DNA from: Leuctra nigra
Taxonomy: Eukaryota > Arthropoda > Insecta > Plecoptera > Leuctridae
Assembly (NCBI GenBank): GCA_934045905.1
Contig: OW203769.1
Span: 18,073,705-18,137,704 of the forward strand
Length of the DNA stretch: 64,000 bases
Direction of reading: 5' to 3'
Shown: piece after piece, positions 1-64,000 of the stretch
Numbering within the stretch: the stretch's first letter is position 1
How the letters are laid out: every line of letters starts with the position of its first letter
Notes under the pieces: generated by a model
Databases searched by the model: none
The model's input: the letters and a program-made list of their open reading frames with translations, nothing else
What the model was told of the DNA's origin: nothing
Program-made: the position numbers and the translations under genes

Positions 1-562
1 AAGTACCTACTACCTTGATTACTCTGCATGTAATTTCAATGGATTATGATCAGAAAGATTCGTACGTTACAAAAAGTTGTTAGAAACAGTATAATATTAT
101 TTCTTGCATTTCGATAAATCACTTATAAACGCGTAGCGTACACAGAGCGTTTTCCTAGTACCTATAGTTTTTAATGTTCATGAAGAATAATTCTTAGAAT
201 TCAATCAGCTGGATTTACAATGTAGGTAATTACTTTGTCTGTGATTTGTGTATTATATAATGTTACTTCTGTTGTGAAAGAATATCACTATTAATCTATG
301 ATACATTATCAAACACAAGTAACATAAAATTATACCAAATGGCAATGTCAATTGTAAATAATCTGAATACACATATTGCATTATAAACATTTAGCTATGA
401 ATTGTGTCTAGAAAACTGGATAGATTTTATAGTTTTATTCTGGAACTGTAATTGGAAACGTTCCATACAAACTGTGCAGTATAATACGTTACTTCGTATA
501 ATTATATGTTATTATAAGATGATTTTAGTTGCGATAAAGTAGTACAAAATAACTAATGAAGA
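1..562. other. AT-rich non-coding stretch with an H2 tail fragment
   Basis: No gene is visible. Around 128-158 there is a plus-strand fragment ending ACACAGAGCGTTTTCCTAGT, the same 3' terminus seen on the H2 Helitron-like copies elsewhere in the window. The rest is AT-rich with no repeat that I recognise. Confidence 0.5.
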
Positions 563-2440
563 TCTAGTGGAGCGGTCGCTCCACGCCAGCCAAGTCGTAC
601 GGCGCGCGCACACACTCATTTAAAAAGGCTGGAGCAAACCCACTTTTACTGTAAGCATCAAAGTGGCATTTTCGGCCTACTGGATCTTAAAATTGGAAAA
701 TCTCACATTGTTGCGATATATCTTAATTTCGAGCTATGGCCCACCCCACAACATATACCAAATTTGGGAACAATAGGTTACGCCCTTTGCGCGCTAGAGG
801 GAGGTGAAAACAGTGTTTTAGGGCGGTTTTCATAATAATAATAATAATAATAATCTCAGTAGTAGTAGTAGTCTCCTGGAATTCAAATCCGGTAAACAGG
901 CCACAGCCTAAACGGCTGAACCGATTGATCCCACATTTTTACCACGTGTGCACTTTTGGCGTCTGATTTAACCTTCGACCCATGAATTTTTTGTGCCGCC
1001 ATTTTGAAACCGGAAGTGACGTCATATCTCGTCAACGGCTGGACCGATTGGAACGAAAATTGCGCCAAACGATTCAGACGGTCATCTATATGCATGATAA
1101 GTAGCAAAAGACTAAACATTATGTTAAAGAAACCGGAAATGACGTAATGAAATTTGAAATACAATGATTGGCTTTTTGGCAACAAAGGTTTAACCGATTA
1201 TTTTGATATTTATGTAACGTATGTACTTTTGACGTCTCATGTGACTTGTTATAAAACCAACCGGAAGCCGCCATTTTGAAACCGGAAGTGACATCATATC
1301 TCAATAACGGCTAATTAGATTTCAACGAAACCAGCGCAAAACAATTTAGACGGTCAACTTTATGTATTATCATCAATAATATTTGCAGTTTCCCATACCT
1401 AAACCGGAAATGACGTCACACATTTTAATAAACTCACAAATTTTTATTTTGATGCAATAAATATACTATTTGAGACAGCTTATAAAATTGTTATCATGTT
1501 TAAAATATACTTCAAGGGGTCAGAGATTTCAGCCGCCATTTTTAAACCGGAAGTAACGTCATATTTTAAAAACTGGTAGACAAATCGGTATGAAACTAGC
1601 GCCAAACTATTCGGAAGGCCATCTCTATGGAATATGAACAGTACAAATAGAATTTTCCTATTTATGAGACCGGAAATGACGTCATTCAAATGTATAAATT
1701 ATACATATTCATATCATATTCATATTAAATACATATTCAGAAAGCTTAAAATGATACACATCATTTATAGAAATAAATTCTATGTGGCATTGCAGAAAGT
1801 TCAGCAGCCATTTTGAAAACCGAAGTGTTGCCATATTTCGGAACTGGGTTGACTGATTGGAATGAAACCTTTGCTATTCTTCGTGAAAGATCATTTAAAG
1901 CAATTATTTAGGACCATACGCTGCTATTCATTAGTGGTAACCAAATTGTAAAGGGCGATGATTTTTTAAAAGAATTTAGTAATTGTTCATTTCATATGTG
2001 TCACAAGTTGTTAGAATAAACTAAAAAAAGGAGTGATATCCCCATAAAAAACACTTCGTGTAAAAATACCAGCCAAGTCTCTTCTACTAAAAAAAATATA
2101 TGAAATCTAAAAATTCTGCACTGAAAAGTAATGATATCAAAAAATTTGTCAAGTCAAAACTTTATTTGAAAATCAAAAAATACTTGGCGCATCGATTTTT
2201 TAGGGCATTTTAGGTATACTATATGTTTGTATATTTTATGTATATTTTATATCTGGCCTATACTACTAAGCTATTAATATACACGATGCGCCAAGTATTT
2301 TTTGATTTTCAAATAAAGTTTTGACTTGGCAAATTTTTTGATATCATTACTTTTCAGTGCAGAATTTTTAGATTTCATATATTTTTTTTAGTAGAAGAGA
2401 CTTGGCTGGTATTTTTACACGAAGTGTTTTTTTTATGGGG
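563..2440 (+). mobile_element. H1 non-autonomous element, copy A (full length)
   Basis: The copy begins TCTAG followed by the short palindrome GTGGAGCGGTCGCTCCAC and ends ATGGGG. It has no coding capacity. Its middle consists of diverged ~130-280 bp sub-repeats, each carrying CCGGAARTGACGTCA-like motifs (about 1006, 1132, 1280, 1400, 1546, 1669). A (AAT)n run lies at 836-855. The last ~400 bp is a large palindrome: arm 2038-2198 is inverted at 2284-2443 with a spacer of about 85 bp. The 5' flank is A, and no target-site duplication is evident. Start and end were set by comparison with copies B and C, whose boundaries are fixed by an interrupted reading frame. Confidence 0.75.
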
Positions 2441-3068
2441 ATAGAATATACCTTGAACACAGTCATTTGAATCAGATACGCATGATTTGAATGCAGCCGC
2501 CAATGGGTAGTTTGAAGCAAACTAGCTCTTGGATTGGCTACTTGCGTCAAGGGGTGCCCAGGTAGACAGGTGGCGACGGTCAACAAGTGACTATTGTGTT
2601 CTCACGTCCGCTCTCGCCTCACGGGTCTCGGGAATACCAAACTGTCGGAAACTGAGATGAGAACTAAATGTGAGAACATTTTATCACTTCCCACTTGTCA
2701 CTTGTCGCATATCTCGGGACGATAATGCTCGGGATTGCGTCAGTAGCAAAGACTTCAAGTTGAACATTCGACCAACTATTTTGAAATTGTATGCACGTAT
2801 CACAACAACTGCATCTTGTCAATGGTGGTGACACGTTTTCGACATATAGTTGAGCACAAGCATAATTTCCTATACCCCCCCCCCCCCCCCCCCCCCCCCC
2901 CCACCGTTACAAATTTAGTTTTTACCTGAATTGTGAGGGGGGGGGGGATTGGTAGTTATGTAGTCCATGTTTTATGAAGCACAAAAAGGCGGGTAGTGTG
3001 GTGAGGATGGTCGAGTAATAAATAGCTTTCCGCGAAGCATTTTCACTGCTGCGTTTTTGAAGTGATTA
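2441..3068. other. non-coding, with a C homopolymer
   Basis: No gene is seen. A run of about 27 C residues lies at ~2876-2902 and a G run at ~2937-2947. Such runs are prone to sequencing and assembly error. Confidence 0.5.
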
Positions 3069-3669
3069 CTAGGAAAACGCTCAGTGTAACGCGTTGATGA
3101 GCGAGCACGGGTATGTGCAAATTCTCGAACCGGCAATGCGTACACAACGCACAGAAAACATATACATCCATATTGCATTGAAATATGATCACTTAATCAA
3201 CATAAAAGTATTATGCTTTTCATTGAAACTTGAAAATAGCATCTAAGCACCCTGGTAAATATAGCAAATCAGCTTCAATTCAATTGGCACTGTAAAACAT
3301 TCATTTCGATACTTCCTTATTGACAGATATTAAAAATGTCAATAAGTTCATACGTTCTTAACTAATTGGGATGAAATTATGTCAAATAAGAGACAATGTT
3401 CGTCTTAATGATCATGCAAAATATGAGTTTGATCAGATTTATCGAAGACCATTTTCATTTTTCAACCTATCAGGAATTTTAATTAATGAATTAGATTTCA
3501 AAAAATTTGGGTCTGCAAACAGAAAAGGTTGTCTCAACATGTGTGCAAAATTTCAGATCAATTGATGAAACGGTGCGACTTCTATTGCTCCAGACAGCCA
3601 AAAATATATAAAAAATACAGAGCTCCGTGCCAAAAGAGCCAAAAGGAGACGCTCGCTTCGCTCGCTCAA
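3069..3669 (-). mobile_element. H2 Helitron-like element, short copy
   Basis: Read on the minus strand, this begins TTGAGCGAGCGAAGCGAGCG at 3669 and ends with hairpin stem CGCTCA/TGAGCG, TTTTC, then CTAG, with T as the next base. That 3' arrangement (hairpin a few bases before CTRR, followed by T) matches canonical Helitron ends. The 5' end is TT rather than the usual TC. It has no ORF. The body is closely similar to the copy at 23342-24168. Confidence 0.65.
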
Positions 3670-4581
3670 TTAAGACGAGATGCTATTTCCTGGTGCAAGG
3701 TTATTAATTCTTCACCTTCTTCCAGTCAAATATCTATGTTAGAACGATTGCTTTTACCGTAGTGGTTAGAATTTACACTCAATATACCTATATACCTATA
3801 CCAATATACCTATGTGTATACCTATTTGGGAAAAAAACAGTTTTGCGCACGAAACAATGGGTTGTCGGGGTGGAATGGGTTCCTCCAAACATATGCGGGT
3901 CCGGTTTGGATATTTCACAGTAAATTTTGACTATTTTTATGTGTTTTGGACAAGAATTTTTGGCGATTTGATATTTGTTCACCTAATAGTATTTCCTCAC
4001 AGATATGAGCAAATTTTGTTAAAAAAAAACTCTATAGTTACCTATATTTATATAAAAAGGCAAGTAAGCTCAGCTTAACCTTCAAAGAAGGTAGGTAAGC
4101 CAGGCTTAAGCTCAAATTATTTGTGTAGCTTTACAAGCGTACACATTTAAAAGTTGATTATTTGAACAATATCAAGAATCACATGGACTGCTACCTTGAC
4201 GCGGTGGTGGGGCTTAAAGTAGAGCCATCCATTAGTCCACGTAATACAAGTCAGTTAGTCAGATGTATGATTTACAAATCAAATTAATTAATATTGGACA
4301 AATGTAATATTTTGTTTCGTTGATATATTTTATACTAATTATATACTTAAATATAATATTTTATCAAGAAATTAATATTATTTTAAATCATTTCATGCAG
4401 TACGAAATAAGTACTTTACTTGATTTTCAGCAGTTTCTAGTGGAAACGGGCGAAATCATTGATACCATACTGTTTTTACAGATTATCTCTTTTTTAATCC
4501 GTATACGCACAACATTTGGAAACGGTTAAAATTATCAGAAAATACGAGCATTCCAGTGAACAAACTTTTGAATGTGTATTT
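3670..4581. other. AT-rich non-coding stretch
   Basis: No gene is supported. Short ORFs here are AT-rich, without recognisable motifs. There is a small TATACCTATA-type simple repeat near 3785-3815. Confidence 0.4.
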
Positions 4582-5557
4582 TTGAGCGTCACCACGGTAC
4601 TCTTATGGCACTTTCTCTGTGTGTTTTTTTTTCTTTTTCTGCACAGCCCGGGTTAAACCGCACAACCAATCGATCTGAAACTTTGCACATATGCGAACGT
4701 AATCTATGAGGTCCCTGGGATCGTTTTTGAACGGGCTCCTGTGATTGGTCCAAGTTAAAAAAAAAATATCTTTCGATTGGTTGCTCCGATCAATTTTAAA
4801 TTTAGCAAAGTCATTGCAACCAATATTTTACCCAATCATACAAAGTTTCAGCCAAATTCTCCCATTGGTTAAAATTTAAAACCATTTTTCATGTGATTTT
4901 TGAAATTTAAACTAGAACAGATTGACCGATCTACTTAAAACTTCGCGTGGTCATTGGTACCAACATTTTAGGTATTTTTGCCAATTTTCAGTTTTATCTA
5001 TCGTTGTTTTCAAAGTTTTTGTCATTTTAGGGACATTTTATTCCATAATCTTGAAATATTTGAAAAATGTATACTACGTCATTTTCATCCCTGCCTTCTT
5101 TAAGCTTCTGCTCCAAGGCCTGTAGAGCAGCCAAGCGGTCTACAATTTACAGTAAAACTAGCGCATATCAAATCGGATGAAGTACGAGGGCCAAATCCTC
5201 CAATTGGTTTAAGTTTAAATAATATCTTCTGATTGGTCGACAATCAAAATGTTTCGATTAAGTTCAAATTTTGCATGGTGATCAAGATGAACATAATCTA
5301 AAATTTTACACATGGCCCTAACAGTAAAGTATTAATAATTTGTCATTTTACGAGTTAAGTATGGGTTGTCAAAAGCTGGAAAAAGTATGTAGGAAAGTTA
5401 CGACACAATGGATCTAATATTCATCCATAGTATTTATATGGAGATTGGAAAGTTGCAGATAAAATCGTCTTATGCCGTGTCGTTTATCGTGACTGGGGAT
5501 GTTGCATGTCAATGTTCTGTGCTCGCTCATCAACGCGTTACACTGAGCGTTTTCCTA
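4582..5557 (+). mobile_element. H2 Helitron-like element, diverged copy
   Basis: Starts near TTGAGCGTCACC and ends with the H2 terminal hairpin (CGCTCA ... TGAGCG) and TTTTCCTAT, where the terminal CTAG has mutated to CTAT. The body contains the AACCAATCGATCTGAAA and CCCTGGGATCGTTTTT blocks shared, in inverse orientation, with 11956-13540. Non-coding. Confidence 0.55.
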
Positions 5558-5761
5558 TTTCAATTACTGCAGATGATTTAAATTTTTTTACATCCTTCCA
5601 TGTTACCTGATGGGAAATATCAAGAATATTTTTCAAGATGTCTCTTAAAATTATCCCGTAACACATGTTTTTGTTTCCGTATTTGCATTTGTTACTGTAT
5701 GAGGTGTATTTCAAGAAAATTTGAAGAATTTCTATTTAACAAGGACTTTTGGTGGAAGTAC

Positions 5762-5842
5762 TTTAAAGGGCCGCCTCACATTACGAGTGTTGGTCCCAAC
5801 AAAGTGCAGTCTAGGGTCGACCTAGTCCCATACCCTCCCCTA
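5762..5842 (+). repeat. dispersed repeat, inverse copy at 63450-63527
   Basis: About 80 bp beginning GGGCCGCCTCACATTACGAG and running through GGTCGACCTAGTCCCATACC is present, diverged and inverted, at the far end of the window. It is probably a terminal segment of an unidentified transposon. No coding content. Confidence 0.5.
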
Positions 5843-6286
5843 ATCTTAAAAAATATAATGTGTCCATTGCTTGTGAATTCCTGCCAGTAGTTGAATATTT
5901 TCATCACATATCGATTATGTGATGTGCTTCTAAAAAATTTGCATTTAATTTTATTGTTTACGATTTAGAAACTGTAAGGAAAATGAAGTATACTACCTAA
6001 GTTCGTTTTTCCCCCGTCAGATACGTTATGACACATATTATGTTGGAACTCAATACTCACTCAATTGAAAAAATTATCTATGATTTCGATAGCAGGAAAG
6101 GAGCCGGAATAGATAACATTAGAATGTAAGATTTAAAAGTATGTTCCAAGTCAATCAGTCCTATTATTGCAAACTTAATAAATTTATCATTATCTCACGG
6201 CTCAATTCCATCTAACTTAAAACAATCAATTGTGCGTCCTATATATAAGAACGGAAATCATAAGATTTTTAACAATTACCGGCCTA

Positions 6287-7617
6287 TCTAGTGGAGCGGT
6301 CGCTCCACCCAGCCAAGTCGTACTGTACACTCACACTCACTCAACATACCGTAAATGCCTAATAAAATGAGGAGCCAGACCAACTACTTTTACTGTAAGC
6401 AACAACATGGCATTTTCGGCCTACTGGATCATAAAATTGGAAAATCTCACATTGTTGTTAAATATCTTAATTTTGAGCTATGGCCCACCCCACCACATAT
6501 ACCAAATTTGTAACAATAGGCTATACCATTTGCGAGCTAGAGGGCCGAGAAAACAGTGAAATTACACCACTTTGATCTTTAGATGATGATTCAGATGATA
6601 TCAGGAAACACCGCTATCACCGCCACAGCCTAAACGGCTTAGCCGATCGATCTGAAATTTTTACCACATGTGCACTTTTGGCGTCTGAGGTGCCTTTTTA
6701 TAAAACCAACGGGTAGTCGCCATTTTGAAACCGGAAGTAACGTCATATCTCGAAAACGGCTAAACCGATCGGAATGAAACTAGCGCCAAATGATTCAGAC
6801 GGTCGTCTATATGGAATATCAGTAGTTAAAGTAGAGATGTACTATAACCGAAACCGGAAATGACGTCATGAAAATGAAGATCTAGATTTTAATGACCTCT
6901 TACTACAATAACTACATATTCATGTATACATATACATAACATTTATAGAAATAAATTCTAGGTGGCAGTTATTTCAGTCGCCATTTTGAAAACCGGAAGT
7001 GATACCATATCTCGAAAACGGCTGGACTGATTGGAACGAAGCTTTCGCAATTCTTCATGGAATATCACTTTAAGCTTAGGTATATTGAGCACCAAACACA
7101 ATTTTTCGTATTAACCAATTCGGAAATGGCGTATTTTTTAAAAGTATTTAGTCATTGTTGCTCCGATGTGTGTTACAAGTTGTGTAAATAAACTAAAAAA
7201 ATAAGTGATATCCCCATAAAAAAACACTCCGTGTAAAAATACCAGCCAAGTCTCTTCAACTATAAAAAAAATAGAATAAATCTAAAAATTCAGCACTGAA
7301 AAGTAGCTAGTGATATCAAAAAATGAGCCAAGTCAAAACTTAATTTTAAAAACCAAAATATACTTGGCGCATCGTTTTTAAGGGCATTATAGGTATATTA
7401 TATATAATTAGGTAGGTACATTTGATTTTTGGCATATGCTTCTATACTATTTATATACACGATGCGCCAAGTATATTTTGGTTTTTAAAATTAAGTTTTG
7501 ACTTGGCTCATTTTTTGATATCACTACTTTTCAGTGCTGAATTTTTAGATTTATTCTATTTTTTTATAGTTGAAGAGACTTGGCTGGTATTTTTACACGG
7601 AGTGTTTTTTTATGGGG
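6287..7617 (+). mobile_element. H1 non-autonomous element, copy B, inside an RT gene
   Basis: 1331 bp from TCTAGTGG to ATGGGG. The flanking RT codons (CCT-A before, TA-TCA after) join to a conserved proline-isoleucine-serine when the copy is removed, which fixes both ends and shows insertion without a target-site duplication. It has CCGGAAGTAACGTCA and CCGGAAATGACGTCA motifs near 6732 and 6853. The terminal palindrome occupies ~7208-7617. Confidence 0.85.
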
Positions 7618-7691
7618 TATCAATATTATCTGCAATTGAAAAAATTATGGAGAGATGTTTTGCGGACCAACTAATCAATTATATAAATACA

Positions 7692-9007
7692 TCTAGTGGA
7701 GCGGTCGCTCCACCCAGCCAAGTCGTACTATACACTCACACTCACTCAACATACCGTTACTGCCTAATAAACTGAGGAGCAGACCAAACACTTTTACTGT
7801 AAGCAACAACATGGCATTTTCGGCCTACTGGATCTTAAAATTGGAAAATCTCACATTGTTGCGAAATATCTTAATTTCGAGCTATGGCCCACCCCACCAT
7901 GTATACCAAATTTGGGAACAATAGGTTTATCCATTAGCGAGCTAGAGGGCCGTGAAAACAGTGAAATTACACCACTTTCATCTTCTTCTTCTTCTTCAGA
8001 TGATATCAGGGAACGTTGCTATCACCGCCGCAGCCTAAACGGATCAACCGATCGCTCTGAAATTTTTACCACATGTGCACTTTTGGCGTCTGAGGTGCCT
8101 TTTTATAAAACCAACCGGAAGCCGCCATTTTTAAACCGGAAGTGACGTCATATCTCGAAAACGGCTAAACCGATAGGAATGAGATTTAGGCCAATCGATT
8201 CAGACGGTCATCTACATGGAATATCCATAGACAAAATATAAATTTATTAATACTGAAACCGGAAATGACGTCATAAATATGCAAAATTTTACTAAATTAC
8301 CTCTTATTACAATAACTACATATTCAGAAGGCCTAATGTTACATACGTTTTATATATAATCATTCTAGGTAGCAGTGGTATCAGACGCCATTTTGTTAAC
8401 CGGAAGTGATGCCATATCTCGATAACGGCTGGACCGATTGGAACGGAGCTTTCGCTTTTCTTCATGTATTATCATTTTAATCATTATTTAATATTAAACG
8501 CAACTTTTCTTAGTATACAAATCGGAAATGGCTTATTTTTTAAAGGAATTAGTCATTACTGCTGCGATATGTGTTACAAGTTGTGAGAATAAACTAAAAA
8601 AATTAGTGATATCCCCATAAAAAACACTCCGTGTAAAAACCAGCCAAGTCTCTTCAACTTAAAAAAATAGAAAAAATCTTAATATTCAGCACTGAAAAGT
8701 AGTGATATCAAAAAATGGGCCAAGTCAAAACCTAATTTTAAAAACCAAAATAAACTTGGCGCATCGTTTTTTACGGCATTAAAGGGTAGGTAGATTTTAT
8801 GTTTATTACACATCTGGCCTATACGTCTCAGCAATCTAGGTATTATATGCACGATGCGCCAAGTATATTTTGGTTTTTAAAATTAGGTTTTGACTTGGCC
8901 CATTTTTTGATATCACTACTTTTCAGTGCTGAATATTTAGATTTTTTCTATTTTTTTAAGTTGAAGAGACTTGGCTGGAATTTTTACACGGAGTGTTTTT
9001 TATGGGG
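7692..9007 (+). mobile_element. H1 non-autonomous element, copy C, inside the same RT gene
   Basis: 1316 bp with the same ends as copy B and closely similar to it. Left flank codons AAT-ACA and right flank ATA-TTT-AAT-TTG are contiguous in frame once the copy is removed. It carries (TCT)n near 7980 and the CCGGAAGTGACGTCA motif near 8136. The terminal palindrome lies at ~8608-9007. No ORF of its own. Confidence 0.85.
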
Positions 9008-10197
9008 ATATTTAATTTGCTTGACAATAGACAATATGGTTTCCAAAAAAACAAAAGCACTGCCATGTTACTCAATGATTTCTCAAACCATGTCAATGGT
9101 GCAATAAATGAAAAAAACCATGTTGTAGTAGTTTTCATTGACTTTACCAAGGCATTCGACACTCTTTTGCATAGTCGTCTGTTGGATACGTTGGAGAGAA
9201 TTGGAATCACTGGACCCATCCTGCAATGGTTTAGAGACTACCTGTTAGGAAGATCAATGTCTGTAAAGTTTAACCAGTGTTTTAGTAAAAAGGTAAATAT
9301 TTCAACTGGGGTACCTCAAGGTTCCATTCTGGGACCCTTATTGTATTTGATTTACGTAAATGATATGCTTAAAGTTGTCAAAGATTGTTCTGTTTATTTG
9401 TACGCCGATGACACTGCTCTGGTTTCCACGCATAAGGATTTCAATTCTGCTCAATGTTTCTTGTAAAATGACTTCAATAATTTATTACGATGGGCCCACG
9501 ATCACGGATTAACAATCAATAGTAAGAAAACAAAAGTTATGCATATTCACTCACCACATAAATTGCACTTAGATGTTAACCTTACCTTTCATAATAAAGC
9601 ATGTTTACATGCTAAATTCAACAATAGAACAAATTTATTTCAAGGTGTTTGTACATGCAACATGTCTATTGGAAATGTAAATACATATTTGTATTTAGGA
9701 GTTACTATTGACAAGCATTTTAAATGGGATAAACACATCGAAAAGGTTTGCAATCTCTTAAGAGCAGGAATGTATAGCCTCCGTATTTTAAAACCACTCG
9801 TTAATTACTCATCGCTTAAAATAGTTTATTTTGCTTTAATTGAATCAGTAATTAGATATGCTATACTTGCTTGGGGTGCCACAACGGACTCATTTCTTAA
9901 AAAAATTTATAGTATACAGAAGAGAATTTTTAAAATTATAATCCCCCCAAAAGATGCCTTGAAAAATTATCAGTTTATGACAGTTCATCAACTGCACCTT
10001 TACGTTTTCCTTATAACAAATTATTATTCTGATGAACATAAAGCACTCGCGCAACATAATAACGTAACAAGAAAGAAACATAAATTAGTAATGCCTCCCA
10101 ACATTCATAATTCATACGGAGATCAGCAGCGGTCATTTCTCATTCCCAAACTATTCAACACACTTCCACCCAGTTTACAAAATTAAGAAAAATTTAA

Positions 10198-10574
10198 GAC
10201 AGTTAAAAAGGCAATTAAAGAGTGGATTTTCACCACGGAGGTTGAATGAAATTATTATTATTATTATTATTATGGTGTTCTGATATTATTTATTATTTAT
10301 TTATTTATTATTGTATGATATTTACCTTGATGTAGTATTTGCATCTATGGATTTGTACACTGTACTTTGTAATTTGTAATTTGAATTTGAATTTGATGAT
10401 TATTATTATTAAAAGTAGTTATTAGTTGTTTTATTGTGACGTATATTTATGTTGTTGTTGTTGTTGTTGTTTATATATAGCAGTCCTGCAGACAAGCCAC
10501 TGTTTGGTTTTGTGGGACTGAGGATTTTCTTATGTACTATTAATTTGCAACAATAAATAAAAAAAAAAAAAAAA
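10198..10574 (+). repeat. retroelement 3' tails and simple repeats
   Basis: Non-coding. Contains (ATT)n at ~10251-10273 and ~10398-10411, AATTTG-type short repeats, (GTT)n at ~10451-10470, and an AATAAATAAA plus A-run at ~10552-10574. This looks like the 3' UTRs and tails of two adjacent non-LTR insertions. Confidence 0.5.
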
Positions 10575-10680
10575 GGTTTATGATGTGGTGTGGGCCATAG
10601 CTCGAAATTAAGATATTTCGCAACAATGTGAGATTTCCCAATTTCGAGATCCAGTAGGCCGAAAATGCCATGTTCTGGCA
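10575..10680 (-). mobile_element. H1 fragment (5' region)
   Basis: Reverse complement of the H1 5' segment that reads GGCATTTTCGGCCTACTGGA through CGAGCTATGGCCCA. Both element ends are missing. Confidence 0.6.
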
Positions 10681-11055
10681 TTGGCATGGAGTTATTCGTG
10701 AAAAACACAGTTTTTTCTGATGTCGTAATTTTAAACGTCAATTTCAATTGTGCAGTGAAAATGAATTTTAGTAGGCGGTGAAACTAACTTGCAAAAATCA
10801 ATCTGAACAATATTTGGCCATGGAATCTTCTGTTTACTGAGCAAAAGGAAATACAAATTAGCTCTCTATCACTAAGTGAAGTTACTAGATACTAAGCATA
10901 GATACTATGAGAAGAGTATCTATGCGCAACGTCGCTATACCGATACGCGTCTCTTCGGAGGCCAGGTTGTTCTTCTGGAGGTGATCCTTTACGTATTACA
11001 AGACAACCACCGAACTACCGTAGTGGAATTTACCATGGAACATTAGGTAATACTC

Positions 11056-11271
11056 TCTTTTAAACTTTTCACAAATTATATTTATTACAAATCTGAATAT
11101 TTTACCTGCTTTACAGTTAGGCTTCATCAGGACCTCGATCAGGACACTGTTGAAGTTGACAGTTGTAATAAAACAGATTTTTACAGCTGTCAAGAACTTC
11201 TGATGAAGCCTACTGTAAACCAGGTAAAATATTAAGATTTTAAATAAATATAGTTTGTGAAACGTTCAAAA
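11056..11271. mobile_element. fold-back MITE
   Basis: Arms of about 75 bp: the left arm (CTTTTAAACTTTTCACAAAT ... AGGCTTCATCAG) is inverted at the right (GATGAAGCCTACTGTAAA ... GTTTGTGAAACGTTCAAAAG). Non-coding; the superfamily is not determined. Confidence 0.6.
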
Positions 11272-11299
11272 GGGGCGTGAGAGAACTTTTTTGAATTTT

Positions 11300-11512
11300 C
11301 GTGTATATTTTCGTGGTATTTCCTCAGTCGACAGGCAAATGCTGGGAAGGTACCCAACTAATAGGCCACGACCGCCTCCTTCCCACCTTCCATCCTTACC
11401 TACTCTTCACCATCATCTCCCAATCATCATCATAATCATTCATCCGTCGCCATTAGCCTCGCTGCAGAACAGTGCGACGTTAAGCCCCAGACACAAAAAA
11501 AAACTTTTAAAC
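11300..11512 (+). mobile_element. tRNA-derived SINE, 5'-truncated
   Basis: Carries the body of the SINE family seen at 40338-40617 and 57741-58031 (CAGTCGACAGGCAAATGCTG, CCACGACCGCCTCCTTCCC, then ATCATCATAATCATTCATCC) and ends CCCCAGACA plus an A-run. The tRNA-like head with the B box is missing. Confidence 0.75.
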
Positions 11513-11955
11513 CCGACCGATACCTAACGTCACAACTGCTCATTAGAATATTGACAATTACGTTTTAGGAATCAAAATTAAGTATACTAAAACGATCGTT
11601 TATGTTGATGTGAATTGTGCAGAGATGCAGACATTTATATCGTCAAGAGGCAAGTAAGATCATGTAAGGGCTTTGATATTTAACTATTATTTCAGTTTGA
11701 TTTGAAATGTTTCTTCAAAATATTTGGAAATATATTTATGTCATTATTTGTATTTACCCCACGATTACGAAACGAATTGACCCTATGTTCTACGATTAAT
11801 GTGTTGTATTTTTTAAGGCTGAATTTGAAGTACTGTCGCTTTTAAACATTTCTTAAACTTTGGTGATAACGTTGGTGATAAATTATTCATATATAAATGC
11901 GAATCACACAGCTTACAATTTGTAAGCGGGTCCCTCTAGTCCATATACTATTATA
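11513..11955. other. non-coding stretch
   Basis: AT-rich, no gene and no repeat recognised. Confidence 0.4.
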
Positions 11956-13540
11956 CTAGGAAAACGCTCTGTGTAACGCGTTGATGAGCGAGCACGGACA
12001 CGCGCAACACCTCGAACCGAAAATATGTCTATCGAAAATATCATTAAAAGCCAATAGTTCTTGAAATTCGTCAGACTTGTAGGTATAAAAATCTTCAAAT
12101 ATTCCTCAAGTATTAGTCCCAATAGCCATGCAAAGTTTTAAGTTGATTGATTGAACCTTTATGATTAAAATATTCCTTGTTAAAATTCAAAAATCATAGG
12201 ATATTTAAAAAAAAAAAAAACATGGGACCACTCATATGATATAAGTGTGTGTACTTACACAATATTAGACGATCTGTTGAACGGTCATATCCCACCCCCA
12301 GAAGTAGACCGCCATAAGTCAAAAAAATCATTTTTCTTTTTTTTACATGGAAAAATTCTAAAAAAAATCTTCTTTGCGATGAAAATGCTGCCACATCTGT
12401 ATCTCTGAATTTATAAATTACGACATGTGTTATGTTATGGACGACAATCCCCTTATTATTCGAGTTCTATTGGCTTATTTCTGCAACTATTGGAATGGTA
12501 TACCGCCATATAATGAATATGTCTCTCTTGGTATTTAACTTTTCCTAAAATTATCATGTATTGCCATCAACTATAGCATTAAAACCCGCCACATCGTTAT
12601 TTGTGTCATTGTATGAATTTCAAATATTGGCACAGAGTTCATTTCTTGAAATTAAATAAAGCAGTAAGCCAGTTGTGGCGCTTTTCTTATCGCAATAGTA
12701 GCCACAAAGAATTATTTTGCCCGTATGTATAAGGTCTAATACGGATGCAACACACTTGTGGCAGTCTTTGATTGAATTCAACGTATATAAGTTCCTATTC
12801 CTCACAAAATAAAAACTGGATTTTTCCCTTTTATACAAATTGGGAAGAAAATATTAACATTTTGGGTGCACAATCTGACAAGCCAATAAAAAACTGATGA
12901 GGTTCCATAAAACTTTGGTGAAAATCAACACAATACTTCTCAAACGATGTGTTATTTCTCTTTTCGCCTTTACTCAAAACAATATAAAACAGTTTGTGGC
13001 GGTCTACTTCTGGGGGTGCGATATCAGTTTCATACGTTTGAAAGTTTCTGCTCTAACTACCTTGGAACTATAAAGAGTCGATGTAGCCGTGATCAACATT
13101 TTCGAGAAATTTGACAGATAACACGCAAAATGTCAGTAAAATGTCAGTAGCATTTGGATTTAAACACAGATAAGTCGGAAAATTGTCAAAAATACAGATA
13201 ATGTTGGTCCAATGACCATGCAAAGTTTTAGGTTGATCGGTCATACGATTCTAGTTTAAATTTCAAAAATCATATGAAAGATTTTTTTTAAATTTTAACC
13301 AATGGGAGGATTTGGCTGAAACTTTGTATGATTGGGTAAAATGTTAGTGGTAATGACTTGTCAAAATTTCAAATTGATAAAACAAACCAATCGAAAGATT
13401 TTTTTTTTAAAATTTGAACCAATCACGGGATCCCGTTTAAAAACGATCCCAGGGACCGCATAGAGTACGTTAGTATGTGTACAAAATTTCAGATTGATTG
13501 CTTGAGCGGTTTGAGCGGTTTGACCAATTTTATAAGCTGT
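11956..13540 (-). mobile_element. H2 Helitron-like element, long copy
   Basis: On the minus strand it ends GCTCGCTCATCAACGCGTTA, a weakened hairpin, TTTTCCTAG and T. It shares body blocks with the 4582-5557 copy in inverse orientation. Its 5' end is cut off where it meets the truncated inverted H1 copy at about 13541. There is an A-run at 12209-12222. No conserved ORF. Confidence 0.6.
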
Positions 13541-14169
13541 CTCAAATAGTATATTTATTGCATCAAAATAAAAATTTGTGAGTTTATTAAAATGTGTGAC
13601 GTCATTTCCGGTTTAGGTATGGGAAACTGCAAATATTATTGATGATAAACCATAAAGTTGACCGTCTAAATTGTTTTGCGCTGGTTTCGTTGAAATCTAA
13701 TTAGCCGTTATTGAGATATGATGTCACTTCCGGTTTCAAAATGGCGGCTTCTGGTTGGTTTTATAACAAGTCACATGAGACGTCAAAAGTACATACGTTA
13801 CATAAATATCAAAATAATCGGTAAAAACCTTTGTTGCCAAAAAGCCAATCGATTTATTTCAAATTTCATTACGTCATTTCCGGTTTCTTTAACATAATGT
13901 TTAGTCTTTTGCTACTTATCATGCATACAGATGACCGTCTGAATCGTTTGGCGCAATTTTCGTTCCAATCGGTCCAGCCGTTGACGAGATATGACGTCAC
14001 TTCCGGTTTCAAAATGGCGGCACAAAAAATTCATGGGTCGAAGGTTAAATCAGACGCCAAAAGTGCACACGTGGTAAAAATGTGGGATCAATCGGTTCAG
14101 CCGTTTAGGCTGTGGCCTGTTTACCGGATTTGAATTCCAGGAGACTACTACTACTACTGAGATTATTAT

Positions 14170-14173
<4 letters not shown>

Positions 14174-14214
<41 letters not shown>

Positions 14215-17200
14215 AACAGCGTTAGTGCGCCTTTACACACTCTCAACCTTAGCCCCGGCCAACATCCGCACCCGATCCCCGTCACCGAAGATCAGGGGGC
14301 ACAGGAGGGCATGCCGGCCGAAGATCTGGTCTTGAGCATGCGCCCACCACACTACACGATGACATGTGACGCGTTGCTCGGCACTTACTCAGCCGCTCCC
14401 CACTTCCGTGGCGGTAAGCGACTAAGCTGCCCAATAACCCTAGGCCTTCTCGACCTGCCCATGGGCACGAAGAAGATGCAACGAACCCAGAATCACCGCC
14501 TTCTGCATTGAGTCCGCCAACCAAACAGCATTTCCCTTACAGACTGGGACACTCTTCAATGCTTTCACAACTGAATCAGGAACTCCTCCCATGCAGCCAA
14601 TAATGAGGACAACCAGCCGAACATCATAGCCTGGATACATTTGCCTCAACTCGACAAGAAGATCTCGGTACTTTTCCTTCTTCTCAAGCTCTTTAGCCTG
14701 GACATTCGTCTCGGCAGGAGAAGAAAACTCGATGACATACATCTTCTTGGGACTCTTCTCGAGGAGGATGATGTCCGGCTTGTTTGCCCCCAACCTCCGA
14801 GTAGTGGGAACCGCATAATTCCAATAAATGCGGCACTTAGAGTTCTCCACCACAACCTCCACTTCTTCTGGTGCATACGGAACTACAGCTGTCACGTCAA
14901 TGCCAAACTGATGTCGAAGATAAAAGTACAATACTCTTAGGGCACTATCATGCCTCCTTATGTACAGCGTCCTGGCATAGATCGGACAAGCAGACAGCAG
15001 GTGCATAACTGTCTCTGGATGTGACTGACAGGCCCTACACCTGGTATCCAGCGTTTCATGCCCAAATATTACACGTCTGTATACCAAAGTGTTAAAAACA
15101 CCGTCCTGCACCGCCGTGATGAATCCCTCGGTCTCAGACTTCAACCCGGCAGATTTCAAGAATGCATACGACCTCTCCGTGGACAGCTTGCTCTTCTCAA
15201 TATACTTGAAATAGACACCATGGAGACTCTTCTGACTATGCTTTTCCAGGAGCATGTCAGTCTCTGCCTGTTTCACAGCAATCTTCCGAGCCGACCTTGT
15301 CATGGACACAAGGTCTCCATCCACACCCTGCCGGTCGTCACTCTCGAGCTCCAGCCGAAGACCGAGGATCGTCGCCGCCCGTCTCGCAGCTCCGTACAAG
15401 AATGCCGCAACTCCGTGCTCTTCATGCACCCGAACTATCTGAAGAAGTGGATCCGGACTGACTGCAACTCGACACGCCATACCAATCACCATTCTGGAAT
15501 GGAGACACTCCACTGAAAGAAGCCCCCTTCCACCCATAGTGCGAGGAAGGTATATCCGTTGCACTGACGCATTCGGATGCAGACTACGATTTGCTGTCAT
15601 GACTTTTCTAGTGTCTCGGTCAACCTGCTTTAGTTCGTCGACATTCCATTTAAGGCATCCAAAGGAATACAGTAGCACTGGCACAGCTAAACTATTAGTG
15701 GCCTGAACCTTGTTCTTAGCAGAAAGACTGGAAGACCATATCCTCTTGAGTCGATCTCGATAGACACCGCGCAAAGTACTCTTTACGAGACTCGCGTCAT
15801 GGTGTTGATGTTCTGACACACCCAAATACTTGTATCTCTCATTCGGCTCCAGATGGTGGATTGAACTCCCATCAGCTAGCACGACGTCTTCACCCATCCC
15901 ATCTACACTCCCCCTGCGCACATGTAAAACTGCACACTTGTCCATTCCGAATTCCATCCCAATATCTGTAGAAAACTCCTTCACCACATTTAGAACTTCC
16001 TCCAACCTCTTTCTACCAGCAGAGTATAACTTAAGGTCATCCATAAACAATAGATGAGTTACCTTAGCATCTCTCTTTGATGGCGGCCCCACTCGATACC
16101 CAGCGGTCCGACGTAACAAGCAAGATAATGGCAAAAGGGACAAGCAAAAAAGCTTTGGGCTCAGCGAGTCTCCTTGGAAGACACCCCTCCTGTAGTGAAT
16201 GAAGTCCGTAGATATGGTCTCTCCACCCACTTTCAAACAAAATCGGGTTCTCCACCGTGCCATGAGGTCAATTAAACACCTTGTCAAATCGGGAGGAAGT
16301 TTCAAACAATGAAACAAACACTGGAGCAAGGCATGAGAAGTCATGTCAAATGCCTTGCGATAATCAATCCATGCTGTTGAAAGATTCCTCTTATATCGAG
16401 AAGCATCCTGCGAAACAACCCGATCAACTAGCAAATGCTCCTTACACCCCTCATGGCCTCGCTTTGCACCCTTTTGCTCGTAAATCTCTTCCCACACAGG
16501 CTGAATTAAAACCTCCATCCGCTCACTTAAAATACTGGTAAAACCCTTATAACTTGTGTTGAGACATGTAATTGGTCTAAAGTTCTTCGGCTGGGATAAG
16601 TCACCACTCTTTGGAATAAGCACAGTTCGTCCCTCAACAAACCAATCCGGAATAACAAGATGCCCTCGCAACATTGCATTGAAGTGCTTTGCCATGCGAT
16701 TATGTACAGCAGTGAACTTCTTCCACCAAAATGTGTGAATCTTGTCCACTCCTGGCGCAGCCCAATTCCTCTTGTCCTTCAATACCTTCGCAATGTCCTC
16801 TGGAACGATGTCATCACAGTCTCTGGGATTCGGAATGAGACGATCACACATTTGCCGAAAAATACCAATTGCTGGCGTTCCTTCATTGAATGGCATCTCT
16901 TCCTCATAAATGCCCGACCAGAACTCCTTAACTGCTTCTGGTGACGGGTGCACCTCAAGATCGACAACCTGGCGCTCTCTGTTGAGAAATCTCCCTGGAT
17001 TATTGTTGAAGATATCATTATCTTCAACCCACCTCAGGCGATTCATCACTTTCCCACGCGCTGTCTTCAATGCACGAATGCCATCCGCCTCCTTCTGTCT
17101 CGCTTTCACAAGGACAGAAGCCCGCAGAGTCTTGTGCTTCTGCCTCAGGCTATGCATGAGACACTTGACCTTCCTCCCGGGTGCTCTCCCGCTCCTCAAG

Positions 17201-18095
17201 GCATCAATGACGCACTGAACCCGAGATGCCGCCCGTCTTCTCTCGGCAATTAGACTGTCTAAATGTTTAATCTGTCTCCTTATCTTTTCTACTACTGGCG
17301 AAACACCACCCCTTTGATGACGCCTTGTTAAATACTCAGCAGCAGCAAAGACAGCAACATTGATCTCCTCCAAGGAAGACTGATCCGTCAAAACTTCCGC
17401 TAAGACTTCATTGGCAAGAGCAATATCTCCCTTGCGGAACTTCCTCTTTGGCTTCCATAGGTTACGCCTGCCGACAAAATCAGTTGCTTCTCCATCCAAC
17501 GCTTTTCTTACACACTCCTCGAAGTCAGTCCGTAAGTTTTCCAAGGCACCGTCCTCTTCTTCGGCCCGTGTTGGTGACGCCCCACACAGACCCGGTGCTG
17601 CACCTTGCTGTTGAGGTGGCGTGCCTTGTCTCCTCTGCGGCCCAGACCTTCGGTTTCCTTCCTGAGTCTTCAGCAGTGAAGCGGCCTGATCACGTAGATT
17701 CTGCACAGCCAAGTCACTTCCTGGATACCGCTCCAGCCAATGACTGCGCAACCGCTGCATGTATCCTCTTCTGCCGGGACTACTCAGTTGATAGCATTCA
17801 AGCAGATCTTGGTTCTCCTTCTCCGTCCACCTTCTCCGCCCACCACGTACAGGCCGGTCCCGTTGACCCCCGCCACTCGGCCCAGCCGGCACATCCGAGA
17901 TACCAGCATGGTCGGGGGTCCTTCGCATTATTTGCTTAGGAACCGTTGAATTATACTCGCTCCAAGGGGGGTTAACCCGTAAAACGAGTTGGGTGCTGTT
18001 AGCACCCCCGGGAAGCACAAAGTACTCCCCGCGTGGAGCCCCTAGGCGCGGTCCCACAGGTCGCGAGCCCCAACAAAATGCCGGAGCCGGGTGCC
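14174..18095 (-). mobile_element. R4-like non-LTR retrotransposon, apparently complete
   Basis: A full-length insertion on the minus strand. The poly(A) tail appears as a T run at about 14172-14212, the 3' UTR is 14213-14439, there is one ORF, and a ~38-bp 5' leader ends at about 18095. It is flanked on both sides by (ATT)n, which matches the (AAT)n at 836-855 in the uninterrupted H1 copy A, so the target was the microsatellite. Because the target is a simple repeat, the duplication length cannot be read. Confidence 0.8.
14440..18057 (-). CDS. R4-like retrotransposon polyprotein: RT plus restriction-like endonuclease
   Basis: An intact 1205-aa ORF. An N-terminal WTEKEN-type basic segment (~70-125) resembles a Myb/SANT-like DNA-binding region. 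The reverse transcriptase spans ~425-740, with WIDYRKAFD (563-571), GVFQGDSLSP (625-634) and the catalytic FMDD (671-674). A CCHC knuckle follows (C1007, C1010, H1019, C1024). Then comes a restriction-like endonuclease signature with KPD (1093-1095) and E1110. The domain order RT, CCHC, RLE is that of the R2/R4/NeSL group and excludes APE-type elements. FMDDLKLYS and the DIGMEFGMDKC stretch favour the R4 clade, though this assignment is from memory of the family. The M at 18057 was used as start. An upstream non-AUG start is possible. No disabling change is seen, so the copy could be recently active. Confidence 0.85.
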   Translation of the reverse strand: MGPRLGAPRGEYFVLPGGANSTQLVLRVNPPWSEYNSTVPKQIMRRTPDHAGISDVPAGPSGGGQRDRPVRGGRRRWTEKENQDLLECYQLSSPGRRGYMQRLRSHWLERYPGSDLAVQNLRDQAASLLKTQEGNRRSGPQRRQGTPPQQQGAAPGLCGASPTRAEEEDGALENLRTDFEECVRKALDGEATDFVGRRNLWKPKRKFRKGDIALANEVLAEVLTDQSSLEEINVAVFAAAEYLTRRHQRGGVSPVVEKIRRQIKHLDSLIAERRRAASRVQCVIDALRSGRAPGRKVKCLMHSLRQKHKTLRASVLVKARQKEADGIRALKTARGKVMNRLRWVEDNDIFNNNPGRFLNRERQVVDLEVHPSPEAVKEFWSGIYEEEMPFNEGTPAIGIFRQMCDRLIPNPRDCDDIVPEDIAKVLKDKRNWAAPGVDKIHTFWWKKFTAVHNRMAKHFNAMLRGHLVIPDWFVEGRTVLIPKSGDLSQPKNFRPITCLNTSYKGFTSILSERMEVLIQPVWEEIYEQKGAKRGHEGCKEHLLVDRVVSQDASRYKRNLSTAWIDYRKAFDMTSHALLQCLFHCLKLPPDLTRCLIDLMARWRTRFCLKVGGETISTDFIHYRRGVFQGDSLSPKLFCLSLLPLSCLLRRTAGYRVGPPSKRDAKVTHLLFMDDLKLYSAGRKRLEEVLNVVKEFSTDIGMEFGMDKCAVLHVRRGSVDGMGEDVVLADGSSIHHLEPNERYKYLGVSEHQHHDASLVKSTLRGVYRDRLKRIWSSSLSAKNKVQATNSLAVPVLLYSFGCLKWNVDELKQVDRDTRKVMTANRSLHPNASVQRIYLPRTMGGRGLLSVECLHSRMVIGMACRVAVSPDPLLQIVRVHEEHGVAAFLYGAARRAATILGLRLELESDDRQGVDGDLVSMTRSARKIAVKQAETDMLLEKHSQKSLHGVYFKYIEKSKLSTERSYAFLKSAGLKSETEGFITAVQDGVFNTLVYRRVIFGHETLDTRCRACQSHPETVMHLLSACPIYARTLYIRRHDSALRVLYFYLRHQFGIDVTAVVPYAPEEVEVVVENSKCRIYWNYAVPTTRRLGANKPDIILLEKSPKKMYVIEFSSPAETNVQAKELEKKEKYRDLLVELRQMYPGYDVRLVVLIIGCMGGVPDSVVKALKSVPVCKGNAVWLADSMQKAVILGSLHLLRAHGQVEKA

Positions 18096-18392
18096 TTATT
18101 ATTATTATTATTATTATTATTATGAAAACCGCCCTAAAACACTGTTTTCACGGCCCTCTAGCGCGCAAAGGGCGTAACCTATTGTTCCCAAATTTGGTAT
18201 ATGTTGTAGGGTGGGCCATAGCTCGAAATTAAGATATATCGCAACAATGTGAGATTTTCCAATTTTAAGATCCAGTAGGCCGAAAATGCCACTTTGATGC
18301 TTACAGTAAAAGTGGGTTTGCTCCAGCCTTTTTAAATGAGTGTGTGCGCGCGCCGTACGACTTGGCTGGCGTGGAGCGACCGCTCCACTAGA

Positions 18393-18792
18393 TATAGAAG
18401 GAATAGAAGGAATATAGAGGTAGAAGGAAGGGAATAGCAGGCAATTATGTAGTATCTATAACAACCAAAACTTGTACACTTTTAATTGTCTCCGCGACAA
18501 TAGTGCAATATTATTACCGTAACATTATTAATATCTAATCACTACGGATTATCTTCTATGATTTGGTAGATAATATGGATATTCCAACAAAAACAATATA
18601 AATACATGCACGATTTCATTAGCTTCAACCCCTCCGTGGTAAACCAGAATGGATTCCTATATTTTTTTTTAAACTCATTTACCTATTATTTATTAGAAAT
18701 ACATACAAAAATCACGTAGGTAATCCACAAAACTAAGGGAGCATAAAATGCCAAAATAAATAAATAACTAGAGAGTACGTGCTTGGATATAC
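18393..18792. other. non-coding stretch
   Basis: AT-rich with a short GGAATAGAAGGAATAGAAGG-like purine repeat at its left edge. No gene. Confidence 0.4.
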
Positions 18793-19682
18793 ATTTTTTT
18801 TTTTTTTACAATATTCTTTATTGGTTGTACACAAGGTAAACAGAAAATACACTAATAAAAAACATAAGTACAAGAAATAAAGAATTGTCGCTCACAATCA
18901 CCGCAAAACTGGCATCAGGACGCCAGTTTAACTGCGGAGTTAACAAATAATAATAGGTTTTCCGACATGATTAAATATTTTACACTATATTACATATTAT
19001 ATTACAAGGAAGAATACACAAAGGGGAAAACAATGCACAGATATATTTCAAAGTGCGTGGGGTACCGATCAATCAGTTGTGTAAATTTTTTCTAGTTTGT
19101 GGGCCAAATATTTTTTAAGTTCGTATTTCAAAATAATATATTTTTCAATGTTCCTTAAATAAATCGGGAGTTCGTTAAATAATGTTGGAATTATATATTG
19201 GAGTTGACGCTGTCCATGTTTATTATTATATCGCGGAATTTTGTAAACGCCTACACACCTAGCTCTAGTATGTGTAGCAGTTGTCTCTATTATTTTAAAG
19301 TTATTAGAAAAATAAAAATTTATCAGGAGTTTAAATTCAAAAAGTAATGTTATTGGCAACGTGCGACAAAAATTGAAAATATTATAATCATTTTTAATTA
19401 TGTCTAACTTAATTGCAGGGATCATGTTCAATAAAATTCTTCTCTGCAGAGTGTATACCTGCTGGACATATGTTTGTGATGCGTTACCCCACGCAACTAG
19501 ACCATAACCTATAATTGATTCAACCAAGGCAAAGTAAACTGAGCGCAAGATATGAAATGGCAAGATATATTTTAAGTTGTACATTATGTAAACGCATCTG
19601 CGAAGTTTCTTACATATGGAAGATATTTGGGGTCTCCAAGTGAAGTTTTTGTCTAATAATCACAACGTAGGTACTTGCTACA
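18793..19682 (-). pseudogene. CR1/Jockey-superfamily RT 3' fragment
   Basis: On the minus strand a poly(A) tail (T run ~18795-18808) is preceded by a 3' UTR. The ORF 19584-19069 contains VYFALVESIIGYGLVAWGN, VYTLQRRILLNMI and LFNELPIYLRN, the C-terminal region that follows the RT thumb. It is homologous to the end of the relic at 6045-10197 but a different, diverged lineage. Upstream, readable sequence (DKNFTWRPQISSICKKLRR) continues to about 19660 before a frameshift. The fragment is 5'-truncated and not functional. Confidence 0.8.
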
Positions 19683-19958
19683 TTTCGACACAGTTGAGCG
19701 CAGCCATAACTTTTTAAATCAATTATAAGTTTAAAAATGATTCAATGTTTCTGCAATGACTATGAAGAGAATTAGGTAAATCAATTCTTCATAGATTTTG
19801 CACCCAACGCAACATTATTTTGTAACCAAATCGGAAATAGCGCAGTTTTTTAAAGGAAGTAGGTAGTCGTTTGTTGCACCGATATATTGTGATTTCAAGT
19901 CGTGAATAAGCTAAAGAAAGTAGTGATAACTCAAATAAAAACATCCCGTGTAAAAAAG
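19683..19958 (+). mobile_element. H1 3'-region fragment
   Basis: Diverged match to the H1 segment just before and into the terminal palindrome (AACCAAATCGGAAATAGCGC ... AGTAGTGATAACTCAAATAA ... CATCCCGTGTAAAAA). It is cut before the palindrome is completed. Confidence 0.6.
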
Positions 19959-19964
19959 GCATCT

Positions 19965-20318
19965 AATGTCGTTTTCGGCTGGCCGCACTGGGGTTGCACT
20001 GAGTTCTTGATCGTAACGTCATGTCGTAACCTGGTTTTGCCCTAGTGCTTCCTAGTGCTGCTCCCAGTGCGGTCTCAGCCGAATACGAATGATATGTTTT
20101 GATTTTGTGTTTTGACACTGAAGCTATTTTCAAATGGCAACCGAAGAAATTGAGCTCCTGAGTGTTTTGAAGGAAGACCTCCAGTAACAACATCAATTTT
20201 GTTTTTCGCGCTGCCATTTTGTCGGAGTGCGGCGGAGTGGAGGGGGCAACTCTACCAAATATTTCCGAGCAAGAAATAGTGCACTGAGTGCGCACCCAGT
20301 GTGCACCACTTCCCAGCC
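19965..20318. mobile_element. possible MITE with imperfect inverted ends
   Basis: The left end GTCGTTTTCGGCTGGCCGCA is weakly mirrored by TTCCCAGCCGAC at the right. A related but shorter unit with clear inverted ends lies at 52316-52415 (GCGTTTTCC ... GGAAAACGC). Boundaries are uncertain. Confidence 0.35.
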
Positions 20319-20690
20319 GACCTGGCTCGCTTCAAATTATCCTTTAGTTCTTGAAGAGTGCGATTGTCAAACATAGATATTTTTTCCAAAATGCTGGGCT
20401 GTAAACCTGACATGACATGCTGGACTTTGTCAAGCTCGTCCATGAGCGGATCAACTTTCTCACACAAATGCAACACGTCATAGAGAAATTCCTAAGTCGA
20501 TTCCAGAGGCTCTTGAACTCTAGAGTTCAGGCGGTGACGCCATTCGCCCTTGTGGACAGATCCCTCAAAATCAGATAATAATTCGGCCTTTACCGTGGCC
20601 CATAAAAGAAGGGAAGATGGATGTTTATTTATAATGTGATATGCAGAATGGTCTCCCCGATTTGTCAACATTTGATCCAAGAAATGTGTT
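20310..20690 (-). pseudogene. Gypsy-type LTR retrotransposon gag fragment
   Basis: The minus-strand reading has HLCEKVDPLMDELDKVQHVM, then GLQPSILEKI and LQELKDNLKRA. This resembles the gag domain of Ty3/Gypsy elements of arthropods, where L-C-x-K-x-D-P and V-x-H-x-x-x-G-L-x-P are typical. Two open stretches in the same frame are separated by one TAG (about 20489). No protease, RT or LTR is found next to it. Confidence 0.6.
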
Positions 20691-20778
20691 TATGCCAGTT
20701 TTGAAAGTATTTTCCCACTTCCCACTAATTAACTACGCTTCTGAACACCAAACTAAATCATATATCTCCTTGCCGCAG

Positions 20779-21078
20779 GTTCTTCAAGCAGCTCAGCAAG
20801 TTCTTCTTCGATAACGCTGGACTACAGGTTTGGGGGTCAGGATTAAATTCATGGTTAAATTTTGTTTCACTTCTGTTGCAGTGTCCTGCAGCATTCTCAA
20901 GGGATCAGATTTCGTGGTAAAGACACAGTGGACTCTCTCTTGTGCTTGGTGGTGCATGCACAAGAGATTCCTAGTAGACGTGGACCAGCCGGACGAAACC
21001 CCTGAGAAGGATAGTTGCAGGTGGAGGAGTCACGAACCTTCACCAGCAACTAAGTCCACCGCACCGGTTCAGCCGGAT
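20779..21078 (+). other. possible exon fragments of an unrecognised transcript
   Basis: Two exon-like stretches: ccgcag then GTTCTTCAAGCAGCTCAGCA up to CTACAG/gttt (~20780-20828), and ttgcag then a GC-richer segment from ~20881. A third exon-like end, CCCACACCAG/gtcagt, lies at about 21693. No protein family is recognised and no continuous frame links them, so this is only a hint. Confidence 0.2.
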
Positions 21079-21518
21079 CTTAACACGGTCTGAGAATGGA
21101 GAAATTCCCATGTGTCAATTACAGACCGCTAAAGGTGGAGGGTTGGACCCTCTGCCTGTAGTCTTAACACGGTCTGAGAATGGAGTTGGGTTAAACTCCC
21201 ATCTCCGTTTCAGACCGCTAAAGGTGGAGGGTTGGACCCTCTGCCTGTAGTCTTAACACGGTCTGAGAATGGATTTGGGTTAAATTCCCATCTCCGTTTC
21301 AGACCGCTAAAGGTGGAGGGTTGGACCCTCTGCCTGTAGTCTTAACACGGTCTGAGAATGGATTTGGGTTAAATTCCCATTTCCGTTTCTGACCGCTAAA
21401 GGTGGAGGGTTGGACCCTCTGCCTGTAGTCTTAACACGGTCTGAGAATGGATTTGGGTTAAACTCCCATCTCCGTTTCAGACCGCTAAAGGTGGAGGGTT
21501 GGACCCTCTGCCTGTTTC
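21079..21518 (+). repeat. 89-bp tandem array, about five copies
   Basis: Units start with TCTTAACACGGTCTGAGAAT at about 21080, 21162, 21251, 21340 and 21429. The first unit is diverged; the rest are almost identical. Each unit holds CCATCTCCGTTTCAG, which resembles a 3' splice acceptor, and a GAGGGTTGGACCCTC hairpin. Confidence 0.85.
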
Positions 21519-22101
21519 AAAGGCGGCTAAAGGCGGAGAGACGTGACCTCTCCGTTTTTACATCTTTCTCGCGGGCAACTTCCGACTGGCTCATGAGCTA
21601 AACCTGTGATATAAAGCTCGAAAAATAGCAACTGAGAAGTGGCCTTGTGATGTTGGGGAGCGTTGCTGAGCTGGCTGAGGAACCCACACCAGGTCAGTAT
21701 TTGTTTTACTTTCCTCTTACATCAAAACTGGCAAAAACACATCTATCACACCTTAAAATCCAACTGGATTATTTCAACTGTCTAAAACATTTTGAAGTAA
21801 TTACTACATTTGATTGGTTGTTTTTTGATTTTATATTGTATTTTATTTTATTTTATTTTATTTTATTGTCTTCATTGTATACAATGGTTAGTACTTACAA
21901 AGGTGACGTTCAGCTTGAATTTGAACAAAACAGTGGCTGCTCTTCCAAATTGCCATAAAAAGTAAAATTTTCTGGTAGACAATACAATGACATCCTACAT
22001 CTAACACATAATAATTACAATATTATACTTTAAGGACTTTAAATTTTTTAAATGCCATCTTCACTAAAATACTATCTGTAGGTACAATAAATAAATAAAC
22101 C
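21519..22101. other. non-coding with (TTTTA)n
   Basis: A TTTTA-type microsatellite lies at about 21838-21867. No supported gene. Confidence 0.5.
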
Positions 22102-22145
22102 AGAAAAACGCTCTGTGTAACGCGTTGACAAGCGAGCACCCGAAC
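22102..22145 (-). mobile_element. H2 3'-end fragment
   Basis: Contains AAAAACGCTCTGTGTAACGC then GTTGACAAGCGAGCAC, the reverse of the H2 terminal hairpin region, followed by unrelated sequence. Confidence 0.5.
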
Positions 22146-22319
22146 GTAAAACACAAACATCGAAATACACCAAATGAAAGCATAGCACAATATTTTAATC
22201 ATTTAAAAAAAAACAGCGCATTGGTTTGTAAACACACTTTCCGTTATCATCAAATACATGTATCTAAAAGCAAATATACTCTTTGCACTTACTTCCCCAC
22301 AAAATTGTAGAAGTAGGTC

Positions 22320-22369
22320 ACTAGACCTACACTTCTCCCGCCCCACCCAGTGGGGAAGTGTAGGTCTAG
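22320..22369. repeat. perfect 15-bp stem hairpin
   Basis: CTAGACCTACACTTC is inverted exactly as GAAGTGTAGGTCTAG around a ~19-nt GC-rich spacer. The motif CTAGACCTACACTTC recurs at about 60597, so it is probably the end of a small fold-back transposon rather than an RNA gene. Confidence 0.6.
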
Positions 22370-23341
22370 TCTCTTTACTCCAAACACACAAAAAACAAAT
22401 TCTCTGCTGTTTTAGTTTCTCCATGTTTCTCCAACATCACTTCATCTACTGCCACCAACTCCAATTGATGCAAATTAACCCTTTATAGGTTACTGGTACA
22501 ATTTTTGTGCCACCACCAAAAAAAAAAATTGCACTCAAATTTCTTTGGTACCACTAAAGTCCACATTATTGTAAATTTGAATCACCCGGGTTTTTAACAT
22601 ACTGACCTCATACATGACCATTTGTGCCATCTATCGTGGTTTATGTGATACATCGGTACACCGTATGTACCAGTGATGTTTTCAAGCCAGCAAAATTATA
22701 GAAAAAATTTCCATTCCATGTTTTGACATGTGTTTCAAGAAATCTATCAGTTCTTATTTGAAATAGAATGGTAAGTTGACTTTATAAAGGATCATTACAT
22801 TTGTTTTAGCAAGAAATTGTGTTGTAAAACCTGTTGATTAGTAAATATAACCCATTTTCTGAATCTTGGTTTAGAAAAAATCGTCCTCTCGATTGAAATG
22901 TCATTTTTCAATAAATGAAATGAAATTATTTGATATGTAAAATGTACTTCACAACCGTTTTATATTTTCAGTAACATTTTCAAATTCAATATAAAAAATA
23001 ACTCTAGTCCCATTTATAATCGGGAAAGATGTTATTTCAAGTTGAAATGTTGAAAGGGGGCTGGTGCCAGCCCCCTTCACAAAAATCCTACGGTATAATT
23101 CAATTAATACCTCCATACAAACGAATTGCAAATAATTTCGATTTCTATTCAAGAAATATTGCTTTTTCTCAACAATGGAAAACAGAAGATTGTTGCGAAT
23201 TCGGGAAGGTTGACCCAAAGAAGGTACCTTTCATATGCCGCAAATATTTTTTAGATCGGATGAACGGTTTCGGCGCTACGATGTCATAAAAAAGCGGTAA
23301 AATTCACTCCGTTCAAGGCCCCCTGAGATCAATTAACATTG
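22370..23341. other. non-coding stretch
   Basis: No gene. The hexamer-rich inverted block GGGGGCTGGTGCCAGCCCCC at ~23055-23074 is a perfect 20-bp palindrome. Confidence 0.5.
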
Positions 23342-23399
23342 TTGAGCGAGCGAAGCGAGCGTCTCCTTTTGGCTCTTTTGGCACGGACTTCTGTTTTTT

Positions 23400-23431
<32 letters not shown>

Positions 23432-24168
23432 TTTGTCTGTTAATAGACGATACACAGGTCGCACCGTTTCACCTATCGATCTGAAATTTTGCACACATGT
23501 AAAACCAACCTTCTCTGTTTGCAGGCCCCAATTTTTTTTTAAATCCATTCATTGGGTAAAATTTAAATAAATATCTCCCGATAGGCTGAAAAATGAAAAC
23601 GGTCTTCGATAATTCTGATCAAACTCATATTTTGGCTATACAGGTCAGAGTTTTTCTTTGATCGAGCTGAAATTTTGCACACATGTAAAGCCAGCCTTCT
23701 TTGTTTGAAGACCACAATTTTTTTGAAATCCATTCATTGGTTAAAATTTAAATAAATATCTCCTAATAGGCTGAAAAATGAAAACGGTCTTCGATAATTC
23801 AGATCAAACTCATATTTTGCATGATTATTAAGACCAACATTGTCTCTTATTTTACAAAATTTCATCCCAATCAGCTAAGAACGTATGAACTTATTAACAT
23901 TTTTCATATCTGTCAGTAATGAAGTATCAAAATGAATGTTTTCCAGTGCCAGTTGAGTTGCATCTGATTTGCTATATTTACCAGGATGCTTAGATGTTAT
24001 TTTCAAGTTTCAATGAAAAGCATAATAATATGTTGTGTTGATTGAGTGATCATATTTCAATTCAATATGGATGTATATGTTTTCTGTGCTTGTGTACGCA
24101 TTTCCGGTTCGAGAATTTGCACGTCCCCGTGCTCGCTCACCAACGCGTTACACTGAGCGTTTTCCCAG
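23342..24168 (+). mobile_element. H2 Helitron-like element
   Basis: Begins TTGAGCGAGCGAAGCGAGCG and ends with stem CGCTCA/TGAGCG, TTTTCCCAG and T. The terminal CTAG is CCAG here. A T-run lies at ~23396-23434. Inside, a ~190-bp segment from ATCTGAAATTTTGCACACAT to GTCTTCGATAATTC occurs twice in tandem. Non-coding. Confidence 0.65.
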
Positions 24169-24641
24169 TGTAGTCCCTATCCCGCTCCGAAAAACGGCAC
24201 TTATAATCGGCTCTTACTTATAAAGTATTGGTGATAGAAAAAAATGTTAAATTACAAAGTTATTGCATGTTTAGAGTACTATAACTTTTGTTTGAGACAT
24301 TTTTTCGTCCAATGACCGATTTAAAGGGTATATAAATTCTTAATGTTTCAATTTTTTTCCAAGATAGCGGCCAATATTTTTTAAAATAGATTTTTTTCAC
24401 AATAGGGCATTTAGTTTTGATCTTAAATAAAAAAAATTAATCCTCTATGTCTTTTCGTGTAGGGTACAGGAATGAATAACTTTAGCCCCCAGCCCCCAGC
24501 CCCCGCCAGGGGTCTGGGGATGGCAACAACATTTTTTAGGTTTTGGACCTATATATGAATTTAGTGAGATAGGTGGCACCTTCCCTTCACGACGATCCTA
24601 CGGGAGCTTTAAATCGACCTTTTGGTCCCCTACTATACAGC
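24169..24641. other. non-coding stretch
   Basis: No gene recognised. A short CAGCCCC repeat lies at ~24489-24502. Confidence 0.4.
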
Positions 24642-24815
24642 AGGGTGACAGTTGAACGAAACTATTCGTGATCAGCTGGCACGTCATATCATGGTCATAT
24701 CATCAACTCTGATTTGGATGTTGGAGGGAAGGATATAGCAGCAGGGGAAGGAAGGATGTGATGAAAGGAATAATAATTATTAAATCGCTTACGTGTAGTA
24801 TCTTTATTTTTGCTT
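24642..24815 (+). repeat. direct repeat, first copy
   Basis: About 175 bp (GGTGACAGTTGA, CTATTCGTGATCAGCTG, GTTGGAGGGAAGGATA, TTAAATCGCTTACGTGTAGT) is repeated with about 93% identity at 25372-25555. The two copies flank a 556-bp non-coding spacer. Confidence 0.75.
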
Positions 24816-25371
24816 TGCATAGTAGTAGAATTTGTACGCGCATGATGGTGCGATGAAGAAGGCTGTGTGAATGACAAACAGCCCGCTAATCTCCCAAACT
24901 TGCTTTTTCCCACAAAATGCGGAGGAATTGGCACCACTAATTCCTCTAAGTTATCAGCACTGACGGCTTTTCTTCCACAGGATAGAGTGATGGCGAATAA
25001 CGTTATTTTAGATAAAACTAAGTATTACAGTCTTCATTTAATGTGTAGGACTAGGAAGACGAATTGACCTTTCTTGGGACTTGAATACAAATAAAATTAC
25101 TGCACAGAGGTCCCTGACGCATATCTGCATCGGGAATGAAGAAAAAATCATACGTAGGTAACGCACAGTTTCGTGATGGGAAATGAGTAGAGTATTTTTG
25201 ATGATAATAATATTATTTCCTAAGCTGACAATGAACAATCTGATCTCATCTAGTATTGCCTAATACAGAGCGTCATAAAGGCGTCGGGACGCTTGTCTGC
25301 ATGGGGAAACTTTGTAAAAAGGTAAACATAATAATTCGTGAGGATTCAGCTCAAAATCCCTTTTAAGATTA

Positions 25372-25555
25372 CAGCAGAGGGTGACAGTTGACCGAAACTA
25401 TTCGTGATCAGCTGACACGTCATATCGTGGTCATATCATCAACTCAGACTTGAATGTTGGAGGGAAGGATAATAGCAGCATGGGAAGGAAGGATGTGATG
25501 AAAGGAATAATAATTATTAAATCGCTTACGTGTAGTATCTTTATTCTTGTATTGA
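25372..25555 (+). repeat. direct repeat, second copy
   Basis: Same orientation as the 24642-24815 copy. It lies just 3' of the basic protein gene on the opposite strand. No inverted termini are seen, so a segmental duplication or solo-LTR-like pair is possible but unproven. Confidence 0.7.
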
Positions 25556-25707
25556 ATGCATCATATATTGAGTGTATTGAATGCCACATAAATGTGGCAC
25601 AACATTATGGCAGTATGGCACAACAGTTAAACGGTAGGTACTCATGAATTTAAATCAGCCTTTCTGATGATTTTTTTGCATAACCAGAAGATATGGCGCC
25701 ATTTTTA

Positions 25708-26067
25708 TTACTTCTTTTTACCCTTCTTGCCTGCGTCACCGCCGGCGCCGCCGCTGCTACCTTTCACCGATCCAATCGGTAGCGATCTCCTTCTTGCCAC
25801 AGAATCCCTGCTGTCTGCACTGCTCCTGCTGCTGCTTGACCTCCTTCTCTTCTTCTGGCCCTTGGGCTTCCTGTTTTTACTTCGACTTCGCTTCTTCACA
25901 ACCTTCCTGCTGTCTGCACTGCTCCTGCTGCTCCTGCTGCTGCTTGACCTCCTCCTCCTTTTCGCCTGACCCTTCGCCTTCCTGCTCTTGCTCTCTCTCC
26001 TGCAGCTGACACTTCCATTCCTCTTCCTGTCACCTTTCTTAACACACCCCCTCTTTTTGGGTGCCAT
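25708..26067 (-). CDS. small Ser/Arg/Lys-rich basic protein, possibly protamine-like
   Basis: An intronless ORF of 119 aa from MAPKKRG to GKKGKKK. An in-frame ATG 16 codons upstream (26115) is less likely because the N-terminus MAPKKRG fits a small chromatin protein. The composition is dominated by R, K and S. The block RRRSSSSRSS ... ADSR occurs twice (about residues 33-52 and 70-85). The tail is Gly/Lys-rich. Such composition is known for sperm nuclear basic proteins (protamine-like), H1-like proteins and some SR-type RNA-binding proteins. No RRM or globular H1 domain is seen, so the first is favoured by inference only. The stop codon overlaps an AATAAA signal (minus strand, 25709-25704), giving an extremely short 3' end. 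The ORF could still be a chance reading of a simple repeat. Confidence 0.45.
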   Translation of the reverse strand: MAPKKRGCVKKGDRKRNGSVSCRRESKSRKAKGQAKRRRRSSSSRSSRSSADSRKVVKKRSRSKNRKPKGQKKRRRSSSSRSSADSRDSVARRRSLPIGSVKGSSGGAGGDAGKKGKKK

Positions 26068-26359
26068 CCTTACTGTAAGTAATTTTGATAAGGTGTACGA
26101 GAATTTTGAGATCAAGAATTTGATGTTGTTTATATTGTCATGGAGATAAACAATCAGTTGGTTCTATAGGCATCCTGCGTGAGAAAAGGTTGCCATAGTA
26201 ACCTATACAAAAGTATAGGGAAAAACAAATCTGACAGCGGCAATCCAAATCTCATATTTTGAGTGATTACTTGTGAAAGAAAGATATTTAAGTAAGTACA
26301 AGCTAATAATAATACGCAATATTTATCTTTACACATGTTCAAGTTAAATATTCATCTGA

Positions 26360-27503
26360 TTGAGCGAGCGAAGCGAGCGACTCCATTTGGCTCTTTTAGC
26401 ACGGACCTCTGTTTTTTTTTTGTTTTTTTTTTGTTTTTGTTTTTGTATGCTAAAGGAAGCAATAGAAGTCGCACCGTTTCACCGATCGACCTGAAATTTT
26501 GCACACATGTAAAGACAACCTTCTCTGTTTGCAGACCCAATTTTTTTTTGAAATCCATCCATTGGTTCATTGTTAAAATAAGTATCTCCTGATAGCCTAA
26601 AAAATGAAAATGGTCTTCGAGAAATGTGATCAAACTCATATTTAGCATGGTCAGTAAGACCAACAATGTCACTTATTTTACCAATTTTCAGCCGAATCTG
26701 TCAAGAAAGTATGCACTTATTGACATTTTTAATAGCTGTCAGAAATGAAACATTGAAAATGAATGTCTTTCCAATGCAACTGAATCTGATTTGCTTTAGG
26801 TACAAGAGTGTTTTGATGGTATGTACACTTTTTTAGTGAAAAGCAGATATTTTTATGTGTATTGAGTTGATCAAATTTGAATAATTCAATTTGGATCATA
26901 GTTTCCAACAAATCATATCGAGTTTTTAAGGACCTTGATTGTCTTTTCGTCAATTCGTAGTTCTGATGGCCGTGCCTCCCGTGTTTCTACTTGGCTGATT
27001 TTGCATCCAGGAGGGATTAGAAACATAAGCTCACATTTCAATAATATCATTGAGTGGCGTTTGTTCTCTTCTAGCGTTCACACGTCATTCCAAATCTCTC
27101 CTGCATTGTGCTTCTTTTCGTTGATAATTTTGGCAATTTGGTGTACTTTGTGAAGGTATTAGTAAAATTGAATCGCTTTTAAAGCATAGATATTAGGTAT
27201 CTACAGTTTTTGTCCAGGGGATTGATTATTTCAAATTATTTTCTTCTTGGAAACGTTGGATTTATTCCGTTTCTGAGCTTCTGTCTAGCCTGACATTTCC
27301 TTGAAGGTTAGGTATATCTCGGATTACACATTAATGGTGGTCATACAATGACACATTGTTTTATATTGATTCAGTGGATCGTAGTTTGCTTTCAGTTTGA
27401 CTTAAAATAATGTTTTCTGTGTGTTAACGAACGCATATTCGGTTAATGTTTGCGCACGTGTCGTGCTCGCTCATTCAACGCGTTACACAGAGCGTTTTCC
27501 TAG
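26360..27503 (+). mobile_element. H2 Helitron-like element, complete-looking copy
   Basis: Starts TTGAGCGAGCGAAGCGAGCG and ends ACGCGTTACACAGAGCGTTT then TCCTAG, followed by T. The 5' third is similar to the copy at 23342. The middle diverges. No transposase or helicase is encoded, so it is non-autonomous. Confidence 0.65.
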
Positions 27504-27768
27504 TAAATATGATTTATTGCTATTATTTAGAGCTTTGACACATTTCCCCTACCATAGCAGCCTCCATTTTTCTACCACTGTGACGTCACGAGCAGGATTC
27601 CTATAATATAACACTTTTGATCTTCGCTCTTGTTGGCTACTACATACTTGTAGTGCCTGAATTTTCAGATACCGTACACATAATGTTTGTACATAACTCT
27701 GTCATGACATTTGGAAATTATAAAAATTGTAAAACATTGACACAAATTTAGACTATAGGAGTCAAGAG

Positions 27769-30444
27769 TTAGGAAGTAACATCAGCCAGTCTGCTGATTA
27801 GTGGATTTCCATGGTCTCCGAGTGCTGCGTAGAACGACTCTCTCTGATTTTCCATGACTTCGTGGAGATAGGCAAATCCTATATCTTGGTGTATGCTCTT
27901 CGTCCGGGTGAACATCGGAGTGCGCAGGGCGATCTTGAGGGCCCTGTTCTGCACCCTCTGCAGCATTGTTCTCGCTCCCGCTGAAGTCCTCTCGTACCAC
28001 ACTGGTGAGGCGTACGTCAGTGTGGGCACGATGACGCTCTGGATAAGAAGCAGCTTGCTGGTGAGCGGCATGGATTTGCTTTTGAGCAGTGGGAACAGCG
28101 CCGCCGTCTTCCCGTTGGCCTTGCTGGCAATCTTCTCAGCGTGGGCCTTCCAGGAGAGCTTGGCATCCAGGGTGACACCCAGGTAAACATTGCTGGGAGA
28201 CCAGGAGACATCTGTACCAGAGATGTTTATGGTAGGGGGTTGAAATTTCCGTCGCTTGGTGAAGAGTGTTGCCTCTGTCTTAGATGAATTTAGGGCTATA
28301 CGGTTCTCTGTATACCAGTGGCTGAGTACGTCTAATGCTTTTTGCAGAGGCGGGCCAAGTTGATTAGATGCCATAGATTGGCAGATGACTGCGGCATCGT
28401 CAGCATAGAAAGCTACTTCGGTGTCCGGAATGTTAGTTGGGATGTCATTGGTGAAGATGTTGAAGAGGATGGGGCTAATGATAGATCCCTGAGGAACTCC
28501 AGCCAGAATAGGCCTCGCTGAAGAACAGGCACCGTTGATGTGTACGGTGAAGGATCTTTGATTTAAATAGGAGTGGATGATATTGATTAAGTAGTTGGGG
28601 AATTGATATTTAATTAGTTTTTGTAGTAGGCCTTCATGTTAAACTCTATCAAATGCTTTAGCAACGTCCAGGAAAACTATACCAGTTCCTTTCAGCTTTT
28701 TAAATCCATCGTTTATCTTGTCAACCACACGTAGAAGCTGATGTGTTGTTGAATGCTTCTGTCGAAAGCCAAACTGCTCATTGATCAGCAGCTTTGTAGC
28801 GTTTGCGTGGCCTCTAATTCGAGCATGAAGGACCTTTTCAAAAAGCTTCGATAGTGATGAGAGGAGACTAATCGGCCGGTAATTTGCAGGGTCACGAAGA
28901 TTCTTTCCCGCTTTCGGGAACACAATGACTTTGGCTACTTTCCATTGGGTGGGGAAGTGTTGAAGACGGAGACTGGCATTAAATATTTCAAGGATACGTT
29001 CACCGGCAGGTATAGGAAGTTCTTTAAGAATCGTGTTTGTGATCTCGTCAATACCAGGTGCCTTGCCATTTGCAAGTTCATTTAGATATATAATTACTTC
29101 GTCCATAGAGCAGAGAACGACTTCATCATCTTCAGCCTGCGCCTTGTGTATAGCAAGATGGGTTCTTACTTCAGCCTCGATATGTGCTGATGAATTAGTC
29201 GGCGGGTTTGGGGAAAACTGATTTTGAAGCGAATCTGCTAGAACTTCTGCCTTATCATGTGGGCTGCATGCAAGGTGTGTACTACCTTGAATGGGTGGAT
29301 TTGGTTGTTTGCTTCTTGTCAGTCGTTTTGCCATGGACCAGAGTGGACGACTCCCTGGTTCTAGTGTGGCTACAGCATCTTCCCACCTCTCTCTCCTGTG
29401 GCGACGAATTAATTCCTTTACAGATCTGTCTAAGAGCTTATATTCTTCATGTAAATCAGGTGTTCTGAGCGCCTGCCATCTCCTACGTGCACGGTTTCGA
29501 GTGGCTATTGACAGTTTAATTCCACGTGGAAGATCAAATATTGTGCACCTTTTTGTATTACAAATGGGAACACTGATCGCTCTTGCTTCCATAATATTTT
29601 CCGTTAATTTATTTACTGCTAAATCTATATCCTGATGCGAATCAAGTGGTCCACTCTCCAACTTATTTGATAAATGCTCTCTGAACTTTTCCCAGTCTGC
29701 TTTTCTGTAATTGAATCGAATGATGGGATCAACGGTCTCGTATGAGTCCCCTACGCTCAAAAGTACAGGATTATGATCTGAAGACAATTCTAAAAGTGTT
29801 TCTAATTCAATGGAATGTCGCAGATTTTTCACCACCGCAATGTCAAGAACATCAGCTCTTCCTGTAGGGATATGAAGATGTGTCGCTTCTTGCGGTCCAG
29901 TCACAGTAAAGTCACTTATACGGGAGAGTGAAAGGAGAGTGCGGCCATTGGCGTTGACAACTCGCGAGTTCCAGGCTGTATGCTTAGCATTAAGGTCGCC
30001 ACCGAGAATAGTCGGGTAATTCGAGTCCATTAATGCTTCTATATCTGCTGTGAGAAGCTTAGTTCGCGGAGGACAATACGTGGCTATAAGCCGTAGTGGA
30101 CCCAGTTTAGTAAAAAGCAGGATAGCGGTAGCCTCTATTGATTTCGTTTCAGGTAAAACAATCTCGTAGTGACTTACTCGATTGTCAATGATGATTGCAG
30201 TCCCTCCTGCTCTCCTGTCTCCTGGACGATCAGTTCTATACACTGAGTGATTGGCAAGCTTAAGCTTGTCCTTAGGGTTAAGATGGGTCTCACAGACAAG
30301 GGCAGCCATTAAATTTCGTGATTCCATCAATAGAAGTAATTCGTCTTTACGAGAACTTATGCTATTAGCATTCCAAATGATTAGATTAATTGAATTAATC
30401 GCTGGCATTGCGATTTTGTACAGACAAAAGAAGAGTTGGCACAA
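27769..30444 (-). pseudogene. Jockey-like ORF2: APE endonuclease and reverse transcriptase, one internal stop
   Basis: An 892-codon frame encoding an apurinic-like endonuclease at the N-terminus (WNANSI near residue 24, CETHL, GGDLNAKHTAWNS, SSDHNPVLLS), then RT (GKAPGIDEI, ANYRPISLLS, EQFGFRQKHST, VFLDVAKAFDRV, AGVPQGSIISP, FYADDAAV at 679-686) and the C-terminal thumb with VYLGVTLD. A single TAA at 28641-28639 replaces the codon after AFDRV, where related elements usually have tryptophan. No frameshift is present. It would be inactive unless the stop is suppressed or is an assembly error. The start may instead be the M at 30408. ORF2 overlaps the end of ORF1 by 50 nt. Confidence 0.85.
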
Positions 30445-31549
30445 AACTTGCCAGAGACGTAATGATGGGGTGAATGTTCATATTAACTATAAAAATTGCA
30501 ATGCCGTTTATAAGGGCTATCCAATCAATAGTTGATTGTTGAGGTACTACCGGTTGTACGAGTTCAGGAAGAGCATTGAGTGGCCTCTCTGCTTCTTCTA
30601 AGGCAGTGGTGTTTGAGGACGAGGGTTGCTCTGGATTTATCTGAGTGTTCAAAACAGAAGCAAAAGTCCGTGGTTGCGCCAATGAGACTCGTGGCACGGG
30701 CGTGGGTTGCGTCTGAGTATTCCCTCGGTTATCATGCTGTGGAGAAGAGCCATCTTGCTGCTGTGGACGTCGGGCTCGAGTAGCATGACGAGTTGCTGCC
30801 TTGATGACATCACATCCTCGGTAGCAAGCGGCATGCTGCTGATTGCAGTTACAGCACTTTGCTGTTTCTGGTGACTCCTTACACTCCTTAACCTGATGCA
30901 CACCTCCACATCGAACACATCGTGGCTGGCGATGACAAAATTTGGCCGTATGACCCACTCTTTGACAATTAAAACATTGTATGACATTAATCTTCTTGCT
31001 CCGTGGGGCCTCGGTGGAGACCACGCAGTAGAGGAGTCTCTTGATTTGGCTGAGGTCCACTGGAGCCTGACCACTCGTACTCGTACGCAACTCAACTAAT
31101 GCCTTATGAGATTTCATATTTTGAATCACTATTGGTGGGATTTTATACTTCTTATCTGGCAAAGTCTCCGCCGTCATCGGGGTCGTGTCCATATCATTTG
31201 CACTTGCAAGCGACTCAAATGAGTTCTGCGTACGCACAAGGTTGATCACTCTCTTGGATGATGGGCCTGAAGCATCTGACCCAGATGATCGTGTGCTGGG
31301 ACGATCGTTACAATTACGACGCCTTTTATTTCCTGTCACCATCGTGAAACCATCGGGAACTATGTTCAAAGACATCTCATTGGTTGCAGACTCAACTTGC
31401 ATTAGCTCCGTGTCCGATTCATCACTAGACGAAAAATCATTTATAGAAGCTCCTATGGGTTGACTAGAAATGTTTATGACATTGTCTACAGCTGAAGGGG
31501 CATCTAGCCGGTTTACTTCATCACTCCAAACTTTATATATTCCACTCAT
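30395..31549 (-). CDS. Jockey-like ORF1 (gag-like nucleic-acid-binding protein)
   Basis: A 384-aa intact ORF. A Ser/Asp-rich N-terminal half with KRRR (75-78) is followed by three retrotransposon-type zinc knuckles: C192-C195-H200-C205, C211-C214-H218-C223, and C232-C235-H239-C242 with further cysteines. A three-knuckle cluster is standard for ORF1 of Jockey, I and R1 clade elements. It acts as the RNA-packaging protein of the retrotransposon particle. The C-terminal tail is Gln/Pro-rich and ends in a hydrophobic stretch. Confidence 0.85.
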   Translation of the reverse strand: MSGIYKVWSDEVNRLDAPSAVDNVINISSQPIGASINDFSSSDESDTELMQVESATNEMSLNIVPDGFTMVTGNKRRRNCNDRPSTRSSGSDASGPSSKRVINLVRTQNSFESLASANDMDTTPMTAETLPDKKYKIPPIVIQNMKSHKALVELRTSTSGQAPVDLSQIKRLLYCVVSTEAPRSKKINVIQCFNCQRVGHTAKFCHRQPRCVRCGGVHQVKECKESPETAKCCNCNQQHAACYRGCDVIKAATRHATRARRPQQQDGSSPQHDNRGNTQTQPTPVPRVSLAQPRTFASVLNTQINPEQPSSSNTTALEEAERPLNALPELVQPVVPQQSTIDWIALINGIAIFIVNMNIHPIITSLASFVPTLLLSVQNRNASD

Positions 31550-31887
31550 TGCTCACATTACTTCAAGTCCAAATGAGCTACAAGCGTCTCTTGGTAGGTT
31601 TCGTAGACCTAGTATATAAAACTATTTTCTAATACTTTAAACAGATTCTGACGCGGAAAAATGGTTTGAATGGCTCCCAAAATATCTAATATCACCATTC
31701 AACACAACAAACATGCAAAACTAGCGATTAATCCACAAATATAAGCGAAAATACTGAGAATAATTCACAGAACTAACTTTCATTTATGAAGAAACAAATG
31801 AAGTCAATATAACACTTTTGAAATCACCACCGTTTCCAACCGGCCGTGGTCTCATTATACCTCCATGGTAACATATTTAGTGCAGAA

Positions 31888-32078
31888 TCTAGTAGAACGG
31901 TTGCTCCACGCCAGCCATGTCGTACGGCGCACACACTCATTGAAATAGTCTGGAGCAACCCAAGGTGTTTAAATAAGTTAAAGTTGGTTGTTACTTATGT
32001 AACCACTTTGGGAGCAACCCGCACTTTTACTATAAGGATCAAAGTGGCAATTTCAATGAGCTTCAAGTTGCCCCCCCC
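31888..32078 (+). mobile_element. H1 5' fragment, diverged
   Basis: Starts TCTAGTAGAACGGTTGCTCC after an A, then CACGCCAGCCATGTCGTACG. The part CACTTTTACTATAAGGATCA follows after a ~60-bp interruption that repeats GGTTGTTACTTATGTAACC-like palindromic sequence. It ends in a C run. The 3' part is missing. Confidence 0.65.
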
Positions 32079-33629
32079 CCCTTCCCCATGAATGGTCTGT
32101 TCTTCGCTCTGCAATGGCTACACTTGAAGTCTTCGACCGACAAAAAGTGGAAATGGTGTATAAACTTTCCACACTCGGCGTGTAATTCCAGTGTCGCTAG
32201 TGTAGAGCGAACGAACAGATCTTTGATCACCTATGAAATCATATTAATTTAAATTTGCCACCCAGTCCCTACCAACTCGCATTCTCTTGAAAGTGTCAAA
32301 CACTTTGACCCAGTCAAGTCTTCTGAGAAAATAACAGAATTCTGTCCTTCTCTGGTTTTTTCTGATATTTCACAGTTTGATCTCCAGAAAGAACTAATCT
32401 ATGGGAACAATTTGTCTTTCTAGTGATGATATTCTATCCAGGAGGGACTTCTTGTTTACTCAGAAGTCTTTGTTAAACTTAAGCTTTGTTCAAATTATTC
32501 ACAGCTACGCTATGACTTAGCTAATTTCGGTATTCTAATTTTTAATTTTTAAAGTAGGTACCTATAACATATTTTAACTTTGCTCTTCAAATTTTTATAT
32601 TTTCAAGTGTAATAGTTTGCCCAGTTTTATAAAATCACTGTATAACTTTACAAGTGTACTTATAAACATTTTAAAGTGTTGTGATTATTTAAACAATATC
32701 AATAATCATCAATAAACCAACTGACAAGTCAACTAACTTCTGGCTTGAGCGATATCCCCCTCTCCCCTACCACCGTCTTGTAGCGCGCGCACGCGTACCA
32801 ACTCAAAGTAGCGCCGGCGCTAGCACGGCTCCCGAAGAAGATGTTCTGGCGCCCTGTTCTGGCATTTTATGTACTTATCAGTAAAGATACATTTAAAATG
32901 CGTGTTTATTAAATGAAAGAATACATTTTAAGAAAGAAAATATTAAACATGAATCGACTAAAATCTTAATCGCATTAATTTATTTGTCTACAGCTTGTTT
33001 GATTTATCTATGTCCGAGAAACTAGGAAATGTGATGTATTATTTGAATGTAATCTTAAAAAATATATTTTTGGATTTTTTCGAATTACTTGATTTTTTAT
33101 TACTTTTATATTGTTGGTATGCCATTTTCAACAAAAAAAAATGACCTGTTATGTTTCCGATCAAACCGCCAATGTCATAAAGAAAGCTTGACCCACCTAT
33201 TACGTCACATGGAAGAGTCAGTCACGTGCTCCCCCCCTCCCCTCTCCCCCTCCCCCTGCCCATTCCAAGGTATTTCACTAACTATTTACCTCTTCAAGTT
33301 AATTATAGGCAGAGTTAAGGTTGTTAAGAAGAAGCCTTCCAAAGTAACGCGAAAAAATTATGAAACGTCTTAAAGACGAAACTTCCTAAGGTTTCTATCT
33401 TAAGATCTTAAGATTAAGTTCAGTTCTAGAGAAGAAAATAGAATATTAATGATATTCATTATCATCAGCTTGACGGGGAAGTACCGTAAAACTGCAGAAG
33501 CAAGCTCTTCGACCTCCATGGTTTTAAAACCCTCGGAAATTGGGGTTAATCAGCTCCGATAACTCCATGTTGGTACCAGACAAATGATGGGAGGGTCACC
33601 AATTACTATAGGTCAAGACGTCGTAGTTC
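32079..33629. other. non-coding stretch
   Basis: No gene or clear transposon is recognised. Pyrimidine-rich CCCCTCCCC runs lie at ~33232-33258. Confidence 0.4.
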
Positions 33630-33840
33630 TTGGCAGAGTAGTTGGGGCAGTAATGCACTCTGGAGGTCACGGGTTCGATTCCCGCGGACGTCCTTCCTGA
33701 CTGAGGTTTTGTCGTGGTTACCTCAGTCGCGAGAGAATGCTGGGAAGGTTCTCTACTGATAAGCAACGTCGACCGGCTCCTTCCCACCTTCCATCCTTAC
33801 CCATCCTTCATCGTCATCGTCATTATAATCATTCATAAAA
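33630..33840 (+). mobile_element. tRNA-derived SINE, diverged copy
   Basis: A tRNA-like head contains B box GGTTCGATTCC (33672-33682), followed by CGTCCTTCCTGACTGAGGTT and GAGAATGCTGGGAAGG, and it ends in a TCATCGTCATCGTCATTATA-type tail. It is the most diverged copy of the family in this window, hence probably an old insertion or a subfamily. Confidence 0.7.
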
Positions 33841-34042
33841 TACAATGTATATGTCGCCAGTAACGCAGGAATTAGCCAGACCAAAGATCCAAGAATTCGC
33901 GATTACAAATCAATTATCTTTTATTTGTCGTTTACATGGGAGGCCATGCTGTCGCTGGGGGCTACATTCATGTCCAATTCTTATTTGTATTTAAAGCAAG
34001 CTGTTCATCCCTTATCAGGGCCTAATTTGGTAGTGTTATCAG

Positions 34043-34403
34043 CAGGGACTGGAACCCAAATAAATATCGGTTCCGATTCAGTACCGGTCCCTGGAAAAAT
34101 AAAATAACGGTTCGATCCCGGTTCCATTTCAGTTCCATAAGTGTTCCAATCGGTCCAATCAAACTCGGACAATAATTCAAATTAAGTTTTTTAAATGGAG
34201 TTTTGGGAACTTACATGTACAGAAATGTCGAACATTGATTTGACTCAGGGATAATTTATTTGAAAAACTGTAAATGGTAATAAATAAATTCAGATTTGAA
34301 AGGCAAGTAAAAATTCAATGACATTAATAATTTAAAGAACCTTTATGGAACCGTTCCCAAATAATGTTCAAATTTATTAGAGGTCCGGTTCCGGTTCCTG
34401 CAG
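34043..34403. mobile_element. hAT-like non-autonomous element, probable
   Basis: The left end GCAGGGACTGGAACC is mirrored at the right by GGTTCCGGTTCCTGC. Interior is AT-rich with GGTTCC-type motifs. Flanks AGTGTTAT and AGTGCGAT would be an 8-bp duplication with two mismatches, so the ends are tentative. Confidence 0.45.
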
Positions 34404-34660
34404 TGCGATTGTATAACTTCTTAGCCGAGATAATGGATCGTTATCGATTCCAATTGATGAAAGTAATTTAGCCTAACAGAAGGTAAAGCAATTCCAAGTG
34501 CGTAAAGTCGACTTCCTGTGATAAATAATGTGATTATATTTCATATCCTCATAACTTTTGCTCAATTTAAATGATTAACAATGATATTAATAGTTTACTT
34601 TCATCAATTGGTATAGAAAACGATCCATTATCTCGGCTAAGAAAGTTATACAATCGCCCT
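34404..34660. mobile_element. fold-back MITE adjoining the hAT-like element
   Basis: Inverted arms of ~60 bp: GCGATTGTATAACTTCTTAG ... AATGGATCG on the left and CGATCCATTATCTCGGCTAA ... GTTATACAATCG on the right. It lies about 190 bp upstream of the opsin TATA box. Confidence 0.6.
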
Positions 34661-34850
34661 GCAGTTCCTGGTACGAAGGGTCGCTGACACAAAGAGGAGT
34701 CCTAGTTATTACAACCTATAGTCAATCGATCTTGATCCCTTGTTGGTCCAACATTGCCGACGCCGACCCTGTGTCTAATACCACCCCAACCTAATGAACT
34801 GCCACCCCAAGACGGACGATGGAAGCCCCACGGAAGACGCCTCGCGAGGT

Positions 34851-34857
34851 ATATAAC
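34851..34857 (+). promoter_or_regulatory. opsin core promoter TATA box
   Basis: TATATAA sits in a GC-rich island just before the inferred first exon. Transcription would start about 30 nt downstream (~34881). About 50 bp upstream, CCTAATGAAC (34791-34800) has a TAAT core in the position where insect rhodopsin promoters carry the RCSI/P3 homeodomain site. The match is only partial. Confidence 0.6.
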
Positions 34858-34880
34858 CGACGTCGCGACGCCCTGGAGAC

Positions 34881-35009
34881 GAGTCCGAGGCGTCTGAGAC
34901 TTCACTGGCGGGTTTGACGACGTCGTTGGCAGTTAGTCTGGAGTAGTTCGACTTTTACAGGACGATTTTCTTCCAGTCTTCTCGGACGTGCTGATATTAT
35001 TCCTACAAG
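34881..35009 (+). other. opsin non-coding first exon (inferred)
   Basis: Between the TATA box and a strong donor (ACAAG/gtgagt at 35010) there is ~129 nt of GC-rich sequence without an in-frame start for the opsin. The coding exon is preceded by an acceptor (ttccag, 37602-37607) directly before C-ATG, so a 5' UTR exon is required and this is the best candidate. RNA evidence is not available here. Confidence 0.55.
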
Positions 35010-35950
35010 GTGAGTGCCATTGGGGTAGGAAATTCTGAAAATAACTTTTGGGTGAATAAATTAACTTTTAAAATATTTACATATCCAAGAATTTTTTGCA
35101 AATTTCGTAACTGTGTTACTATTTTAAGGGCTCCCAACAAGCAAAGCTTATTTGCTCTTTCCTGGTACTATAAACTTTATTGATAAACACTGTCATTATA
35201 AAATGGATGCAATAGACACAGTAACATTATAAGAAATTATTAATTATGATTGTTATATAATTAATGATTATGATAATATGATAATGATATTACAATATGG
35301 CATTATATGAATACGATTATATGATATGATTGATGACAAATATGATATAAATGAGATATTCTTGATTCAATAGTTCCACTTTTAACCACATAAGATAACA
35401 CAGGGAGACATGAAGTAATCCCTGAATATCGGAATTAAATTGCTCCTAAAATTTCAAGAGGAATTAAAAGATATTGAAAATAGTCTCAATATATTTGGTC
35501 ACCGGCCAAATAAGAAAGAAAAAGTGTATACCTAATGTGATAAATTTGCCATAAATATGTCAAAGCTGCTTTGCAAATATAAACTAATTTGGCATTACTT
35601 CAATTATAAGATCATAATTGGACGGTAAGGTGTAATGGGTTTGTGGTGTTGTATAAGGTATTGTTTCATCAGTAATAATGTTTAGGAATTACAACGAATT
35701 ACAACATTGCTGGAGCCTTGTCCCACTTTAAAGATGATGAATTAAGGCGATTCTGGTTATTCAAATCAGAATCAGTAAGATACCAGGTTTCCCGTGATGT
35801 GAGTGTGGCTTCTGAAAATTTTAAACTAACCTTCTGAGAATTATATTTCTTGTCTCTCGTGTTACAAGTATCTGGCTACATGACTATTTTTTTGTATTTA
35901 TTAATTAATTTTATTCAGCAGTATAGTGCACAAACATTGTTTGCATAAGC

Positions 35951-36952
35951 TAGGGATGGAGAAAATATCGATATATCAATATATTATATCGATATCAAAA
36001 AAATATCGAAATATCGATACCTGAATATATTGAATATCGATATATTGAAATATCGAAATATCGATATATCGATATATTGAAATATTGAAATATCGAAATA
36101 TTGAAATATCGAAATATTGAAATATCGAAATATTGAAATATCGAATATTGAAATATCGATATATTGAAGCTTTACCGCATGATACAATTATGTTCTTAAT
36201 TGAAGTTTATACCTACTATGGCAAAATAATTCATATTTGCAGTGCAGCGTTTACAAGATTTATGGACAATTTCTCAGATTATTCACATTTTCTTTCTTAT
36301 CTGGCCGGTGAGCGAGAATTTTTCTGGCAAAGACTTCGTAAATGGGACGTAAATTATCTGTGACAAAAACTCTAATAAATTACTTATTTATACAAATAGA
36401 ACGCTGATTTCGAAGTGAAGTCTACACACTGTGTTCTGACAGTTATTACATCAGTTAAATGAAGGATATATTAACAGTAAATATGCCCTATTTCGAATTT
36501 AAAAAACTAAATATTTTTAATCTAGAGAGTTTTCACGACCCCAATTTCTTATCAGAATTATCGTGAATGACATTTTATAACATAATCTAGTTGGATAAAT
36601 CATATATTTCAATTCAAAAATGTAAAAAATTGAATTTTATAAAAATAATTTTTTCTCCCATATACCAAGTCTTTGCCAGAAAAATTCCAGCGGCCGCGAC
36701 CCTATATTATTTTGGAACGGCTGTGTTATTTTTTTTTTAAATTTTCTTTTGAAATTCCTAGCAGTTTTAGGAGCAATTTAATACATTCATACGATATATC
36801 AATATTTCCATACCTATACTTCTAAATATTATTTCCATATCAATATTTCGATATTTCGATATTTCAATATTTCAATATATCGATATATCGAAGTATCGAT
36901 ATATAAATGATATCGATAGTCGATATCAAAATCCAAGTTCGCTCCATCCCTA
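35951..36952. mobile_element. hAT-type non-autonomous element with ATATCG satellites
   Basis: Inverted ends TAGGGATGGAG/CTCCATCCCTA are flanked by an 8-bp duplication, GCATAAGC (35943-35950) and GCATAAAC (36953-36960), with one mismatch. Just inside both ends are ATATCGATATTGAAATATCG-type arrays facing each other (~35965-36170 and ~36840-36925). It lies in the intron between the opsin non-coding exon and the first coding exon. No transposase. Confidence 0.8.
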
Positions 36953-37608
36953 GCATAAACATTGTCATAATATGAGATAAAAATAGTACATGCCATGCTA
37001 CTATTGTAAAATAGAACAATAGTACATGCTAAGTAGATATCTTGAGCATGTTGGGCGATGACAATGCCAATGATGCCACAAGGGTGAAGATAACCTCATT
37101 ATTGGCACTCCACGATCCAACTTTCTTTCTAGATATCTTCTTATAGGAACTTTGTTCAAACATCTTTATTATATAAAACATAGTAGGTGAACTTACAGTT
37201 TCTAAAGTTAATAATTACGATGCCTGGTTTACGCCACCACTTGTGTAAATGAAACTTAATACTAAATAGTAATGTATTAAATTTTACATAATTGTACAGA
37301 GAAACGAAAAAGTATCATGTGATACATTTTAAAAAACCTGCAAAACGTATTGTTTGTTTTATGGGAACTAAAGACATGGTCGACGACTACCGAAGTATGA
37401 AAAACTAAATATATCTGTGAACATTTTGATAACATAAACGAATTTAAAAAATCACAGATTATTAAAAAAAGAAACACTCTCTCTTCCAAAAATTCCAAAA
37501 ATTCTCAAAATAGTTATTTTTTTATTCAGTGAAAACCTCACATAGAATTGAAACATGATACCTATTAAAGACCTCTAGAGTGTAGATTAACGACGCACGT
37601 GTTCCAGC

Positions 37609-48930
<11,322 letters not shown>

Positions 48931-48942
<12 letters not shown>

Positions 48943-49203
48943 ACCATCTGCGCATGTGTCATACGTGCGCGGAACAGCTGCGCATAGGGCACACCTGCGT
49001 AGACCATCTGCGCATGTGTCACAACGTGCGCGGAAGAGCTACGCATGTGTCACAACGTGCGTAGACCATCTGCGCATGTAATACACCTGCGGAGACCATC
49101 TGCGCATGTGTCACAATGTGCTCGGAACAGCTGCGCATGTGACACACCAGCGTAGACTATCTGCGCATGTGTCATAACGTGCGCGGAACAGCTGCGCATG
49201 TGA
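48931..49203 (+). repeat. minisatellite spanning the opsin stop codon and 3' UTR
   Basis: Repeated CACCTGCGTAGACCATCTGC, GCATGTGTCA and CGTGCGCGGAACAGCTGCGC blocks with a ~50-60 bp period, about five degenerate units. The first CACCTGCGTAG contains the stop codon. Confidence 0.85.
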
Positions 49204-49306
49204 CAAGTGAACATTCAATGATATTTTATATGTGGCCGTTATGATAATATGGACAATGATTATAGAGTGGATATTTTATGGTAGATATTTTTTTCTATTG
49301 ATTGAG

Positions 49307-49312
49307 AATAAA
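49307..49312 (+). terminator. opsin polyadenylation signal
   Basis: AATAAA 365 nt after the stop, followed by a GTGTGTTTTTATTG downstream element at ~49336. Cleavage is expected near 49325-49335. Confidence 0.75.
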
Positions 49313-49489
49313 TCCCAGCATATAAAAATGTATACGGTGTGTTTTTATTGACTCCCTGTTACTCCTTGTTATCAAAGAGTCAACGATTCTGCAGTACCAA
49401 CCATAAAACACAATGTAATTGTTGACTGCAGTCAAATAATAATTGATAGAACTTGAATTCAAGATTCCAAAACTGTGCAACGCAAAATC

Positions 49490-49875
49490 GAGAAAATGAT
49501 TTTTTGTACACCCGAAATTTTCGAAATCTGTCCATTGGTTCAAAATAAAAAAAATATAATTTCTCATTGGTTGATCCGTTCAAATTGAAATGTTGCCGGG
49601 TCATTAGGACTACAACTTTACCATACACATTTTCAGCCCAATCGGTCAAGTTAAAATGTCAAAATCCCTGAAATAGCTGTCAAAATACATCGAAAAGTAC
49701 CAAATTGACGGAGAAGAGATCTGTTATTCAATTATTCTAAAGTGTGTATATGGGAATTGACAATTTGACATGCAAATCAGGAAAATGTATAGTACCTATC
49801 TCTTATTGAGTGGCCCGTTTGCTTAGAGATGTTGTAGCTACATATCGGTGCTCGCTCATCAACGCTTTATTATTC
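49490..49875 (+). mobile_element. H2-like fragment between the two genes
   Basis: Blocks such as TTTTGTACACCCGAAATTTT, ATCTGTCCATTGGTTCAAA and the terminal TGCTCGCTCATCAACGC resemble the H2 body and tail. The terminal hairpin is incomplete after CAACGC. Confidence 0.45.
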
Positions 49876-50909
49876 TTAATGCCATTATCCGTCAGAGGTT
49901 CTAGGTTTAATATTAAATTTCCTTTCATGTCTTGATTATTATTTATTCCTGAAAATTTTAAGAAAATATTGTTTAATATCAACCCTAAATATTGGTATTT
50001 AATTTAAGCCAAAATGTTTACAAAACTTATTAAGGAGTAGATTTTCAGAAAATATTATTTGTTGAAATGTACGACTTTTATTAATTATTTCAACATTTCA
50101 ACTATATTTTTATGTAAAAGTTTCATCAAATGTCTTGTAACTTCCAACTCTCGAATTATATTGAGTTTTCAATATGATGTCTTCGGAAGATTAAGAAATT
50201 TTAACACAGGAGGTATAGGAAAATTATTTAGAATTTGGCGCCTAACTTTTAAAAACGTACGGCAAGGTGTATATAAAAAAATCTTAATAAATACCTCTAT
50301 GTCTAATACACATAATATAAGTTTTTGGAAAAAATCTATCGGTGGAAAATAGTTTAAATCTAATATTTACTAGGAAACTTACCGTGTTTTTTCGACTTAC
50401 CATGTTAAAGATAGGGCTAACTCAAATTTATAAAGTGATATATCTTGGAAATTAGTTCGGCTACCCCACTTTTTCTTGCGTTTATATGGTACACAAGGAG
50501 ATTATCTAAAATATCTATCGGAGACCTCTACTTGGGTATCCCCCCTTAAGTGTAAATATAAGTGTAAGCCAAATGTTAAAGTTTAATTTCGAAGCTGATT
50601 GAAAACAAATCTGACCTTCATTCCGAAAAGATAAACGTCAAAAAATACTAAGAAAATACTATAATTAGTTCATTACCATCGCAAACAACGTTACAATTCT
50701 CACTAATTTCAACCCAAACGTATAATTACATGTCGTCAACTCATAAATATTTGTTGTCAATAAGGACAGACAACATACAAGTAATATCAGCTGGTAAGAC
50801 GGTATCAGAAAGTGTGATTACGACGTTGATAGTAGGTGTAAGGTTATCGCATGAATATTGAATAGACAATGAGCTAGTCGCATTGCTGGTGCAAGTTCGA
50901 GTGAAGACA
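49876..50909. other. intergenic region upstream of the cysteine-rich gene
   Basis: AT-rich; no gene. The cysteine-rich gene's promoter should lie near its right edge, but no convincing TATA box or initiator is seen. Confidence 0.4.
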
Positions 50910-51102
50910 ATGGGACTACTTTGTTTGGCGCTTCTTTGCATTTCTGCCTGGGGTACAGCCGCTGAGCACAATGCGAATCTCTGCAATAACACATATCTAC
51001 TTTCGCTCGGGCTAGCCCCAGACATTCCCATAGACTCGACTGCGGGATTAGCTAACTATACGTTGCCGAAGACTGTCATGGATTTCATTCCAACTCAATG
51101 CG
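50910..51102 (+). CDS. cysteine-rich gene exon 1
   Basis: The ATG was chosen at 50910 because it starts directly on the hydrophobic signal peptide. Upstream codons in the frame have no ATG. Ends CAA-TGC-G/gtgagt. Contains NNT and NYT glycosylation sites. Confidence 0.8.
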
Positions 51103-54100
51103 GTGAGTATTTATATTTCATGGATTTACATCGCCGAAGGGAGAGGGTTAATTTTATTCCAATTACATTTGTTTTGATGCATTTTGAGACACAATACATC
51201 CAATATTTAGGGAAACCTGCACGAGTACCTCGGTCCTGCCGAAGGCCAATTCTGTTTTTTTAATTTTTTTATTAAAACTTGTATTCTCATACAGATGGAG
51301 GTAGATGGACAAAGATGGCGGGCCGTATTTGACCCGGTCCTGATCTAGTCCCTTTGTGTAAAAGTATTCATGAGATCGGGAAATTGTCTTGCGAAGTTTC
51401 TTCACATCAGTTGAGATCTCATCTTGTGTTGCAACAAACATCAACAACAGCTCCATAATATGGAAAGTTATTTCGGACTCATGGATTTTTTAATGGAAAC
51501 AATGTTTCAGGTGCGAACAACACCTGTCCCCCGATGAATATTCGCAAGTTGTATTTGGAGATGGGCTGCGTTCCGAGTAAAAAACTCTCAAAATTCTGCT
51601 GCCCAGACAATTACGATTGCGCAAGTAAGTTTTTTTAAATTTTATCCTCAAACTCGAAAGAAGTTAAACCCCTCAACGCAAAGAGCTAATTAATGATCTT
51701 GTACTTCTTGGAGAGGTTGCACGGTCACAAATAATTAATAGACAGGACTCACGTTGTTATTTTAGAATCATCACCTCATCTAAGGTCAAAAGTAAAAAAA
51801 TCACAATACCAATTTTATTGTTAATGTGCTATGTACAGTGATGGAAATATATTCGGTAAACGATCCTTCTCCTTTCCATGCATATACGTTATTTTTTTAT
51901 TTTATTTATTTATTTATTTATTTAGCTTGAAAGCTATTTTTCATTACAACATACATTTACAAAACAGGAAATTCATTATAAACAAATGAAGTACATAAAA
52001 TTTTAAACATTTCAATATTTTCTTCTTCTTTTACCTTTCTACCCAATCTATTATAAAGTTGAATACCACTATAAAATACAGATTTTTGTGTCCTCTGTGT
52101 TTGGATGTGTGTTTGGATTTTTGTGTCCAGATTTTTGTGTGATTTTAGGCTCCATCCCCTCGACCCGTAACACTAGGGGGGGGGGGGGAGGGGGGAAAGG
52201 AGCGTATACCGAATATATTTCTATGACTGTACACATGCTGTACACTGAGCACTTTACATCCAGTTATTCCATTTGAGTAAAATGTTACTTTGGTTTTGTG
52301 GGATCCGTGTATTAGCGTTTTCCCCTGGCCGCACTGGGCCGCACTAGTTTTGCACTCAGCTTTGAGTTTTGTAAGGTGACGTCATTTCAGTGCAAACCTA
52401 GCCAGTGGAAAACGCCTATTGTCTCCACATTATTCTCTTATGTAAACAGCTCACGAATGTTATTATACAATCTTGTACAATGCAATAATCGATCTTATGT
52501 TTACATCAAGGTGTGTTTGCAAAGAGATCCAAGACACAGTGCCAATACAAAGGAAAACTCTACAAAGTCGGCGCCAAGTTGACAGTCGAAGGTCTGCCGT
52601 GTTACACTGACATCGTGTGCGCCGTGAAAAACAAGTGAGTAGCTCGAATAACATTGGGGCTGTGCATAAAGGACGTCACGCTGAAAATGAAATATTTTGA
52701 CACCCCCCTTCTCCCCCTGTCACGCTGTGTCACACTTTTTGAGACCCCCCCCCTCAAAGAATGTCCCAAATTTGTCTCTACCCCCCTTTTATATAGAATA
52801 TTTTTTACTGTAAAATGTATCCTAATTTATCGTTTTTAGCGAAATTTCCGGTCCCGACATATCAACTGAAATTTAAAATGTTTGAAAATATCTATTTCAA
52901 AACGTGACGACCTACGGCCTCCAGTACCCCCCCCCCCTCCCCCCTGTCACACTGTGTCCCATACTGGTGCACCCCCCTCCCACCCCCCTGAAGCGTGACG
53001 TCCTTTATGCACAGCCCCATTGAGATGAGAAGCTTGTCACAGTGGCAAGAAAAGTTATCACTTATGTAATCGTACCCCTGCTTCTAAGGTCACTCACGGA
53101 CATGTCTTGGGCGTCTTAATGTCTTATATGTATATCCGCAGGGTTACAGGCTTCACATTCACAAAGACGAAGTGTCCTGCTGTCAAACCCAAGGCCAACA
53201 CGATGCAACTCTACAGCTTCACCAAGTGCTGCTCAACGGGAAGCAGAAGCAGTGAGTTCAGGAGAATTTACCTTCATGAACTATTTCGAACAACTTCCTA
53301 CATTTAGCAAACTATTTCTCCAACTCATCGCCTTGCAAAATGCCATGGAAGCTTCATCATTTAATTAATAAATTATTGGTACCTTCTTCAATGATTGCCA
53401 TTGAAGCGGCACTTGAAAAAGGCGAAAATACTTTTGAAAACTCACATTTCGGCCACTAGGTTACGCGTCCTGTACTTCTTTTGGCGACATCACTGTCAGA
53501 CTCGTTGCCTATTGACCACATCAAGCACAGCCCAGTTGGACGGACTTGTCTTCCAACATAAACTTTCAGATAAAATCTGTCTTGGCTGAGTGGTAACGCT
53601 CTGAACTTGTATTCCGGAGGCCCGGGTTCGATTCCCGCGGTCGTCCTTCCTGACTGGGGTTTTTTCGTGGTATTCCCTCAGTCGACAGGCAAATGCTGGA
53701 AAGGTACACTACTAATAGGCCACGACCGCCTCCTTCCCACCTTCCATCCTTACCTATACTCTTCACCATCATCTCCCAATCATCATCATAATCATTCATC
53801 CGTCGCCATTAGCCTCGCTGCAGAACAGTGCAAGTCCCAGACAAAAAAAACTGTCTGCTTAATGTTTATGACCCATATGAATGATCATTTGCTTGCTCGC
53901 AGCTGTTCTGACTGACAAGGAATTCAAGTGCAACTATGACAACCTCAGCTATCCGGTTGGAGCTCAGATTCCTTCCCCCACGCCGTGCGAGATCTGTATC
54001 TGCCACAAGGGATTCGACGGTAAGGATCATACTTTCCGGCTATGATATTCTGTTTCGCACAAAGTTGAGTGGTCTCGGTATATATCGTTCACCCGACTTA

Positions 54101-57100
54101 TTTTTGTAGTTACTTCGAGACTTTCGGTCTAGTTTTATATGAAAATGTGAGAACTGACATTCAGGCGCGTAGGAAGGGCGGGGGGGGGGGGGGAGTGGGG
54201 GTCAATGACCCCCCCACTTTTCATCCTGACACCCCCAGATATACAAAAATGTTGATAAAGAGATTTAAAAATGCACAGATTTGCTCCATTATGAGGTTGA
54301 ATTCTCAAAATTTTCCCAAGTTTGACAACTAATAAAACTGATGTATTCCAATGAGACAATGACTCATTTGTCCAACTTGATCATCCTCATGAGTCATGAA
54401 TAAAGTTTAATATTACTTATAAGTTAAACTAGGATACCAAAACAAATACAGCCCCACATATGACCTGTTATCTTATTGCTTATTGTTTTTTTTTGTTGCC
54501 ACCTTTTTCAGAGGAATTTCAAAATCGATTCATAATCGATTCTCCTTTACTAGAAATTCAAAAAATTCCCTGCGGGGCCAATCGGGATGTTATCAAATAA
54601 TAAAATTTTGCATATCACATATTTTAATTTTCGTTGAAAAGGATGCCAAAACAGCTTCAAATTCGATTTTGTTATTGAAAAATTCAAAAAATGCCCTGCG
54701 GGGCCATTGAGGATTTGATCAAATAACGATTATAGATTTTTGTGCATTTTGTCTCATGTTTCCCGAAGAATATTACAAATCACACATTTTAAATTTCTTT
54801 GAAATGGATGCCAAATTAGCTTCAAATACGATTATTTTGTATTAAAAACTCAAAACATTCCCTGCGGGGCCAATGGGGATTCCATAAAAAAAAATAGTTA
54901 CAGATTATGTTACATTTGTATAAAGTTTCCACAGAAAATGGCATATCACACATTGTACATTTCTTTAAAAAGAATGCCAAAATAGCTTCAAATTCGATTA
55001 TTTTGTATCAAAACTTCAAAAAAGGCCCTGCGGGGCAAACTGGGTGGTGAGCCCCCCAGACCCCTTGAAACGGCGTACCACCTTTTCCTCACATTCATCG
55101 ATCCCCGATAATTTTGACCCCCCCACACAAAATGAAGTTCCTACGCGCCTGCTGACATTCAGTTCCATCAAAAGTCATTAACCCGAGGAAGTCTGAAATC
55201 CCTTTTTGTTTTGTTTAATCATTGACTTACGCTCCATATGGGATTTGTGACTGCTATATTGTTGTACTGTGTCAGGTTTCCCTGCAATCTGCTCAAATGA
55301 TAGAAATCTCAGCCAAACACGTAAAGAATTACCTTGGTCTGTACGTAAGAACGGGTCGGGATTCTTTGGGAGTTATTCTAAATTTCCTTGTCGTCTCGTA
55401 TCAATTGATAAATTTATCACGTGAAACGAGACGACAAGAGAATTTAGAATAGCCCTCCTTGTCACTATTAGAGATGACAGTTGCAAATCCCATATAGAGC
55501 GGAAGTCAATGGTTTAGTTTTATACTCAAGCAGTTTCTAGCTTTTTCATTCATGTGCCATTTTTTTAGGGCCAGTAGTACCATTAGTTTAAGCTACAGTT
55601 AGCTTAAAAGCTCCTCTTCAGAAAACTAGGTTATTATAATTATAAAGTTCCGGAGCTAGTTTCCTCAGTTTAAATTAACCTCAGGCTACAATGACTGCAG
55701 TTAATTTAAGCTCTGTCGCAGTATTTAATAGTAAAACACCACATTTCCTAAGTGGAGCTTAAACTAGCTGGAGCTTAAACTAATGGTGACTAATGACCCC
55801 TTAATGCGCCTCAGCGTCAGTTGAAATATCCACTGACAATACATACTGTCATTTGAATGTAGTGCATATATATCAATGATTTCACAATGAGCTGAGGATT
55901 TTGATGATCTGTTTCTGGTCCAGGAACGCTGAGGAGTCCATGGTGCCAGATCCGAAGCTGCGGGTACGAACTGGATGCGCACAACAACATCTTCAAGGGG
56001 CTGGCTCCCCTCATAGGCCTGGGCTCGTGCTGCCCTTACCGCTGGCAAGCACGTAAGTCACGTCTATGTCATGCAAGGGTCTGGCTCCCCTCATAGCTCG
56101 TGTTGCCCTTACCGCTGGCAAGCACGTAAGTCACGTCTGTATGTCATGCAAGGGTCTGGCTCCCCTCATAGCTCGTGCTGCCCTTACGGCTGGCAAGCAC
56201 GTAAGTCACGTCTATGTCATGCAAGGGTCTGGCTCCCCTCATAGCTCGTGTTGCCCTTACCGCTGGCAAGCACGTAAGTCACGTCTATGTCATGCAAGGG
56301 TCTGGCTCCCCTCATAGCTCGTGTTGCCCTTACCGCTGGCAAGCACGTAAGTCACGTCTATGTCATGCAAGGGTCTGGCTCCACTCATAGCTCGTGTTGC
56401 CCTTACCGCTGGCAAGCACGTAAGTCACGTCTATGTCATGCAAGGGTCTGGCTCCCCTCATAGCTCATGTTGCCCTTACCGCTGGCAAGCACGTAAGTCA
56501 CGTCTGTATGTCATGCAAGGGTCTGGCTCCCCTCATAGCTCGTGTTGCCCTTACCGCTGGCAAGCACGTAAGTCACGTCTCATGCAAGGGTCTGGCTCCC
56601 CTCTTAGCTCGTGTTGCCCTTACCGCTGGCAAGCACGTAAGTCACGTCTCTATGTCATGCAAGGGTCTGGCTCCCCTCATAGCTCGTGCTGCCCTTAGCG
56701 CTGGCAAGCACGTAAGTCACGTCCCTATGTCATCAAGGGGCTGGCTCCCCTCATAGCTCATATTGCCCTTACCGCTGGCAAGCACGTAAGTCACGTCCCT
56801 ATGTCATCAAGGGGCTGGCTCCCCTCATAGCTCGTGTTGCCCTTACCGCTGGCAAGCACGTAAGTCACGTCCCTATGTCATCAAGGGGCTGGCTCCCCTC
56901 ATAGCTCGTGTTGCCCTTACCGCTGGCAAGCACGTAAGTCACGTCTGTATGTCATGCAAGGGTCTGGCTCCCCTCATAGCTCATGTTGCCCTTACCGCTG
57001 GCAAGCACGTAAGTCACGTCTCTATGTCATGCAAGGGGCTGGCATGACGGGAATAGTTACCTACACTGAACTAACATTTTTGTCTGGGGCTTAACGTCGC

Positions 57101-59900
57101 ACTGTTCTGCAGCGAGGCTAATGGCGACGGATGAATGATTATGATGATGATTGGGAGATGATGGTGAAGAATAGGTAAGGATGGAAGGTGGGAAGGAAGC
57201 AGTCGTGGCCTATTAGTAAGTTACCTTCCCAGCATTTGCCTGTAGACTGAGGGAATACCACGGAAAACCCCCAGTCAGGAAGGACGGCCATAGTGCTTCA
57301 AAGTGCTGTACACACACTTTTCATAGTTAACCTCTGACGTCACTCATTTTTTGACACCTTGGTGTTAGCATAATGCAGAATAGCTGTCATATCTGGGTTT
57401 TGGTGATAGGTAGATAGTATTCATGGTTACTTGGATAATTGTACCTACTATAGGCTTTGGAGATAACGTTAATGTGCAAAATAATCACTTATTTTACTGA
57501 AATACTACCATTAACCTTCATTTGTATTAGTTAAATTTGAACTGCGTCAAACTTGTTATTATAAAGACCCCAACTTGACCCGCAGGACATTTGTTGGTTT
57601 TTGACACTTTCAAATTTTTATTTCTAATTGTTTGTTTTTTGGTAAAATGATGTTTTCCTGACATCCAGGGGGGGGGGGGGGGCAAGCACCCCCTCTGGAC
57701 GACCATGACTTCGATCCATTATCAGTTCAAATATGAGTCAACGGAACAGGTTGGGTGAGTGGTTAACGCTCTGAACTTGTATTCCGGAGGCCCGGGTTCG
57801 ATTCCCGCGGCCGTCCTTCCTGACTGGGTTTTTTTTCGTGGTTTTCCCTCAGTCGACAGGCAAATGCTGGGAAGATACCCTATACCAATAGGCCACGACC
57901 GCCTCCTTCCCACCTTCCATCCTTACCCACTCTTCACCATCATCTCCCAATCATCATCACAATCATTCATCCGTCGCCATTAGCCTCGCTGCAGAACAGT
58001 GCGACGTTAAGCCCCAGACAGAAAAATAAAAAATATAAGTCATCTCCAGCCAACTGGCATTGACAACCAACTTTGGGACTCAGATTGTTCCTTTTTTAAA
58101 CTAAAGTGTTCTTATTCTTTTAGCAACCACGGCGGATATGTTGCTACCGAACCCGGTTAAAGCTCCAGGTGAGTTAGCAACACAGGTGTTTCTCGCACTC
58201 TAATCGCCATTGTGATTCCAAAGAAATCATGTCCAATATCTGATAAGTCTGATCATTGATCAATGATTGTAAAGCGCAGTGCACTCAGTTTAAATTCACA
58301 AAGTTCTTGATTGAGTTTGGAATAAGATCAGCACATGGTTAGAAAGTAGGAGTATGATATACGTTCGGAAAAGAGCATTGCACACTTGGCCAAACAAAAT
58401 TGATCGTTCAAAAAATCTGATAGGCTGATAAATGTAAGATCGCACCATCAGAAGTCAGTCTAAGCGATCTCATTGTCTCACTCTAGTAGGTGACCTCACA
58501 TTTCAATGATAATAACAAGCTTTGTTTGGTTTGGGACATGACCAGCAGTCATTCAAATTTGTTCAACGATCAATTTTTGTTTTGCCGAGTGTACCCATAA
58601 TTTCTAGAGGTTTTCGAATATTATTCGGTAATTTCGAATTATTCGAATACATTTTATTTCGATTTTCGATTCGATATTCGAAAATGTAGTTTGGAAAATG
58701 TGAAGTTTCGATGTAATTCATGTGTTCAAATCTCAAAATTATACTGCTCTTGTATTCGTTTTTTTAAATTTTTTAATTTAGTTTTCTAATATAAGACATA
58801 CAAAGACGTATAGTTGTCATTGTGTGCTTGACTATCATTCATTATTGGAATTGAGGAATGTTTGCTAGTACCAAATTTTATTAGATATATTTGACTTTTA
58901 TTAAAGTTCGTTCACGATAAGAATATCACTGACGTTTTAGTCGATCACGTCGTTCATTGGTCAGTCACTTGAACACTGCCCTGTCAATGGCAAGACTTTC
59001 TTCTTTGTATTATTGAAATTGTATAAATTATGTCAAATACACAATTTTTAATAGTAGTTAATATTATAAAAATTCAATAAAATTGATTTATTTTTATCTA
59101 CAGCCGTATTATACACATTTTTTGATTATTATATTGATATTTATATGTTTAGGTATACGTTCACTTGACTACGGTAGTACACGTCGCCATTACGTCTTGC
59201 TATTCTAATCGTGAATGAACTTTAGATATCATTTCATCAGAATTATGTTTCCGAATAATTCATTCTCGAAATATTTGTGCCAGTTTTTCTACATTCTCAT
59301 TCGAAGTGAGGTGAATGTTGAGATTATATTTTGTTATACATAATACCGAATAGACTCAAAGAGCAATGTGAAGTTTTAATAATTTTTTTTATTCATTATT
59401 TCCCATAATCAGTTGATTAGTTTTCGACATTTCACTCCTCAACCAAAACAAGCTGTACGTCACACGCCGTGTTCCCTGTGTGGATGCATAGAACTGGCTC
59501 TGGCTAACATTATCTATACGGCCCGACTCGGCGTGTGACGTCAAATTGTGTTTCATGGACAGCTACAATCTACCAAACTTTGTAAATTCGTTCCTTTGGA
59601 AACTATTCATCACACAACAAAAATAATACCACAGCTGTCTTCAACAACATCTTAACTTTCATAAAATATTTATTATTCTAAAATCTAACCTTCGCTTCTC
59701 TTCCCTATTCCCTGCTACTAGATGCCACCGGGGCCTGCGCGTTCGGCACCCAGAAGATCAAGTTCGGCGATGGACTGGTGACTGCGATGACAAAGTCTTG
59801 CGCTCTGTGCGGATGCTGGATCGGTCCAATGCTGCAGTGCGGGTGGCTAAGCGACTGCAACGCCGCGTTCGCGACTCTTGTCAGCAACGGTAGTCAGTAA
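50910..59900 (+). CDS. secreted cysteine-rich protein with VWC-like modules, eight exons
   Basis: Exons 50910-51102, 51511-51624, 52511-52634, 53142-53251, 53903-54019, 55924-56052, 58124-58168 and 59722-59900 join in frame to 336 aa, all GT-AG. The first ~19 residues (MGLLCLALLCISAWGTAA) are a signal peptide, so the protein is secreted. About four cysteine modules follow: exons 1-2 (CPPM ... FCCPDNYDC), 3-4 (QCQYKGKLYKVGAKL ... CYTDIVC ... KCC), 5-6 (FKCNYDNLSYPVGAQI, PCEICICHKGF ... SCCPYRW) and 8 (CAFGTQKIKFGDGL ... CALCGCW). The C-x-Y-x-x-x-x-Y-x-x-G pattern followed by CxxCxC and CC is that of von Willebrand factor C domains. Most introns are phase 1, usual for shuffled extracellular modules. 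I do not recognise the specific gene; extracellular matrix, cuticle-associated or growth-factor-binding roles are possible but unproven. Exon 6's donor is multiplied 14-fold. Confidence 0.8.
51511..51624 (+). CDS. cysteine-rich gene exon 2
   Basis: Acceptor tttcag, donor GTAAGT. Encodes ANNTCPPMNIRKLYLEMGC and FCCPDNYDC, completing the first cysteine module. Confidence 0.8.
52316..52415. mobile_element. 100-bp MITE in intron 2 of the cysteine-rich gene
   Basis: Ends GCGTTTTCCCCTGGC and AGCCAGTGGAAAACGC pair. GGCCGCACTGGGCCGCACTA inside resembles the unit at 19965-20318. Confidence 0.55.
52511..52634 (+). CDS. cysteine-rich gene exon 3
   Basis: Acceptor atcaag, donor GTGAGT. Encodes SVFAKRSKTQCQYKGKLYKV to CAVKNK. 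The acceptor is weak (poor pyrimidine tract); it was chosen because it is the AG in this stretch that keeps phase and frame. Confidence 0.7.
52656..53018. mobile_element. DNA-transposon derivative with 27-bp inverted ends
   Basis: GGGGCTGTGCATAAAGGACG plus TCACGCT is repeated inverted at the right end, almost perfectly. Flanking ATT on both sides gives a 3-bp (or CATT 4-bp) duplication. Interior has C-rich CACCCCCCTT blocks facing each other. The superfamily is not assigned. Confidence 0.8.
53142..53251 (+). CDS. cysteine-rich gene exon 4
   Basis: Acceptor ccgcag, donor GTGAGT. Encodes VTGFTFTKTKCPAVKPK to SFTKCCSTGSRS, closing the second module with CC. Confidence 0.8.
53584..53855 (+). mobile_element. 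tRNA-derived SINE in intron 4
   Basis: The head GGCTGAGTGGTAACGCTCTG leads to B box GGTTCGATTCC (53625-53635), then the family body and an A-run ending near 53850. CTGTCT flanks both ends, suggesting a short duplication. Confidence 0.85.
53903..54019 (+). CDS. cysteine-rich gene exon 5
   Basis: Acceptor ctcgcag, donor GTAAGG. Encodes the first half of the best VWC-like module: FKCNYDNLSYPVGAQIPSP, PCEICICHKGFDG. Confidence 0.85.
54162..55151. mobile_element. hAT-type element with exact 8-bp duplication and internal tandem units
   Basis: Ends CAGGCGCGTAGGAA and TTCCTACGCGCCTG, duplication CTGACATT at 54154-54161 and 55152-55159. The interior holds about four ~130-bp units with CCCTGCGGGGC after AAATTCAAAAAA. 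990 bp, no transposase. Intron 5 of the cysteine-rich gene. Confidence 0.9.
55222..55516. mobile_element. MITE with ~30-bp inverted ends
   Basis: Left CATTGACTTACGCTCCATAT is paired with right ATATAGAGCGGAAGTCAATG. A solo end of the same family lies at ~43402-43430 in the opsin intron. Confidence 0.7.
55570..55798. mobile_element. MITE rich in TTAAGCT motifs
   Basis: GGGCCAGTAGTACCATTAGT TTAAGC at the left is mirrored by GCTTAAACTAATGGTGACTA ATGACCCC at the right. Internal AGTTTAAGCT motifs recur in both orientations. Confidence 0.65.
55924..56052 (+). CDS. cysteine-rich gene exon 6
   Basis: Acceptor gtccag, donor GTAAGT at 56053. Encodes TLRSPWCQIRSCGYELDAHN to GSCCPYRWQA. This is the only copy in the array retaining the GGCCTGG segment needed for the frame. 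Confidence 0.85.
55998..57050 (+). repeat. ~73-bp tandem array of exon 6 end plus donor, 14 copies
   Basis: GCTGGCAAGCACGTAAGTCA is repeated 14 times from 56041 to about 57010. Units after the first carry CTCATAGCTCGTGTTGCCC, lacking the GGCCTGG of the true exon. Small length variants (TCTATGTCATGCAAGGGTC, CCCTATGTCATCAAGGGGC) form sub-blocks, and the CCCTATGTCATCAAGG type is clustered in units 11-13. Reading through the first donor reaches an in-frame TAG in the next unit. Confidence 0.97.
57079..57292 (-). mobile_element. tRNA-derived SINE, head missing
   Basis: Minus-strand SINE body and tail. It is truncated at GGCCGTCCTTCC, so the tRNA-like head and B box are absent. Confidence 0.8.
57741..58031 (+). 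mobile_element. tRNA-derived SINE, complete copy
   Basis: Head CAGGTTGGGTGAGTGGTTAA, B box GGTTCGATTCC (57795-57805), body and A-rich tail. An 11-bp duplication AATATGAGTCA/AATATAAGTCA (57730-57740, 58032-58042) has one mismatch. Lies 92 bp upstream of exon 7. Confidence 0.88.
58124..58168 (+). CDS. cysteine-rich gene exon 7
   Basis: A 45-nt linker exon encoding TTADMLLPNPVKAP, with no cysteine. Acceptor ttttag, donor GTGAGT; phase 1 on both sides so it could be skipped without a frameshift. Confidence 0.75.
58169..59721. other. cysteine-rich gene intron 7
   Basis: Contains TTCGAATATTCG-type simple repeats at ~58610-58685 and the MITE at 58911-59225. A TTGACGTCACACGCC inverted motif pair (CGTCACACGCCGTGT at ~59458, CGGCGTGTGACGTCA at ~59529) suggests another small MITE of ~85 bp. 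Confidence 0.5.
58911..59225. mobile_element. MITE with ~25-bp inverted ends
   Basis: TTAAAGTTCGTTCACGATAA is paired with TCGTGAATGAACTTTA at the right. 315 bp, AT-rich interior. Confidence 0.65.
59722..59900 (+). CDS. cysteine-rich gene exon 8 (last)
   Basis: Acceptor tactag. Encodes the last module, DATGACAFGTQKIKFGDGL, SCALCGCWIGPMLQCGWLSDC, ending NGSQ-stop. A hAT-like end (CAGGCGCGTAGGAAGG) begins three bases after the stop codon. Confidence 0.8.
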
Positions 59901-59903
59901 CCA

Positions 59904-60300
59904 GGCGCGTAGGAAGGGGGGGGGGGGGGGGGGGAAGAGGGCTGAGTAGTGAGCTTGGCCTTGAAGAGTTTTTTGAATCATTTTTTTATCAATATCTTTT
60001 ACCAATGTAATTGTAAACAAAATAGGGCCTAGTACGAGTATTCAGAACAGTTCAATGAAAATAATTTCATAGTTTGGAATAAGTTATTAGTTTTATTTTG
60101 TACAACAGATTTTACTAATTTTCGGGCACTAAACGTCTGTAGGACAAAGTAAATCTAATAAACCATTACATGGTATGGAATTATTTTCATTGAACTGTTC
60201 TGAACTCGTACAAAGCATTATTTTGTTAACAATTACATTGGTAAAAGATATTGATAAAAATCGATTAAAAAACTCTTCAAGGTCAAACTCACCACCCGTC
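59904..60300. mobile_element. fold-back element in the 3' UTR
   Basis: Begins CAGGCGCGTAGGAAGG, the same end as the hAT element at 54162, then a G run. Inverted arms of ~110 bp follow (AGTAGTGAGCTTGGCCTTGA ... AACAGTTCAATGAAAATAAT against its mirror to ~60297). The matching right hAT end is missing. Confidence 0.65.
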
Positions 60301-60660
60301 TTAAATGTGTTAAAATCGCGTAGAATGCACCAAATTCATGCCTGAAATTCAAAAAATTCCGGGGATGTTCGTCCCGGACCCGCATTTTGCTGAGGGGACC
60401 TCCCCTATCATTGTCTTCGTAGACACTAGTACCTCCAGCTCAAGTTCTTTTGCAATATTACCCCCTCCCCCCCCCCCATTGCAAATCTTGTTCCTATATG
60501 AGCCTGTAACAACTCCAGTCGGGGTTCAATTCGAGGACTCTTGCCACTGACAGTGTTTAGTTTTGCTTTTCGATTTATAAAGAGTTTCAAAGAGACTAGA
60601 CCTACACTTCCACCACTCAAGAAGAGCGTCAACTTCCTATGCTCCCAATGTTAATATTTC

Positions 60661-60666
60661 AATAAA
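60661..60666 (+). terminator. possible polyadenylation signal of the cysteine-rich gene
   Basis: AATAAA 760 nt after the stop is the first one found downstream on this strand in a plausible context. The intervening fold-back insertion would make the 3' UTR long. Uncertain. Confidence 0.35.
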
Positions 60667-62628
60667 ATATATTTATTTCAAAATATATTCGTACATATTT
60701 ACCTTCATAAATATGCACGTATTTAGATTGTATAGCAACAATAACGAACGAATAGTTCTCTCAATGCCCACCTCCACAGCTCGCTGGTCGTGTTTACTAT
60801 TGTAGAACGTTCGTTATTGGTCATTTCGAGACCAAGAAAAATCTTCAAGTTGAACCACTTCTTGACATGTAGGTTTAGTCACATAGTTTATAGAAGTATA
60901 TCAGTTCCTCAGAGTCAGAATTTCTATGATTATTGCCATTATAGGACATGTGTAAAGCTATAAACAGATCTGATAGTGACAGAGGGAACATCGGCACTGT
61001 GTGGGAAGAAATGATCAGTCTGTCATATAAACAAGAAAATCTACACTAGAAAGGCTGTGATTTTGATTTTAAAAATTTACAGATTATCTTCCCAAATATT
61101 TCATAAAATATTATGAAAAATGCGTGAATGTCAATAACAAATGTAACTGCAATTAAAATAAGTAAAATAATGTGAAATTAAATATATTTACGAATTATGT
61201 ATGCATAGACTGACTGATGAAAAATTCGTAAATAGGTTATGGTTGCTCCTCATAAACCGTTATCTCTGCCTTCATCCAATCATATTTTGTAATGGTGACT
61301 TGAGTCAATTTGTAAGAGAATACTTCAATATAACTGTACTTGTTGACATCAGTCGAATGCCAATTGTTAGAGCTTCTTTACATCATTTCAAAGTGCAACG
61401 TAAAATCGAGAAAATGGATTTCAGCCCTTCTACCTCTGAGGTACAGGCATTTATTGATATGTTGTCCTTTGGTATTGCTTTTCTCTGTGTTTTTCTTTCC
61501 AAATGGTGTCTCGCCAATGTGTGTCATGAATTTAATGGAATGTCATGTACTGTTGCTGTGAAATCAATAAAATATGGTATACGCTCCCTAATTCTGATGT
61601 TTGCTGATTTATCGCTGTCAAATGTTCCTTTTTACTTATCCTGTCTAGTTCGTTCATCATGCTGGTATACTTAAATTAGATCACTTCTTTTAATTTGTAC
61701 CCATGTTACAAAAACCCTAACTCAACTCAAAATAAATCTATTCATTTAGTATACGGAAATGTAATTTCTTTTGTCATTTGTAGAGACAAATTATTGGCAT
61801 CTTATTCCATGTTAAAATGTCTAATTTCATTTGAGAAGGAGGAGATCCTTCAGTGTGAACATTGTTCACGAAACAATTTTTTAAAATATGTCTCAAAATC
61901 ATGTGCAACAAACAATAAAAATGAAACGCAATTTCCGCTTTTTCGCCTGACGCTGTGGTATGGAGCAACCAAGTTAATATAATTGTAAAAGAATTAACTT
62001 TCTGGGTAGGTACCAATTCTATATCTTTTTTGATCTCACGTTTCGACCGAATTCGTTTCAGCGTAATACTTTCTTAATGGCAGTGAAATGAATTCGATCG
62101 AATCGAGACCAAAAAAAATAAGTAGAATAAGTACCCAAGAGGATCTTCAAGAGGAGGAGAAAACTTCGAACAAATTCCACAGAGTAACACTATTTTAATA
62201 TTGATAACAGGTTTACACACAACAAGAAACACCCTCGAACATCAAACATATTATATAGGAACAATAAGAACGTCGTGCAAATTAAAATACATAGTATGAT
62301 AGTTGCTGCTCAACAGACCTTGAAAACAACTGTAAAGACAAACGTAAGGCAAACTTTCTCGACAACACAAATTTAACAAATGCTCTGAAAATCAATTTTC
62401 AAATATCAACGACAATAATAACTCTTGAGGTGCGGTATGGATTAGGCCAACGTTATGATAAAATATTGTTCCCAACAACTATCAAAATAATTATACATAC
62501 ACACAATACGATATTATACAATGTACATTTGAACTTTCAGGCAAAAGGTTCATTTACACTTCAACCAATCGTGTATTTTGCTCTAAACTAAATAAGTGAT
62601 CACTGGCATGTCATTTAGCATAGCATTC
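60667..62628. other. non-coding AT-rich region
   Basis: A 157-aa open frame at 61201-61674 and others overlap here, but have no recognisable motif and AT-driven composition. No gene is called. Confidence 0.4.
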
Positions 62629-62762
62629 TGGGGGGTTCGTCTCTTCAGTTAGCTATCGTATCATAAATTTTATTTACCCTAATGATAACGTTCATAGCAA
62701 CGGTTGTTACACTCTTAAAATGTACGATGAGAGAGTAAAAATGCGTACAGGAATCACCCCCC
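62629..62762. mobile_element. short MITE
   Basis: CTGGGGGGTTCGTCTC and GGAATCACCCCCCAG pair at the two ends of 134 bp. The pairing beyond ~8 bp is imperfect. Confidence 0.4.
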
Positions 62763-63084
62763 AGATAGATTGGTTGATTATTTAATAATGAGATACAAAA
62801 TTATTTGGTAACAATATTATTATGTGCCTTTCAAAAGACAAACATGAATAAGTCGCTTCAGAGTACCTTGACAATGGTTCTTATTGCTTTGGAATTGTAC
62901 ATTCTCAGATTATTATAAAATATAGTAATTAAAAGTCAAAAAGAAAACAAACCCATACAGATCAATCCAGAATTGTACAATTAAAATGTAACAAATTGAT
63001 TAGGTACTCAATTTACAGTTGAAGTGACTTAACCTGTTTGGCATCCGACACGTGTTTGTTGCGTGAAATGAGAAGATTAGAGAA

Positions 63085-63130
63085 CCTTCCCATCATTTGC
63101 CTCTTAACTGAGGGAAACCGCGATAGGAAA
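63085..63130 (-). mobile_element. SINE fragment
   Basis: ACCTTCCCATCATTTGCCTC followed by TTAACTGAGGGAAACC matches the middle of the SINE family with substitutions. Too short to date. Confidence 0.4.
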
Positions 63131-63449
63131 TGAAAGGTGAGGAGAAAAAACACATCTTAGAGCAAAAGGATGTGAGGTGATTAGATTAGATTAGTATGGT
63201 TTAACGGTGCGTCAACGACGAGGTTATATTACGCACATTAATTTACTTTTAACTTTGTTGATCATAAGTGGAGGACATGGGGAGGGGTCGACCTTACGGG
63301 CCCGATCTGGAGGAGTCTGGAACTGGAGGGAAAGCTAGTTCAGAATGGTGACAGACCGGTGGGAGGGGGGGAGGCTTCAGGCCGGTGGGACTCGATTTCA
63401 GGGGGATCACCTCGAGGGGGGAGGCCGGCCCGAGGGGCCCGCGAATTTG

Positions 63450-63527
63450 GGGAGGGCATGGGACTAGGTCGACCCTGGACTGCTCTTAGTTGGGACCAAC
63501 TCGTAATGTAAGGCGACCCCTTAAGAG
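63450..63527 (-). repeat. dispersed repeat, inverse copy of 5762-5842
   Basis: Reverse complement shares CATTACGAGT, TTGGTCCCAAC, GGGTCGACCTAGTCCCAT with the segment at 5762. G-rich sequence of unknown nature precedes it (63280-63450). Confidence 0.5.
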
Positions 63528-63779
63528 TCGACAGTAGGTACTCGCAGAAAATTTAGATTCCGATGTAAATAAAAACTAGAAATGTATAAAAATTGCATTA
63601 GCTCTGGGTTGTACATGACATTCGTGACATTTAATCGTGTGTTGCATGTTGCATATGCTGCTGTGAAGTATCTTATTTAAATTCAAATATTGAAAACCAC
63701 AAAAAACCATAAAAAGGCGGCCCTACTTTTTTCTTAAAGGCTTGACCGATTGTTTTCAAAATTTAACAGCATAGAGATA

Positions 63780-64000
63780 AAGAGTAAACCTAAAATATTA
63801 TACTTTTATTATAATTATAATTATAATTATTTGTGGTGATTTTGTACCATTTATTATAATTAATTATAATTAACTGTAGTGATTTTCTACCATAAACTAT
63901 AATAAATTATAATATAACATACTATGATAAATTTATTATAATTATTTTGAAAAAAATTATAATAAAAATTATAATTTTTTTACAAAATATGATTGATTAT
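63780..64000. repeat. TTATAA-type AT repeat at the window edge
   Basis: Interrupted ATTATAATTATAATTATAAT runs, low complexity, no gene. Confidence 0.6.

Follow-up and report, generated by a model that had tools for sequence, protein, structure and literature searches.

Genes and tandem arrays at the locus

The 64 kb stretch of Leuctra nigra DNA analyzed here (the window) contains a long-wavelength-type opsin gene and a neighbor, gene 2, whose product is likely a secreted, cysteine-rich protein (Table 1). No Pfam family and no PDB match was obtained for the gene 2 protein, and Rfam (gathering threshold) and ARAGORN gave no matches within the window. It had been predicted that four tandem arrays in these genes have edges coinciding with gene-structure boundaries, and TRF together with the open frames confirmed minisatellites crossing a donor (array A), an acceptor (C), a stop codon (D; 48940-48942, within the first unit) and a second donor (E). 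The TCGTCA microsatellite (B), proposed as a fifth case, does begin close to the exon-2 donor, but it crosses no boundary and is common genome-wide, as TCGTCATCGTCATCGTCA had 1302 + 1715 exact genome places versus 0 + 1 for the reversed control. A further short tract, array F, was missing from the original list.

Table 1. Genes, exons and arrays at the locus, and array-bearing genes elsewhere in the genome.
Feature	Position	Strand	Description
Long-wavelength-type opsin gene	37609..48942	+	6 coding exons, 376 aa
Opsin coding exon 1	37609..37730	+	terminates within first (usable) copy of array A; donor position 37731
Array A	37629..39968	+	131 bp x 17.9 (TRF); spans exon-1 donor, extends into intron 1
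Array B	42020..42534	+	TCGTCA microsatellite; begins 10 bp past exon-2 donor
Array F	44109..44144	+	7 bp x 5 tract adjoining exon-3 acceptor; exon from 44146
Array C	47103..47968	+	unit length 146 bp (125 bp in one); last copy usable
Opsin exon 5	47862..48139	+	starts within last copy of array C
Array D	about 48936..49205	+	30-31 bp units; final codons and stop into 3' flank
Gene 2	50910..59900	+	8 coding exons, 336 aa
Gene 2 exon 6	55924..56052	+	terminates within usable first copy of array E
Array E	56023..57043	+	units of 69-75 bp; spans exon-6 donor
Opsin on C7			donor array of 93 bp x 6
Opsin-like gene on C10			acceptor array of 125 bp x 14
GPCRs L051, L058 (two exons), L064			arrays at acceptors
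GPCR L054			array at donor
GPCR L047			array at frame end
Sugar transporter L070			65 bp x 14.6 at acceptor

Copies of arrays A, C and E were located with anchors containing the splice site. Array A has 18 donors (GTGAGTAGAGG) at a spacing of exactly 131, array C has six acceptors at spacings of 125, 146, 146, 146 and 146, and array E has 14 donors spaced 69-75. Since TRF gave copy numbers for A and E that match these site counts, no site-less copy was overlooked in either. When the exon-side copy is used in every splice array, the frames of both genes are complete and open, and both genes are predicted to be intact; every other copy led to an early stop in a reading-frame test (17/17 in A, 5/5 in C and 13/13 in E). 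The exon-side copy had been proposed as the functional one and, as the sole copy giving a full reading frame, it probably is; as far as the frames indicate, its outer site would be the one actually spliced.

Direct repeats and relationships among units

Microhomology-mediated duplication had been suggested as the origin of the arrays. This fits arrays E and C, which have short direct repeats at both edges (CAAGGGGCTGGC, matching over 12/12 bp, in E and TGCAAG[C/T]TGGC, matching over 10/11 bp, in C); an exact exon/intron word of at least 11 bp was seen in 0.15% of 4000 shuffled boundaries. The suggestion did not extend to array A, for which no direct repeat was identifiable at the edges; the linker of array A is absent from its flanks, and its right edge adjoins an inverted-repeat element. 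An origin of array A in the sequence preceding exon 1 was considered and rejected, the shared CACGTG not being significant (P = 0.23). The notion that units are always mostly exonic was also discarded, as the measured exon fraction ranged from 0.17 to 0.85 in 10 arrays, some of these measurements being truncated by indels.

Comparison of the units showed that 7 bp of exon are missing from 13/13 intronic copies of array E, which therefore likely share descent from one decayed copy. The first copy of E had 10.2 mean differences, versus 2.7-5.2 for the other copies; the first copy of A is divergent at its left end, and the first copy of C is the 125 bp unit, unlike the others. In A and E, the last copy is similar to the inner ones. 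Unit types in array A run efef, suggesting that it changed in multi-unit steps.

Placement of arrays relative to exon boundaries

The window contains 24 array loci, and six of these lie no more than 10 bp from a boundary, where 1.04 were expected (P = 0.00045). Among nine minisatellites (period >= 20, score >= 100), four cross a boundary, with P = 0.0005 when one founding unit was placed uniformly and P = 0.04 when whole array lengths were placed. When the five GC-rich arrays were compared with GC-matched sequence, the expectation rose to 0.77-1.36 of the five, versus four observed, with P = 0.0016, 0.0025 or 0.013 depending on exclusions. Matching for GC thus explains part of the boundary excess, and some remains; for that remainder, selection or exon sequence would have to bias the sites at which arrays survive.

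Since these tests of the window are post hoc, a sample from outside it is the better test. We identified 23 further GPCR loci and nine sugar-transporter loci by homology, for a total of 32 loci outside the opsins, and assessed sites there from sequence and frame. Results showed that 6/10 arrays at the GPCR loci coincide with an exon edge or the end of a frame, where 0.67 were expected (P = 7e-6), and a conservative zone test counted 5/10 (P = 0.03). Every one of the five GPCR arrays with GC >= 0.45 is located at an exon edge; for one of these, the edge belongs to a second exon that was itself recognized through its array. Boundary arrays were also present at 1/9 sugar-transporter loci and at 2/4 further opsin-like loci, and they occur in genes on C2, C6, C7, C10 and C13. 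In every splice case outside the window the exon-side copy continues into the exon. The original prediction of boundary placement beyond uniform chance therefore also stands outside the window, in the GPCR and sugar-transporter loci.

It is conceivable that this genome is simply array-rich and that a few arrays land on exon edges by coincidence. The density of array loci in the window, the whole-length placement and the zone test all lend this some weight, as does a search with the donor word AGGTAAGT. Three occurrences of that word at spacings of 58-88 bp were found at 49 places in the genome, which fall in eight array loci, versus 11 array loci (three being copies of one repeat) among the first 100 of 177 places listed for the reversed word. 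There was no excess over the reversed word, which is itself the commoner (6-letter cores of the reversed versus donor word: 53 versus 21 in the window and 134 versus 34 in gene loci). However, recurrence in loci found through homology alone and the uniform edge position of the GC-rich GPCR arrays make coincidence very unlikely.

Alternatively, duplications might be directed to exon/intron junctions by some process connected with transcription, R-loops or splicing, as the original prediction had raised. The boundary excess over uniform expectation in the window and in the GPCRs would agree with this, as would the part of it that survives GC-matching. Against it, GC skew has no common sign (+0.09, -0.01, 0.00 and -0.12 for A, C, D and E), which does not fit R-loops; the G4 pattern searched had no match; folding was clearly better than shuffles only for D (z = -2.20, compared with -0.34, 0.05 and -1.47 for A, C and E); and array D and that of L047 lie at frame ends instead of splice junctions. 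Taken together, the partial effect of GC, the misfit of GC skew and the lack of donor-word excess leave a process of this kind unproven, and we consider it distinctly unlikely.

A second version of the locus

The locus, on contig C8, has a second version on contig C68, and the two align in blocks of 1.5 kb or more at 96.4-99.9% identity, arrays included. Opsin exons are identical in 6/6 cases and gene 2 exons in 6/8, the remaining two having one difference apiece, and both frames are open on C68. The arrays differ: splice sites number 18 on C8 and 17 on C68 in A, six and seven in C, and 14 and 15 in E, while array D is 61 bp longer on C68 (303 versus 364 bp), B is 60 bp shorter (535 versus 475 bp) and F is unchanged (48 bp in both). 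Variant units also differ between the contigs, and in array E the differences include the first intronic units in addition to interior ones. Because copy counts differ while opsin exons are identical, these results indicate that the arrays genuinely exist and gain or lose entire units. It could be that C68 is a segmental duplicate instead of the other haplotype.

These data also bear on assembly artefact, in which stuttered or misjoined reads would have created the arrays. The units are near-identical, an amphioxus array of this type had been assembled incorrectly in a draft genome (PMC3087553), and a psyllid assembly reportedly contained false tandem duplications, though of heterozygous loci and not of short units (PMC11659978). 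However, both contigs carry the arrays with different whole-unit counts and variant units, and arrays recur in genes on five other contigs, so that an artefact is extremely improbable.

Origin and maintenance of the arrays

These arrays are quite probably minisatellites of exon boundaries, akin to the amphioxus "mirages", formed by ordinary duplication errors between direct repeats, altered by unit turnover and subject to selection for one intact exon-side copy. A segment of ~30-165 bp straddling a splice site or stop codon would likely have been duplicated between short direct repeats, and the resulting array would likely grow and shrink through slippage or unequal exchange among units. Since splicing at any other copy would give a premature stop, selection likely preserves a single intact copy next to the exon (the first of the donors or the last of the acceptors). 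Duplications entirely within an exon may mostly be purged; small tandem tracts within open frames do occur (L047, L055 and L063).

The arrays might instead be functional, holding spare splice sites or exons in reserve. Each copy of array A offers CATGCAG/99 nt/GTGAGT, a potential symmetric phase-2 exon whose inclusion would lengthen the protein by 33 residues without shifting the frame, with hypothetical products of 409, 442 and 475 aa, and the pyrimidine content of the pseudo-acceptor (0.53) is within the range of 12 modelled acceptors (0.41-0.94). However, the spacer in A is 32 nt, likely too short for splicing unless a copy is skipped, and in E the mini-exon would measure 29 nt and lack symmetry (unit 73, mini-intron 44). 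We regard such a function as highly improbable.

In the most far-reaching reading, a junction-focused tandem-duplication process would operate genome-wide in this insect lineage and continually generate spare splice sites and proto-exons next to a large share of its exons. This seems unlikely; if true, it would provide a steady supply of new introns and exons, observable by comparing the two haplotypes of a single genome. Arrays of this type occur at several percent of exon edges in our small sample (32 loci outside the opsins), and array-bearing loci are likely mis-modelled in gene annotation. They offer an accessible system for the study of exon-edge duplication, of splicing amid up to 17 identical decoy sites and of possible intron or exon gain.

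Comparison with known systems

Turri reportedly described, in 1995, a minisatellite in IFI6 (6-16) with multiple splice donors. As in the arrays studied here, its units offer repeated donors. Two downstream repeat units of IFI6 serve as donors (PMC4526556), whereas inner-donor use here would yield stops. Human internal tandem repeats are likewise variable minisatellites at exon-intron boundaries that are able to form introns, but they are paralogues in segmental duplications with a mean unit of 30 bp and documented alternative transcripts (PMC2812944). Intron gain in Drosophila similarly involves a tandem duplication that spans or adjoins an intron-exon boundary and inherits its splice signals (PMC2891723), the new intron lying in the duplicated region; in contrast, the frames here are explained without any new intron.

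The original prediction knew of no described system of this kind, which the human repeats and, above all, the mirages contradict. Mirages occur in amphioxus Adh3, the globins BflGb6 and BflGb9, and PGBD5 (PMC3087553, PMC3902484), and their mechanism has been termed unclear (PMC3087553). Our arrays agree with mirages in most of the features compared. Mirages affect both donors and acceptors, as do A and E (donors) and C (acceptor) in the window and those at L051, L058, L064 and L070 (acceptors) and L054 (donor) elsewhere; their units are 10-160 bp, compared with 131, 146 and 73 bp in the window and 52-163 bp elsewhere; and their copies carry splice signals, as do the 18, six and 14 copies of A, C and E. 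Mirage copy number varies between haplotypes, as it does between C8 and C68, provided that C68 is the other haplotype. Edge units of mirages escape homogenization, which the present arrays show only in part: the first copies of E and C deviate, as does that of A at its left end, while the last copies of A and E do not. Normal splicing in spite of the repeats and somatic instability are further features of mirages. In the literature available to us, mirages have so far been a curiosity of amphioxus. Unlike mirages, the present arrays occur in an insect host, reach 18 copies, include stop-codon arrays and can number several in a single gene; what is new here is the insect host, the stop-codon arrays and the frequency.

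Array structure and predicted coding consequences

Gene modelling from the sequence placed two genes on the + strand, each with an uninterrupted frame, their splice sites predicted from sequence and reading frame. The first encodes a 376-aa opsin (Pfam 7tm_1), which we take to be of the long-wavelength type and whose best solved relative is Kumopsin1 (E 4e-134), presumably a jumping-spider protein. The cysteine-rich product of gene 2 (336 aa) is probably secreted and matched no Pfam family or PDB entry. As originally predicted, array edges fall at a donor, an acceptor, a stop codon and a second donor: arrays A (opsin exon-1 donor), C (opsin exon-5 acceptor) and E (gene 2 exon-6 donor) span splice sites, and array D holds the opsin stop codon. 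The exon-side copy also appears to be the usable one, as proposed, since it gives full predicted frames in A, C and E and every other copy would lead to a premature stop (17/17, 5/5 and 13/13, respectively). The TCGTCA microsatellite (array B) fitted in part; it starts 10 bp past the exon-2 donor as described, but crosses no boundary and is frequent genome-wide. The exon-2 frame is open across this entire tract, so intron retention would insert a long low-complexity stretch. A 7-bp tract adjoins the opsin exon-3 acceptor. Long-wavelength opsins of insects commonly terminate close to EEKA, and this one ends in EEKAPPA; array D may therefore have supplied the present stop codon.

Arrays and other features of the window and of a second opsin-like locus
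Feature	Position	Strand	Description
Array A			131 bp unit, 18 donors; spans one splice site
Array C			146/125 bp units, 6 acceptors; spans one splice site
Array E			69-75 bp units, 14 donors; spans one splice site
Array D			30-31 bp units; stop codon within unit 1
Open exon-2 frame	41754-42539		261 aa
Opsin C-terminus	48928-48942		EEKAPPA
Minisatellite	21122-21515		89 bp x 4.4, GC 0.51; outside both genes; sole GC-rich window minisatellite away from any modelled exon edge
Inverted-repeat element	39966-40292		ends 93% alike; directly abuts right edge of A
Palindrome	43604-44008		about 400 bp, 93%; opsin intron 2
Direct repeat GACCGCCATG	about 46256-46265 with 46311-46320		10 bp; spans splice site without minisatellite
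Direct repeat TCATGGATTT	about 51076-51085 with 51118-51127		10 bp; spans splice site without minisatellite
SINE-like repeat	40333-40617, 53582-53831, 57077-57289, 57741-58031, 33659-33838, 11308-11503		dispersed
Reverse transcriptase frame	14443-18147	-	1235 aa, RT domain
Reverse transcriptase frame	27772-30477		large open frame
Reverse transcriptase frame	8960-9463		large open frame
Opsin-like L046	C7:3386001-3396000		93 bp x 6 at donor

A second version of the locus

Using the opsin as query against the genome (536 Mb, 144 contigs), we recovered the locus a second time on a contig of 172,661 bp (C68), probably the other haplotype. On this contig the counts are 17 donors for A, 7 acceptors for C and 15 donors for E; D exceeds its length in the window by 61 bp, B falls short by 60 bp, and the 7-bp tract is the same. 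All six opsin exons and six of the eight gene 2 exons are identical, the remaining two differ by one base each, and both frames are open. Unit types read abbbcdbbbdbbbefefb (window) vs. abgbcdbcdbbbbefeb (C68) in A, abcdde vs. abcddfe in C and, for intronic units only, abaacdefghiij vs. klaacddmefghij in E.

Recurrence at other loci

The opsin search gave 85 matches at E <= 1e-5 (109 scored of 142 candidates). Beyond the window contig and C68, these comprised 4 further opsin-like and 23 other GPCR loci, all 27 of which were inspected; opsin-like L015 and L016 and GPCR L021, L022 and L030 had been scanned before the sample was chosen, and the other 20 GPCR loci were chosen unseen. Boundary arrays occurred in two of the four opsin-like loci, L046 and one on C10 (125 bp x 14 at an acceptor); the C7 locus near 15.04 Mb and the C9 locus had none in the 8 and 10 kb viewed. 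L046 echoes the window opsin, with an ATCCTG microsatellite right past its exon-1 donor and a 38-bp array shortly after the stop codon in addition to the donor array.

The GPCR loci held 10 arrays (period at least 20, score at least 100) within 82.6 kb, not counting shorter tracts, among them one where the L057 frame ends. Six occupied a frame end (L047) or an exon edge (acceptors of L051, L058, twice, and L064; L054 donor) and four did not (L047, upstream; L049; L056; L063). With exact edges, two per locus, 0.67 would be expected (P(>=6) 7e-6); the second L058 exon was recognised only via its array; for five or more, P is 1.6e-4. Conservative wide edge zones gave 5/10 against 1.99 expected (P 0.03). 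All five arrays with GC of at least 0.45 lay on exon edges (four within the zones plus the second L058 exon), as did one of the five AT-rich arrays. Of 255 sugar-transporter candidates, 9 were scored and all 9 fetched; among these, only L070 carried a boundary array (65 bp x 14.6, acceptor). A genome search for the repeated donor word AGGTAAGT returned 8 array loci, one of which, on C12, would encode NIAEVGPYVY ahead of the donor, presumably resembling CD36-like proteins. The arrays are real, recurrent and different between the two assembled versions.

Ordinary duplication or a junction-focused process

A mechanism linked to transcription, R-loops or splicing had been suggested, and a junction-focused process remains a minority reading. 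Base composition explains part of the edge excess: when the window's five GC-rich arrays were placed at random on sequence of matched GC, the expectation rose to 0.77 of 5, or 1.36 of 5 without wholly exonic sites and transposon frames (P 0.0016 to 0.013). Window GC is 38% with arrays collapsed and exons are among the GC-rich islands; since selection would mostly remove arrays inside exons, survivors would be left at edges. GC skew of the arrays had no common sign, and AGGTAAGT showed no excess in arrays (8 loci) over its reversed control (at least 11 loci, among the first 100 of 177 places), which is the commoner word in the genome sequence sampled. For these reasons we prefer ordinary duplication plus selection, in which duplication would found arrays and selection would then decide which remain.

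The proposal of microhomology-mediated duplication fits two arrays. TGCAAG[C/T]TGGC in C and CAAGGGGCTGGC in E stand at both the intronic and exonic edges, as expected if short direct repeats were the points joined by the founding duplication. In A no edge repeat could be identified, and its 18-bp linker was not found in its flanks. Seven bp present in the exon are missing from all 13 intronic units of E. Among 21 splice sites outside A, C and E, two are crossed by a 10-bp direct repeat (0.8% of shuffles), possible seeds or remnants. The right end of A adjoins an element of 327 bp whose inverted ends are 82 bp long and which shows no clear target-site duplication. Copies of a SINE-like repeat stand a short distance downstream of A and E; a tRNA-like origin is only suspected, and ARAGORN found no tRNA in it.

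Comparison with known systems

The original prediction knew of no described system, but exon-edge minisatellites of amphioxus, named mirages, were already known, their mechanism being termed unclear (PMC3087553). Similar repeats occur in lancelet PGBD5 (PMC3902484), human exon-intron boundary repeats are able to form introns (PMC2812944), and a potato gene gained an intron via boundary-crossing duplication (PMC4974935). Among the titles and abstract openings listed in literature searches, several of them capped, none reported such arrays in insects. The structure is thus of an already described type, in a host for which those listings showed no report. The arrays are of interest for how often they occur, for the form at a stop codon and for what comparing two locus versions shows. 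Compared with amphioxus mirages, the host here is an insect, and a version at a stop codon is present.
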